Below are positions 1-46,069 of a stretch of DNA of 46,069 bases, piece by piece (the first letter of the stretch is position 1; each line of letters begins with the position of its first letter). The DNA is from Novosphingobium sp. 17-62-19 (GTDB taxonomy: Bacteria > Pseudomonadota > Alphaproteobacteria > Sphingomonadales > Sphingomonadaceae): assembly GCF_002256775.1 (NCBI RefSeq), contig NZ_NCII01000021.1:1-46069 (forward strand), given 5' to 3'. The position numbers and the translations under genes are program-made. The notes beneath the pieces are model-generated. The model had not been told where the DNA came from. It saw only the letters and a program-made list of their open reading frames with translations, and made no database searches.

Positions 1-34
1 GCAGGGCGAAGACGAGCGGTGCGGCGGTGGTCAT
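1..34 (-). CDS. start of an unidentified gene (partial)
   Basis: An ATG on the minus strand at 34 opens a reading frame that leaves the window after eleven codons (MTTAAPLVFAL). A purine stretch (AAGGGCGG) lies about ten bases upstream and could be a ribosome binding site. The gene would be divergent from the DUF2332 gene. The piece is too short to identify, and the open frame could be chance. Confidence 0.35.
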   Translation of the reverse strand, partial: MTTAAPLVFAL

Positions 35-76
35 AACCCGCCGCCCTTATGGCACAGCAGCGCAAAGGGCAACCGA

Positions 77-1147
77 ATGAACCCGATCATGGAGATCGAA
101 GAGGTCGCAAAAGCCATAGAATGGCAGGCAGATCATGCCACGAACAACGGCGCACCCTGCACGGGGCGGGTGGTGCGGGGGCAATTGCGGCTGCTGGACG
201 GGGCGACTGAGGTTAGCAGGCGAATCGCTGCGTGGCCGGGCAAGCCGCTGGAGGACGCGTTGCCGCTGCGGCTGGCGGGCGGATTTCACCATCTGGTGCT
301 GACGGGCGCGGATGTGCGGCTGGGGGCGGTCTATCGCGGGGAGGTGACCGATCAGGCCGAGGTTGATGCCTTGGTGCTGGCGGTGACACAGACCCATGAC
401 GCGGCGCTGTTGCCTTGGCTTGACGGGCCGCCGCAGACCAATGAGGCGGGGCGGTCTGCCTCGATCATGGCGGCATTGTTGTGGCTGGCGCAGCGGGTGG
501 GGCCTCGATTCGAGCTGAACGAACTGGGTTCGAGCGCGGGTGTGAACACGATGATGGAGCGGTTCTGGTTCGACCTTGGTGGGACCAGAGTGGGGCCGGA
601 GGGATCGCCCATGCGGATCGTGCCGGAATGGCGCGGGCCACCTCCGCCGGAGGGGGCGGTGGAGATTGTTGGCATCCGGGGGTGTGATCGTGCGCCGGTG
701 AATCTGGCCGACCCTGAACAGGCGTTGCGGCTGAAATCCTATGTCTGGGCTGAGGTCACCGAGCGGATCGGGCGGATCGATGCGGCGATTGCGCTGGCTG
801 GGCAGAAGACACCCGACGTGGTGCGGATGGACGCGGCGGACTTTGTGGACGCGCGGCTGGCGGCACCGCAGGACGACGACTCGACGCGCGTGGTGTTCCA
901 TTCCATCGTCTGGCAATATCTGCCGCCTGAAACGCGCGCGCGGATCGAGGCGGCTATGGCGCAGGCGGGGGCGAAGGCCGATGCGCGGCGGCGGCTGGCT
1001 TGGGTGATGCTGGAGACCAATCGCGAGACGTTCCGGCATGAATTGACGGTGCGGTACTGGCCGGGCAAAGGGCACGCAGGCGGGGAGGAGCCGGTGATGC
1101 TGGGCGCTGCCCACGCGCATGGGGCTTGGGTGGAGTGGTTCGGCTGA
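77..1147 (+). CDS. DUF2332 family protein
   Basis: A 356-residue protein that resembles the DUF2332 family, which occurs in alphaproteobacteria and actinobacteria and has no established reaction. Family-like segments are the Ser/Gly-rich stretch ELGSSAGVN in the first half and the VVFHSIVWQYL segment about three quarters along, in a layout reminiscent of Rossmann-type methyltransferases; that structural idea is inference. Start: ATG at 77 follows AAAGGGCAA at a usable distance, and a second in-frame ATG lies at 89. It is followed 31 bases later by the extensin-like gene on the same strand. Codon use is strongly G/C-ending, as in the rest of the chromosome. Confidence 0.8.
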   Translation: MNPIMEIEEVAKAIEWQADHATNNGAPCTGRVVRGQLRLLDGATEVSRRIAAWPGKPLEDALPLRLAGGFHHLVLTGADVRLGAVYRGEVTDQAEVDALVLAVTQTHDAALLPWLDGPPQTNEAGRSASIMAALLWLAQRVGPRFELNELGSSAGVNTMMERFWFDLGGTRVGPEGSPMRIVPEWRGPPPPEGAVEIVGIRGCDRAPVNLADPEQALRLKSYVWAEVTERIGRIDAAIALAGQKTPDVVRMDAADFVDARLAAPQDDDSTRVVFHSIVWQYLPPETRARIEAAMAQAGAKADARRRLAWVMLETNRETFRHELTVRYWPGKGHAGGEEPVMLGAAHAHGAWVEWFG

Positions 1148-1178
1148 AACGAATTGCGGGCTGCCGGATTACCCCTTG

Positions 1179-1913
1179 ATGCGTCGATCGATCATCCGCT
1201 CCATCGTGGGCTTGCTATGTGCGGCTTCGGTGGGGGCGGCGGGGTATGTGTGGCTGAAGGACCACCCGGAGCATGATCCGTGGGCGCCGCTGGTGCTCGG
1301 CGATCCTCCGGGTTGGGCGAGCGGGATGAAGTTGCAAGCGCTGCGCGGAGATCGGGCGGAATGCCGCGCTTTTCTGGATCGCAGCCTGATTGTGGCACAG
1401 GCCTTGCCGCCTGCGGGTGAAGGCCAGTGTTTGCGTGATGACCGGCAAGTGCTGGCGAGCGCTGCGCAGGCCGATGTGGCGCTGGCACCGCATGGCGCGC
1501 AGGCGACCTGTGCGGTGGATGCGGGGTTGGCGCTGTGGCTGCGGCATGGGGTGCAGCCGGCGGCACGGCGGATTCTTGGGAGTCAGGTGGCGCGGATCGA
1601 GCATTTTGGCACGAACAATTGTCGGCGGATCGGGGGCGGCTCAGCGGGCACCTGGAGCGAACATGCTACGGGCAATGCCATCGATATAGCTGCGTTCGTG
1701 CTGGAAGACGGGCGGCGGATTGGCGTGCTGAAGGATTGGGGCGAAGGGGGCGGCGCCGATGGTGGTGACCGGTCTGCGTTCCTGCGCGCCACGCGCGATG
1801 CGGCGTGCGATAGCTTCTCCACAGTGCTTTCACCCGAATACAACGCCGCCCATGCCGATCACCTGCATCTGGATCAGGCGCAGCGGGCCGGGGGATGGGC
1901 GGCGTGTCGGTGA
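1179..1913 (+). CDS. extensin-like C-terminal domain protein (predicted cell-wall peptidase fold)
   Basis: A 244-residue protein with an N-terminal membrane anchor or signal (basic MRRSIIRS, then a hydrophobic run to about residue 23) followed by an extensin-like C domain (PF06904 type). The C-terminal half carries two zinc-ligand-like motifs, SEHATGNAIDIAAF (H and D) and ADHLHLD (paired histidines), in the arrangement seen in D-Ala-D-Ala carboxypeptidase/M15-like folds. It therefore probably acts on peptidoglycan on the periplasmic side; activity is inferred. Five or so cysteines in the mature part suggest disulfides. A longer in-frame start at 1119 would overlap the preceding gene and place 20 charged residues before the signal, so ATG 1179 is preferred. 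Confidence 0.8.
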   Translation: MRRSIIRSIVGLLCAASVGAAGYVWLKDHPEHDPWAPLVLGDPPGWASGMKLQALRGDRAECRAFLDRSLIVAQALPPAGEGQCLRDDRQVLASAAQADVALAPHGAQATCAVDAGLALWLRHGVQPAARRILGSQVARIEHFGTNNCRRIGGGSAGTWSEHATGNAIDIAAFVLEDGRRIGVLKDWGEGGGADGGDRSAFLRATRDAACDSFSTVLSPEYNAAHADHLHLDQAQRAGGWAACR

Positions 1914-1916
1914 GGG

Positions 1917-2804
1917 TCAGGCCAGAAAGCGGTCCAGGGCGGCGTTGACCTTGTCCGGGGCCTCCCACGGGACGAAGTGGCCGCAATCGTGGACCGGCTC
2001 TATGGTCAGGTTGGTCACCAGCTTGTCCATGCCATCGAGGTTGCAGGGGGGCAGGGCCATGTCGTCCATCGCCCAGATCACCAGCGTGGGGATTTGCAGC
2101 GGCGGGACGGGGGCGTCCTGATAGCCTGCGGGCAGTTCGAACGGCGCGTCCATCGGCGGCACGGTCATCGGGCTGGCGCGATACCAGTTGAGCATGGCGA
2201 TGGCGGCATCGGGGTTCGACCAGTCCTGCATCAGCGCGTCACGCTCTGCATCCTCCAGCGTGGGCGAGCGTTCCCAGTTGAGCGCCTTCATCAGCAGCGC
2301 GCCAAGACCGTGTTCGCGCACCAACGCATCATTGGCGGTATCGCGGAAGGCGCGCATGTATTGGCTGGCGGCGCGTTGCTGCGGATCGGTCCAGAGCAGG
2401 CGGGGGAAAATGACGGGGTGCGGGGCATTGGCGATGACCGCGCGGGTGACGCGGGTGCCTTGGCCCAGCAGCGCAACGCCCCATGCCAGCGCGCCGCCCC
2501 AGTCATGGCCAAGGATCGTGAACTGCCCCACGCCCAGCGCATCGGCGAGCTGGAAGATGTCGCCGATCAGCTTGTCGGGCGTGTAGTTCTCCACGCCTTC
2601 GGGCTTGGACGAGCCGCGATAGCCGCGCTGGTCGGGCGCGATGCAGCGGAAGCGGGTGGAAAGATGCGCGATCTGGTGCCGCCAGGTGCGGTGGCTTTCG
2701 GGAAAGCCGTGGAGGAAAATGAGGACGGGGGCGTCTTTTGGCCCGGTGTCCAGCACATCGAGTTCGATGCCGCTGGCGAGTTTTACGCGTTGCAGGTCGG
2801 TCAT
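1917..2804 (-). CDS. alpha/beta hydrolase, epoxide hydrolase type
   Basis: A 295-residue alpha/beta-hydrolase. The oxyanion motif HGFP is near residue 32. The nucleophile motif GHDWGG places Asp101 at the catalytic position. The acid lies in WAMDD and the catalytic His in DCGHFVPWE near the C-terminus. An aspartate rather than serine nucleophile, plus a lid segment NWYRASP with the tyrosine typical of epoxide hydrolases, points to soluble epoxide hydrolase rather than esterase. Haloalkane dehalogenase is a less likely alternative. There is no signal peptide, so it is cytoplasmic. The gene is convergent with the extensin-like gene, three bases apart, and divergent from the toxin-antitoxin pair. 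The natural substrate is unknown. Confidence 0.85.
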   Translation of the reverse strand: MTDLQRVKLASGIELDVLDTGPKDAPVLIFLHGFPESHRTWRHQIAHLSTRFRCIAPDQRGYRGSSKPEGVENYTPDKLIGDIFQLADALGVGQFTILGHDWGGALAWGVALLGQGTRVTRAVIANAPHPVIFPRLLWTDPQQRAASQYMRAFRDTANDALVREHGLGALLMKALNWERSPTLEDAERDALMQDWSNPDAAIAMLNWYRASPMTVPPMDAPFELPAGYQDAPVPPLQIPTLVIWAMDDMALPPCNLDGMDKLVTNLTIEPVHDCGHFVPWEAPDKVNAALDRFLA

Positions 2805-2824
2805 TGGGTCGCTCTCCCTTTATT

Positions 2825-2848
2825 ACCTCTTAATTGCGCCATTAAGGT
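2825..2848. promoter_or_regulatory. imperfect inverted repeat between divergent genes
   Basis: ACCTCTTAAT (2825-2834) and ATTAAGGT (2841-2848) form an inverted repeat with perfect inner arms TTAAT/ATTAA around six bases. It sits between the hydrolase start and the antitoxin start, the expected place for an antitoxin operator or a regulator of the hydrolase. Function is inferred from position only. Confidence 0.35.
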
Positions 2849-2872
2849 GTGGGAAGAGGAAATGGTTCTGTA

Positions 2873-2901
2873 TTGACATTGTGGATACGCCATCGCACAT
2901 T
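2873..2901 (+). promoter_or_regulatory. possible promoter for the toxin-antitoxin pair
   Basis: A perfect TTGACA (2873-2878) lies 29 bases before the antitoxin ATG. The hexamer 17 bases downstream (CACATT) is a poor -10, so only the -35 part is convincing. Confidence 0.35.
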
Positions 2902-2907
2902 CACCGC

Positions 2908-3222
2908 ATGGGCCATGTCAGCAATATCACGCCGGGTGATCCTGTCCGCGCTTCGGGTGAGGCCAAGGGCAGCATCAATCTGCGCATCGATTCAGGCGTG
3001 CGGCAGTTGATTGACGAAGCGGCGGCGGTGCTGGGCAAGACCCGCACCGAGTTTATGGTGGAGTCTGCGCGGCGCGAGGCGATTGACGTGCTGCTGGACC
3101 AGCGGCTGTTTGCGCTGGACCCTGAACGGTTCGATGCCTTCATGAACGCGCTCGACAATCCGCCCGCGCCGGGGCTAAAACTGCGCGCACTGATGCAGCG
3201 GGTGCCTGCGTGGGAGAAATAG
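2908..3222 (+). CDS. DUF1778 antitoxin (TacA-like)
   Basis: A 104-residue protein with a ribbon-helix-helix N-terminal half (INLRIDSGVRQLIDEAA, then the GKTRTEFMVESARREA helix) and the C-terminal tail expected of DUF1778 antitoxins, including LFALDPERFDAFMNALD, which in the family wraps the acetyltransferase toxin. It should bind its own promoter and neutralise the GNAT protein encoded next, with which it overlaps by 13 bases. The ATG at 2908 is chosen because the open frame extends much further upstream without homology-like sequence. Length is near the family norm of roughly 90-100 residues. Confidence 0.85.
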   Translation: MGHVSNITPGDPVRASGEAKGSINLRIDSGVRQLIDEAAAVLGKTRTEFMVESARREAIDVLLDQRLFALDPERFDAFMNALDNPPAPGLKLRALMQRVPAWEK

Positions 3223-3734
3223 AGGCGGAAGGAGTGAACCTTTCTCCGCCCGTTCCCCTCAATGCCATCCACGATCTTTCCGCCTTCGATTGCGGCGAAC
3301 CGGCCCTGAACGACTGGCTGCGCCATCGCGCGCTGAAGAACGAAAGCCGGTTTTCGCGGACCTATGTGGTGTGCCGGGGCGATCGCGTGGTCGCCTACTA
3401 CTGCGTCGCAGCGGGCGCGGTGGAGCGCATGGCCGCGCCGGGCAAACTGCGCTGTAATGCGCCCAACAGCATTCCGGTTTCGGTGATCGGACGGCTGGCG
3501 GTGGACCGCACTTGTGCGGGGCAGGGCCTTGGCGCGGACATTCTGGCCGATGCTCTGCGGCGGATAGCTTTGGCTGCGCAAAGTATCGGCATTGCGGCGG
3601 TGCTGGTGCAGGCGAAGGACGAGGCAGCGAAGCGGTTCTATCTGCGTTGCGCGGAGTTTGTGGAGTTTCCGGGGGAGAGCAGGACTTTGTTCTTGCCGAT
3701 TGGGGTGTTGCTACAAACGGAAATTACCGCATAA
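3210..3734 (+). CDS. GNAT acetyltransferase toxin (TacT-like)
   Basis: A 174-residue GNAT N-acetyltransferase. Acetyl-CoA motif A is visible as VIGRLAVDRTCAGQGLG near the middle, and the FYLRCAEF segment supplies the tyrosine typically used as general acid. Relatives paired with DUF1778 proteins acetylate the amino group of charged tRNAs and stop translation. The sequence beginning LSAFDCGEPALNDWLRHRA is characteristic of this toxin group. The frame opens with GTG at 3210, inside the antitoxin gene, with another possible GTG at 3234. This overlap implies coupled translation. All recognisable motifs are intact, so it should be active. Confidence 0.85.
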   Translation: MGEIEAEGVNLSPPVPLNAIHDLSAFDCGEPALNDWLRHRALKNESRFSRTYVVCRGDRVVAYYCVAAGAVERMAAPGKLRCNAPNSIPVSVIGRLAVDRTCAGQGLGADILADALRRIALAAQSIGIAAVLVQAKDEAAKRFYLRCAEFVEFPGESRTLFLPIGVLLQTEITA

Positions 3735-3881
3735 TCACATTGAATTGAGGCGACCTAAAAAAGATGATGCGCAGGTCTTGAAGTTTAATGATGTCTTTAC
3801 CATGTGTCCAATGCTGTCGGGCAATGTCCTTTAGCTAACCCAAAATAAACGCGAAACTTAATTATCAAAGAGGTGATTTTT

Positions 3882-4187
3882 ATGCCTGTAAACGAAGAAG
3901 AAATGGCAAAGCTGGCTATGACGATTGCTGTGAATCAGCCTAACGGTGTTGTAACTTACGATGACTTGCGTCGTGAAGTTCCCAAGATGGTAGTCCTCGA
4001 TGCTGCAGATTTGGCACTTTCACAAGTACGAAATGGTGAGCCCATGTGGCATCAGATTTTTCGTAACATAAAATGTCATTCTGAAGTACAGGGCAATGCG
4101 ATTTACGATGGGCGGTTAACGCATGTACGTGATACGGGATATGCAATAACCGCCCATGGCCGTGCATGGATTGCTGCGAACCCTTAA
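3882..4187 (+). CDS. small winged-helix-like protein of unknown function
   Basis: A 101-residue protein, with ATG at 3882 preceded by a strong AAGAGGTG ribosome binding site. A GTG nine bases earlier is in frame but overlaps that site. The pattern of N-terminal helices, a MWHQIFRNIKCHSE helix and the closing TGYAITAHGRAWI strand-turn resembles the winged-helix domain found at the N-terminus of Mrr-type restriction proteins and related standalone regulators; this is inference from pattern. Base composition is clearly more AT-rich than the flanks, which suggests transfer. It is convergent with the methyltransferase gene, the two stops sharing the tetranucleotide TTAA (4184-4187). Confidence 0.6.
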   Translation: MPVNEEEMAKLAMTIAVNQPNGVVTYDDLRREVPKMVVLDAADLALSQVRNGEPMWHQIFRNIKCHSEVQGNAIYDGRLTHVRDTGYAITAHGRAWIAANP

Positions 4188-4786
4188 CTATACTTAGCTC
4201 TGTAACCGGGAGTGAGCCACTTGAGTTCAGTGCTCCCGGTTGCATCTTTGTCCCAGACAAACCAAGCGTAAGCGGTTGTGCCAGTTCCCTTTTGAACTGC
4301 TCCATCTGGGTAAAAAGTTATTCTTTCGCTAAAGACCCAAACGCGCGAAGGCGGCGCGTTTGTGAAAATAGTACGCTGACGATTGGCACCTTCAAGAAAG
4401 GCGAGCCTAAGTAGCAAGGCAAACTTATGTTCTGCGCACTTTAGGCCTGCCCGCACGAACCCTTCAGCAGCATTGTACGGCGGATTGGTCACGACGTTAG
4501 CGACCCTGCGTTCGGCAGTCAGAAAGTCAATACCAGGGTCGCCATATCCTCGATCGTAAAGGTCTGAGCTGATTACGTTCTGGCCCGTTCTCTCAAGCAC
4601 AGTCGACATCGCGCCATTACCACAAGCACTTTCCCAAAGATCACCAGTGAAACGTTCGTTTTCTACCAGCGCATGGGTCGCCCAAGCGGGTGTTGGGAAA
4701 AAATCCGGCCCATCAAGATCTGCGAATCGTTTCGTCGTCGGCTTGAAGCCGCCATTCAGGTTATACGTTTTGTCCATGAAAAACAT
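4184..4786 (-). CDS. phage-type DNA methyltransferase (predicted N6-adenine)
   Basis: A 200-residue SAM-dependent methyltransferase. LWESACGNGAMS is the SAM-binding motif I, SSDLYDRG carries the acidic residue that follows, and VVTNPPYN is motif IV (N/D-PPY), the signature of amino-DNA methyltransferases. It is short, without a target-recognition domain or associated nuclease, as in solitary phage or plasmid methyltransferases. Start MFFMDK at 4786 could also be the second Met at 4777. The gene is AT-richer than its surroundings. It shares its stop region with the convergent winged-helix-like gene. A role in epigenetic marking or restriction evasion is possible, but the recognition site cannot be read from the sequence. 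Confidence 0.72.
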   Translation of the reverse strand: MFFMDKTYNLNGGFKPTTKRFADLDGPDFFPTPAWATHALVENERFTGDLWESACGNGAMSTVLERTGQNVISSDLYDRGYGDPGIDFLTAERRVANVVTNPPYNAAEGFVRAGLKCAEHKFALLLRLAFLEGANRQRTIFTNAPPSRVWVFSERITFYPDGAVQKGTGTTAYAWFVWDKDATGSTELKWLTPGYRAKYS

Positions 4787-4869
4787 ATAACAGAATCAGT
4801 GGGTTACGCAACTTTCGTAAGCTATTCAAAAGACTCGATAATCGCAAAAAGATGCAGCAATAGCTCCCC

Positions 4870-5760
4870 TCAAGGATAACTCACCGTAGTCGCGACCTTC
4901 GGCAGCGGGATGAATTCCACCTCATCGCCCGGCACTTTCGGAAATCGCCCCTCCTGCCAGTCTGCCTTTGCCTGATTGATCCTATCGCGGCTGGAACTGA
5001 CGAAGTTCCACCAGACGTGGCGTTTGGTGGTGAAGGCTTCGCCGCCCATCAGCATCACGCGGCCGCCGGATTCGGATTGCAGTTTCAGCACGGCTCCGGG
5101 GGCCAGGACGACGAGGTCGTAGAGGGCCAAAGGTAAGCCGTCGATGCTGGCTTGGCCGCCTACGAGCATGACGGCGCGTTCGTCGGCTTCGGCGTCGATC
5201 GGCAGGGTGCCGCCGGGGGCGAGCAGGATTTCGGCGTAGATGGTGGCGGCGTGCTGGGTTGTGGGAGCGGTCTTGCCCCAGAGGGTGCCCATGATGACGG
5301 TGGCGGTGGCGCAGACGTCTTCGATCACGGGCAGTCTGGTGACCTGCTCGAAGGCGGGGGGCACTTCCTCGCAGCCGTCGGGCAAGGCGAGCCAGGTTTG
5401 CATTCCATAGAGGTGGGGGCCGCCGGGGCGTTCGGTTTCGGGCGAGCGTTCGGAATGGACGATGCCGCTGCCTGCGGTCATCAGGTTGACCTGTCCGGGG
5501 CGGATCGTGGCGAAGGAGCCGAGGCTGTCGCGGTGGTCGATCGCGCCTTCAAACAGCCATGTGACCGTGGCGAGGTTGATGTGCGGGTGCGGGCGCACGT
5601 CCATTGCGGTGCCCGGCGGCAAGTGTGCGGGGCCGAACTGGTCGACGAAGATGAACGGGCCGACCATCGTGCGCTGGCGCGAGGGGATGGCGCGGCGGAC
5701 TTCGAACGCACCGAGATCATGCGCGACGGGGGTGATTGTCTGGATGATCGGATCAGTCAT
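4870..5760 (-). CDS. pirin family protein
   Basis: A 296-residue bicupin of the pirin family. The N-terminal cupin carries the metal ligands in RPHPHINLATVTW (two His), the third in IDHRD/GIVHSE, and the glutamate of HSE. Iron-bound pirins act as quercetin 2,3-dioxygenases in vitro or as redox-sensing regulators; which applies here is unknown. The C-terminal cupin is present through FTTKRHVWWNFVSSSRDRI, the usual pirin C-terminal signature. The gene begins at the stop of the NUDIX gene (TGATG, one-base overlap), so the two are probably cotranscribed. Confidence 0.88.
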   Translation of the reverse strand: MTDPIIQTITPVAHDLGAFEVRRAIPSRQRTMVGPFIFVDQFGPAHLPPGTAMDVRPHPHINLATVTWLFEGAIDHRDSLGSFATIRPGQVNLMTAGSGIVHSERSPETERPGGPHLYGMQTWLALPDGCEEVPPAFEQVTRLPVIEDVCATATVIMGTLWGKTAPTTQHAATIYAEILLAPGGTLPIDAEADERAVMLVGGQASIDGLPLALYDLVVLAPGAVLKLQSESGGRVMLMGGEAFTTKRHVWWNFVSSSRDRINQAKADWQEGRFPKVPGDEVEFIPLPKVATTVSYP

Positions 5761-6218
5761 CAGGTCGCCTCAAGATCGAGCAGGTCGAGGATGTTCACGG
5801 GGAACAGCGGTTCGGGCCAGTTTGCCAGTTCTGCGCGGGTAAACCAGCGAAATTCGTTGATCATTTCACGCTCTGTTTCGGTATGGCCGCTCGTGTCTGG
5901 CGTGAAGGTTTGGGTCGACACGCGGAAGAAGCGTTCGTCGGCGGTCACGGGTTCGCCCGCCAGCGTTGTGAAATCGTCGGCGCAGCGGGCGACTTCGGGG
6001 CCGCAGGTTTCGACGCTCAGACCGGTTTCCTCGAAGAGTTCGCGGACGGCGGCGGCGGGGAAATCCTCGCCGGGATCACATTCGCCGCCGACGCCGCACC
6101 AGAATGGGCGGCGGTCTGGCGGGGCGAAGCGGATCAGCAGCAGCCGGTCATGCTCGTCCATCAGCAGGATGCGCGCGGCGCGGCGGATGCGGCGGGCTGG
6201 TGTTGGCTCAATGGTCAT
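5760..6218 (-). CDS. NUDIX hydrolase
   Basis: A 152-residue NUDIX protein with a complete box from about residue 43: GGECDPGE, then VRELFEETGL, giving G-x5-E-x7-RE-U-x-EE-x-G-U with all metal-binding glutamates. It should hydrolyse a nucleoside diphosphate linked to another moiety, but the sequence does not show which. ATG 6218 is preferred. A longer frame opens with GTG at 6257 but would place its first codons inside a palindromic repeat (6253-6341), which is unlikely to be coding. It is translationally coupled to the downstream pirin gene. Confidence 0.85.
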   Translation of the reverse strand: MTIEPTPARRIRRAARILLMDEHDRLLLIRFAPPDRRPFWCGVGGECDPGEDFPAAAVRELFEETGLSVETCGPEVARCADDFTTLAGEPVTADERFFRVSTQTFTPDTSGHTETEREMINEFRWFTRAELANWPEPLFPVNILDLLDLEAT

Positions 6219-6252
6219 GGTGCAGACGTAGTGCCATTCCAACAGCGTTTCC

Positions 6253-6341
6253 GTCACCCTGAACTTGTTTCAGGGTCCATTTATCATCACCAGCGGCGGG
6301 ATGTTCGGCACGATGGATCCTGAACCAAGTTCAGGATGACA
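6253..6341. repeat. REP-like inverted repeat pair (CTGAACTTG type)
   Basis: Two 28-29-base units face each other: left 6253-6280 (GTCACCCTGAACTTGTTTCA and on) and right 6313-6341, whose reverse complement reads GTCATCCTGAACTTGGTTCA and on. They match at all but a few positions. This type of dispersed palindrome is common between genes in sphingomonads. It could fold into a long hairpin in the leader of the NUDIX gene. Confidence 0.8.
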
Positions 6342-6386
6342 GTTTTTGGGGGTCGTCGGGTGGGCGTGTGGTGCAGGGGAAGCCCT

Positions 6387-6659
6387 TCATTCACCGGGCG
6401 CGGTGGCCTTGATCGCCAGAGCGTGGACGCGCTGGCCGGGGAGGTCGCCCAGCGCCTTGTTCACCATGCGCTGGCGGTTGACGCGTGACTGGCCGGTGAA
6501 GGCGGGGCTTTCGATCTCTACCGTGAAGTGCGATTCGCCCGTGCCATCATCGCCCATGTGGCCTGAATGGCTGGCACTGTCGTTGATCACGGCGAGGCGG
6601 GTGGGGGTGAGGGCTTGCGTCAGAAGCCGTTCGATTTCCTGTGCGATTGGTCCGGTCAT
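6387..6659 (-). CDS. BolA family protein
   Basis: A 90-residue BolA-fold protein: N-terminal helix GPIAQEIERLLTQAL, then SHSGHM and FTVEIESPAF strands, and the conserved C-terminal VHALAIKA. BolA proteins pair with monothiol glutaredoxins to handle Fe-S clusters. A 14-residue upstream extension is open but lacks family sequence, so ATG 6659 is chosen. It is divergent from the J-domain gene 40 bases away, a neighbourhood that recurs in alphaproteobacteria. Confidence 0.88.
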   Translation of the reverse strand: MTGPIAQEIERLLTQALTPTRLAVINDSASHSGHMGDDGTGESHFTVEIESPAFTGQSRVNRQRMVNKALGDLPGQRVHALAIKATAPGE

Positions 6660-6699
6660 GGGTTTTCTTCTAGCGGTTTGATCGCCATGTGGAAGCCGC

Positions 6700-7290
6700 A
6701 TGAAGACCGATAAATTCCACGGCAGGATTCACGGCACTGGGCAGCTTTGCAATGCGCCCGGATGCGACGAGGCGGGCGAGTTCCGCGCGCCGGGCGTGCG
6801 CAGGCCGGGGTTCGATGGGCCGGGGGATTATCGCTGGTTCTGCCTTGAACACGTGCGGCAGTTCAATTCGGGCTATGATTTCTTTGCCGGGATGACGCCT
6901 GAGGAGATCCTGAAGGCGCAATCGCCGCTTTCGGGGTGGGAACGCGAGACGCGGGCGTTCCGGCCCGATGCGGGAATCGATTCGCCACCGCGCTGGGCGG
7001 ACTTTGCCGATCCGCTTGAGGCGATTTCACAGCGGGCGCGGGCACGGCGGGATGATCACCTGCGTGCGGCAGAGGCGGCGCGGCGAGGGATAAGTCCTGA
7101 CGAACGCAAGGCTTTTGATACGCTGGCGCTGAACTACGATGCAGACCGGCGTATGTTGCGCAGCCGCTATTCCGAACTGGTGCGCAAGTATCACCCCGAT
7201 CGCAACGGCGGGGATCGCGGCCATGAGGGGCGATTGCAGGACGTGGTGGAGGCCTACAACCTGCTGAAAGCGAGCAGGCTTTTCGCCTGA
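6700..7290 (+). CDS. J-domain (DnaJ-like) co-chaperone
   Basis: A 196-residue protein whose J domain is at the C-terminus: a YSELVRKYHPDRNGGD segment with the HPD motif at roughly residue 167, followed by the helix LQDVVEAYNLLKAS. It should stimulate an Hsp70 partner. The N-terminal part holds CNAPGCDEAGE and a WFCLEH segment, three cysteines and a histidine that could bind zinc, a layout seen in the alphaproteobacterial J-protein encoded beside bolA. The specific client is not known. Confidence 0.87.
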   Translation: MKTDKFHGRIHGTGQLCNAPGCDEAGEFRAPGVRRPGFDGPGDYRWFCLEHVRQFNSGYDFFAGMTPEEILKAQSPLSGWERETRAFRPDAGIDSPPRWADFADPLEAISQRARARRDDHLRAAEAARRGISPDERKAFDTLALNYDADRRMLRSRYSELVRKYHPDRNGGDRGHEGRLQDVVEAYNLLKASRLFA

Positions 7291-7311
7291 AAGTGGCAGA
7301 AAACGGGACTT

Positions 7312-7337
7312 GTCCGCACATCGGCCGGTATGCGGAC
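7312..7337 (+). terminator. hairpin after the J-domain gene
   Basis: GTCCGCA (7312-7318) and TGCGGAC (7331-7337) form a seven-base-pair perfect stem with a 12-base loop, 22 bases after the stop codon. There is no U tract, so it may be a weak or Rho-assisted terminator. Confidence 0.4.
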
Positions 7338-7369
7338 TTGCAGAATGGCCCCCATCCTGCCATCCCGGA

Positions 7370-7399
7370 TTGACACAAAAATGGTAAAGGCGTGCCATA
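7370..7399 (+). promoter_or_regulatory. possible promoter of the FHA-cyclase gene
   Basis: TTGACA at 7370-7375 matches the -35 consensus perfectly. The region 17-18 bases downstream (TGCCATA) is a moderate -10 candidate. It lies about 60-90 bases before the preferred GTG start. Confidence 0.4.
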
Positions 7400-7457
7400 G
7401 GGCACATTCCAAGCCTTGCGGGATCGTTACGAACTATGTCGATCTGCGGAGGGGGCT

Positions 7458-8423
7458 GTGGCGACCGACGATTGCGATACGTACCTGCGTATGGATGCCG
7501 GGGGCTCCATACGCGAGATCCCGGTAGCCCGTCTGGGCATCTGCGGCTTTGGCCGTGCGCCTTCCAACACCGTGGTGTTGGAGGATAATCTCGCATCGCG
7601 TGAACACGCCATGATCCGCCGCAATGCCAGCGGCCACTGCACCCTGAACGACCTTGGCAGCACCAACGGCACCTGGTTGAACGGACGCCCGGTGCAGGCT
7701 CCGACCCAGCTCAAATCCGGCGACCGCATCCAGATCGGCCGCCAGACCATCGAATTCGTGCAAGAGGCACCGCCGGTGGAACTGCCCGATCCGATGGCGG
7801 GCCGCACGCAGTTCTTCATGGACCAACAACTGGTCAGCGCCATGGTGATCGACATTCGCGGCTTTACCCAGCTTTCCGCTGCCATGGGGGAGCGGGCGAT
7901 TGCTGCGATGATGGCCGAGATCAACCGCGAGGCGGGGCAATTGCTTGATGCGGCGGGCGCGTGGTCGGTAAAGTTCATCGGCGATGCGATCATGGCGATC
8001 TGGCTGCACCCGGCCAACGCGCTGTCGCGGCGCGATGTGGTGACCGTGCTGGACGTCATCAGCGGCTATCAGGAGATTTTCCGGCTGGCCGAAAAGCGCC
8101 ACAAGCCGCCCGCTTTGCTGCGCTTTGGCTGCGGATATAACGCAGGCACGGCCTCGGTCGGCAATATCGGCAGTGGCGCGGCGGCAGACTTCACTGCGAT
8201 GGGCGAGGCTGTGAACACCGCGTTCCGGCTGGAGACGGCGACCAAGGAATGCGGCTGCGACATTCTTGTTTCGGGTGCCGTGTTCGGCGCGCTGGGTGAT
8301 GTGCGGTTTCAGCCGCGCACGATGCTGGACGTGGAGTTAAAGGGGTATGAGCGCCCGGTTGCTGCGCTGCCGATGAACTTTGGCGGGGTGGGCGAATTCC
8401 TTCAGGCGTTTCTGGCGGCCTGA
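7458..8423 (+). CDS. FHA domain-class III adenylate/guanylate cyclase fusion
   Basis: A protein of about 321 residues joining a forkhead-associated domain (roughly residues 20-100, with the conserved GRAPSN, SREHA and GSTNGTWLNG segments) to a class III nucleotide cyclase domain (roughly 120-300). Cyclase hallmarks are VIDIRGFTQLS and FIGDAIMAIW, which hold the two metal-binding aspartates, and ADFTAMGEAVNTAFRLE, the dimer/transition-state region. Both domains look complete. FHA domains bind phosphothreonine, so the cyclase may respond to a Ser/Thr kinase; no kinase is nearby. GTG 7458 is preferred, with GGAGGGGG directly upstream, over the TTG at 7416. No membrane segment is seen. Confidence 0.85.
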   Translation: MATDDCDTYLRMDAGGSIREIPVARLGICGFGRAPSNTVVLEDNLASREHAMIRRNASGHCTLNDLGSTNGTWLNGRPVQAPTQLKSGDRIQIGRQTIEFVQEAPPVELPDPMAGRTQFFMDQQLVSAMVIDIRGFTQLSAAMGERAIAAMMAEINREAGQLLDAAGAWSVKFIGDAIMAIWLHPANALSRRDVVTVLDVISGYQEIFRLAEKRHKPPALLRFGCGYNAGTASVGNIGSGAAADFTAMGEAVNTAFRLETATKECGCDILVSGAVFGALGDVRFQPRTMLDVELKGYERPVAALPMNFGGVGEFLQAFLAA

Positions 8424-8460
8424 GCTGGCCCAAGCCCTGACCTGAAACGCAACCCGTTCT

Positions 8461-8500
8461 CAAACGAAACGAGGCCCCGCGAAGGGCCTCGAAACGTTTG
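8461..8500. terminator. bidirectional terminator between cyclase gene and pckA
   Basis: GAGGCCC (8471-8477) pairs with GGGCCTC (8484-8490). Flanking CAAACG and CGTTTG extend the stem to arms of about 17 bases with three mismatches. It lies between the converging stops at 8423 and 8516, with A- and T-rich flanks on the two sides, so it can serve both genes. Confidence 0.7.
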
Positions 8501-8515
8501 GCGATCTGTGGGCGA

Positions 8516-10120
8516 TCAGGCGGTTACAGGAGCCGCATCGCGCACTGACTGATCGACGTGTTCGGCAAACTGGTGGAAGTTGTCGACGAACTTGCGCACC
8601 AGTTCCTGTGCGGTCTTGTCGTATTCTTCCCCATCGGCCCAGGCACCACGTGGATCGAGCAGCTTGGTATCGACGCCCGCCACTTCAACCGGAACTTCGA
8701 AACCGAAGTTGGGGTCTTTCTTGAAGGTGGCGTTGTTCAGGCTGCCGTCGAGTGCGGCGTTGAGCAGGGCGCGAGTGGCCTTGATCGGCATACGCTTGAT
8801 GCCTTCCTGCGTGGCCTTGCCGCCCGACCAGCCGGTATTGACCAGCCAGCACTTCACCCCGCCCTTGGCAATGCGCTCCTTGAGCAGGTTGCCGTAGACC
8901 GAAGGATGGCGCGGCATGAACGGTGCGCCAAAGCAGGTGGAGAAGGTGGCTTCCGGTTCGGTCACGCCGATTTCGGTGCCGGCAACGCGCGCGGTGTAGC
9001 CCGACAGGAAGTGGTACATGGCCTGATCGGGTGTGAGGCGCGCGATCGGAGGCAGCACACCGTAGGCGTCGGCCGTGAGGAAGATGAGGTTCGCCGGGAC
9101 CGGGCCAAGGTTCTTTTCCGAACAGTTCGGAATGAAATCAATCGGGTAGGAGCCACGGCTGTTTTCGGCCAGCGAGTTGTCATCCAGATCGATCGTGCGG
9201 GTGACCGGATCGATCACGACGTTTTCCAGCACAGTGCCGAAACGCTTGGTCGTGGCGAAGATTTCCGGTTCGGCTTCAGCCGAGAGGCGGATCATCTTGG
9301 CGTAGCAGCCACCTTCGAAATTGAACACGGCGGTATCGGACCAGCCGTGTTCGTCATCACCGATGAGCGTGCGCGAAGCGTCGGCCGAAAGCGTGGTCTT
9401 GCCGGTGCCCGAAAGGCCGAAGAACACGGCGGTCTTGCCATCGGGGCCGACATTGGCCGAGCAGTGCATGGGCATGACGCCCTTTACCGGCAGCAGGTAA
9501 TTGAGGATGCCGAAGACCGACTTCTTCATTTCGCCTGCATAGGCGGTGCCACCGATGAGGATCAGCTTTTCGGTGAAGTTGACCGCAACGACAGTTTCGC
9601 TGCGGCAACCGTGACGCTCAGGATCGGCGCGGAAGCTGGGCAGATCGATGATGGTGTATTCGGGAACGAATGCGGCCAGTTCATCAGCGGTCGGGCGGAC
9701 CAGCAGGGTGCGGATGAACAGGTTGTGCCACGCAAATTCGTTGATCACGCGCACGTTGACGCGGTGTTCAGGCTGCGAACCGCCGAACAGATCGGCCACA
9801 TAGAGGCGATCCTTGGCGCCGAGCGCGGCGATGAAATCTGCCTTGAGCGCGGCGAAGTGCTCCGGCGTCATCGCGACGTTGGTCTTGCCCCACCACACGG
9901 TGTTTTCGGTTTCAGCATCGCGGACGATGAACTTGTCCTTTGCGCTGCGGCCGGTGTGCTTGCCGGTTTCGACGACCAGCGGGCCATCGACGCACAGCAG
10001 GCCTTCTGCGTTGCGCACTGCATGTTCGACCAAGGGCGCAGTGCCGAGGTTTGCGAACAGCTCTGCCGGTTCAGGATAGCCCTGGCTGGCAAGGGACACG
10101 TTCAGGCTGGTATCGGACAC
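8516..10120 (-). CDS. pckA: phosphoenolpyruvate carboxykinase (ATP)
   Basis: A 534-residue ATP-dependent PEP carboxykinase that converts oxaloacetate plus ATP to PEP, the entry step of gluconeogenesis from TCA intermediates. The P-loop [11 protein letters not shown] and kinase-2 motif IGDDEHGW are intact, as are the substrate segments [16 protein letters not shown] and [15 protein letters not shown] 10120 is chosen because GGGAGG precedes it and the family starts there; an upstream extension to 10171 lacks similarity. It is divergent from chvI, an arrangement conserved in alphaproteobacteria where ChvI controls pckA, so such regulation is likely here too. Confidence 0.97.
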
Positions 10121-10183
10121 TTCTGGCCTCCCGTTGGCGGCGTCGAGGCGGCGACATGCCGCCTGGCGCACGGTTTGCGAATA

Positions 10184-10209
10184 CGAATGCGCTGATTCTT
10201 CGAATGCGC
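10184..10209. promoter_or_regulatory. direct repeat CGAATGCGC upstream of pckA
   Basis: CGAATGCGC occurs at 10184-10192 and again at 10201-10209, 17 bases start to start (about one and a half helical turns), in the pckA/chvI intergenic region. Direct repeats are typical OmpR-family response-regulator sites. ChvI binding here is inference. Confidence 0.35.
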
Positions 10210-10259
10210 ATAGTGATCTGCCTTTGCTGCGTCAAATGACACTCGGCAACGAAGTTTTT

Positions 10260-10287
10260 TTGCGCAACAAGTTGCATATTGTGCAAC
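10260..10287. promoter_or_regulatory. palindromes between pckA and chvI
   Basis: TTGCGCAA (10260-10267) is a perfect palindrome. It is followed immediately by GTTGCA (10271-10276) and TGCAAC (10282-10287) around a five-base spacer. The surrounding 100 bases are AT-rich and carry further GTTGC/TGCAA words. The position suits control of either divergent gene; the binder is unknown. Confidence 0.4.
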
Positions 10288-10353
10288 TGAAGATTGCTGC
10301 ATTGCAGCGGATTTTGCGTGAAAGTTGCATGGTTTGCGGCCTGCCGGTAGACG

Positions 10354-11121
10354 ATGTTGGCAATGGCCAGCCAGCAACCAGCCCGTGCCGACTCACTCGA
10401 CGTGCCACGCACCATTGCGCTGGTCGATGATGACCGCAACATCCTGACGACCGTGTCGATTGCCTTGCAGACCGAAGGCTTTGCAACGCGGTTGTACAAT
10501 GATGGCGATACCGCACTGAAGGCGCTGCTGGACAATCCGCCAGACCTAGCCGTTTGCGATATCAAGATGCCCCGTATGGATGGCCTGGAACTGCTGCGCC
10601 GCCTGCGTGAAAAGAGCGATTTGCCGGTGATCTTCCTGACCAGCAAGGATGATGAGTCTGACGAAGCGCTCGGCCTTTCAATGGGTGCGGATGACTATAT
10701 CGCCAAACCGTTCAGCCAGCGGCTGCTCGTGGCGCGGATCAAGGCGATCCTGCGTCGCAGCGATATTGTGCGGCGCGAAGCGGAGGCGGAAGAGACACTG
10801 AATGCAGAGCCGTTGCCCGATCCAATCCGGCGGGGCCGGCTGGTGATGGACCCGGCGCGTCATGGCGTGACATGGGACGGGGCGGCGGTTTCATTGACCG
10901 TCACCGAGTTCCTGATTCTGGAGGCACTGGCCATGCGCCCCGGCGTGGTCAAGACGCGCAATGCGTTGATGGACGCCGCCTATCACGACGACGTGTTCGT
11001 CGACGATCGAACTATCGACAGCCATATCAAGCGTCTGCGTCGCAAGTTCCGGGCCGTGGATGGTTGCTTTGGTGCAATCGAAACGCTCTATGGAGCAGGC
11101 TACAGCTTTGCCGACGAGTGA
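10354..11121 (+). CDS. chvI: response regulator ChvI
   Basis: A 255-residue OmpR/PhoB-family regulator. The receiver domain begins IALVDDDRN; the phosphorylated aspartate is in [11 protein letters not shown], and the conserved T and K lie in VIFLTSK and DYIAKPFS. The winged-helix output domain follows ([41 protein letters not shown]). With ChvG it forms the acid/envelope-stress and central-carbon two-component system of alphaproteobacteria. The start may be ATG 10354 or ATG 10363, neither with a strong ribosome site. The next gene begins ten bases after the stop. Confidence 0.92.
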
Positions 11122-11131
11122 TTTTAACGCG

Positions 11132-12685
11132 ATGCGCGGTCGGCGGTTGCGCAGTTTGTGGCGCATTCGCGGCGTCTCGCTGACCACGCGCATCCTGTTC
11201 GTCAATGTCATCGCGCTGGCATTGTTGGCAGGCGGGTTCTTCTATCTCGACAGCTATCGCAAGCAGCTGATCGAAGAGCGCTACAAACTGGCGCGGGCTG
11301 AAGTAGAGATTGCAGCCGACGGCCTTGTCGGTGCAGATATGGCCGCACGCAAGGCGCTTTTGGCTCGGATCGGCACCGAGCAGGTGCTCCGGCTACGGCT
11401 TTATGATGGCGAAAGCCAGTTGCTGGCCGACAGTTTTTTGGAAGCGCCACCATCGTTCAAGCTGATCGATCCCGAAAGCGAGCCTTGGTATCAGCAGGCG
11501 GCGCGATTGCTGGACCGTGGAGTGGATTTCATCGTCAACGCGCCCACCATCAAGCGATACAGCGATACGGCTGAACGCCCTGCGGGAAGCTGGCCCGAGA
11601 TACAGGCTGCGCGCGTATCGGGGCGCACCGAGGTTTATCTGCGCTATGCTCCCGACCGCACGCCGGTGATCACGGCGGCAACACCGGTGGGCGATACAGA
11701 CGAAGTTTTGCTGTCCCTCCGCAATGCGCTCGACGTGACGCAAGCGGTGCGCGATGCGCGCCAGACGCTGGTGATCATCATCGGGCTGGCCTTGCTGCTT
11801 TCGGTGCAGCTCTCGCTCTATCTGGCGCGGACCATTGTGCAGCCGTTGCGTGCGTTGGTCCGGGCAGCTGTCCGGGTTCGGCTGGGGCGTGAGCGCGAGG
11901 TGGTGGTGCCGCGTTTGCCTGACCGTGGTGACGAGATCGGCCTGCTCGCCCGCGCTGTGTCCGACATGACCACTGCACTGCGCCAACGCATCGATGCGGT
12001 GGAAACCTTTGCCGCTGATGTGGCACACGAATTGAAAAACCCGCTCGCTTCGCTTTCCAGCGCGCTGGAGACGATGGAGCGGGTAGATGATCCTGCGCTG
12101 CGCCGTCAGCTTGCCGGTATCGCTGCCCATGATGTGCAGCGCATTGACCGGCTGATTACCGAAATCGCCGACGCCAGCCGGATCGACGCCGAACTGAGCC
12201 GGGCGACTTTCGAGCCGGTTGATCTTGCCGCGCTGGCTTCGCAAGTGGTGGGCGCGCGCGATGTGCGGACGGGTGCCTCTATTCCGATCCGCTTGCGACG
12301 CGAGGGTGGCGATACCGTGGTGCCCGGCGATGCCGCCCGGCTGGAGCGAGTGCTGGAGAACCTGCTGGACAATGCGGTTTCGTTTTCACCACTGGACGGC
12401 GTGGTTGAGGTGGTGGTGTGGGGTGATGGCGATGCCGCGCATGTCGCCGTAGCGGACAATGGTCCGGGCATTCCCAAGGGCGAGCGGCAAAAGGTGTTCG
12501 AGAGATTCCATTCGGTGCGCCCGACCGAGGAGGCTTTCGGTGCGCACAGCGGTCTTGGCCTGGCTATCGCGCGCACCATTGCCGAGGCGCATGACGGGAC
12601 GCTGGCCATTGGCGACCGGCCAGACGGCAAGCCCGGCGCATGGCTGGTATTGAGCGTGCCGCTTGACGCGGAGGGGAATGAATGA
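11132..12685 (+). CDS. chvG: sensor histidine kinase ChvG
   Basis: A 517-residue membrane kinase. A first transmembrane segment lies near residues 20-40, a periplasmic sensor domain of about 170 residues follows, then a second transmembrane segment (TLVIIIGLALLLSVQLS), a HAMP linker and the kinase core. The H-box is ADVAHELKNPLASL, the N-box LENLLDNAVSF, G1 VADNGPGIPKG and G2 GAHSGLGLAIA; all are intact. It should phosphorylate ChvI. ATG 11132 follows chvI by ten bases; an in-frame ATG at 11090 would overlap chvI. Its last codon overlaps hprK by ATGA, so the genes form one operon. Confidence 0.9.
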   Translation: MRGRRLRSLWRIRGVSLTTRILFVNVIALALLAGGFFYLDSYRKQLIEERYKLARAEVEIAADGLVGADMAARKALLARIGTEQVLRLRLYDGESQLLADSFLEAPPSFKLIDPESEPWYQQAARLLDRGVDFIVNAPTIKRYSDTAERPAGSWPEIQAARVSGRTEVYLRYAPDRTPVITAATPVGDTDEVLLSLRNALDVTQAVRDARQTLVIIIGLALLLSVQLSLYLARTIVQPLRALVRAAVRVRLGREREVVVPRLPDRGDEIGLLARAVSDMTTALRQRIDAVETFAADVAHELKNPLASLSSALETMERVDDPALRRQLAGIAAHDVQRIDRLITEIADASRIDAELSRATFEPVDLAALASQVVGARDVRTGASIPIRLRREGGDTVVPGDAARLERVLENLLDNAVSFSPLDGVVEVVVWGDGDAAHVAVADNGPGIPKGERQKVFERFHSVRPTEEAFGAHSGLGLAIARTIAEAHDGTLAIGDRPDGKPGAWLVLSVPLDAEGNE

Positions 12686-13107
12686 GCCGCGCGCTGCAAT
12701 ATGGCTGCGTGGCCATTGGCGGCCGCGGCGTGCTGATCGAAGGTCCGCCGGGGGCCGGAAAATCGAGCCTTGCGCTCGCGCTGATAGATCGCGGAGCCAT
12801 GCTGGTGGGCGATGATGGTGTGATGCTGGATGTGCACGAAGGCAGGTTGATCGCTGCGCCGCATCAACAGATCGCTGGCAAGCTGGAAGTGCGCAATGTG
12901 GGGCTGATCGACTGTGCGGTTTCTCCGCCTGTGCCCGTAGCGCTGGTGTTGCGGTTGGATGATAAGGCGCCACGTTTTGTTGAGGAGGCCGACCGCGTGG
13001 ACGTTGACGGCGTGAACTTGCCAATGATCCGGCTTTGGCCAGACAGCCCGGTGCTGGCCCTGCGCGCCGAGATTGCGCTGAAAGTTCACGGGTTACCGAT
13101 TTCCTGA
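12682..13107 (+). CDS. hprK: HPr kinase/phosphorylase, short alphaproteobacterial form
   Basis: A 141-residue protein equal to the C-terminal catalytic domain only of HPr kinase, the form normal in alphaproteobacteria. The Walker A motif GPPGAGKSS is at residues 20-28, and the GKLEVRNVGLID segment corresponds to the HPrK family signature. It should phosphorylate and dephosphorylate the regulatory serine of HPr, whose gene is two kilobases downstream with that serine present. ATG at 12682 overlaps the chvG stop (ATGA) and has GGAGGGGAA upstream. Confidence 0.9.
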   Translation: MSRALQYGCVAIGGRGVLIEGPPGAGKSSLALALIDRGAMLVGDDGVMLDVHEGRLIAAPHQQIAGKLEVRNVGLIDCAVSPPVPVALVLRLDDKAPRFVEEADRVDVDGVNLPMIRLWPDSPVLALRAEIALKVHGLPIS

Positions 13108-13170
13108 TGGGGGACAGGCCGTTATTGCGGACTTTCCAAGTGCGACGCTAGAGCGCATGGCTAGGACACG

Positions 13171-14088
13171 ATGACGGACGACTCTTCACCGCAGCGCATT
13201 TTGCTCGTCACCGGCCTGCTGGGTGCGGGGAAGACGACCGCGCTGCGCACGTTGGAGGATGTTGGCTGGGAAGCGATCGACAATTTTCCGATCCGCCTGC
13301 TTGATCGCCTGCTTGAGACCGAGCCGGGTTCTGCCCGGATGGAATCAAGCGGGCCAATGACCATCGGTTTCGACACGCGCACGCGTGGTTTTGATCCGAC
13401 GCGGACAATCGATCTGGTCAAGAAGCTGTCGCAGCGCAAGGATTTGCAGGTCACCACGCTGTTCCTCGATTGCGCCGGGGCTGAGCTTGAGCGCCGGTAC
13501 AACGAGACTCGCCGCCGCCATCCGATGAGCGAGGACAAGCCAGCTGCCACCGGGATCATGGCAGAGCGTGAACTGCTGGAGCCGCTGCGCCGCTGGGCGG
13601 ATGTGGTGATTACCACCACCAGCTTTACCAGCAACGATCTGCAGGCAGCGATTCGCGCGCAATTCGGGTCTGAAACACCATCGCAACCGACGCTGACGAT
13701 CAGCAGTTTCGGTTTTTCACGTGGCACCCCGCCGCTGGCCGATCTGGTTTTCGACATGCGCTTTCTGGCCAATCCGCACTGGGTCGATGCGCTGCGTCCA
13801 CAGACTGGTCAGGACGTGGCAGTGGGGGCCTATATCCGCGAAGACCCTGCATTTGCTGACGCTTTTGCCCGGATTCGCGATCTGCTGCTGCTGCTGCTGC
13901 CGCGCTATCAGGAGCAGGGCAAAGCCTATGTTCACGTGGCCTTCGGGTGCACAGGGGGCAAGCATCGTTCGGTGTTCATGGCAGAGCAAATTGCTTCCGC
14001 CTTGCGCACGGCGGGATTTTCACCCACATTGCTGCATCGCAACCTCGCGTCGCGGGCGGCAGATCTGCTTGAAGGCCAAAAACTTTGA
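13171..14088 (+). CDS. rapZ: RapZ/YvcJ family nucleotide-binding protein
   Basis: A 305-residue P-loop protein of the RapZ family. The Walker A motif reads GLLGAGKTT near residue 15, with a leucine where many homologues have serine. IDNFPIRLLD and the C-terminal GCTGGKHRSVFMAEQIA are family signatures. In enterobacteria RapZ guides RNase E to small RNAs in amino-sugar control. In alphaproteobacteria its gene lies, as here, between hprK and the EIIA gene, and its role is less clear. A run of six CTG codons (13882-13899) encodes consecutive leucines in the helix before PRYQEQGK. Confidence 0.92.
   Translation: MTDDSSPQRILLVTGLLGAGKTTALRTLEDVGWEAIDNFPIRLLDRLLETEPGSARMESSGPMTIGFDTRTRGFDPTRTIDLVKKLSQRKDLQVTTLFLDCAGAELERRYNETRRRHPMSEDKPAATGIMAERELLEPLRRWADVVITTTSFTSNDLQAAIRAQFGSETPSQPTLTISSFGFSRGTPPLADLVFDMRFLANPHWVDALRPQTGQDVAVGAYIREDPAFADAFARIRDLLLLLLPRYQEQGKAYVHVAFGCTGGKHRSVFMAEQIASALRTAGFSPTLLHRNLASRAADLLEGQKL
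13882..13899 (+). repeat. (CTG)6 microsatellite within rapZ
   Basis: Six perfect CTG codons in a row encode six leucines in a hydrophobic helix. Slippage here would change length by whole residues and keep the frame. Confidence 0.8.
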
Positions 14089-14254
14089 TGCAGTCGGTCC
14101 GTAGAGCGCGAGGAAAAAGACGTATGGGTGGGGCAGCACTGGAAGCCATGTATTTCGATTCCCAGTCGTCTTGCGTGCCATGCATTTTTGCCAAGCCTGC
14201 GTTCATCACGCACATGGCAGGATGCCCGGCTGCACTTCGGAGCCTGCCCCGTTC

Positions 14255-14659
14255 ATGATCGGTCTTATTCTCGTTACCCACGGCGCCCTTGCCGACGAAT
14301 TCATCCACGCGATGGAGCATGTCGTCGGCCGACAAAGCGATGTCATTGGCGTGTGCATCGGCCCCAACGATGACATGGAAAAACGTCGCAAGGAAATTGC
14401 GGACGCCATCAAGCGAGTCGACAGCGGCGAGGGTGTGATCATCCTGACAGACCTGTTCGGCGGTACCCCATCAAACCTTGCGATCTCGCTGATGGAGGCG
14501 GGCCGGGTCGAGGTGATTGCCGGTATCAACCTGCCCATGCTGATCCGCCTTGCCAAGGCACGAGGCTGCATGGGCGTTAAGGAAGCGACAGCGGCGGCAC
14601 GCGATGCCGGACGCAACTACATAACGATCGCTTCCGAGTTTCTCGGACAGGATGCATGA
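14255..14659 (+). CDS. PTS mannose-type EIIA component
   Basis: A 134-residue EIIA-Man domain protein. The phosphorylatable histidine is in LILVTHGALAD near residue 9. LTDLFGGTPSNLA and GINLPMLIRL are conserved in the family. No sugar-specific EIIB/EIIC genes accompany it, so it belongs to the incomplete regulatory PTS of alphaproteobacteria, relaying phosphate from HPr to regulatory targets rather than transporting sugar. A 28-residue upstream extension to 14171 lacks family sequence, so ATG 14255 is used. The 166 bases between rapZ and this gene show no other gene. Confidence 0.92.
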   Translation: MIGLILVTHGALADEFIHAMEHVVGRQSDVIGVCIGPNDDMEKRRKEIADAIKRVDSGEGVIILTDLFGGTPSNLAISLMEAGRVEVIAGINLPMLIRLAKARGCMGVKEATAAARDAGRNYITIASEFLGQDA

Positions 14660-14660
14660 G

Positions 14661-14957
14661 ATGTCGGATCAGGGCTATGTCACCCGCGAAACGGTGACGA
14701 TCGTCAACCAGCGCGGACTTCACGCCCGCGCGAGTGCCAAATTCGTGAACGCGGTGGCGAAGTTGCCCGCCGGGTTTGATGTGATCGTGGCCAAGGACGG
14801 TACCGATGCAGCGGGCGGATCGATCCTCGGCCTGATGATGCTGGGCGCGGCCAAAGGCGATACGGTGGATGTATCCGTTGCCGGGCCTGAGGGTGAGGCC
14901 GATGCCATCCTGATGAAGCTGACCGGGCTGATCAAGGACGGCTTCGGGGAAGATTGA
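14661..14957 (+). CDS. ptsH: phosphocarrier protein HPr
   Basis: A 98-residue HPr. RGLHARASAKF holds the active histidine, and GGSILGLMML holds the regulatory serine targeted by HPr kinase, fitting the presence of hprK in the same operon. It accepts phosphate from a PTS enzyme I encoded elsewhere and passes it to the EIIA encoded just upstream. ATG 14661 lies eight bases after AGGA; an in-frame ATG at 14652 overlaps the EIIA stop but has no room for a ribosome site. Confidence 0.93.
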   Translation: MSDQGYVTRETVTIVNQRGLHARASAKFVNAVAKLPAGFDVIVAKDGTDAAGGSILGLMMLGAAKGDTVDVSVAGPEGEADAILMKLTGLIKDGFGED

Positions 14958-14997
14958 GCCTCTTGCCGCAATGCCGGGACTGCCGCATGGGAACGGC

Positions 14998-15801
14998 ATG
15001 ACGCGCAAGATCATCACCGGCTATTCCAACCCCACGGTAAAGTTCGTCCGCAGCTTGCGGGAAAAGAAGCATCGGCGGCGCGAACGCAAGTTCCTGGCCG
15101 AGGGTTTGCGCCTGCTGACCGACGCACGCGAGAGCGGGCGTCTGCCGGAAATCCTGCTGATGGCGCAGGGGCGCGAGGGGCATCCGTTGCTTGATGACCT
15201 TGAAGCGGCAGTGGACGCGGCAGGTGGCGAAGTCATCGAACTGCCGCTGGATATTCTTTCCAAGGTTACCGGCAAGGAAAACCCGCAGGCTGTCGCCGGG
15301 GTCTTTGCCGAATGGGACACCTCGATCCAGCTGATCAATCGCAACGCCGCGCCGATCTGGTTGGTGGCGCACGCCATGCGTGATCCAGGCAATCTGGGCA
15401 CGATGTTGCGCACGGCCGATGCGGTGGGGGCAGGCGGGCTGATCCTGATCGACGATTGCGTCGATCCGTTCTCGGTAGAGGCGGTGCGCGCGAGCATGGG
15501 CGCGATTTTTACCGAGCGGCTGGCGCAGGCGCGGTGGGATGAATTCTTCGCGTGGCTGCACGAAGGTGAAGGGCAGCTTGTGGCGGCATCATTGCGTGAG
15601 GCCGTGCCCTATCGTGGCGCACCTTATGCTGCGCCGTGCTTCGTCATGGTCGGCAACGAATCGCGCGGGTTGCCTGAAGACTATGAGATGGCCTGTGATC
15701 TGCGCGTGACCATGCCGATGAAGGGGCGGGCGGACAGTTTGAACGCTGCCGTGGCAGGGGCCGTTCTGGCCTATGAAGTCTTGGCAACGCTGGAAGCCTG
15801 A
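14998..15801 (+). CDS. TrmH/SpoU-family RNA 2'-O-methyltransferase
   Basis: A 267-residue SPOUT methyltransferase. The N-terminal substrate-binding part begins YSNPTVKFVRSLREKKHRRRERKF, as in rRNA methyltransferases of this family. The knot domain has AHAMRDPGNLGTMLRTADA (motif 1), MVGNESRGLP (motif 2) and MPMKGRADSLNAAVA (motif 3). It should methylate a ribose in rRNA, with 23S more likely than tRNA, using SAM; the exact position is not evident. ATG 14998 follows GGGAA. It trails the PTS operon by 40 bases and may be cotranscribed with it. Confidence 0.9.
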   Translation: MTRKIITGYSNPTVKFVRSLREKKHRRRERKFLAEGLRLLTDARESGRLPEILLMAQGREGHPLLDDLEAAVDAAGGEVIELPLDILSKVTGKENPQAVAGVFAEWDTSIQLINRNAAPIWLVAHAMRDPGNLGTMLRTADAVGAGGLILIDDCVDPFSVEAVRASMGAIFTERLAQARWDEFFAWLHEGEGQLVAASLREAVPYRGAPYAAPCFVMVGNESRGLPEDYEMACDLRVTMPMKGRADSLNAAVAGAVLAYEVLATLEA

Positions 15802-15859
15802 ATAGCAACGTACTGTCCGGTTAATCCTTCGGTCAGTCGCATGGGGTTATAGAGTGGCC

Positions 15860-16264
15860 ATGCGCTCGGCCCTTGCCTCGATTGTCCTGTCAGCCGCCTT
15901 GTTGGGCAGCTGCGCCACTGCACCGACTGCCTCGGAAGGATTGGCGGGCACGCGCTGGACCATCGTGCGCATTGATGGCGCGCCACCGGTTGCCCCGGAT
16001 AAGGCGACGATGCGTTTTGATGACGTACGCTTGGGTGCAAATGTCGGCTGCAATGGTATTGGTGGTGACTATCGCGTGGAAGCCGGGCGTTTGCTTGCAG
16101 GCCCGCTGATGGCAACGCGGATGTACTGTGAAGGGCCGGTCTGGCAGCAGGAAGAAGCGGTTAACGCTTTGCTCTCAGCTGCGCCGGAAATGCAGCGCAC
16201 GGGTTCCACCATGCGACTGGTTTCGGGCGGACACGCGCTCGATCTTCAGCTTGAGGTCGACTGA
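15860..16264 (+). CDS. META-domain (HslJ-like) lipoprotein
   Basis: A 134-residue exported protein. A signal sequence ends in the lipobox LLGSC, followed by a META/HslJ domain (LAGTRWTIVRIDG, GANVGCNGIGGDY, ATRMYC). Such domains occur in outer-membrane lipoproteins linked to heat, novobiocin or motility phenotypes; no enzymatic role is known. A GTG six bases before the chosen ATG is an alternative start. It is convergent with the next lipoprotein gene, whose stop follows directly. Confidence 0.85.
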   Translation: MRSALASIVLSAALLGSCATAPTASEGLAGTRWTIVRIDGAPPVAPDKATMRFDDVRLGANVGCNGIGGDYRVEAGRLLAGPLMATRMYCEGPVWQQEEAVNALLSAAPEMQRTGSTMRLVSGGHALDLQLEVD

Positions 16265-17035
16265 TCAATCCCCAGCTATGAATGCGGTAATGCGCCACGT
16301 TCCGTCCTGCGGTTCGGCAATCAGGCGGTAGTCGAGCAGGCTGCGCAACTTTTCGGTTTCTACCCAGCCTTGCTGTCCGTTGCGGAGCGCTACCCGCGTG
16401 GAAGGGGCCTTTGGATCGAAGCCCATCGGGTCGATCCCGACAATGAACCAGCCTACGGGGCTGATGGCCTTGCCATCGAGTTTGTCGCGCAAGGGCGTCT
16501 GATCGCCCATTACGAGCATCGCATTGTAGCTGTCGATGTCCTCAGGCACATGCCAGAATACCCATGGCATCGCGGCGAGGCCGCCCTCCATTGCGCAACC
16601 CAGCGGCAGGATCGCGTCAAGTTCCTGCCATAAACCAGTCTTTGGATCGGCAAGGCGCTTCTTCAGTTCCGCTGTGCCGCTGCCGCCGCCATAGTCGAGC
16701 GCAATGTCCGGCGCGGCAAGCGTTGCCAGTCCATCGGCATCGCGCGTCTGGATGGCGGTGACGAGCGCCTTGCGGAACGCTGGCCACCCGGGCTGGACTG
16801 AACAGTCGTCCTGCGGGGCGTAGCGCACTCCAGCAAACACTTCCGGCACTTCCGCAATCACTGAAGCAGAGGCACTGGGTTCAGGCTGAGGCGGAGGGGC
16901 AAGGCAGGGCGCTGGTTCTACCGGTGCGACAGCGGCCGCCGAAGCAGAAGGTTCAGGCTGCGGTTCGCTGTCGCACCCCGCCAGCGCCATCGCGGCGGCA
17001 AAGGAAACGATGCAAGACCGATGCCCCCTGTTCAT
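16265..17035 (-). CDS. predicted lipoprotein of unknown function
   Basis: A 256-residue protein with a signal peptide and lipobox (AMALAGC). A low-complexity Pro/Ala/Ser linker follows in which PQPEPSASA occurs twice, then a globular domain of about 190 residues. Recognisable stretches such as CSVQPGWPAFRKALVTAIQTRDADGL and a closing YRLIAEPQDGTWRITAFIAG suggest an NTF2-like or SH3-like fold, as in other sphingomonad periplasmic lipoproteins. I do not recognise a named family. Its start overlaps the rmuC stop (ATGA), so the two are probably cotranslated. Confidence 0.75.
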   Translation of the reverse strand: MNRGHRSCIVSFAAAMALAGCDSEPQPEPSASAAAVAPVEPAPCLAPPPQPEPSASASVIAEVPEVFAGVRYAPQDDCSVQPGWPAFRKALVTAIQTRDADGLATLAAPDIALDYGGGSGTAELKKRLADPKTGLWQELDAILPLGCAMEGGLAAMPWVFWHVPEDIDSYNAMLVMGDQTPLRDKLDGKAISPVGWFIVGIDPMGFDPKAPSTRVALRNGQQGWVETEKLRSLLDYRLIAEPQDGTWRITAFIAGD

Positions 17036-18552
17036 TCCGCCGCCACGTCTCCTTCATCGTTGGCAACTGCTGCCAGCGCCGCTGGTTCCGCATCGGCATA
17101 GCGCGGTGCGGCTTCGACCAGCGGCACTTCTTCCAATTCACGCTTGCCGATCTCGATATGCTTGTCTTTCAGGCGACGCCCGGCTGACAGCACGTTGCGT
17201 TCAAAGCTGCCGACAAACTTGTTGTAATTGCTGACCGCGCTGTCGAGCCCGTTGCCGACCCGCTTGAGGTGTTCGGCTGCGACGGCAAGCCGGTCATAGA
17301 GTTCGCCGCCCATTTTGCCGATTTCGCGGGCCTCACGGGCCAAGCCATCCTGCCGCCAGACCTGCGCCACAGTGCGCGCGATGGCGACAAGGTTGGTGGG
17401 GCTGGCGAGCAGCACGCGGCGCTCGAACGCAAAGTCCCACAAGCCGGGGTCACGCTCCAGCGCGGCAGCAATGAAGTGTTCGCCGGGAACGAACATCAGC
17501 ACATAGTCCGGCGCTTCCTCGAACTGCGATTGGTAGGATTTGGCCCCAAGCGTCTGGATGTGGTTGCGCATCGACTGGACGTGGGCGTTCAGCGCGATCT
17601 TGCGGGTGTCGTCATCCTCGGCCTCGAACGCATCCTGATAGGCGTTGAGCGAGACCTTGGCGTCGATCACCAGCAGCTTATTGCCCGGCACGCGCACGAT
17701 GGCATCGGGACGCAAGCGACCTTCGTCGGTATCGACCGAATGTTCGGTGACGAAATCGGTGTGTTCGGCAAGGCCGCACTGTTCCAGCACATTGCGCAGT
17801 TGCAATTCTCCCCAGCGACCGCGCGTTTTGGGCCCGTTGCGCAGGGAGTTGCCAAGCTGCGCCGCAGCGGCGCGCACGGCTTCCTGCCCATCGCGCATCG
17901 ACTGGATCAGGCCGGTCAGATTGCCGAACGCATCGACGCGCTCCTTCTCCAGCTTGCCAACCTGCTCTTCATAGCTGCGCAGCCGCTGATCGACCGGGGC
18001 GAGCAACGATTTCAGCCGCTCGGCGCTGGTCTTTTCGCTTTCTTCAAACCGCGATTGTGCGCGCGCAAGGAACGTCTCCTGCGCCTTTTCCAGCACCTTG
18101 TTGCCGGCGTTCTCGAATTCCTTGCGCAGCGCTTCCTGCGCCGCAATCAGCAGACGCTTCTGTTCGGCAAAGTTTTCGGCATCGGCTTTCATGCGCTCAA
18201 CCGCTGTGCGGAAGCTGTCGCGCTCGTCGCGAATGCGGATGAGTTCGGCGCGCACCACTTCAGCATCGGCAGCGCTCTGGCGGGCAGCGGCAAGGGCAGG
18301 CGCAAGTTCATCGCGGTGGCGGCGCACGTCCTGCAATTCGGCAAGGCCTGCTTCGAGCGCCTTTGCCCGTTCGCTCATGGCCGCAAGGTCAACCGTCATC
18401 GCCTTGACCGTGCCTTCGTGCGCCTTGGCTTCGGCATCGCGGCTATCGGCCCGTGCGCGCCATTCGGCCACGGGGCGCGAGCCAAAGAACCAGCCGACGG
18501 CAAGGCCAGCCAGAAGGACAAGGATCACGACGAGAATCAGAACGGGGTCCAC
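17032..18552 (-). CDS. rmuC: RmuC family protein
   Basis: A 506-residue protein with one N-terminal transmembrane segment (VLILVVILVLLAGLAVGWFFG), a long charged coiled-coil region to about residue 230, and the RmuC nuclease-like core. LRNVLEQCGL, PDAIVRVPGNKLLVIDAKVSLNAY (D...DAK as in PD-(D/E)XK folds) and VLMFVPGEHF are present. RmuC limits DNA inversions and is thought to act on DNA in recombination. The C-terminal helices (MGGELYDRLAVAAEHLKRVG) match the family. The length is within the normal range. Confidence 0.92.
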   Translation of the reverse strand: MDPVLILVVILVLLAGLAVGWFFGSRPVAEWRARADSRDAEAKAHEGTVKAMTVDLAAMSERAKALEAGLAELQDVRRHRDELAPALAAARQSAADAEVVRAELIRIRDERDSFRTAVERMKADAENFAEQKRLLIAAQEALRKEFENAGNKVLEKAQETFLARAQSRFEESEKTSAERLKSLLAPVDQRLRSYEEQVGKLEKERVDAFGNLTGLIQSMRDGQEAVRAAAAQLGNSLRNGPKTRGRWGELQLRNVLEQCGLAEHTDFVTEHSVDTDEGRLRPDAIVRVPGNKLLVIDAKVSLNAYQDAFEAEDDDTRKIALNAHVQSMRNHIQTLGAKSYQSQFEEAPDYVLMFVPGEHFIAAALERDPGLWDFAFERRVLLASPTNLVAIARTVAQVWRQDGLAREAREIGKMGGELYDRLAVAAEHLKRVGNGLDSAVSNYNKFVGSFERNVLSAGRRLKDKHIEIGKRELEEVPLVEAAPRYADAEPAALAAVANDEGDVAAE

Positions 18553-18629
18553 GCTTGCTCCAATACAGAACGAAGCATGAACTTAACTTAGGTGGTGCCC
18601 CAAGGCAACCAGCCTTGGGGCAACTATCC

Positions 18630-19196
18630 TCAGGCGTATTTGCGCAGCTTTTCCAGCTTTTTGAGCGCGATGCCGCGCTTTAGGCGCGAGAGGTGGTCGA
18701 TGAACAGGATGCCTTCGAGGTGGTCCATTTCGTGCTGGAGGCACGTGGCCATCAGATCGTCCATCTCTTCTTCGTGGATGCTGCCATCCAGATCCTGCCA
18801 GCGCGCGCGGATGCGGGCGGGGCGTTCGACCTCGGCATAGATCTCGGGCACCGAGAGGCAGCCTTCCTGATAGAGGCGCAGATCGTCTGAAGGATCAAGA
18901 ATTTCGGGATTGATGAACACGCGGGGTTCACGCTTGGTGGGCGTGTGGTGATGGTGGTGGCCATCGTGATCGCAAGCCACTGGCTCTGCGTCCGGGTCTT
19001 CGGGCTGAAGATCGATCACCAGCACGCGCAACGGCACGCCCACCTGAATGGCGGCCAGGCCAATGCCGGGGGCGTCGTACATCGTCTCGAACATGTCGGA
19101 CACGAGCGTGCGCAGTTCGTCATCGAACTTTTCGACGGGGACGGAGACCTGCTTCAGGCGCTGGTCGGGGACTTCGATGATTTCGCGGATAGCCAT
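18630..19196 (-). CDS. def: peptide deformylase with histidine-rich insertion
   Basis: A 188-residue deformylase that removes the formyl group from nascent proteins. Motif 1 is GIGLAAIQ (about 44-51), motif 2 EGCLSVP (metal ligand Cys113), and motif 3 QHEMDHLEG (metal ligands His155 and His159, catalytic Glu156). Between motifs 1 and 2 is an insertion at about residues 63-89 rich in Asp, Glu and His, including five consecutive histidines. This could be a metal-binding loop; compact deformylases lack it. ATG 19196 is the family start. It lies next to recR and, divergently, fmt/truA. Confidence 0.95.
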
Positions 19197-19274
19197 TGGG
19201 GGCAGATAGTGAATGTGGGGGGGAGTCGCAAGGCTGTCACGCAAAGGCAGCGCTCACCCGCGCAGCCGCAGTTT

Positions 19275-19871
19275 TCACCCCACCGGCCTTCTCGCCCGGA
19301 GCGCCTGCGCCAGCGTGCCTTCGTCCAGATAGTCCAACTCGCCGCCCACCGGCAGGCCATGCGCCAGTTGCGTCACCCGCACCGTCGCGCCTTCCAGTCG
19401 CTCGGCAATGTAATGCGCGGTGGTCTGGCCCTCCAGCGTGGCGTTCATGGCAAGGACGACCTCATCGACCCCGCCCTGCGCCACACGATCCAGCAACTGC
19501 CCGATGGTCAGGTCTTCGGGCCGCACGCCTTCCAGCGCCGAAAGTCGGCCGCCCAGCACGTGGTACTTGCCCGTGAACAGCCGCGCGCGATCAAGCGCCC
19601 AGAGGTCCGCCACTTCCTCGACCACGCAGATCGAACGCTGATCGCGCCGGGGATCGGTGCAGATGCCGCAGGGGTTGGTGGTATCCACATTCCCGCACGT
19701 GTCGCATTCGACGAGCAGGTCCTGCACTTGGGTGAGCGCGGCCAGCAGTTGTGGCAGCGCCGTCTCACGCCGTTTGATCAGCCACAGCACCGCGCGCCGG
19801 GCCGAGCGGGGGCCAAGCCCCGGTAGACGCGCCAATGCGCCGGAAAGCGCCTCGATCTCTTGCGATGCCAT
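19275..19871 (-). CDS. recR: recombination mediator RecR
   Basis: A 198-residue RecR: the N-terminal helix-hairpin-helix ([18 protein letters not shown]), a four-cysteine zinc finger ([16 protein letters not shown]), then the TOPRIM domain ([33 protein letters not shown]) and the C-terminal [15 protein letters not shown]. With RecO it loads RecA at gaps. A longer upstream open frame lacks similarity and overlaps the fmt promoter region, so ATG 19871 is chosen. Confidence 0.95.
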
Positions 19872-19922
19872 GGCAGCACAGATAGGGCCGGGTGCGACAA
19901 ACGGAAGGCCTTCTTGTAGCTT

Positions 19923-20828
19923 ATGCGCATCATCTTCATGGGAACGCCCCAATTTGCGGTGCCGACATTGGAAGCGCTGGTGGCTGCAGGGCACGATGTG
20001 GTGGCCGCCTACAGCCAGCCGCCGCGTGCCGCAGGGCGGGGCAAGAAGCTGCAACCATCGTCCGTGCATCTGGCGGCAGAGGCGCATGGGATCGAAGTGC
20101 GCACGCCGGTCTCGCTGAAAGATGCTGACGAGCAAGCGGCCTTTGCGGCGTTGGAGGCCGACGTTGCCGTGGTGGCCGCCTATGGTTTGATCCTGCCGCA
20201 GGCGGTGCTGGATGCGCCAAAGCTGGGTTGCCTCAACGTCCACGGCTCGCTTCTGCCGCGCTGGCGTGGCGCCGCGCCGGTGCAACGCGCGATCCTAGCG
20301 GGCGATGCGCTGACGGGCGTCACGATCATGCAGATGGAGCGCGGACTGGATACGGGGCCGATGCTCGCCACCGTGGAAACGCCGGTCGATGGCAAGACGG
20401 CGGGCGATCTTACGACCGAACTGGCGGAGAAGGGCGCGGCGCTCATGGTTTCGGTGCTGGCGGACCTTGGCACGTATCCGCCGGTCGTTCAGCCAGACGA
20501 CGGCGTGACCTACGCCCACAAGATCGACAAGGCCGAAAGCCGCCTCGATTTTGCGCGCGATGCCGTGGACGTGGAACGACAGGTCCGCGCCTTTGCGCCA
20601 TCGCCGGGGGCGTTCTTCGAGCTTGAGGGCGAGCGGTATCGCGTGCTCGCCGCAGAGGTGATTGGCGCAAGCGGCACTGCGGGTGAGACGCTTGACGATG
20701 CGCTGACCATTGCCTGCGGGCAAGGCGCGATCCGGCCTACACTTGTCCAGCGTGCAGGGCGTCCTGCGATGGATGCGGCGGCGCTGCTGCGCGGGCGGGC
20801 GATTGCGGCGGGGATCAGGCTCAGCTGA
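19923..20828 (+). CDS. fmt: methionyl-tRNA formyltransferase
   Basis: A 301-residue Fmt, which uses 10-formyl-THF to formylate initiator Met-tRNA. The N-terminal start [19 protein letters not shown], the catalytic core [20 protein letters not shown] (Asn, His and the SLLP loop) and the downstream [17 protein letters not shown] (catalytic Asp) are all present, with the C-terminal OB-like domain. It overlaps truA by one base (TGATG). It is divergent from recR and def, the deformylase that reverses its modification. Confidence 0.96.
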
Positions 20829-21577
20829 TGCGCTTTGCCCTCACGCTCGAATGGAATGGCGCGGCCTACATGGGCTACCAGCGCCAATCCCATGGCCCCA
20901 GTGTCCAGCAGGCGGTGGAAGATGCAGTCCATTCGGTCACCGGAGAGACAGTGGCAGTCCATGCGGCGGGGCGCACGGACACCGGCGTCCACGCGCTCGG
21001 TATGCGCGCGCACTTCGATCTGGCGCGCAGCTTCGATCCCTTCCGCATGTTCGAAGCCCTGAACGCGCATCTGCGGAAGGCGAAACATGCCGTGGCGGTG
21101 CTCGATTGTATCGAAGTGGCGCAGGACTGGCACGCGCGCTTTTCGTGCCTTGGCCGCGCCTATGAATACCGCATCATCAACCGCCGTGCGCCGCTGACGC
21201 TGGACCTTGGCCAAGCGTGGCGGATTGCCAAACCACTGGACGAGCACGCGATGCACGAGGCGGCGCAGCTTCTGGTTGGCCTCCACGACTTCACCACGTT
21301 CCGTTCGGTCCACTGCCAATCGGCTAGCCCGGTCAAGACGCTCGACCGGCTTGACGTGCGCCGCGAGGGCGATCGTGTGATCGTGGAAGCCGCCGCGCGC
21401 AGCTTCCTGCATCATCAGGTGCGCTCGATGGTCGGCTGTCTGGCGCTGGTCGGGCAGGGGCAATGGCGCGTGGCGCAGGTGGGGGATGCACTTGCCGCAA
21501 AAGACCGTAGCAAATTAGGACTTAACGCGCCGTCGGAAGGTCTATACTTCGTCCGGGCAAACTATCCCGGAGAGTAG
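20828..21577 (+). CDS. truA: tRNA pseudouridine(38-40) synthase TruA
   Basis: A 249-residue TruA. The catalytic aspartate is in [13 protein letters not shown]. Other family segments are [16 protein letters not shown] at the start, [15 protein letters not shown], and [20 protein letters not shown] near the end. It isomerises uridines 38-40 in the tRNA anticodon arm. Translation is coupled to fmt, and the next gene starts three bases after the stop. Confidence 0.96.
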
Positions 21578-21580
21578 AAG

Positions 21581-22696
21581 ATGACCGACCTGAACGGCCA
21601 GCGCATTGTTTCCAAACTTGATTCCGACGGCACGCTGACCGTTGCGCTTGAGGACTTCACCCTGCCACAGCCTGAAGGGCGTCAGGTCGTTATCCGTGTG
21701 GAAGCAGCGCCAATCAACCCCTCGGACCTAGGCCTGCTGTTCGGCCCGGCAGATGTGGCAAACGCTGAATTCTCAAGCGGCAAGATCGTCGCGCGGATGC
21801 CCGATCCTGCGGTGCGCGCGATGTCCGCGCGCCACGGCGCTGCCATGCCGGTGGGCAACGAGGGGGCGGGCACCGTCATTGCGGCGGGTAATGCGGCCGA
21901 AGCGCAGGCGTTGCTTGGCAAGCGTGTCACCTGCTTCCCCGGCGGCATGTATTCCACGCTGGCCGTGGCGGACGCCGCGACATGCCTCGAACTTGCCGAG
22001 GGCATCACTGCTGAGCAGGGCGCGTCTGCTTTCGTCAACCCGCTGACCGCGCTCAGCTTTACCGAAACGATGCGCCACCTTGGCCACAAGGCCCTGGTCC
22101 ACACCGCTGCCGCATCCAACCTTGGGCAGATGCTGGTGAAGATCTGCCAGGCCGATGGCATCCCGCTGGTCAACGTGGTGCGCAACGATGCGCAAGTGGC
22201 GATCCTGAAGGGGCTGGGCGCAGAGCATGTGGTGGACAGTTCGAAGGACACGTTCCTCGAAGACCTTGCTGCTGCGGTTGGAGCCACCAAGGCGACAATG
22301 GCATTCGATGCAATCGGCGGTGGAAAGCTGGTCAGCCAGATCATGACCGTGATGGAGCAAGTGGCCAATTCGGGCGCGGCCTACAGCCGCTATGGCTCGA
22401 ACAGCCCGAAGCACGCTTTCATCTACGGGGCGCTCGACATGTCACCCACGGTGCTGACACGCAATTTCGGCTTCAGCTGGGACGTATCAGGCTGGTTGCT
22501 GACGCCGTGGATGGCCAAGCTCGGGGCCGAAGTGGTGGACAAGATGCGCCGCCGCGTGATGGCCGAGCTGACCACGACTTTTGCCAGCAACTACAAGGCG
22601 CACGTCACGCTGGAACAGGCACTTACCCGCGATGCGGCGCTGGAATACAACGCACGCCGCACGGGCGAAAAGTACCTGATTACGCCGAACGGTTGA
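21581..22696 (+). CDS. medium-chain dehydrogenase/reductase, quinone-oxidoreductase type
   Basis: A 371-residue MDR-superfamily protein. The N-terminal GroES-like domain holds VEAAPINPSDLGLLFGP and VGNEGAGTVIAAG. The nucleotide-binding domain follows, with HTAAASNLGQMLVKICQADG in place of the usual GxGxxG. The catalytic and structural zinc cysteine ligands are absent, as in quinone reductases and enoyl reductases. It probably reduces a small carbonyl or quinone compound with NAD(P)H; the substrate is not evident. It begins three bases after truA behind GGAGAG and ends at a clear terminator. Confidence 0.82.
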   Translation: MTDLNGQRIVSKLDSDGTLTVALEDFTLPQPEGRQVVIRVEAAPINPSDLGLLFGPADVANAEFSSGKIVARMPDPAVRAMSARHGAAMPVGNEGAGTVIAAGNAAEAQALLGKRVTCFPGGMYSTLAVADAATCLELAEGITAEQGASAFVNPLTALSFTETMRHLGHKALVHTAAASNLGQMLVKICQADGIPLVNVVRNDAQVAILKGLGAEHVVDSSKDTFLEDLAAAVGATKATMAFDAIGGGKLVSQIMTVMEQVANSGAAYSRYGSNSPKHAFIYGALDMSPTVLTRNFGFSWDVSGWLLTPWMAKLGAEVVDKMRRRVMAELTTTFASNYKAHVTLEQALTRDAALEYNARRTGEKYLITPNG

Positions 22697-22703
22697 TCCA
22701 ACG

Positions 22704-22735
22704 AAAAAGGCCCTCGCAATCGCGGGGGCCTTTTC
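22704..22735. terminator. intrinsic terminator
   Basis: AAAAAGGCCC and GGGCCTTTT form a long perfect stem over a CG-rich loop, followed by TTTT on the plus strand and preceded by a run of A that gives a U tract on the minus strand. It lies between the convergent MDR gene and cobS and can serve both. Confidence 0.85.
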
Positions 22736-22755
22736 AATTTCAGCGCTGGAAACAA

Positions 22756-23736
22756 TCAGCCCCGGTGCGCAACGCTCTCCGGCAAATCCTTGCCAAACAC
22801 CCGCTGGTAGTATTCCGCCACCAGCACGCGCTCGGTTTCGTCGCACTTGTTGAGGAACGAGAGGCGGAACGAGAAGCCGACATCGTTGAATATCTTGCTG
22901 TTCTGCGCCCACGAAATCACCGTGCGCGGGCTCATCACGGTCGAGATGTCGCCATTGATGAAGCCCTGCCGTGTCAGGTTCGCAACGCGCACCATGTCGG
23001 TCACGATTTGCGTGTCCAGTTCGGGCATTTTCTTGCTGACGATTTCGACCTCGGTCTCCTGCGCCAGATAGTTCAGCGCGACGACGAGGTTCCAGCGGTC
23101 CATCTGGCCCTGGTTAATCGCCTGCGTGCCGTGATACAGCCCGCTGGTATCGCCCAGACCCACCGTGTTGGCCGTGGCGAACAAGCGGAAATAGGGGTTG
23201 GGGCGAATCACGCGGTTCTGGTCGAGCAGCGTCAGCTTGCCCTCGGTTTCCAGCACGCGCTGGATCACGAACATCACATCCGGGCGGCCGGCGTCGTATT
23301 CGTCAAACACCAGCGCTGTCGGCGTCTGCAAGGCCCATGGCAGCAGACCTTCGCGGAATTCGGTGACTTGCAGGCCATCGCGCAGCACGATCGCATCGCG
23401 GCCGACAAGATCGATACGGCTGATGTGCGCATCAAGGTTGATGCGGATGCACGGCCAGTTGAGGCGCGCGGCCACCTGTTCGATATGAGTCGATTTGCCG
23501 GTGCCGTGATAGCCCTGCACCATCACGCGGCGGTTGTAGGCAAAGCCTGCAAGGATCGCCAGCGTGGTGTCCGGGTCGAACACATAGGTCGTGTCCACAT
23601 CGGGCACACGCTCGTCAGCCCGCGAAAACGCGGGGACCTTCATGTCGATATCGATGCCGAAAGTCTCACGGACATCGATTTGCGTATCGGGTGCGGCGAG
23701 CAGCGTCGTCGCGTGGCTGTTCGGAAGTTCGCTCAT
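22756..23736 (-). CDS. cobS: CobS-type AAA+ ATPase (cobaltochelatase small subunit)
   Basis: A 326-residue MoxR-like AAA+ ATPase of the CobS group. Walker A is GYHGTGKST, Walker [11 protein letters not shown], and sensor 1 [13 protein letters not shown]. The N-terminal segment [22 protein letters not shown] and the C-terminal [14 protein letters not shown] are characteristic of CobS. With CobT and CobN it would insert cobalt in aerobic B12 synthesis. Here no cobT or other cobalamin gene is adjacent, so the partner must be elsewhere or the protein has another role. ATG 23736 is preferred over an upstream extension to 23784. Confidence 0.88.
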
Positions 23737-23815
23737 CACCGCTTCGCCTATACGCGCGGGCGCTGCGCTGCAATAAGGTTTCAAAGGACCTGTCCGATAG
23801 AATGGGAGAATTTCG

Positions 23816-24463
23816 ATGAAGCTCTATGGTGCGCTGCTATCCCCTTTTGTGCGCAAGGTGGCGGTTATCGCTACGGAAAAGGGCGTTTCCTGGGACTTGG
23901 CGCGGGGTGGGCCGGGGAGCAATGATCCTGATTTTCTCGCGTGCAGCCCTTTGGGGAAGATTCCGGCGATTGATGATGATGGCTTCACGCTGGCCGATTC
24001 GACGGCCATCGCTTTCTACCTCGATGGCCAGTACTCTGGACTGCAACTGATCCCGGACGATCCCAGGCTGCGTGCCAAGGCCGTGTTCTGGGACGAGTTT
24101 GCCGATACCGTGCTGGCAGCCTCGGGCCTCAAGATACTGTTCAACCGGCTTGTCGGGCCAAAGCTGCTCAAGGTTGGCGGGGACGAGGCCTTGGCCCTGC
24201 AGGGTGAGGCTGAACTGCCGCGCTGGGTGGACTGGCTTGAAACGCAGGCACCCGCCGATGGCTGGCTACTGGGCGATACGTTTTCCATCGCAGACATAGC
24301 CGTAGCCTCGATCTTCCGCACTCTCGCCTATGTCGGGCACGGTGTGGACGCTGCCGCGCGGCCGAATACGGCAGCATGGTATGCCCGCGTCACAGCCCGG
24401 CCTGCGTGGGCAGAAGTTGCAGCCAAGGAGGAGCCGATCGCGCAGCGTATCATGGCAATGTGA
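23816..24463 (+). CDS. glutathione S-transferase
   Basis: A 215-residue GST. The N-terminal thioredoxin-like domain starts [19 protein letters not shown], with the SPFVRK motif at the glutathione site. [13 protein letters not shown] contains the cis-proline and [12 protein letters not shown] the ES/DS motif that binds the gamma-glutamyl group. The all-helical C-terminal domain contains [12 protein letters not shown], the conserved N-capping box. The subfamily and substrate are not clear. It is divergent from cobS, with GGGAGAA before the ATG, and ends at a strong hairpin. Confidence 0.88.
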
Positions 24464-24470
24464 TACGCTT

Positions 24471-24498
24471 GCGGGAGAGCGCCGTGACGCTCTCCCGC
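24471..24498 (+). terminator. hairpin terminator after the GST gene
   Basis: GCGGGAGAGC (24471-24480) and GCTCTCCCGC (24489-24498) form a perfect ten-pair stem with an eight-base loop directly after the GST stop. A U-rich run (TTTT) appears only 12 bases downstream. Confidence 0.65.
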
Positions 24499-24522
24499 AT
24501 CGCTTCAACGTTTTGACCTTGC

Positions 24523-24546
24523 GACATACCAACTAGTCGGTATGTC
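24523..24546. promoter_or_regulatory. palindromic operator overlapping the TetR gene start
   Basis: GACATACC (24523-24530) and GGTATGTC (24539-24546) are perfect inverted arms. The eight bases between (AACTAGTC) continue the symmetry except for one pair. The size and symmetry fit a TetR-family site, and the ATG at 24542 lies within its right arm. A TTGACC box at 24513-24518 could be the -35. Binding by the adjacent regulator is the simplest inference. Confidence 0.75.
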
Positions 24547-25192
24547 TTTGGGTATGATCCCGAATCGCCCCTTTCGCCCCCCGGCCGTGACCGCGCGGGA
24601 CAAGCTGCTTGAGGCGGCGGTGAAGTTGATTCGGACCAGCGGCTATGCCGCCACCTCGGTCGATCAGCTGTGCGCCGAAGCCGGTGTGACCAAGGGTGCA
24701 TTCTTCCACCACTTCACTTCAAAGGAAGCGCTGGGGGTTGCTGCGGCAGACTATTGGTCGGCCAGCACCAGCGCGTTTTTCGCAAGCGCCCCATTCCATG
24801 ATCTGCCTGACCCGGTGGACCGGGCGCTGGGCTACCTCGATCTACGCATCGCCCTGATCGGCGGACCACCCGAGGCATTTAGCTGCGTTGCGGGAACCTT
24901 GGTGCAAGAGGCATTCCGCTCCAGCGCTGCAATCCGCGTTGCCGCCGAAGCCAGCATCATGGGCAATGCCAACGCGCTCGAGGCTGATCTCGATGCAGCC
25001 ATTGTTCAGTGCGGCGTATCAGGCACGACCGGGGCCAGCCTTGCGCGGCATGTTCAGGCCGTCATTCAGGGCGCTTTCGTGGTGGCCAAGACCCAGCCCG
25101 AAGAATGTGCCGCCAGCCTTGCGCGCGAACAGCTTGCGCACTTGCGGCGCTATTTCGCGATGTTGTTCGGAAGGGAAAACCAAGAGGAGTAA
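24542..25192 (+). CDS. TetR family transcriptional regulator
   Basis: A regulator of up to 216 residues. The helix-turn-helix is in the N-terminal part (ARDKLLEAAVKLIRTSGY, then TSVDQLCAEAGVTKGAFFHHFTSKEALG). The ligand-binding C-terminal domain resembles that of the NemR/AcuR type (CVAGTLVQEAFRSSAAIR, with a cysteine that could sense electrophiles). It heads a run with DUF1428, VOC and SRPBCC genes that it probably represses together with itself. Start is uncertain: ATG 24542 lies in the operator, ATG 24554 and GTG 24587 are alternatives, and none has a clear ribosome site. Confidence 0.88.
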   Translation: MSLGMIPNRPFRPPAVTARDKLLEAAVKLIRTSGYAATSVDQLCAEAGVTKGAFFHHFTSKEALGVAAADYWSASTSAFFASAPFHDLPDPVDRALGYLDLRIALIGGPPEAFSCVAGTLVQEAFRSSAAIRVAAEASIMGNANALEADLDAAIVQCGVSGTTGASLARHVQAVIQGAFVVAKTQPEECAASLAREQLAHLRRYFAMLFGRENQEE

Positions 25193-25197
25193 GTGCC

Positions 25198-25563
25198 ATG
25201 TCCTATATCGACGGGTTCGTTCTGGCGGTGCCCACCGCCAACCGCGAAAAGTACGAAGAGGTTGCCCGCCAGTTCGATGCGATCATGATCGAACACGGTG
25301 CCCTGCGCGTGGTCGAAGCCTGGGGTGACGATGTCAAACACGGCAAGCGCACCGACTATTACCGCGCTACCGAGGCGACCGCAGACGAGGCCATCGTGTT
25401 CAGTTGGGCCGAATGGCCTGACAAGGCTACGCGCGATACCGCCCATGCCGCGATGGAAAAGCTGATGTCCGAAATGGCCGAACCCATGGACATGCCATTT
25501 GACGGCGCACGCATGATCGTGGGCGGGTTCAGCACGTTCCTTTCGTTGGGTGCTGACCGGTGA
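25198..25563 (+). CDS. DUF1428 family protein
   Basis: A 121-residue protein of the DUF1428 family, a dimeric ferredoxin-like alpha/beta-barrel fold of unknown reaction. Family segments are MSYIDGFVLAVPTANREKY, VVEAWGDDVKHGKRTDYYRA and FDGARMIVGGF. ATG 25198 follows AAGAGGAG, five bases after the TetR stop. It overlaps the next gene by four bases (GTGA). It often travels, as here, with a TetR gene and small VOC or SRPBCC genes. Confidence 0.88.
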   Translation: MSYIDGFVLAVPTANREKYEEVARQFDAIMIEHGALRVVEAWGDDVKHGKRTDYYRATEATADEAIVFSWAEWPDKATRDTAHAAMEKLMSEMAEPMDMPFDGARMIVGGFSTFLSLGADR

Positions 25564-26045
25564 CGGCCCCCCCGCTCACGCTCTGTCTCTGGTACAATGC
25601 CGATGCCGAAGCGGCAGCGCGTTTCTATGCTGCGACCTTTCCCGACAGCAGCCTTGATGCGATCCACCGCGCGCCCGGCGATTTTCCGGGCGGCGCTGCG
25701 GGGACGGTGCTTACGGTCGAATTCACCGTGCTGGGCGCTCCTTGCATCGGCCTCAACGGCGGGCCGCAATTCCCGCACACCGAGGCGTTCTCGTTTCAGG
25801 TCGCGACCGATACGCAAGAGGAAACCGACCGCTACTGGAACGCCATCGTCGGCAACGGCGGGGCGGAAAGCGCTTGCGGCTGGTGCAAGGACAAATGGGG
25901 CCTGAACTGGCAGATCACGCCGCGCGTCCTGAGCGCAGGGATGTCCGACCCTGATCCTGATGTTCGCGCGCGCGTATTCGCGGCGATGATGACAATGCGC
26001 AAGATTGATCATGCTGCCATTGAAGCCGCAGCGAAAGGGAACTGA
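25560..26045 (+). CDS. VOC family protein (PhnB/3-demethylubiquinone methyltransferase-like fold)
   Basis: A 161-residue protein of the PhnB-like VOC group. LCLWYNADAEAAARFYAATFPDS starts the first beta-alpha-beta unit, and GLNGGPQFPHTEAFSFQV and KWGLNWQITPRVL are typical. Despite the family's database name it lacks a SAM site and is not a methyltransferase; the function is unknown. The start is GTG, overlapping the DUF1428 stop. Confidence 0.85.
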   Translation: MTAPPLTLCLWYNADAEAAARFYAATFPDSSLDAIHRAPGDFPGGAAGTVLTVEFTVLGAPCIGLNGGPQFPHTEAFSFQVATDTQEETDRYWNAIVGNGGAESACGWCKDKWGLNWQITPRVLSAGMSDPDPDVRARVFAAMMTMRKIDHAAIEAAAKGN

Positions 26046-26046
26046 C

Positions 26047-26484
26047 ATGAACGAACTTTCGATCACCCGCTACATTGCCGCATCGCCTGAAAAGGTCTGG
26101 GACGTTCTGGCCAATCGGCAGGAGGAATGGTGGTGCCCCAAGCCGTGGTGGATCACCATGATCGCGCAGGAACGCCGTGCAGGCGGGCGCAGCGCGATGG
26201 TGATGCACGGGCCTGATGGCGAGGAAATGCCGCAAGAAGGCATTTTTCTTGCGTGGGAAGAAGGCCGCCGCTTCGTGACGACCGATGCGGTAACCGCAGA
26301 TTTTCAGCCTTCCGATCCGTTCATGATCGGCATCTGGGAAATCGCGCCCGAAGGCGATGGCACCCGCTACACCGCCAGCGCCCGGCACTGGACCGAGGAA
26401 GCGATGAACAACCATGCGGAAATGGGCTTCGAGGCCGGCTGGAACGCTTGTGCCGATCAGCTTCAGGCCCTGTGCGAGCAGTAA
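26047..26484 (+). CDS. SRPBCC (AHSA1-like) domain protein
   Basis: A 145-residue START/Bet v1-like (SRPBCC) protein: ITRYIAASPEKVWDVLANRQEEWWCP at the start, RRAGGRSAMVMHGPDG in the middle and HTEEAMNNHAEMGFEAGWNAC-like helix at the end. Members bind hydrophobic ligands, and many small ones sit in TetR-controlled detoxification operons. It begins one base after the VOC stop, so it is the fourth gene of this operon. Confidence 0.85.
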   Translation: MNELSITRYIAASPEKVWDVLANRQEEWWCPKPWWITMIAQERRAGGRSAMVMHGPDGEEMPQEGIFLAWEEGRRFVTTDAVTADFQPSDPFMIGIWEIAPEGDGTRYTASARHWTEEAMNNHAEMGFEAGWNACADQLQALCEQ

Positions 26485-26568
26485 CGGCAACCAGTTTGGC
26501 CCTATCCCGCGCTGGAAAGTTCCCGGAAGGCGTTTATGGTTCCCGCTTCCGCTGTGGAGGGAACTGCA

Positions 26569-26928
26569 ATGAGCCTGTTTGATTCGATCCTTGGTCAAGT
26601 GACGCAAAACGTCAACATCAAGAACCTTGCCGCCAAAGTCGGTCTCGATCCCGCCATGGCTGAAAACGCCATTGCCGCGCTCGCTGCCGGTCACCAGTCG
26701 AAGAACGACACGATCGAAACCGCTGCTGCCAGCTCCGGGCTGGACGCGTCGAAGCTGCAGGAAATCGTCGGCCACATCGGAGGCGAAGGCTCGCTCGCCA
26801 GCTTTGCCTCGATGCTCGGCCAAAGCCCCGATGCACTCGGCAAGGTCGCTGGCTTCCTTGACAAGGACGGCGATGGCAATCCGTTGAATGACCTTGCCGG
26901 TATGGCCAAGGGCATTTTCGGCAGCTAA
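26569..26928 (+). CDS. small DUF937-like protein with Ca-binding-type loop
   Basis: A 119-residue protein beginning MSLFDSILGQVTQNVNIKNLA, made of short helical units (LAAKVGLDPAMAENAIAAL, ASMLGQSPDALGKVAGFL) as in DUF937 proteins. Near the end DKDGDGNPLNDLAGMA has the spacing of an EF-hand-like calcium loop. No signal peptide or membrane segment is seen. GTGGAGGGAA precedes the ATG. The function is unknown, and calcium binding is inferred from the motif only. Confidence 0.75.
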   Translation: MSLFDSILGQVTQNVNIKNLAAKVGLDPAMAENAIAALAAGHQSKNDTIETAAASSGLDASKLQEIVGHIGGEGSLASFASMLGQSPDALGKVAGFLDKDGDGNPLNDLAGMAKGIFGS

Positions 26929-26937
26929 CGCAACCTG

Positions 26938-27147
26938 ATGCTCGATACTGCGCTTTCCCTGCTGATGCTCGCTGCCGTCGCCCTTGTGGGCGGCGCGGTG
27001 TTTCTGTTGCGGCGGGGAGAGCGCAAGCGTCCCATCCTCATGCTCACGCTGGCGAGCGTGATGGTGATGAACCTGATCATCTGGACCTTGCCCGACAAGA
27101 GCGGCAGCACGCTGGCCGAAGCTGCCAAGCAGGGCGGGCCGCAATAG
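26938..27147 (+). CDS. small two-helix membrane protein
   Basis: A 69-residue protein with two hydrophobic segments (about residues 5-25 and 33-51) separated by a basic loop RRGERKR, and a polar tail. It follows the DUF937-like gene by nine bases and probably shares its transcript. The family is not recognised. Coding is supported by position, codon use and convergent packing against the SDR gene, whose stop begins at the next base. Confidence 0.65.
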   Translation: MLDTALSLLMLAAVALVGGAVFLLRRGERKRPILMLTLASVMVMNLIIWTLPDKSGSTLAEAAKQGGPQ

Positions 27148-27891
27148 TCAGCCCAGCTCGATGCACCCGCCATCGACGCATAGGTCTACCCCGTTGATAA
27201 AGCTCGCTTCCTCGCTGGCGAGGAACAGCACGGCGCGCGCCACTTCCTCGCTCGTGCCCATGCGGCCGATGGGCACGACGGACGAGAGCATGTCGCGCAT
27301 CCCCTGAATTTCCTCCGCGCTTGCATCGCGCTTGAAGATCTCGGTGTCAGTCGGGCCGGGGCTGACCATGTTCACGCGGATGCGGCGGGCCAGCAGTTCC
27401 TTGCCCACAATCCGCGCCATCGCCCGCAAACCGGCCTTGGCGGCTGCATAGGCGACGTTTCCGGGGACCGCCGCCATCGATCCGATCGAGCCGGTGATGA
27501 CGATGGAGCCGCCATCGCGTATCAGCGGCAGGGCCTTTTGAATCGCAAAGAATGCGCCGCGCAAGTTGACGGTGTGGATCTGATCCCAGAACTCCGGCGT
27601 GACATCGGGCACCATCGCAAAACCGCCCACTCCGGCGTTCACGAACAGCACGTCGATGCCGCCCAAGGCCTCCTTGGTGTCGTTCAGGGCGCTTTTGGTG
27701 TCGTTCAAGATCGCCATATCGGAACGGATGCACAGGGCGTCCAGCTCTTCCGCAATCTCCCGCAGCGCATCGGTATTGCGCCCGGTGATGGCGAGCTTCG
27801 CGCCCTCAGCCGCGAACATGCGCGCGGCGGCGAGGCCGATCCCGGCGGTGCCGCCAAGGATCAGCACGCACTTGTTATCGAACCGCAACAC
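27148..27891 (-). CDS. short-chain dehydrogenase/reductase
   Basis: A 247-residue classical SDR. The cofactor motif is GGTAGIG near residue 14, NAG appears in the central strand, and the catalytic S-Y-K lies in TGSIGSMAAVPGNVAYAAAKAG. The acidic/basic pattern (TGRNTD) after the second strand allows NAD(P) of either kind. It is the last gene of a tight operon behind two SnoaL-like genes (four-base gap), in what appears to be an aromatic-compound region. An internal tandem duplication gives LNDTKSALNDTKEAL. The substrate is unknown, and alcohol or diol oxidation is likely. Confidence 0.88.
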   Translation of the reverse strand: MLRFDNKCVLILGGTAGIGLAAARMFAAEGAKLAITGRNTDALREIAEELDALCIRSDMAILNDTKSALNDTKEALGGIDVLFVNAGVGGFAMVPDVTPEFWDQIHTVNLRGAFFAIQKALPLIRDGGSIVITGSIGSMAAVPGNVAYAAAKAGLRAMARIVGKELLARRIRVNMVSPGPTDTEIFKRDASAEEIQGMRDMLSSVVPIGRMGTSEEVARAVLFLASEEASFINGVDLCVDGGCIELG

Positions 27892-27895
27892 CGCC

Positions 27896-28348
27896 TCAGA
27901 ACATCGTGTTGGTGTTGGCGGCGGTTTCGGGAACCGGGGAGAGGACGTCCCAATGCTCCATCACCTTGCAGCCTTCGACACGGAAGATATCCACCACCGC
28001 GAACCCGCGCTTGGCCGCTGCATCGCCCATTTCGTTCCAACCGTGGCTGTGCACCGCCACGATATTGCCATCGGCGATCACGCGATGAATCTTGGTCTTC
28101 TGCGTAGGATTGTTGGCCACGAACGGTTCGAGAAAGGCAATCGCCGCGTCGCGCCCGGTGGCGGCGAAGGGATTGTGCTGGATATAGCCCGGATCGACCC
28201 ACTTTTCGAAGGAGGAGCGCACCTTCTTCTGCATGTAGAATTCGTCCATGAACTGGCTGACAACCTCCTTGGGCGTCAGCTTGCATTCCTCGGCCTGCGC
28301 GGCGCTCGCGGTTAGCGCGAAGGCAATTGCGGTGGTGAAAAGGCGCAT
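27896..28348 (-). CDS. exported SnoaL/NTF2-like protein
   Basis: A 150-residue protein with a cleavable signal peptide (MRLFTTAIAFALTASAAQA) and a SnoaL-like domain (WVDPGYIQHNPFAATGRDA, VVDIFRVEGCKVMEHWDVL). The histidines and aspartates of the QHNP and EHWD motifs line the pocket in this fold. It is a tandem paralogue of the next gene upstream, which has no signal, so the pair places the same fold in periplasm and cytoplasm. SnoaL-like proteins include cyclases, hydrolases and, in sphingomonads, a cofactor-free diarylpropane lyase; any lyase role here is inference. Confidence 0.8.
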   Translation of the reverse strand: MRLFTTAIAFALTASAAQAEECKLTPKEVVSQFMDEFYMQKKVRSSFEKWVDPGYIQHNPFAATGRDAAIAFLEPFVANNPTQKTKIHRVIADGNIVAVHSHGWNEMGDAAAKRGFAVVDIFRVEGCKVMEHWDVLSPVPETAANTNTMF

Positions 28349-28361
28349 CGTTTTTCTCCCT

Positions 28362-28751
28362 TCAAAACATGCTGTTGGGGTTTACCGGATTTGCCGGCAC
28401 GTCCTGGATCACGTCCCAGTGTTCCACGATCAGGCCATCGGCCACGCGAAAGATATCGACCACGGCCAGCCCCGCATCGCCCGGCCAGCGCACCACGTGG
28501 GTGTGCGTGATGACATGATCACCGTCGACAAAACTGCGATGAATGGTCTGCGTGGCATCGGGCGATTCAGCGCGCACGCGATCCAGAAAGCCCTTCAATG
28601 CGGCCACCGAAGGTTCGGCCAGCGAGGAATGCTGGACGTAACCGGGCGCGATGTAGCGGTCCACCGCGCTGCTATCCATCGCGATCAGGACCTTGTGATA
28701 CATCTCCAGCACCAGATCGTGATTGGCCTGTTCCTGCACGGTGCGCGGCAT
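28362..28751 (-). CDS. cytosolic SnoaL/NTF2-like protein
   Basis: A 129-residue SnoaL-like protein without a signal peptide. The PGYVQHSSLAEPSVAAL and VVDIFRVADGLIVEHWDVIQD segments align with its exported neighbour, including the shared C-terminal ending in SMF/TMF. It is the first gene of the minus-strand operon, 13 bases before the exported paralogue, and divergent from the 285-residue protein gene. A pocket suited to a small aromatic or keto compound is expected from the fold; the reaction is unknown. Confidence 0.82.
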   Translation of the reverse strand: MPRTVQEQANHDLVLEMYHKVLIAMDSSAVDRYIAPGYVQHSSLAEPSVAALKGFLDRVRAESPDATQTIHRSFVDGDHVITHTHVVRWPGDAGLAVVDIFRVADGLIVEHWDVIQDVPANPVNPNSMF

Positions 28752-28772
28752 GCGTTCTCTCCCCTTTATTTA

Positions 28773-28785
28773 TAACATTTGGTAG
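28773..28785. promoter_or_regulatory. possible operator in the divergent promoter region
   Basis: TAACATTTGGTAG differs at two of 13 positions from TAACAATTGTTAG, which lies in front of the flavoprotein gene (32681-32693). It sits in the short AT-rich region between two divergent catabolic operons. The match is short, so chance cannot be excluded. Confidence 0.35.
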
Positions 28786-28842
28786 AGTATGCCTTGCGAT
28801 GAGAAGGCCGTCAAAGCCTCAATGACACGTTTGGGAGAAGTG

Positions 28843-29700
28843 ATGACCCGCGCCGAGCTTTACGCCGTTCTGGACCGCTTTCTGGCCGCGCTGAATGCCC
28901 GCGATCCCCATTCGCTCGACTGGGCGAGCCAAGCGAATCACAGCGAGAACAACGTCATGCTGGAAATCGGCGATGGCGTGTGGGGCACGATTGACCGGCT
29001 GGGCGATTACCAGTTGCGCTTTGCTGACGTGAAAACACGGCAGGTGGGGTACTTCGGCACCGTGATCGAACCAATCGAAGAATCCGCTTTCACGCTGCGC
29101 CTCGGCCTCAATGATGCAAGGCAGATTGCTGAGTGTGAAATGCTGATCGTTCGCCAGTCTGACAGCGGCATCAAGTTCGAAAACTGCCGCTATTGGGACA
29201 AGCCGATCCTGCACCGCGAGGCAGAAGCGCCGGTTGCCCGCGAAGAAATGGTGCGCCTGTCCAACGGCTATTTCGATACGCTCCAGCGCAACGATGGCAC
29301 GATCCACACCAGGTTCCATCCCGATTGCAACCGCGTGGAAAACGGCGTCCAGACCACGCGCAACCCGGACTTTGCCAAGATCGTGCCGGTATCGGCGCTG
29401 GGCTGCGAAGAGCAGTTCCGCATGGGCAACTACCGCTACGACGACGATCTGCGCGCCCGCCGTTTTCCGCTGGTGGATGAAGAACGCGGGCTGGTGCTGG
29501 CCTTCGGTTTCATCGACCATTCGGGCCGCTTGCGCGAATTTCAGCTTACCGATGGGCGCACGGTGAAAAGCCCGGTACTGCGGCCGCACAGCTTCTACAT
29601 CTCCGAACTGTTCAAGATCGATCACGGCATGATCGAACAGATCGAGGCGAACTTCATCACTGTGCCCTATCGGATGCCAAGTCCTTGGGACTCCCTGTGA
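28843..29700 (+). CDS. uncharacterised protein, probable double NTF2-like/DUF8021-type
   Basis: A 285-residue protein without a signal peptide. The first part (MTRAELYAVLDRFLAALNARD, helix followed by strands) and the second part (LSNGYFDTLQRNDGTIHTRFHPDCNRVENGVQTT) both have the opening of an NTF2-like cone, so it may hold two related domains. The segment with HPDCNRVENG recalls DUF8021 proteins. ATG 28843 has GGGAGAAG upstream; an earlier in-frame ATG at 28789 lacks one. It overlaps the PQQ dehydrogenase gene by one base (TGATG). The function is unknown, but context implies the same pathway. Confidence 0.7.
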   Translation: MTRAELYAVLDRFLAALNARDPHSLDWASQANHSENNVMLEIGDGVWGTIDRLGDYQLRFADVKTRQVGYFGTVIEPIEESAFTLRLGLNDARQIAECEMLIVRQSDSGIKFENCRYWDKPILHREAEAPVAREEMVRLSNGYFDTLQRNDGTIHTRFHPDCNRVENGVQTTRNPDFAKIVPVSALGCEEQFRMGNYRYDDDLRARRFPLVDEERGLVLAFGFIDHSGRLREFQLTDGRTVKSPVLRPHSFYISELFKIDHGMIEQIEANFITVPYRMPSPWDSL

Positions 29701-31889
29701 TGCGCTCTGCCAAAAAGGCGGTGTTGGGATTGGGAGCGTTGGCGCTGGCGGCCTGCGCTATCGCTGCCTCGCCGCCGCAAGTGGGCGCCGGAAGCGAATG
29801 GACCAGCCCCGGTGGCGACATGGGCAAGACCCACCATTCGCGCCTGACCGCGATCAATGCCGAAAACGTCAGCCAGCTTGGCCTCGCATGGGAAGCCGAA
29901 CTCGGCACCCTGCGCGGGCAGGAAGCGACGCCAGTGGTGGTGGATGGCGTGCTTTACACTTCGGGCACCACGGGCCGTGCCTATGCCTTCGATGCGGCGA
30001 CGGGCAAGGAACTCTGGCGGTTCGAGCCGGAAGTGGACATGCAGGTCAACCGCACGGTCTGCTGCGACATGGTAAACCGAGGCCTCGCTGTCGCGCGGGG
30101 CAAGGTCTTCGTCGCCGCGCTTGATGGCTGGATGTACGCGCTGGATGCCAGGACCGGCGCGGTGGTGTGGAAGACCGATTTCATCGAGGACCGTAAGCGC
30201 GGCGACAATTCCACTGGCGCCCCCGAAATTGCGGGCGATGTGGTGGTCGTGGGCATGAGCGGCGCGGAATACGATGTGCGCGGCTATGTCACCGCGCTCG
30301 ATCTGGAAACCGGAAAGCTGCGCTGGCGCTGGCACGTGGTACCGCACGATCCCAAGCTGGGACCGCAGGAAACGCCGGAACTGGAAGTCGCGTTGAAAAC
30401 GTGGGATCCGAACAGCCGCTGGGATATCGGCGGCGGCGGCAGTCCTTGGGATGCGATTGCTTTCGATCCTGAAACCGGGCTGGTGATCGTCGGCACCGGC
30501 AACGGCGGGCCATATGCCACGTCGAAGCGTTCACCGGCCGGTGGTGACAACCTCTATCTCGCCAGCCTTGTCGCGCTCGATCCCAAGACCGGGCGGATGA
30601 AATGGCACTATCAGGAAACCCCCGGCGACAACTGGGATTTTACCGCCACGCAGCCGATGATTTTCACGCGGATGAAGCTGGACGGTGAAGACCGCCCGGT
30701 GGTGCTGCACGCGCCCAAGAACGGATTCCTCTATATTCTGGACAGGCGCGACGGAAAGCTGCTGCGCGCCAATCCCATCGTGCGGACCAACTGGACGAAG
30801 GGCATCGATCCCAAGACTGGTCGCCCGATCCTTGATCCAGAAGCGGCGGATTATACCACCGGCCCCAAGATCGTTTTCCCCGCCACCACTGGCGCGCGCA
30901 ACTGGCACCCGGCCAGCTATGATCCAGCAACCGGGCTGTACATCGGTGCGGTGCTCGACATGGGGAACATGATCTTCATGACCGAGGGGCAGAAGCCCTA
31001 CAAGGCGCGCGGGCTGAACAACGATGCCGCGCTGATCTTCACGCCTGATGTGAAGGAAGCACTGGCGGGTTTTCCGCCTGCCTTCGGTGATGCAGTGCGC
31101 AAGACGCCAGCCTATGCCGAGGCGCTGAAGAACCCGGCCAGCGCGCAGATCCGCGCCATCGACCCGCTTACCGGAAAGACGGTGTGGGCCGCTGATACGG
31201 CAGGCTGGCAGGACCGGGGCGGGGTGCTGACCACCGCCAGCGGGTTGACGATCCACGGCGGGGTGACCGGCAAGCTGTTTGTTCGCGAAACGAAGACCGG
31301 CAAGTTGCTGAAGGAAATCGACACTGGCACCGCGATCATGGCCGCGCCAATGACCTATGAGGTTGGCGGCGTTCAGTACATCGCAGTCATGGCCGGGTGG
31401 GGCGGGGGCGGCTATCCGTTCGTGCCGCGCTATTCGGCGGCGTATAACCGCACCAACACCAATCGGCTGCTGGTGTTCAAGATCGGCGGCGGCAAGGTGC
31501 CTATGCCCGATCTGCGGCCCGCGCTGGAAGTCGCGCCAGCACCGCCTGCGCAGGCCACCAGCGTGACGGCGGCTACCATCGCGCGCGGGCAGGGGCTGTT
31601 CTTCGGCAACTGCGCGATCTGCCACGCCAATCAGCCGCGCTCGATCACGCCGGATTTGCGCCGTATGCAGCCAGGTACGCACGAAGTCTTCCGCGAGATC
31701 GTGATGGAGGGGCTGCTTGTTCCCAATGGGATGCCGCGCTGGAACGATATACTGAAGCCCGAGGATACCGAAGCCATCCATGCCTACCTGATCGACCTGC
31801 AAGGCCAGACCCGTAAAGATGAGTTGGAAAAACAGAAAGCCGGAAAGCCGCTCGACGGGCCGAGCCTGACGATCCTGTCGAACTATTGA
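29700..31889 (+). CDS. quinohemoprotein (PQQ, haem c) alcohol dehydrogenase
   Basis: A 729-residue exported dehydrogenase. The signal ends in a lipobox-like LALAAC (Cys19). The eight-bladed PQQ propeller carries repeated W-motifs (such as TGKELWRFEPEVD). Vicinal cysteines Cys121-Cys122 form the disulfide ring of this enzyme class, and catalytic Asp313 lies in DNWDFTATQ. A C-terminal cytochrome domain has CAICH (Cys638, Cys641, His642). It should oxidise an alcohol in the periplasm and pass electrons to a c-type cytochrome. The residue two after the catalytic aspartate is Thr, as in calcium-type rather than lanthanide-type enzymes. Its start overlaps the upstream gene. A paralogue lies at 37022. 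Confidence 0.92.
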   Translation: MRSAKKAVLGLGALALAACAIAASPPQVGAGSEWTSPGGDMGKTHHSRLTAINAENVSQLGLAWEAELGTLRGQEATPVVVDGVLYTSGTTGRAYAFDAATGKELWRFEPEVDMQVNRTVCCDMVNRGLAVARGKVFVAALDGWMYALDARTGAVVWKTDFIEDRKRGDNSTGAPEIAGDVVVVGMSGAEYDVRGYVTALDLETGKLRWRWHVVPHDPKLGPQETPELEVALKTWDPNSRWDIGGGGSPWDAIAFDPETGLVIVGTGNGGPYATSKRSPAGGDNLYLASLVALDPKTGRMKWHYQETPGDNWDFTATQPMIFTRMKLDGEDRPVVLHAPKNGFLYILDRRDGKLLRANPIVRTNWTKGIDPKTGRPILDPEAADYTTGPKIVFPATTGARNWHPASYDPATGLYIGAVLDMGNMIFMTEGQKPYKARGLNNDAALIFTPDVKEALAGFPPAFGDAVRKTPAYAEALKNPASAQIRAIDPLTGKTVWAADTAGWQDRGGVLTTASGLTIHGGVTGKLFVRETKTGKLLKEIDTGTAIMAAPMTYEVGGVQYIAVMAGWGGGGYPFVPRYSAAYNRTNTNRLLVFKIGGGKVPMPDLRPALEVAPAPPAQATSVTAATIARGQGLFFGNCAICHANQPRSITPDLRRMQPGTHEVFREIVMEGLLVPNGMPRWNDILKPEDTEAIHAYLIDLQGQTRKDELEKQKAGKPLDGPSLTILSNY

Positions 31890-31917
31890 TGCAAGACGCC
31901 AAACCCCAAACACCATC

Positions 31918-32003
31918 GTCACCCCGGGCTTGACCCGGGGTCCCGCTTTCTTCTGCTGACGTCACAAAAAAGAAGCGGGATCCCGGATCAAGTCCGGGAT
32001 GAC
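31918..32003. repeat. REP-like inverted repeat
   Basis: The left unit begins GTCACCCCGGGCTTGACCCG and runs to about 31952. The right unit (31966-32003) is its near reverse complement, ending CAAGTCCGGGATGAC. The complete hairpin lies between the PQQ dehydrogenase and DUF3237 genes. It is the same general class as the repeat at 6253 but with different core bases. Confidence 0.8.
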
Positions 32004-32036
32004 GGTTGAGGGGAAAGGCTTGAAAGGAATTGCTGA

Positions 32037-32534
32037 ATGGACTTCTCCACGCTCGACAATCCCCGCCTCGAATTCGCCTTCGCCTGCCGCTTGCGCTTCA
32101 CCCGCGTGCAGATGGTGCCTGACCTGCCTTCGGGTGGGATGCGCAGCGCGGTCTATGTGGACGAGGGCGACTTCGAAGGCCCGCGCCTGAAGGGGAAGGC
32201 CGTGCCCAATTCGGGCGGCGACTACGCCTTCTTCCGGCCCGACGACACGGCGGTGTTCGATGCGCGCTATGTGCTCGAAGTCGACGACGGCACGCTGATC
32301 TACATGCAGAACAAGGGCTTCCTGTGGGGGCGCGAGCCGGGCACGATGGACCGCTTGCGCGCCTGGGCTTTTGCCGGGGGTGAGCCGGTCCCCCACGCTG
32401 AATACTACCTGCGCGCGCAACCGACGTTCGAAACGAGCAAGGGCAAGCACGACTGGCTGACTCGCCACGTGTTCATAGGTGTGGGGGAGCGCAAGCCGGA
32501 TGGCAATTACGTGAAGTATTACGCGCTGACGTGA
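32037..32534 (+). CDS. DUF3237 family protein
   Basis: A 165-residue protein of the DUF3237 (UPF0311) family, a small beta-barrel of unknown reaction. LEFAFACRLRFTRVQMVPDLPSGGMRSAVYV at the start is split here by family-conserved positions. The DGTLIYMQNKGF segment and YYLRAQPTFETSKGKHDWLTRHVFIGVGER end are characteristic. There is no signal peptide. AAAGGA lies before ATG 32037. It is flanked on both sides by palindromic repeats, which makes it look like a separate insertion unit within the catabolic run. Confidence 0.82.
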   Translation: MDFSTLDNPRLEFAFACRLRFTRVQMVPDLPSGGMRSAVYVDEGDFEGPRLKGKAVPNSGGDYAFFRPDDTAVFDARYVLEVDDGTLIYMQNKGFLWGREPGTMDRLRAWAFAGGEPVPHAEYYLRAQPTFETSKGKHDWLTRHVFIGVGERKPDGNYVKYYALT

Positions 32535-32540
32535 GCCGGA

Positions 32541-32651
32541 AAAGCCCCCTCCTCTTCAGAGGAGGGGGTTGGGGGTGGTGGCGTCCAAGCGCTGTGCGAT
32601 GCCGGAAACACCACCCCCCGGCCCCCTCCTCTGAAGAGGAGGGGGAGGCTT
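32541..32651. repeat. long inverted repeat (CCCCCTCCTCTTCAGAGG type)
   Basis: The unit at 32544-32580 and the unit at 32609-32650 are near-perfect reverse complements, each containing the internal palindrome CCTCTTCAGAGG or CCTCTGAAGAGG, with about 28 bases between. It lies between the DUF3237 stop and the flavoprotein promoter and could form a strong hairpin that ends upstream transcription. Confidence 0.8.
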
Positions 32652-32680
32652 GACGAAAACCTCTTCACACCGCATAACAA

Positions 32681-32692
32681 TAACAATTGTTA
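32681..32692. promoter_or_regulatory. perfect palindrome before the flavoprotein gene
   Basis: TAACAATTGTTA is a perfect 12-base palindrome, 26 bases before the preferred GTG start, in an AT-rich stretch that contrasts with its surroundings. The position fits a repressor operator at the start of the flavoprotein-cytochrome unit. A near copy occurs at 28773. Confidence 0.5.
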
Positions 32693-32718
32693 GAAAAATA
32701 CATGGGAGAATCCGTCCG

Positions 32719-34305
32719 GTGAAGCTTCACCTTCCCCCCCGCGTCAGCCCGAAGCAGTTCCAGTCCGCGATGACCGCCTTTGCCGGTGTCGTCGGCAAGG
32801 ACTGGCTGATGGACACCGATGCCGACCGCGATGCCTACGCCGATACATACGCCCCCGGCAGCACCGAGGAGTGGCCCGCATCGGCCGCCGTCGCGCCTGC
32901 CAGCGTGGATGAAGTGCGCGCTATCGTGCGGCTGGCGAACGAGCACAAGGTGCCGTTGTGGCCCGTCGCGCGTGGCAAGAACCTGGGGTACGGCACCGCC
33001 GCACCGCGCATGGAAGGCACCGTGGTGATGGACCTCGGGCGCATGAACAAGGTGCTCGAACTCGATTCCACGCTGGCCTATTGCGTGGTCGAACCGGGCG
33101 TGGGGTTCTTCGATCTTTACGACCAGATCCAGCGCGAGAAGGCACCGCTTTGGCTGTCGGTCCCCGGCAATGCCTGGGGTTCGGTGCTGGGCAATGCGCT
33201 CGAACACGGCATCGGTTACACCTCCTATGGCCTCCACGCGCGCAACCTTTGCGGGATCGAGGCCGTGCTGCCCGACGGGGATCTGGTCCGCACCGGCATG
33301 GGCGCGATGGCCAACAACCCCGCGTGGCATCTCTTCCCGATGAGCTATGGTCCAACGTGGGATCTGGCGTTCTCGCAATCCAACCTCGGCATCGTGACCA
33401 AGGCGGGCGTGTGGCTGCAGCCCGCGCCGGAAACCTCGCTCGAGATCGTGTGGGATATTCCCAAAGTGGAGGACATCGGCTGGGTGATCGACACGATCAC
33501 GCCGCTCAAGATTTCCGGCCTGATCGACCAGAACGTGTTCATCCCATCGTGGCTCGGCAAGATGGTGCTGAAAGGTCAGCGCAAGGATTTCTGGGACAAG
33601 CCATCGGCCATTCCCGATTGGCGCGTGGACGAACTGCTCAAGGAGCACAAGCTGGGCTACTGGCAGGTCGCGCTGCGGCTCTATGGCGAGGAACCGGTGG
33701 TCAAGGCGCGGGCCGAAGTGGTCAAGGCGGCGATGAAGCGGCATCTGGATGCAGCACCGCAAGAGAATTGGTGGCGGCAGGGCGATCCCATCGGACAGTA
33801 TGAAACTACGATGGGCGTTCCGTCCGCCGTGCCATTGCAGATGTCGGACTGGATCGGCGGGCGCGGGGCGCACATGGGCTTTTCGCCGGTGGTTCCCGCC
33901 ACGGGCAAGCACGTGCTGGATCAGATGGCGCGCAGCCGCAAGATCATCGCCGATTTCGACGTCGATTTCTATGCCAGCTTCACCATCGGCGGGCGCTTTG
34001 CCAACAACGTCAACATGCTGATGTATGATCGCGACAATGCAGAAGAAGTCGCCAAGATGCGCAAGCTGTTCGACGCGCTGATCGTGGAGACGGCCAAGGC
34101 AGGCTATGCCGAATACCGCACGCATCTGGGCTGGATGGACCCGGTGATGGAAACCTTCGATTTCAACAACCACGCGCTGCGCCGCTTTGACGAGAAGGTG
34201 AAGTCTGCGCTCGACCCCAACGGGATCATCGCACCGGGCAAGCAGGGCGTCTGGCCCGCCGCCTATGCCGACAAGCGCGGCTCTGCGTACAAGGGAGGGC
34301 AGTGA
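32719..34305 (+). CDS. FAD-dependent phenol oxidase/dehydrogenase, p-cresol methylhydroxylase flavoprotein type
   Basis: A 528-residue VAO/PCMH-family flavoprotein. The FAD (PCMH-type) domain contains PLWPVARGKNLGYGTAAP, followed by VPGNAWGSVLGNALEHGIGYTSYG. The substrate-cap domain and C-terminal ALDPNGIIAPGKQGVWP are typical. Relatives oxidise the para-alkyl or para-hydroxymethyl carbon of phenols (p-cresol, eugenol, vanillyl alcohol). The cytochrome c gene that follows directly matches the two-subunit methylhydroxylases rather than the oxygen-using oxidase. GTG 32719, after GGGAGA, is preferred; a TTG at 32650 would start in a repeat. No signal peptide is evident, although known flavoprotein subunits of this type act in the periplasm with the cytochrome. 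The covalent FAD residue cannot be assigned without an alignment. Confidence 0.9.
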   Translation: MKLHLPPRVSPKQFQSAMTAFAGVVGKDWLMDTDADRDAYADTYAPGSTEEWPASAAVAPASVDEVRAIVRLANEHKVPLWPVARGKNLGYGTAAPRMEGTVVMDLGRMNKVLELDSTLAYCVVEPGVGFFDLYDQIQREKAPLWLSVPGNAWGSVLGNALEHGIGYTSYGLHARNLCGIEAVLPDGDLVRTGMGAMANNPAWHLFPMSYGPTWDLAFSQSNLGIVTKAGVWLQPAPETSLEIVWDIPKVEDIGWVIDTITPLKISGLIDQNVFIPSWLGKMVLKGQRKDFWDKPSAIPDWRVDELLKEHKLGYWQVALRLYGEEPVVKARAEVVKAAMKRHLDAAPQENWWRQGDPIGQYETTMGVPSAVPLQMSDWIGGRGAHMGFSPVVPATGKHVLDQMARSRKIIADFDVDFYASFTIGGRFANNVNMLMYDRDNAEEVAKMRKLFDALIVETAKAGYAEYRTHLGWMDPVMETFDFNNHALRRFDEKVKSALDPNGIIAPGKQGVWPAAYADKRGSAYKGGQ

Positions 34306-34306
34306 G

Positions 34307-34708
34307 ATGAAGCGGATCGTGATTGCCGCCGCTCTCGTGGCGATGGGGGCAGCGGCCTATGCGCAGGCACCGGCAGGCCCTCCGCCAATGCCGCCCTACA
34401 TGCTCCGCCCGCTCGCGCCCGAAGGTGACCGTTTGAAATCCGGCCGCGATGGCAAGACCTTGTTCGAAGCGCAGTGCGGCTATTGCCACCTCGCTGGAGG
34501 CATGGGTACCAACCTGCTGACCAAGCAGCAGATGATGGCGGGCAATCCGCCAGAAAAGGGCCTGCTCTCCAACCGTGACGATCTGACGCGCGACTATGTG
34601 AAGTCGGTTGTCCGCATGGGCAAGGGCGCGATGCCGCAGCAGACCAAGGTGGACCTGACCGACGCGGAGCTGGATGCCGTGGCGGTCTACCTCGGGAAGG
34701 CCGACTGA
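34307..34708 (+). CDS. small c-type cytochrome, electron-accepting subunit of the flavoprotein
   Basis: A 133-residue exported cytochrome: signal peptide MKRIVIAAALVAMGAAAYAQA, haem motif CGYCH (Cys57, Cys60, His61), and a likely axial methionine in RMGKGAMPQQ. It begins one base after the flavoprotein stop with AAGGGAGGG as ribosome site. This matches the pchF-pchC pairing of p-cresol methylhydroxylases, in which the cytochrome takes electrons from FAD. It overlaps the next gene by one base (TGATG). Confidence 0.9.
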   Translation: MKRIVIAAALVAMGAAAYAQAPAGPPPMPPYMLRPLAPEGDRLKSGRDGKTLFEAQCGYCHLAGGMGTNLLTKQQMMAGNPPEKGLLSNRDDLTRDYVKSVVRMGKGAMPQQTKVDLTDAELDAVAVYLGKAD

Positions 34709-35076
34709 TGCGCCTTTCCCGTCGCTCGATGCTCAAGGGCAGCGCATTGGCTGGCTCTGCCATCGCCGTGCCTGCCTTTGGCAACAGCCTTGGTAATGCG
34801 CCGTTGGTGGTGTTCGACAGCCGCATTCCGGAATCGTTGGCGTTTGCCGCTACAACCGGTGGTGAGGCGCGGCTCGATCTGGCGCAAGGCCTTGAAAAGA
34901 CATGGCGTGCGCTCGATTTTCCGCAAAGCGTGACGGGCCTCACACGCTGGAGCGACTGGACTGCGCTACGAGGACATCTTGAGGAGCAGGGCTTGCGACT
35001 CGAGGAAGAAATGCGTGTTGCATCGCCGCTCTCAGGCCGCACGCATCTCTTCCGCTGGACAATGACCGCGCGCTGA
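34708..35076 (+). CDS. small Tat-exported protein of unknown function
   Basis: A 122-residue protein with a textbook twin-arginine signal (SRRSMLKGSALAGSAIAVPA) and a mature part of only about 95 residues. It has no cysteine, haem or flavin motif. Its LVVFDSRIPESLAFAA segment and a Trp/Arg-rich end (FRWTMTAR) are not known to me as a family. Translation is coupled to the cytochrome by TGATG. Tat export implies folding or cofactor loading in the cytoplasm, so it could be a chaperone or third subunit that carries the signal-less flavoprotein across the membrane; this is inference. Confidence 0.7.
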   Translation: MRLSRRSMLKGSALAGSAIAVPAFGNSLGNAPLVVFDSRIPESLAFAATTGGEARLDLAQGLEKTWRALDFPQSVTGLTRWSDWTALRGHLEEQGLRLEEEMRVASPLSGRTHLFRWTMTAR

Positions 35077-35388
35077 TCCCTCGCGACCCTTTTACCGTGC
35101 GCCAACGTTGCACCGCGTGAAATGCGCTGTCTCCATAGGATGCACGTCGCCCCGCAACCGCCATAGCAGAAGCGCGAAATTTAACGGCATGTGGACTTGA
35201 CCCACGCTCTCGCTCATTTAGTAAGTGTTGCTAACAAAATTCCGACTGAAGCGGAATCGGGAGAGAGGCAGCGCGAGGCGATGGACGAGAGACCCTCTAC
35301 CACTGCAAGCCACAATGGGCCGTGTCGCCAGTCCAGACCCGCTCCGCGCATGAACGCCGGGGCCAAATTCAACCGTTGGGGATAATCC
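35077..35388. other. 312-base intergenic region before the acyl-CoA ligase
   Basis: No convincing gene is seen. It holds a TTGACC box (35197-35202) with a weak TAGTAA 16 bases on, and an inverted repeat at 35218-35234. An open frame at 35191-35385 has no family-like sequence and poor codon pattern. The region probably carries a separate promoter for the ligase gene. Confidence 0.6.
35218..35237. promoter_or_regulatory. possible operator of the acyl-CoA ligase gene
   Basis: TTAGTAAG (35218-35225) and GTTGCTAA (35227-35234) form an inverted repeat with six of eight pairs matched. The 16-mer TAAGTGTTGCTAACAA (35222-35237) agrees with TATGTGTTGCATACAA at 45673-45688, between purU and the demethylase gene, at 13 of 16 positions. 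A shared regulator is possible. Confidence 0.45.
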
Positions 35389-36954
35389 GTGCGCGCTATC
35401 GATTACTTTGACCGTGGCCATGATCGCAACCCGCAGCGGCTTGCGATTGTCGACACCGACAACGGCCTTAAACTGACGTTTGCCGAGACGAGGGCGCTTT
35501 CCGTGCGCATCGCCGCCGCACTGCAAAAGGGCGGGTTTGAAAATCAGGACTTGCTGGGCCTCTATGGCCCAAACGATGGCATGTTGCTGGTTGCGTTGCT
35601 GGCGATGTGGCGCGCGAACGGAAAGTGGATTCCGGTCAACACGCGCAATGCGATCGATGCCAACGCCGCCTATATCAACTACGTTCGCCTCAAATGGATG
35701 GTCTATCATTCGTCCAAGGCCGACGAAGTGGATCAGCTCAAGGCGCTTTGCCCCACGCTTCAGCACTTCGTCTGCCTCGACAAGCGCATGGGTGATGATC
35801 CCAGCCTTGAAGAATTCATGGTAGGCGTTTCCGAAGCAGACTTCATCGAGCCGGAAATCGATGCTTTCGGCAACCTGATGGACATGGTCGGCATCTTCCC
35901 CACCGGCGGCACCACCGGCCCCTCAAAGGGCGCGAATGTAACCAACCTTGGCTGGGGCACGATGATCGAAACCGCCGCCGATGGTATGGGCGGGCGCACC
36001 GATGATCCGGTGGCGCTGGTGTCCGCGCCGATCACCCATGCGGCCGGGCCGATTGCGCTTTCGACGTTGAGCCTTGGCGCGACGCAAGTGATCCTGCCCG
36101 GCTTTGATGCCGAGGGCGTGCTCCGCACTATTGCGGAGTACAAGGTCACGCACATGTACCTGCCGCCAACCGCGCTGTACCAGTTGCTCGCTTCGCCGGA
36201 ACTGGGTAGCCACGACTACTCCAGCTTGCGCATCTTCATCCTCGTCGGTTCACCCTGCAGCCCGGAAAAACTGCGGCAGGCGGTCGAGGTCTTTGGCCCT
36301 GCGATGTGCCAGGCCTATGGCCAGGTCGAATGTCCGATGATCGTATCGTGGTTCCCGCCGGAAGATGTGGCAAAGTTTGCCGCATCTTCGCCCGAAAGGC
36401 TTGCCGCCTGCGGCAAGCCCACACGGTCGATCAAGGTTGCGCTGCTGGACGACGATGGCAACGAAGTGCCGCTGGGCGAAGCAGGCGAGATCTGCGTGCG
36501 TGGCGCGCTGGTGACGCATTCCTACTTTGAAAAACCGGAAGAAACCGCCGAAATCCGCAAGTTTGGCTGGCACCACACCGGTGACGTCGGCAAGTTCGAT
36601 ACCGATGGTTACCTCTATATCGTTGATCGCAAGAAGGACATGGTCGTCTCTGGCGGGTTCAATGTGTTCACTGCCGAAGTCGAAGCTGCCGTGACCGAAA
36701 TCGCGGCGGTTCGCGAAGCTTGCGTCTTTGGCATTCCGCACGAAAAATGGGGCGAACAGGTCCACGCTGTTGTCGTGGCCGAAGGCATTACCGAGGCAGA
36801 GGTCATCGCCTATACCAAGGAACGCCTCGGCGGCGTGAAAGCGCCAAAATCTGTCACGTTTGTGGACTCGATTCCGCGCACCGCTGCGGGCAAGATGGAC
36901 AAGAAGGCGTTGCGGGCTCCGTACTGGGGCAACAGCGATCGCATGGTGAACTGA
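35389..36954 (+). CDS. AMP-forming acyl-CoA ligase
   Basis: A 521-residue ANL-superfamily ligase that activates a carboxylic acid through an acyl-adenylate to the CoA thioester. The P-loop is PTGGTTGPSKG, the A5 motif AYGQVECP, A7 HTGDVG, the hinge DRKKDMVVSGGFNV, and the catalytic lysine lies in PRTAAGKMDKKAL. All are intact. The sequence resembles long-chain/aryl-CoA ligases rather than acetyl-CoA synthetase. In this cluster the acid could be a phenylpropanoid or benzoate produced by the dehydrogenases on both sides. The start is GTG 35389. There is no signal peptide. Confidence 0.9.
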   Translation: MRAIDYFDRGHDRNPQRLAIVDTDNGLKLTFAETRALSVRIAAALQKGGFENQDLLGLYGPNDGMLLVALLAMWRANGKWIPVNTRNAIDANAAYINYVRLKWMVYHSSKADEVDQLKALCPTLQHFVCLDKRMGDDPSLEEFMVGVSEADFIEPEIDAFGNLMDMVGIFPTGGTTGPSKGANVTNLGWGTMIETAADGMGGRTDDPVALVSAPITHAAGPIALSTLSLGATQVILPGFDAEGVLRTIAEYKVTHMYLPPTALYQLLASPELGSHDYSSLRIFILVGSPCSPEKLRQAVEVFGPAMCQAYGQVECPMIVSWFPPEDVAKFAASSPERLAACGKPTRSIKVALLDDDGNEVPLGEAGEICVRGALVTHSYFEKPEETAEIRKFGWHHTGDVGKFDTDGYLYIVDRKKDMVVSGGFNVFTAEVEAAVTEIAAVREACVFGIPHEKWGEQVHAVVVAEGITEAEVIAYTKERLGGVKAPKSVTFVDSIPRTAAGKMDKKALRAPYWGNSDRMVN

Positions 36955-36955
36955 T

Positions 36956-37000
36956 CCGGCAAAAAGCCGGGCGCATGGAAGAATGATCCGGCACAGCCGG
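36956..37000 (+). repeat. two adjacent CCGGC hairpins before the second PQQ dehydrogenase gene
   Basis: CCGGC-AAAAA-GCCGG (36956-36970) and CCGGC-ACA-GCCGG (36988-37000) are two short perfect hairpins, each preceded by TGAT, forming an imperfect direct repeat with a 32-base period. They lie in the 67-base gap between the ligase stop and the next ATG and could tune expression of the dehydrogenase. Confidence 0.5.
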
Positions 37001-37021
37001 ACTGGGTGGAGAGGGTTGAAG

Positions 37022-39151
37022 ATGCGTTTGAACCGCAAGTTGCACGTGATGCTCGCCGGAACGCTGGCGCTTGCTCTACCGCTGGCTGCCTGCACGATGG
37101 TGGGGGCGGACGAGCTTGGGACGGACAATGCCGGTCAGGTGGTGGACGCACAAAGCATCATCGCTGCTGATGGGGCCAACTGGCTGTCCTATGGCCGGAC
37201 TTATGACGAACAGCGCCATAGCCCGCTCAACCAGATTACGGCCGAAAACGTCGGCCAGCTTGGCCTTGCGTGGTCAGCCGATATGGACACGGCGCGAGGG
37301 CAAGAAGCCACACCGCTGGTGATCGACGGCAAGATCTACCTCACCACCGCATGGTCCAAGGCCAAGGCCTATGACGCGCTGACAGGCAAGGTGCTGTGGG
37401 AATTCGATCCCAAGGTGCCGGGCGAAACAGCGGTCAAGGCCTGCTGCGATGTGGTCAACCGCGGTATGGCGGCATGGGGTGACAAGCTCTATTTCGGCAC
37501 GCTCGATGGACGCCTGATTGCGCTTGATCGCAACACAGGCAAGCAGGTGTGGTCCACCGTCACGGTCGACCAGTCCAAGCCCTACACCATCACCGGCGCA
37601 CCGCGCGCGATGGGCGGTTTGATCGTGATCGGCAATGGCGGCGCGGAAATGGGCGTGCGTGGCTATGTCACCGCCTATGATGCGGAAACCGGCAAGCAGG
37701 TCTGGCGGTTCTACACCGTGCCTGACATGCCGGGGAAGAACGACGAGGAATACCTCAAGAAAGCAGAAGCCACCTGGAAGGGTGAATGGTGGAAGCTGGG
37801 CGGTGGCGGCACCGTGTGGGATGCCATGGCCTATGATCCCGAGCTGGACCTGCTCTATATCGGCGTGGGCAACGGCAGCCCGTGGAATCAGGCCTATCGT
37901 TCGCCCGGCGGTGGCGACAACCTCTATCTCTCCTCCATCGTGGCGATCAAGGCCAAGACGGGCGAATACGTCTGGCACTATCAGGAAACGCCGGGCGAAA
38001 CGTGGGACTTCACGGCCACGCAGCATATCATGCTCGCCGATCTGGAAATCGATGGAAAGCCGCGCAAGGTGCTGATGCAGGCACCCAAGAACGGCTTCTT
38101 CTATGTGCTTGATCGCACCAACGGGAAATTCATTTCGGGCAATGCCTATGCTCCCGTGAACTGGGCAAAGGGGCTTGATCCCGTCACTGGCCGTCCAATC
38201 GAAAACCCCGAAGCGCGCTATGACATCACCGGCAAGCCGTTTGTCAGCACCCCGGGTGCAGCAGGCGCGCATTCTTGGCACCCGATGGCCTATGACCCAA
38301 CCGAAGGGCTGGTATATATTCCAGCGCAATTCGCGGCCTATCCGTACTTCCCGGAAAAGGATTGGAAGCCTCAGTCCGTGGGTTTCAACACCGGGATCGA
38401 CAGTGCTGCCGGTGCCATGCCTGCGATCAAGGAAGCGCGCGATGCGGCCAAAGCTGCCACTACCGGTGCGGTAGTGGCGTGGGATCCGGTCGCAAAGAAG
38501 GAGCGCTGGCGCATTCCGTTTGCTGGCCCGTGGAACGGTGGCCTGCTTTCGACTGCTGGTGGCTTGCTGTTTCAGGGTAACGCCACTGGCACATTCGCGG
38601 CCTATTCCTCCAAGGATGGCAAGCAGCTCTGGTCATTCCCGGCGCAGACAGGCGTCGTCGCCGCGCCCATCACGTTCAAGGCCGGCAATGACCAATACGT
38701 CGCGGTTCTCGCAGGCTGGGGCGGCGTGTGGCCATTGGCCACCGGCGTTTTGGCAGACAAGTCCGGCCCCGTGCGCAACATCAGCCGCCTGCTGGTGTTC
38801 AAACTCGGCGGCAAGAGCAAGTTGCCCGATGCCCCACCGTTTGAAGAACGTCCGCTCAATCCGCCCGCGATTGTCGGTACGCCCGCCACGATCGCGCAGG
38901 GCGGCAACCTTTACGGCAAATACTGCACGGTCTGCCATGGCGATGCTGCGATTGGCGGCCTGCTGCCCGATTTGCGCCACAGCGCGATGAACACCGATCC
39001 TGCCGCGTGGCAGACTGTCGTGCATGATGGGGCGCTGGTGGACAACGGCATGATCGGCTGGGGCAAGTACATGACGAAGGAGCAGATCGAATCGATCCGC
39101 CACTATGTCATCAAGCGTGCGAACGAGGACAAGGCGCTGGAAACGCGCTGA
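37022..39151 (+). CDS. second quinohemoprotein (PQQ, haem c) alcohol dehydrogenase
   Basis: A 709-residue paralogue of the dehydrogenase at 29700. The signal has a lipobox-like LPLAACT. Vicinal cysteines are Cys141-Cys142 (KACCDVV), catalytic Asp329 is in ETWDFTATQ, propeller W-motifs run throughout, and a C-terminal haem site CTVCH has Cys635, Cys638 and His639. As in the first copy, the residue two after the catalytic aspartate is Thr, pointing to calcium. It is probably periplasmic, perhaps with a different alcohol or aldehyde preference. ATG 37022 follows GGAGAGGG. The paralogues differ clearly across the middle, so duplication is not recent. Confidence 0.92.
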   Translation: MRLNRKLHVMLAGTLALALPLAACTMVGADELGTDNAGQVVDAQSIIAADGANWLSYGRTYDEQRHSPLNQITAENVGQLGLAWSADMDTARGQEATPLVIDGKIYLTTAWSKAKAYDALTGKVLWEFDPKVPGETAVKACCDVVNRGMAAWGDKLYFGTLDGRLIALDRNTGKQVWSTVTVDQSKPYTITGAPRAMGGLIVIGNGGAEMGVRGYVTAYDAETGKQVWRFYTVPDMPGKNDEEYLKKAEATWKGEWWKLGGGGTVWDAMAYDPELDLLYIGVGNGSPWNQAYRSPGGGDNLYLSSIVAIKAKTGEYVWHYQETPGETWDFTATQHIMLADLEIDGKPRKVLMQAPKNGFFYVLDRTNGKFISGNAYAPVNWAKGLDPVTGRPIENPEARYDITGKPFVSTPGAAGAHSWHPMAYDPTEGLVYIPAQFAAYPYFPEKDWKPQSVGFNTGIDSAAGAMPAIKEARDAAKAATTGAVVAWDPVAKKERWRIPFAGPWNGGLLSTAGGLLFQGNATGTFAAYSSKDGKQLWSFPAQTGVVAAPITFKAGNDQYVAVLAGWGGVWPLATGVLADKSGPVRNISRLLVFKLGGKSKLPDAPPFEERPLNPPAIVGTPATIAQGGNLYGKYCTVCHGDAAIGGLLPDLRHSAMNTDPAAWQTVVHDGALVDNGMIGWGKYMTKEQIESIRHYVIKRANEDKALETR

Positions 39152-39153
39152 CG

Positions 39154-39179
39154 GATTGCTATATGATAGAGCAATCATA
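39154..39179. promoter_or_regulatory. overlapping palindromes before the aldehyde dehydrogenase gene
   Basis: GATTGCT (39154-39160) pairs with AGCAATC (39170-39176). TATGAT (39162-39167) pairs with ATCATA (39174-39179). The two are mutually exclusive hairpins sharing bases, in the 45-base gap before the ATG. This could be an operator, a weak terminator or an RNA switch; I cannot decide which. Confidence 0.45.
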
Positions 39180-39196
39180 ACCGAACGGAGAGACTC

Positions 39197-40621
39197 ATGA
39201 CGCATCTTTATCCGAATCTGATCAATGGTGAGCTTGTCACCACCGAAGCCTCGCTCGATGTCGTCAACCCGGCCAACGAACAGGTTATCGGCCGCGTTCC
39301 TGCCTGTGGCGCTGCCGAACTCGACCGCGCCGTTGCCGCTGCCCGCGCAGCATTCAAGACATGGTCGAAGACTCCGGTCGATGATCGCCGTACCGTGATC
39401 CGCAACATGGCTGCCGCCATCGACGCGAATTTTGACGAGCTTTTCCGCTTGCTCACCAGCGAGCAGGGCAAACCGCACCACCAAGCGCAGCACGAAATCG
39501 GCGCCTGTTCCGGGATCATGAACGCGCAATCAACGCTCACCCTTGAAGAGACGATCAACGAAGACAGCGACACGCGCTTCAGCCGCACACGCCGCGTGCC
39601 GGTTGGCGTCGTGGCGGGAATTGTGCCGTGGAACTTCCCCATCCTGATGGCCGTGCAGAAGATCGCGCCTGCAATCCTTTCAGGCTGCACCATCGTGCTC
39701 AAGCCGTCGCCTTTCACGCCGCTGACCACGCTCAAGTTTGCCGAACTGATCAAGGACATCGTGCCCGCAGGCGTGGTCAACATCATCACCGGTGAAGATT
39801 CGCTCGGCCCGCTGATGACCTCGCACCCCGATATCGACAAGATCACCTTCACCGGATCGACTGCCACCGGCAAGCGCATCATGGAAGGCGCATCGAAGGA
39901 TCTGAAGCGCATCACGCTGGAACTTGGCGGCAATGATGCCTCGATCGTGCTGCCCGATGCCGATGTGGCCAAAGTTGCCGAACAGCTGTTCTGGTCAAGC
40001 TTCACCAACGCAGGCCAGATCTGCGTCGCTGCCAAGCGCGTCTACATCCATGAGGATATCTATGACGAGATGAGCGCTGCGATTGCCGAATATGCCAAGA
40101 CCGTCACAGTCGGCGATGGCGCCAACCAGGGCACCGGCGTCGGCCCGATCCAGAACAAGAAGCAGTTCGAGCGCGTGTGCGAACTGATCGAGGATGCCAA
40201 GGCCAATGGCTACAAGTTCCTCGTCGGCGGCGATGTCGATCCTTCGGGGTCGGGCTACTATGTGCCGATCACCATCCTCGACAATCCGCCAGAAGACGCG
40301 CGCATTGTGGCCGAGGAACAGTTCGGCCCGGTCATGCCGCTGATGAAGTTCTCGTCCGATGATGAAGTGATCGCACGCGCCAACAACTCGGACTATGGCC
40401 TTGCCGGTGCCGTGTGGACCAAGGATACCGACCGCGGTGTGGCGATTGCCGAGCAACTGGAAACCGGCACGGTGTGGATCAACGAATTCCTCCACCTCTC
40501 GCCGTTTGCACCCTTCGGCGGCCACAAGCAGTCCGGCTTTGGCGCTGAATACGGCATCGAAGGCCTGAAGGAGTTCACCTACAGCCAGGTGATCACCGTC
40601 AAGAAAGACGCGCTGGTCTGA
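39197..40621 (+). CDS. NAD(P)-dependent aldehyde dehydrogenase
   Basis: A 474-residue aldehyde dehydrogenase. The catalytic Cys276 lies in GQICVAAKR and the general base Glu242 in LELGGND, at the usual separation of 34 residues. The cofactor segments PWNFPILMAVQKIAPAI and FTGSTATGKRI are intact. No signal peptide, so it acts in the cytoplasm, probably on the aromatic or aliphatic aldehyde formed by the PQQ or FAD enzymes. The subfamily is close to succinate-semialdehyde/lactaldehyde dehydrogenases, which does not settle the substrate. CGGAGAGA precedes the ATG, and a hairpin follows the stop. Confidence 0.93.
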   Translation: MTHLYPNLINGELVTTEASLDVVNPANEQVIGRVPACGAAELDRAVAAARAAFKTWSKTPVDDRRTVIRNMAAAIDANFDELFRLLTSEQGKPHHQAQHEIGACSGIMNAQSTLTLEETINEDSDTRFSRTRRVPVGVVAGIVPWNFPILMAVQKIAPAILSGCTIVLKPSPFTPLTTLKFAELIKDIVPAGVVNIITGEDSLGPLMTSHPDIDKITFTGSTATGKRIMEGASKDLKRITLELGGNDASIVLPDADVAKVAEQLFWSSFTNAGQICVAAKRVYIHEDIYDEMSAAIAEYAKTVTVGDGANQGTGVGPIQNKKQFERVCELIEDAKANGYKFLVGGDVDPSGSGYYVPITILDNPPEDARIVAEEQFGPVMPLMKFSSDDEVIARANNSDYGLAGAVWTKDTDRGVAIAEQLETGTVWINEFLHLSPFAPFGGHKQSGFGAEYGIEGLKEFTYSQVITVKKDALV

Positions 40622-40632
40622 TCTTTAAACAG

Positions 40633-40660
40633 CCCTGCCGACGACTGGTCGGCGGGGTTG
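40633..40660 (+). terminator. hairpin after the aldehyde dehydrogenase gene
   Basis: CCCTGCCGAC (40633-40642) and GTCGGCGGGG (40648-40657) pair over a five-base loop with one mismatch, followed by TTGTT. It is a plausible intrinsic or partial terminator 11 bases after the stop. Confidence 0.6.
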
Positions 40661-40693
40661 TTCCTGAAAATTGCGATTGCGAAGGACTGCCCA

Positions 40694-41566
40694 GTGCCCA
40701 TCGACCTTTCGAAGATCAAGGCTATCGACGTCCACGTCCACGCCGAGATTTCCTGCCACGATCCCGAAGACCCGGTGATGGGCAAGTACTTCGACGCAGC
40801 CTCGGCCTATTTCAAGGCCCCGCGTGAGCGGCCCAAGATGCCCGAAATCATCGAGATCTACCGCGAACAGCAGATCGCCTTCTGCATGTTCACCGTCGAT
40901 TGCGAGAGCGGCATCGGTGCAAAGCGCGTGTCGAACTACGAAGTGGCCGAGATCGCCAACAAGAACGACGACATCTGCATCCCCTTCGCCTCGATCGACC
41001 CGCACAAGGGCAAGATGGGCGCGCGCGAGGCGCGTGATCTGATCGAGAACCACGGCGTGAAGGGCTTCAAGTTCCATCACATCATGCAGAATATCGAACC
41101 TGCATCGCAGCTCGGCTATCCGATCTATGAAGTGATCAACGAATACAAGCTGCCCGCCATTTTCCACACTGGCCACTCCGGCATGGGCACCGGGATGCGC
41201 GGCGGCGGCGGGGTTCGCCTCAAGTACGGCCAACCCATGCTGGTCGATGATGTTGCAGTCGATTTCCCCGACATGAAGATCATCCTTGCCCACCCGTCAT
41301 GGCCGTGGGTGGATGAAAGCCTGTCGATGGCGCTGCACAAGGACAACGTCTTCATCGACCTGTCGGGCTGGAGCCCAAAGTACTTCGCGCCGCAGATCAT
41401 CCAGTATGCCAACACGCAGTTGCGCAAGAAGATGCTGTTCGGTTCGGACTTTCCGCTGATCCACCCGCAGAAGTGGATCGATGCGGCACTGCAGGTCGGC
41501 TTCAAGGACGAAGTACTGCCCGGCATCATGAAGGACAACGCCGTCCGCGTGCTCGGCCTCGCCTGA
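40694..41566 (+). CDS. amidohydrolase-2 family TIM-barrel enzyme (hydrolase or decarboxylase)
   Basis: A 290-residue metal-dependent enzyme. The HxH motif HVHAE is in the first strand, FKFHH in the middle, TGHSG and LAHPSWPW supply further histidines, and FGSDFPL gives the final aspartate. The group includes aromatic-acid decarboxylases (ACMSD, 5-carboxyvanillate decarboxylase) and lactone or meta-cleavage-product hydrolases of lignin pathways. Which of these it is cannot be told from the sequence. GTG 40694 is chosen because GAAGGA lies seven bases upstream; the preceding open frame begins in the terminator. It is followed by a PTP-like gene. Confidence 0.85.
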   Translation: MPIDLSKIKAIDVHVHAEISCHDPEDPVMGKYFDAASAYFKAPRERPKMPEIIEIYREQQIAFCMFTVDCESGIGAKRVSNYEVAEIANKNDDICIPFASIDPHKGKMGAREARDLIENHGVKGFKFHHIMQNIEPASQLGYPIYEVINEYKLPAIFHTGHSGMGTGMRGGGGVRLKYGQPMLVDDVAVDFPDMKIILAHPSWPWVDESLSMALHKDNVFIDLSGWSPKYFAPQIIQYANTQLRKKMLFGSDFPLIHPQKWIDAALQVGFKDEVLPGIMKDNAVRVLGLA

Positions 41567-41577
41567 CCGGTTGAGCG

Positions 41578-42039
41578 GTGGCTGACCCCGACGACATCCG
41601 CGCCTGGCAACGGCTCGATGCGGAAACGACCACATCGGGCCGCATCGAGGAAAGGGACATCGTGCGCCTCGCCGATCTTGGCGTGCGCCACGTTGTAAAC
41701 CTCGCGCTCGAAACCCATCCCGAGGCACTGGCCGGGGAGGGTGAAAAGCTTGCCGCGCAGGGCATCGCCTATACGCACATCCCCGTGCCATTCGATGCGC
41801 CGGGCGACGATCACTTCGCCGATTTCGTTACCGCGCTGGAACAAGGACCAACCCCGGTCCACGTTCACTGCATCATGAACTGGCGCGTCTCGGCCTTCTT
41901 CTACCGCTACAATCGCGATCATCGCGACCTGCCTGAACCGGAAGCCCGCGCGATCATGGAGCGGCAATGGTCGCCCGATGGCCATGACAGCAAGGAAGCG
42001 CAGATCTGGGCGGCGTTCATCGCACGGAGCGGCACATGA
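41578..42039 (+). CDS. PTP/DUF442-like phosphatase-fold protein
   Basis: A 153-residue protein with the fold pattern of DUF442/PTP-like proteins: a TTSGRIEERDIVRLADLGVRHVVNL beginning and a P-loop at VHVHCIMNWRVSAFF. The P-loop has the C-x4-R spacing of this group, but the loop residues are bulky (Ile-Met-Asn-Trp) instead of the usual Gly/Ser-rich loop, so phosphatase activity is doubtful. It starts with GTG and overlaps the next SDR gene by four bases (ATGA). Its role in the cluster is unknown. Confidence 0.75.
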   Translation: MADPDDIRAWQRLDAETTTSGRIEERDIVRLADLGVRHVVNLALETHPEALAGEGEKLAAQGIAYTHIPVPFDAPGDDHFADFVTALEQGPTPVHVHCIMNWRVSAFFYRYNRDHRDLPEPEARAIMERQWSPDGHDSKEAQIWAAFIARSGT

Positions 42040-42785
42040 CCGATCTTTCCGGCAAACACGTTGTCATCACCGGCGCTTCCACTGGCATAGGCCGCGCAAC
42101 GGCCACCGCTTGCGTCAATGCGGGAGCCAAACTCACCCTGATAGCCCGCCGCGCCGACCTGCTTGAACAAGCTTCGCGCGATCTTGGCGGCAACACCGCC
42201 TTCGCCGCAGCTGACGTGGCCGATAAAGCCGCGCTAACAGCCGCACTCGATCATGCCATCGCCACACATGGCGCAATCGACGGGCTGTTTCTCAACGCCG
42301 GCATCGGCGGCATGTTCTCCGCGATCGAACACTACACCGACGAGGCTTTCGACGCGGTCATGGCGGTTAATGTAAAGGCCGTGTTCTGGGCCATCCAGCA
42401 TGTCCTGCCCGCCATGAAGGAGCGCGGTAAAGGAGCGATCCTCGTCACCGGCAGCCTTGCCAGCGAACGCGGCTTGCCGATGAACGCCGCCTACGTCGCC
42501 AGCAAGCACGCGGTCCTCGGCCTTTCGCGCGCCGTCGCCAATGAAGCGGCGGAATTCGGCGTGCGTTGCAACTGTATCCTGCCCGGCCTGATCGAAACGC
42601 CGATGCTCGATGGCCTGCCTCCCGAAGCCGCGCAGCAAATGGCCAAGGCCGTGCCCCAGGGCCGCACCGGTTCATCCGACGAAGTGGCGCAAGTTGCGGC
42701 GTTCCTCTTGTCCGATGCCGCCAGTCACGTAACCGCCCAAAGTTGGGCCGTCGACGGCGGGATGCTCGGCACCATGCGAGTCTGA
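42036..42785 (+). CDS. short-chain dehydrogenase/reductase
   Basis: A 249-residue classical SDR. TGASTGIGRA binds the cofactor, NAG is in the central strand, and the catalytic residues are in TGSLASERGLPMNAAYVASKHA (S, Y, K). ARRADL after the second strand suggests NADP preference. It is coupled to the upstream PTP-like gene (ATGA) and is followed four bases later by the damaged GST gene. It could act like the LigD/LigL-type Calpha dehydrogenases that precede beta-etherases in lignin dimer breakdown, but that specific link is inference. Confidence 0.88.
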   Translation: MTDLSGKHVVITGASTGIGRATATACVNAGAKLTLIARRADLLEQASRDLGGNTAFAAADVADKAALTAALDHAIATHGAIDGLFLNAGIGGMFSAIEHYTDEAFDAVMAVNVKAVFWAIQHVLPAMKERGKGAILVTGSLASERGLPMNAAYVASKHAVLGLSRAVANEAAEFGVRCNCILPGLIETPMLDGLPPEAAQQMAKAVPQGRTGSSDEVAQVAAFLLSDAASHVTAQSWAVDGGMLGTMRV

Positions 42786-42789
42786 CCCG

Positions 42790-43522
42790 ATGACCCTGAA
42801 GTACTACCACGCCGAACCGCTGGCGAATTCGCTCAAATCGATGGTCCCGCTCAAGGAAAAGGGCCTCGCGTACGAGAGCATCTACGTCGATCTGCACAAG
42901 TTCGAACAGGGTGCTCGACCATGACGGCACGATCATCACCCACACCACGGTAATCAACGAATACCTCGAAGATGCCTTCCCCGATGCCCAGCCCGCCGAC
43001 GCCCCTTTGCGCCCGCGCGATCCTGTGGGTGCGGCACGGATGCGCTACTGGAACAAGTTCATCGACGAACACGTGATGAATTATGTCTCCATGCACGGCT
43101 GGCACCGCATGGTCGGCGTCATCGCCCGCAACATCGAGAGCGGCGATTTCGAAAAGTTGCTCGAAACAATCCCGCTGCCCGACCAGCGCAAGAAATGGGC
43201 CACTGCGCGCTCCGGTTTCTCCGAGGCTGATCTCGTCAACGCCACCGCCAAGATCGAATACGCGCTTGACAAGATCGAGAAGCAGCTTGGCGAAACAAAG
43301 TGGCTGGCAGGGGGCACTTACACCCTTGCCGACATCAACTTCTATGCGCATTGCGGCGCGATGGTCGAACGCATGTTCCCGGAGATGGAGGTGGCCAAGC
43401 GGGCACCACGGCTCTGTGAATGGCGTGATCGTGTGGCTGCGCGCCCGGCAGTGGCCGAAGCGCTGAAAAGTGAGGACAGGACCGCACCGGGTCTGCGTGT
43501 CTGGTCAGGGGAAGTGCGTTAG
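42790..43522 (+). pseudogene. LigF-like beta-etherase/GST gene broken by a deletion frameshift
   Basis: The first frame (ATG 42790) encodes MTLKYYHAEPLANSLKSMVP and on to KFEQ, like the start of LigF-type beta-etherases, including the ANSLK motif, but stops at 42922-42924. The rest continues one frame over from about 42911 (VLDHDGTIITHTTVINEYLEDAF to the end, 203 residues), matching the remaining thioredoxin and helical domains. From memory, LigF has about 15 residues between FEQ and the strand before HDG, including the cis-proline loop NPRGQVP. Here only one base separates them, a net loss near 44 bases. The enzyme is therefore probably inactive, unless this is an assembly error. Confidence 0.82.
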
Positions 43523-44259
43523 TGGCTGGTTTCGTTCTGATTCATGGGTCCTGGCATGGCGGTTGGTGCTTCGATCCGGTGGCTGACATCCTGCGTGCGC
43601 GGGGGCACACTGTCATCGCGCCTACTCTTCCGGGCATGGGCGGCACGGCTGACGAAATGGCTGCCGTCACGCTGGCTGGCTGGGGCGATTTTGCTGCGCA
43701 GCATTGCCGCGATCTGAAAGAGCAAGGCGTTGGTCCGGTGGTCCTCGCAGGCCACTCGCGCGGTGGGCTCGTCGTCTCCACCGCGGCCGAGCGCGATCCG
43801 TCGGCGATGGACGCGCTGGTTTATATCTGCGCGATGATGCTCCCCTCCGGCATGAGCCGGGCCGAATTCAAGGAACTCGAAGGTCCCAACCCGGCGTTTG
43901 ATGGCATCATCCGCAAGGTCCACGGCGGCATTGCGACCGAGATTGACAGCGAAAATGCTGCGGAAGTCTTCGCACAAATCTCGCCGCCAGATCTGGTCGA
44001 AGCGGCCATGGCAAGGCTCATGGCCGAACCTCACGCCCCGCGCTCCGAGAAGATCAGCGTAACGCCCGAACGCTGGGGCAGCCTGCCGCGCACCTATGTC
44101 GAATGCACGCTCGACCGCACCATCCCGATCAACAGCCAGCGCACGATGCTGGCGCATTCACCGGGTGCCAAGGTGGTGACGCTTGAGGCCGATCACAGCC
44201 CGTATTTGTCCAAGCCGTTGGAGCTGGCCGATGCGCTTGAAGGTGCAATTCCGGCCTAG
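43522..44259 (+). CDS. alpha/beta hydrolase, EstC/hydroxynitrile-lyase-like esterase
   Basis: A 245-residue alpha/beta hydrolase of the plant-esterase-like group. The N-terminus is FVLIHGSWHGGWCF, the nucleophile is the serine of AGHSRGG, the acid is in ECTLDRTI and the histidine in EADHSPYLS. Members cleave small esters or release a carbonyl from hydroxynitriles. The start is GTG sharing its first base with the GST stop (TAGTG). It is convergent with the VOC gene; the two stops share CTAG (44256-44259). The substrate is not evident. Confidence 0.88.
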   Translation: MAGFVLIHGSWHGGWCFDPVADILRARGHTVIAPTLPGMGGTADEMAAVTLAGWGDFAAQHCRDLKEQGVGPVVLAGHSRGGLVVSTAAERDPSAMDALVYICAMMLPSGMSRAEFKELEGPNPAFDGIIRKVHGGIATEIDSENAAEVFAQISPPDLVEAAMARLMAEPHAPRSEKISVTPERWGSLPRTYVECTLDRTIPINSQRTMLAHSPGAKVVTLEADHSPYLSKPLELADALEGAIPA

Positions 44260-44657
44260 TCGCTGAAAAAATTCAACTCCAGCAGGACGTTGTTCGGATC
44301 AGCCGTAAAGATCTGCCGCAGCCAGATGGCTGCGACAAAGTTGGTCTGGCAATCCAGCCCCATCGAACTGATGCGGCTCAACGTCTCGTCATAGCCTGAA
44401 CAGTTCAGCGCCACATGATGAATCGCCCCGGTCAGCGATCCCGGCTGCACATCACGGTCATAGGCGCGCGGGCAATCGACCGCATTGATATGAACAATTG
44501 CCTTGCCGCCCGCATCGTACATCCATTGTGCGTTCTGCGGGGTGAGGGGAGGCGGACCATCGCGCCGCTCCAGCCCGAGCAGCGTGCGGTAGAACTCCGC
44601 CGTCTCGTCCAACCGGTCGGTGATGATGTTGACGTGATCCAGCGCGTTGACGTGCAT
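44256..44657 (-). CDS. VOC family (glyoxalase/extradiol dioxygenase-fold) protein
   Basis: A 133-residue VOC protein with two beta-alpha-beta-beta-beta units. LDHVNIITDRLDETAEFYRTLLGL starts the first unit and HHVALNCSGYDE the second. Candidate metal ligands are the His of DHVN, the His of IHHVAL and the Glu of VLLELNFF near the C-terminus. It could be a glyoxalase, an epimerase or an extradiol-dioxygenase relative. ATG 44657 is preceded by GGGAGAGA. It follows purU on the same strand after a hairpin. Confidence 0.85.
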   Translation of the reverse strand: MHVNALDHVNIITDRLDETAEFYRTLLGLERRDGPPPLTPQNAQWMYDAGGKAIVHINAVDCPRAYDRDVQPGSLTGAIHHVALNCSGYDETLSRISSMGLDCQTNFVAAIWLRQIFTADPNNVLLELNFFSD

Positions 44658-44682
44658 GTTTGTTCTCTCCCGCAAACAAGAA

Positions 44683-44713
44683 CGGCGGCGAAAGCATGGT
44701 GCTCCCGCCGCCG
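44683..44713 (-). terminator. hairpin between purU and the VOC gene
   Basis: CGGCGGCG (44683-44690) and CGCCGCCG (44706-44713) form a perfect eight-pair stem. On the minus strand it is followed by GTTCTTGTTT. It can end or attenuate transcription after purU. Confidence 0.65.
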
Positions 44714-44736
44714 CAGAAATTCAACGAATCATACCA

Positions 44737-45591
44737 TCAGCTCTTGAACACCACCGTCTTGGTGCCGTTCAGCAGCGCGCGGTCTTCCAGATGCAGACGC
44801 ACCGCTTCGGCCAGCACGCGGCGCTCCACATCGCGCCCCTTGCGCACCAGATCCTCGGGACTGTCGGCATGAGTCACGCTTTCCACGTCCTGATGGATGA
44901 TCGGGCCTTCATCAAGGTCGGTCGTCACATAGTGCCCGGTTGCGCCGATCATCTTCACGCCGCGCGCGTGTGCCTGATGATAGGGCTTTGCACCCTTGAA
45001 GCTGGGCAGGAAGGAATGGTGGATGTTGATGCAGCGGCCATTGAGGAACGAAGCCAGATCGTCAGACAGGATCTGCATGTAGCGCGCCAGCACCACCAGT
45101 TCCGCGCCCGTTTCGGTGACGATGCGCTTCACTTCGGCTTCCTGTTGCGGCTTGGTGTCCTTGGTGATCGGCAAGTGGTGATAGGGGATGTCGCCGATCA
45201 GCGAAATGTTCAGCGCTTCCTTGGGATGGTTGCCCAGAATTGCCACCACGTCCATCGGCAGTTCGCCCAACCGGGTGCGATAGAGAAGGTCACCCAAACA
45301 GTGGTCGAACTTGCTGACCATCAGGATGACTTTGCGCTTCACCGTGGTGTCACGCAGGTTCCAGTCCATCGCATATTGCTGCGCCACGGGCGCAAATGCT
45401 GCGCGGAAATGCTCGACCGAACCCTCGCCCGGATCGAACACCACGCGCATGAAAAAGTTGCCGCTCAGCGGATCGTCAAACTGCTGCGCTTCGCGAATGT
45501 TGCCCCCGGCTTCGAACAGGTTGCCGGTAACGCGGGCAACGATGCCCGGCTTGTCCTCGCAAGACAGCGTCAAAATCAGCGATGCGCTCAT
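44737..45591 (-). CDS. purU: formyltetrahydrofolate deformylase PurU
   Basis: A 284-residue PurU. The N-terminal ACT domain holds LILTLSCEDKPGIVARVTG. The catalytic formyltransferase-like domain holds NIHHSFLPSFKGAKPYHQAH (Asn/His catalytic region) and GATGHYVTTDLDEGPIIHQD (catalytic Asp). It hydrolyses 10-formyl-THF to formate and THF, freeing THF. Its placement divergent from a THF-dependent O-demethylase suggests it recycles the one-carbon units produced there rather than serving purine synthesis. ATG 45591 follows GGGAGAG. Confidence 0.95.
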   Translation of the reverse strand: MSASLILTLSCEDKPGIVARVTGNLFEAGGNIREAQQFDDPLSGNFFMRVVFDPGEGSVEHFRAAFAPVAQQYAMDWNLRDTTVKRKVILMVSKFDHCLGDLLYRTRLGELPMDVVAILGNHPKEALNISLIGDIPYHHLPITKDTKPQQEAEVKRIVTETGAELVVLARYMQILSDDLASFLNGRCINIHHSFLPSFKGAKPYHQAHARGVKMIGATGHYVTTDLDEGPIIHQDVESVTHADSPEDLVRKGRDVERRVLAEAVRLHLEDRALLNGTKTVVFKS

Positions 45592-45634
45592 CAAAATCTC
45601 TCCCGTCGATCCTTCGCTTGGGCTGCGCTCATAG

Positions 45635-46069
<435 letters not shown>

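Follow-up and report, generated by a model that had tools for sequence, protein, structure and literature searches.

Gene content and organization

The window, the whole 46,069-nucleotide stretch of Novosphingobium sp. 17-62-19 analysed here, contains at its right side a long rightwards-transcribed series of genes flanked by leftwards-transcribed ones (Table 1). Pfam finds on the plus strand all of the genes that a sequence-only reading had placed on one strand, namely two PQQ/haem c dehydrogenases, a flavoprotein with its cytochrome c, an acyl-CoA ligase, an aldehyde dehydrogenase and an amidohydrolase, and the export signals expected of periplasmic c-type redox enzymes are present. Three genes had been overlooked: those for the DUF3237 protein, the tandem NTF2-like protein and the 122-aa Tat-signal protein.

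Table 1. Predicted genes of the window region, with the basis of assignment or the counterpart in N. aromaticivorans F199 (Saro) and N. rhizosphaerae LY (R9J51).
Feature	Coordinates	Strand	Basis or counterpart
SDR1, short-chain dehydrogenase, divergent side of cluster	27148..27891	-	Pfam
NTFa, single NTF2/SnoaL-like, signal-peptide-like start	27896..28348	-	Conserved neighbour; family and signal by eye
NTFb, single NTF2/SnoaL-like	28362..28751	-	Conserved neighbour; family by eye
Tandem NTF2-like protein, possible lyase/isomerase	28789..29700	+	Saro_2879 / R9J51_00395 by position
PQQ1, type II quinohemoprotein dehydrogenase	29700..31889	+	Saro_2878 / R9J51_00390 by position
DUF3237 predicted decarboxylase, pinX position	32037..32534	+	PF11578, E 7e-38
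VAO-type flavoprotein, pinW position	32719..34305	+	FAD_binding_4/FAD-oxidase_C (Pfam); GTG start at ~32719 set by homology
Cytochrome c, pinV position	34307..34708	+	Pfam; Sec-type signal peptide by eye
Tat-signal small protein (122 aa), proposed Tat escort	34708..35076	+	Saro_2874 / R9J51_00365 by position
Acyl-CoA ligase	35389..36954	+	PF00501/PF13193; Saro_2871 position
PQQ2, type II quinohemoprotein dehydrogenase, lipobox-like start	~37022..39151	+	Saro_2870 position; start codon uncertain
Aldehyde dehydrogenase	39197..40621	+	PF00171; Saro_2869 position
Amidohydro_2 protein (putative decarboxylase)	40658..41566	+	PF04909; start codon uncertain
DSP/PTP-like protein	41578..42039	+	Weak Pfam matches; unseen in some relatives
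SDR2, LY ldpC position	42036..42785	+	Pfam
Broken GST, desD/NaLigF2 position	42790..43522	+	~44 bases missing, frame shifted
Alpha/beta hydrolase, desC position	43522..44259	+	PF12697; published table
VOC-like protein	44256..44675	-	ORF; family by eye
PurU formyltetrahydrofolate deformylase	44737..45684	-	TIGR00655, 317 bits (cut-off 286)
LigM-type vanillate/3-O-methylgallate O-demethylase, N-terminal part	45728..46069	+	NF047885 over residues 5-113; the fragment scores 191 bits

SDR1 is adjacent to NTFa/NTFb in many relatives. The tandem NTF2-like protein has no Pfam match; the best Foldseek matches of its AlphaFold2 model (pLDDT 87) are epoxide hydrolases with a tandem NTF2 fold, at E 1e-6 and a TM near 0.3. 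An LdpA-type identity is unsupported, the only PDB sequence matches being insignificant (E 0.05 and 0.09) and the Foldseek matches generic NTF2-fold enzymes.

Relationship to the published lignin-dimer locus

By gene content and order, the region is the Novosphingobium pin/bae/des/lig locus for lignan and lignin-dimer breakdown, the core of which was published in 2025 (mBio); the still puzzling points are the retention of PQQ enzymes in bacteria most of which seem unable to make PQQ, and the Tat-signal protein. The DUF3237, flavoprotein and cytochrome c genes (32037-34708) agree in protein kind and order with pinX-pinW-pinV, described in PMC12607616 as a unit of the pinoresinol pathway. The combination is therefore not an undescribed pathway, as had been supposed, and an unnamed novel pathway is rejected; phenolic side-chain oxidation of a lignin-derived substrate was correct in outline. 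Placing the module inside a published pathway avoids a wrong claim of novelty.

The window gene order agrees with the locus tags published for F199 and LY, with exact tag spacing for the anchors, and orthology is assigned from this synteny together with family membership. The published F199 anchors are pinX/W/V (Saro_2877-2875), baeA/B (Saro_2873-2872), a PQQ enzyme (Saro_2870), an aldehyde dehydrogenase (Saro_2869), desD (Saro_2865) and ligM (Saro_2861), and window neighbours sit at the positions of Saro_2869, desCD, ldpC (LY only) and ligM (PMC12997858 Table 1, PMC11323797, PMC6369299). Across the BaeAB/NaLigF2 region of F199 (Saro_2861-2873) the PQQ enzyme, aldehyde dehydrogenase, GST, hydrolase and LigM positions agree and the remaining genes agree by tag counting, but the window lacks baeAB and its NaLigF2/desD gene is frame-shifted. 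The pinXWV loci of LY (R9J51_00370-00385) and F199 (Saro_2875-2877) share with the window the three protein kinds, their order and the flanking gene families. The LY pin cluster is reported to be syntenic in N. capsulatum, which shares the window's gene order in our locus comparison; however, the window has no gene between those for DUF3237 and the flavoprotein, where LY has R9J51_00380 and N. capsulatum an outer-membrane-like gene, and, unlike in LY, the pinZ-like and dioxygenase genes lie on another contig. On contig C93 of the same genome, an NmrA-like reductase gene adjoins genes for a LigB-type dioxygenase and a lignostilbene dioxygenase, the latter a NOV2 type scoring 846 bits against a cut-off of 650.

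The synteny search across sphingomonads that had been suggested as a check shows that the cluster recurs. Of 80 retained loci, which do not include F199, 69 have a flavoprotein relative of at least 59% identity, and 42 of 46 flavoprotein-bearing loci of at least 21.4 kb have a match to PQQ1 (at least 55%) or PQQ2 (at least 50%). Since the flavoprotein and PQQ enzymes recur together, the cluster is not a chance grouping.

The flavocytochrome genes and the small Tat-signal protein

The DUF3237 gene adjoins the flavocytochrome genes both in the window and in relatives' loci, and PinX is described as a DUF3237 protein. The cytochrome gene begins one base past the flavoprotein stop (34305/34307), suggesting translational coupling, as is also published for pinWV. 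The flavoprotein had been taken for a p-cresol methylhydroxylase (PCMH) type, but eugenol oxidase (400 bits) and vanillyl-alcohol oxidase (VAO; 353 bits) are better matches to it than p-cresol methylhydroxylases (317-339 bits), and PCMH sensu stricto is rejected because of these scores and the missing Tyr-linked FAD motif. Its AHMGFSP, which we take to hold the FAD-binding residue, aligns to GHVGFSP of 8s7t (an unnamed oxidoreductase) and is of the His type. PCMH (genes pchCXF) and PinAB likewise pair a flavoprotein with a cytochrome c, but have a Tyr-type motif and differ from the W-V-Tat gene order.

Following the cytochrome gene is that of the small protein, which has a Pfam TAT_signal match slightly below cut-off. 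Without hydropathy filtering, 65 of 66 loci have a small ORF directly abutting the cytochrome gene whose start is twin-arginine-like, compared to 1 of 379 control junctions. With the filter, a Tat-like ORF lies behind the cytochrome gene in 49 of 66 (48 by a stricter motif), behind the amidohydrolase gene in 2 of 27 (1 strict) and behind seven other genes in none. A separate count, in a set that included duplicate genomes, gave 78 of 81 (79 with a cytochrome), and BLAST alone finds the protein in 39 of 46 long loci. Its structure model (pLDDT 82) has no Foldseek match at E <= 0.001, with TM to query of 0.26-0.41 among the 50 matches listed. The flavoprotein, judged by N-terminal hydropathy with starts set by homology, has no visible signal peptide: the maximum is 0.70-1.43 in all 12 flavoproteins of the set compared, versus 2.64 for the cytochrome and 1.79 for the Tat protein.

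From these sequence features, the Tat-signal protein and the signal-less flavoprotein are probably a Tat hitchhiker pair, and the role of the small export-tagged protein may be to bring the central flavoenzyme to the periplasm. The flavoprotein would fold in the cytoplasm, leave via the adjacent Tat-signal protein and pass electrons to the Sec-exported cytochrome. In known hitchhikers, such as the FAD-glucose dehydrogenase gamma subunit and MelC1, a small Tat-signal partner is likewise encoded beside a signal-less redox enzyme; the putative window pair differs in enzyme class and in having no fold match. A small Tat-type protein also lies beside PCMH-like genes on three plasmids. The open-licence PMC literature yielded nothing on pchX with PCMH, nor on PCMH with twin-arginine. 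The route by which the signal-less flavoprotein reaches its exported cytochrome could be tested in existing strains.

Quinohemoproteins

No PF01011 proteins besides PQQ1 and PQQ2 were found in the genome. Each joins a PQQ propeller to a C-terminal haem c within a single chain and exceeds the curated TIGR03075 cut-off of 480 bits (517 and 623 bits). Like the type II alcohol dehydrogenases 1kv9, 1yiq and 1kb0, they contain a vicinal Cys pair and WDxTATQ, together with the catalytic Asp region, residues that presumably play their usual roles; the PQQ1 alignment to 1kv9 covers CC-D, WDFTATQ and CxxCH, and PQQ2 scores 771 bits to 1kv9. In contrast to those enzymes, part of the orthologues have lipobox-like starts (PQQ1 24 of 42, not universal; PQQ2 31 of 38). 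In LY, deletion of R9J51_00390 is reported to slow but not stop growth on pinoresinol, with no significant metabolite change; a R9J51_00395 deletion still grows, and transposon effects in both genes may be polar. Saro_2870 was made in E. coli extract and is outside the enzymes listed as active on DC-A/DC-L. Open-licence PMC literature yielded nothing joining quinohemoprotein, lignin and Novosphingobium.

Downstream and GST genes

Saro_2869 is reported to convert DC-L to DC-C in vitro; several relatives show only a 40% match at this position. The Amidohydro_2 protein has a sole PDB sequence relative, 3irs, and the VOC-like protein has no NCBIfam match. R9J51_00335 is the ldpC homologue of LY, while the listed F199 homologue lies elsewhere (Saro_1560). 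The frame of the supposed broken beta-etherase is indeed broken, with no intact two-domain reading frame in the assembly, but the gene lies at the desD/NaLigF2 position; it is intact in all four relatives read, and DesD would be inactive in the window assembly. The O-demethylase noted at the end is LigM-type and is cut off by the contig end. In four relatives read across the interval from the Tat gene to the ligase gene, a pair of GST genes lies there, with N14/S15 in BaeA (4/4) and Ser in BaeB at position 14 in three and 15 in one, as published. The pair is absent from the window, and the rest of the genome offers BaeA at best a 35% match.

Proposed functions and alternatives

In LY, mutants and intermediates are reported to show that PinX is required for passage beyond lariciresinoate, with predicted decarboxylation to imperanene, and that PinW with cytochrome PinV is required for passage beyond imperanene; the proposed product of PinVW is a quinone methide, from which formaldehyde is then lost. 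The genes at 32037-34708 would perform these steps. In the periplasm, PQQ1 would oxidise a side-chain alcohol, most likely a CH2OH group on a monolignol or on a lariciresinol-type dimer, in parallel to or instead of PinY; none of the seven GMC-family matches in the genome was singled out as PinY. PQQ2, the aldehyde dehydrogenase and the CoA ligase would take a phenylpropanoid alcohol through aldehyde and acid to the CoA ester, and LigM, PurU and DesC would serve O-demethylation and ring-cleavage follow-up. We place the probability of this proposal as a whole, including the Tat escort, at about 0.8.

A stand-alone p-cresol or alkylphenol methylhydroxylase cluster of PCMH type is very improbable: PCMH-like operons of pNL2 and pBN2 also group a flavoprotein with a small Tat-type protein and a cytochrome c, but the scores and flavin motif above point elsewhere, and DUF3237 and lignin genes adjoin. 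Quinohemoprotein alcohol dehydrogenases have a broad substrate range, and the two here, whose best solved relatives are of this kind, could be general periplasmic alcohol/formaldehyde oxidases rather than pathway enzymes, shielding the cell from the aldehydes and formaldehyde that PinVW and related chemistry give off. The proposed formaldehyde release and the mild R9J51_00390 phenotype favour this, but the PQQ genes recur beside pinX and beside the CoA ligase and aldehyde dehydrogenase genes, suggesting a dedicated substrate, and we consider it unlikely.

It is similarly doubtful that the ligase, PQQ2, aldehyde dehydrogenase and amidohydrolase serve beta-O-4 products such as beta-hydroxypropiovanillone (HPV), replacing VceA/VceB, with the pin genes as mere neighbours. 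F199 has no VceA/VceB homologues according to PMC11837543, 28 of the 37 loci with both genes have 1.3-4 kb between Tat and ligase genes, enough to hold baeAB, and BaeA/BaeB-like ORFs occupy this gap in the four loci read. However, the module is kept in loci whose gap could not hold baeAB (the window; 7 of 37 loci, including N. capsulatum), and HpvY/HpvZ are reported already to oxidise HPV.

PQQ supply

Among 298 family genomes, PQQ biosynthesis genes are rare and PQQ-type dehydrogenases common, with pqqE and pqqC found in the identical seven. pqqE was found in none of 32 cluster-bearing genomes tested, a set lacking an internal positive, although the model matches seven genomes of the larger search. 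PqqU gave no match at 1e-20 in 23 genomes, a weak negative because the search had no positive control. The open-licence PMC literature yielded nothing on PQQ auxotrophy in sphingomonads. A broader reading, which we hold tentatively and at somewhat less than even odds, is that VAO/PCMH-type flavocytochromes have an overlooked third component, the Tat protein, which brings the flavoprotein, already folded and lacking a signal of its own, into the periplasm, and that in sphingomonads the module uses PQQ imported otherwise than through the known importer PqqU, most hosts being unable to make it. If so, lignin-dimer oxidation relies on PQQ from neighbouring bacteria, and deletion screens in PQQ-free medium underrate PQQ enzymes; missing PQQ could also explain the mild phenotype of the LY probable-quinohemoprotein mutant in defined medium. 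The source of PQQ for sphingomonads could likewise be tested in existing strains. The gene counts bear on the inference, in PMC12124388, that Alphaproteobacteria are mainly PQQ producers, PqqU being nearly absent from them.

Identity of the locus

The gene module around the flavocytochrome is, on synteny and gene family rather than alignment, the known pin/bae/des/lig locus of N. rhizosphaerae LY and N. aromaticivorans F199. In the LY pinoresinol pathway, PinX belongs to the DUF3237 family (PMC12607616), and the DUF3237–flavoprotein–cytochrome order in the window exactly equals pinX-pinW-pinV at the LY pinoresinol locus, except that in LY and likewise in N. capsulatum (L076) an additional gene (00380 in LY), which the window lacks, separates pinX from pinW. 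By eye, the N. capsulatum gene at this position (L076:8170-8985), between the DUF3237 and flavoprotein genes, encodes an outer-membrane-like protein. Published locus tags test this independently: the F199 anchors from ligM (Saro_2861) to pinX fit the window gene order once the two absent genes, baeAB, are allowed for, with tags between published anchors assigned by counting; LY tags 00310 (ligM), 00325 (desC), 00330 (desD), 00335 (ldpC), 00370, 00375 and 00385 also agree. The ldpC position does not carry over to F199, where the listed homologue is Saro_1560 and not the SDR of this locus.

The sequence-only reading had proposed a phenol-oxidation module with two quinohemoproteins around a flavocytochrome, a combination that it could not match to a described pathway. 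The module is real, its chemistry was read broadly correctly and the gene families named are backed by Pfam and NCBIfam, but the combination is already known, and three relevant genes, encoding the DUF3237, tandem NTF2-like and Tat-signal proteins, had been overlooked. The parts worth following are the Tat partner and the problem of PQQ supply.

Locations of features in the window, on the pqq contig and on plasmids, with F199 counterparts
Feature	Location	F199 tag	Remark
Tandem NTF2-like protein	window 28789-29700		AlphaFold2 pLDDT 87; Foldseek matches are NTF2-fold enzymes
DUF3237 gene (pinX position)	window 32037-32534	Saro_2877	
Flavoprotein gene (pinW position)	window 32719-34305	Saro_2876	
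Cytochrome c gene (pinV position)	window 34307-34708	Saro_2875	
Tat-signal protein	window 34708-35076	Saro_2874 (by position)	122 aa; R9J51_00365 in LY by position
baeB/baeA		Saro_2872/2873	
PQQ2	window ~37022-39151	Saro_2870	PQQ enzyme
ALDH		Saro_2869	
GST at desD/NaLigF2 position	window 42790-43522	Saro_2865	
pqqE, pqqD-like, pqqC, pqqB	contig C28 of the source genome G000 (L053:3917-6937)		9.3-kb contig
Tat-signal-like 'hypothetical' proteins beside PCMH-like flavoproteins	pNL1 L141:2950-3492; pBN2 L142:2372-3001; pNL2 L143:2216-2590		

The source genome (3.8 Mb, 149 contigs), of which the window is contig C35, is 94.9% complete, and its nearest named relatives by flavoprotein are Novosphingobium, at 97% identity (L055–L057). 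Elsewhere in this genome, contig C93 (L052:14373-19545) matches F199 Saro_2808-2812 in gene order, with genes for an NmrA-like reductase, a NOV2 lignostilbene dioxygenase, a dehydrogenase of Gfo/Idh type (LigC position) and a PCA dioxygenase of LigB type. Ten ORFs were scanned in the window at 13171-24460, and most of those with a match are housekeeping genes (RapZ, SpoU methylase, RmuC, formyltransferase, TruA); the others include a zinc alcohol dehydrogenase and a second GST, which is intact. Short palindromic, repeat-like stretches are visible by eye on either side of the DUF3237 gene (31905-32010 and 32545-32680).

Conservation of the locus

A locus scan built on 12 aligned orthologues retained the best 80 of 227 loci, and flavoprotein identity reaches 59% or more in 69 of them. 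Gene presence was counted at preset identity thresholds (at least 55% for PQQ1 and 50% for PQQ2) in the 46 of these 69 loci that are at least 21.4 kb long. The synteny search that had been proposed as a check bears out the association, with a PQQ1 or PQQ2 match in 42 of the 46 (PQQ1 in 34, PQQ2 in 31 and both in 23); the CoA ligase is present in 32, an ALDH in 28, the amidohydrolase in 27 and the DUF3237 gene in 26.

baeAB and the GST at the desD position

Two GST genes lie between the Tat and ligase genes in relatives, as read in four loci (L056, L057, L061 and L065). Counted from the chosen start codons, BaeA residues N14/S15 are present in all four and the BaeB serine is at position 14 in three and 15 in L065, as published. 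The two genes overlap by 1–4 bases in three loci; an upstream start lengthens the overlap in the fourth. In the window baeAB is missing, with only 312 bases between the Tat and ligase genes (ligase start 35389), and the best match to BaeA elsewhere in the genome has just 35% identity. The GST at the desD/NaLigF2 position lacks ~44 internal bases that are present in all three aligned relatives, shifting the frame; the gene at this position is intact in all four relatives read. This lesion is possibly a real loss and possibly an assembly error.

Quinohemoproteins and PQQ supply

PQQ1 and PQQ2 score 517 and 623 bits, respectively, against TIGR03075 (cut-off 480), align with solved type II enzymes over the propeller and haem domain, and are the only proteins found in the genome by a search with PF01011 among PQQ-protein families. 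PQQ2 is Saro_2870 by position. In the part of the source available, Saro_2870, putatively PQQ-dependent, was among the enzymes tested on DC-A or DC-L and is absent from the actives listed; the adjoining Saro_2869 is active on DC-L.

Dependence on outside PQQ is apparently widespread in the family: pqqE is present in 7 of 298 family genomes and pqqC in the same seven, including the source genome, whereas PQQ1-like dehydrogenases are found in 184 of the 298 at E ≤ 1e-100, a threshold that takes in distant paralogues. Among the matches listed, 38 genomes have a PQQ1 match of at least 56%, and all except the source genome are without pqqE and pqqC. At 1e-50, pqqE is found in none of the 32 named cluster-bearing genomes (from 32 of the 69 loci), N. 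capsulatum (L076, G312) among them, although single absences may be gaps because some genomes are drafts. PqqU is reported as almost absent from Alphaproteobacteria, inferred to be mainly PQQ producers, in a 2025 study (PMC12124388), and a search of 23 genomes with E. coli PqqU at 1e-20, run without a positive control, gave no match. This suggests that the family is an exception, composed of PQQ users that are mostly non-producers and would take the cofactor up by some route, perhaps one other than PqqU. LY was cultured in DSM 457 minimal medium, and PQQ is unmentioned in two methods sections of its report (PMC12607616).

Since pqq genes are rare in the family, those of the source genome may be recently acquired or contaminating. 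Their contig carries recombinase, GNAT and IS-type sequences common to many plasmids, its ends match plasmid recombinase/IS sequences, and the plasmid DNA closest to its pqqBC is that of a Roseomonas plasmid (72% identity).

A Tat-signal protein adjacent to the cytochrome gene

A Tat-type ORF (90–260 aa, [RK]R within the first 15 residues, start −15 to +30 bases from the cytochrome stop) abuts the cytochrome gene in 65 of 66 testable loci, these being the 69 loci minus two without the cytochrome in the covered stretch and one that is incomplete. The same test at nine other cluster genes is positive at 1 of 379 junctions, and at the sole miss (L120) the Tat protein is still matched by BLAST (51%). 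Such an ORF also lies beside seven of ten distant flavoproteins (45–59%). In an alignment of 41 Tat proteins every sequence has the second Arg, and conservation of the first is 90% or higher. The structure of the mature domain is predicted with confidence (pLDDT block means of at least 90 over residues 31–122), and a search of solved folds with it gave no match. None of 12 flavoprotein orthologues, with starts set by homology, has a hydrophobic N-terminus, which is present in the cytochrome; the flavoprotein would be exported by the adjacent Tat protein.

The plasmid-borne neighbours of PCMH-like flavoproteins have signal motifs SRRTFLS (pNL2), TRRRFC (pBN2) and SRRTV (pNL1, read from an upstream start). 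A Tat profile from the 41 orthologues was searched against 13 selected ORFs together with 767 frames running from stop to stop; it does not match the pBN2 neighbour, matches that of pNL2 marginally (0.006), and matches that of pNL1 at 6e-8 read stop to stop and 3e-4 from the annotated start. Judged by record and frame, the 'decoy' matches are apparently the same ORFs read at greater length, or else the paralogous Tat ORF in L126. The start codon of the pNL1 neighbour appears to be annotated too late, masking its signal.
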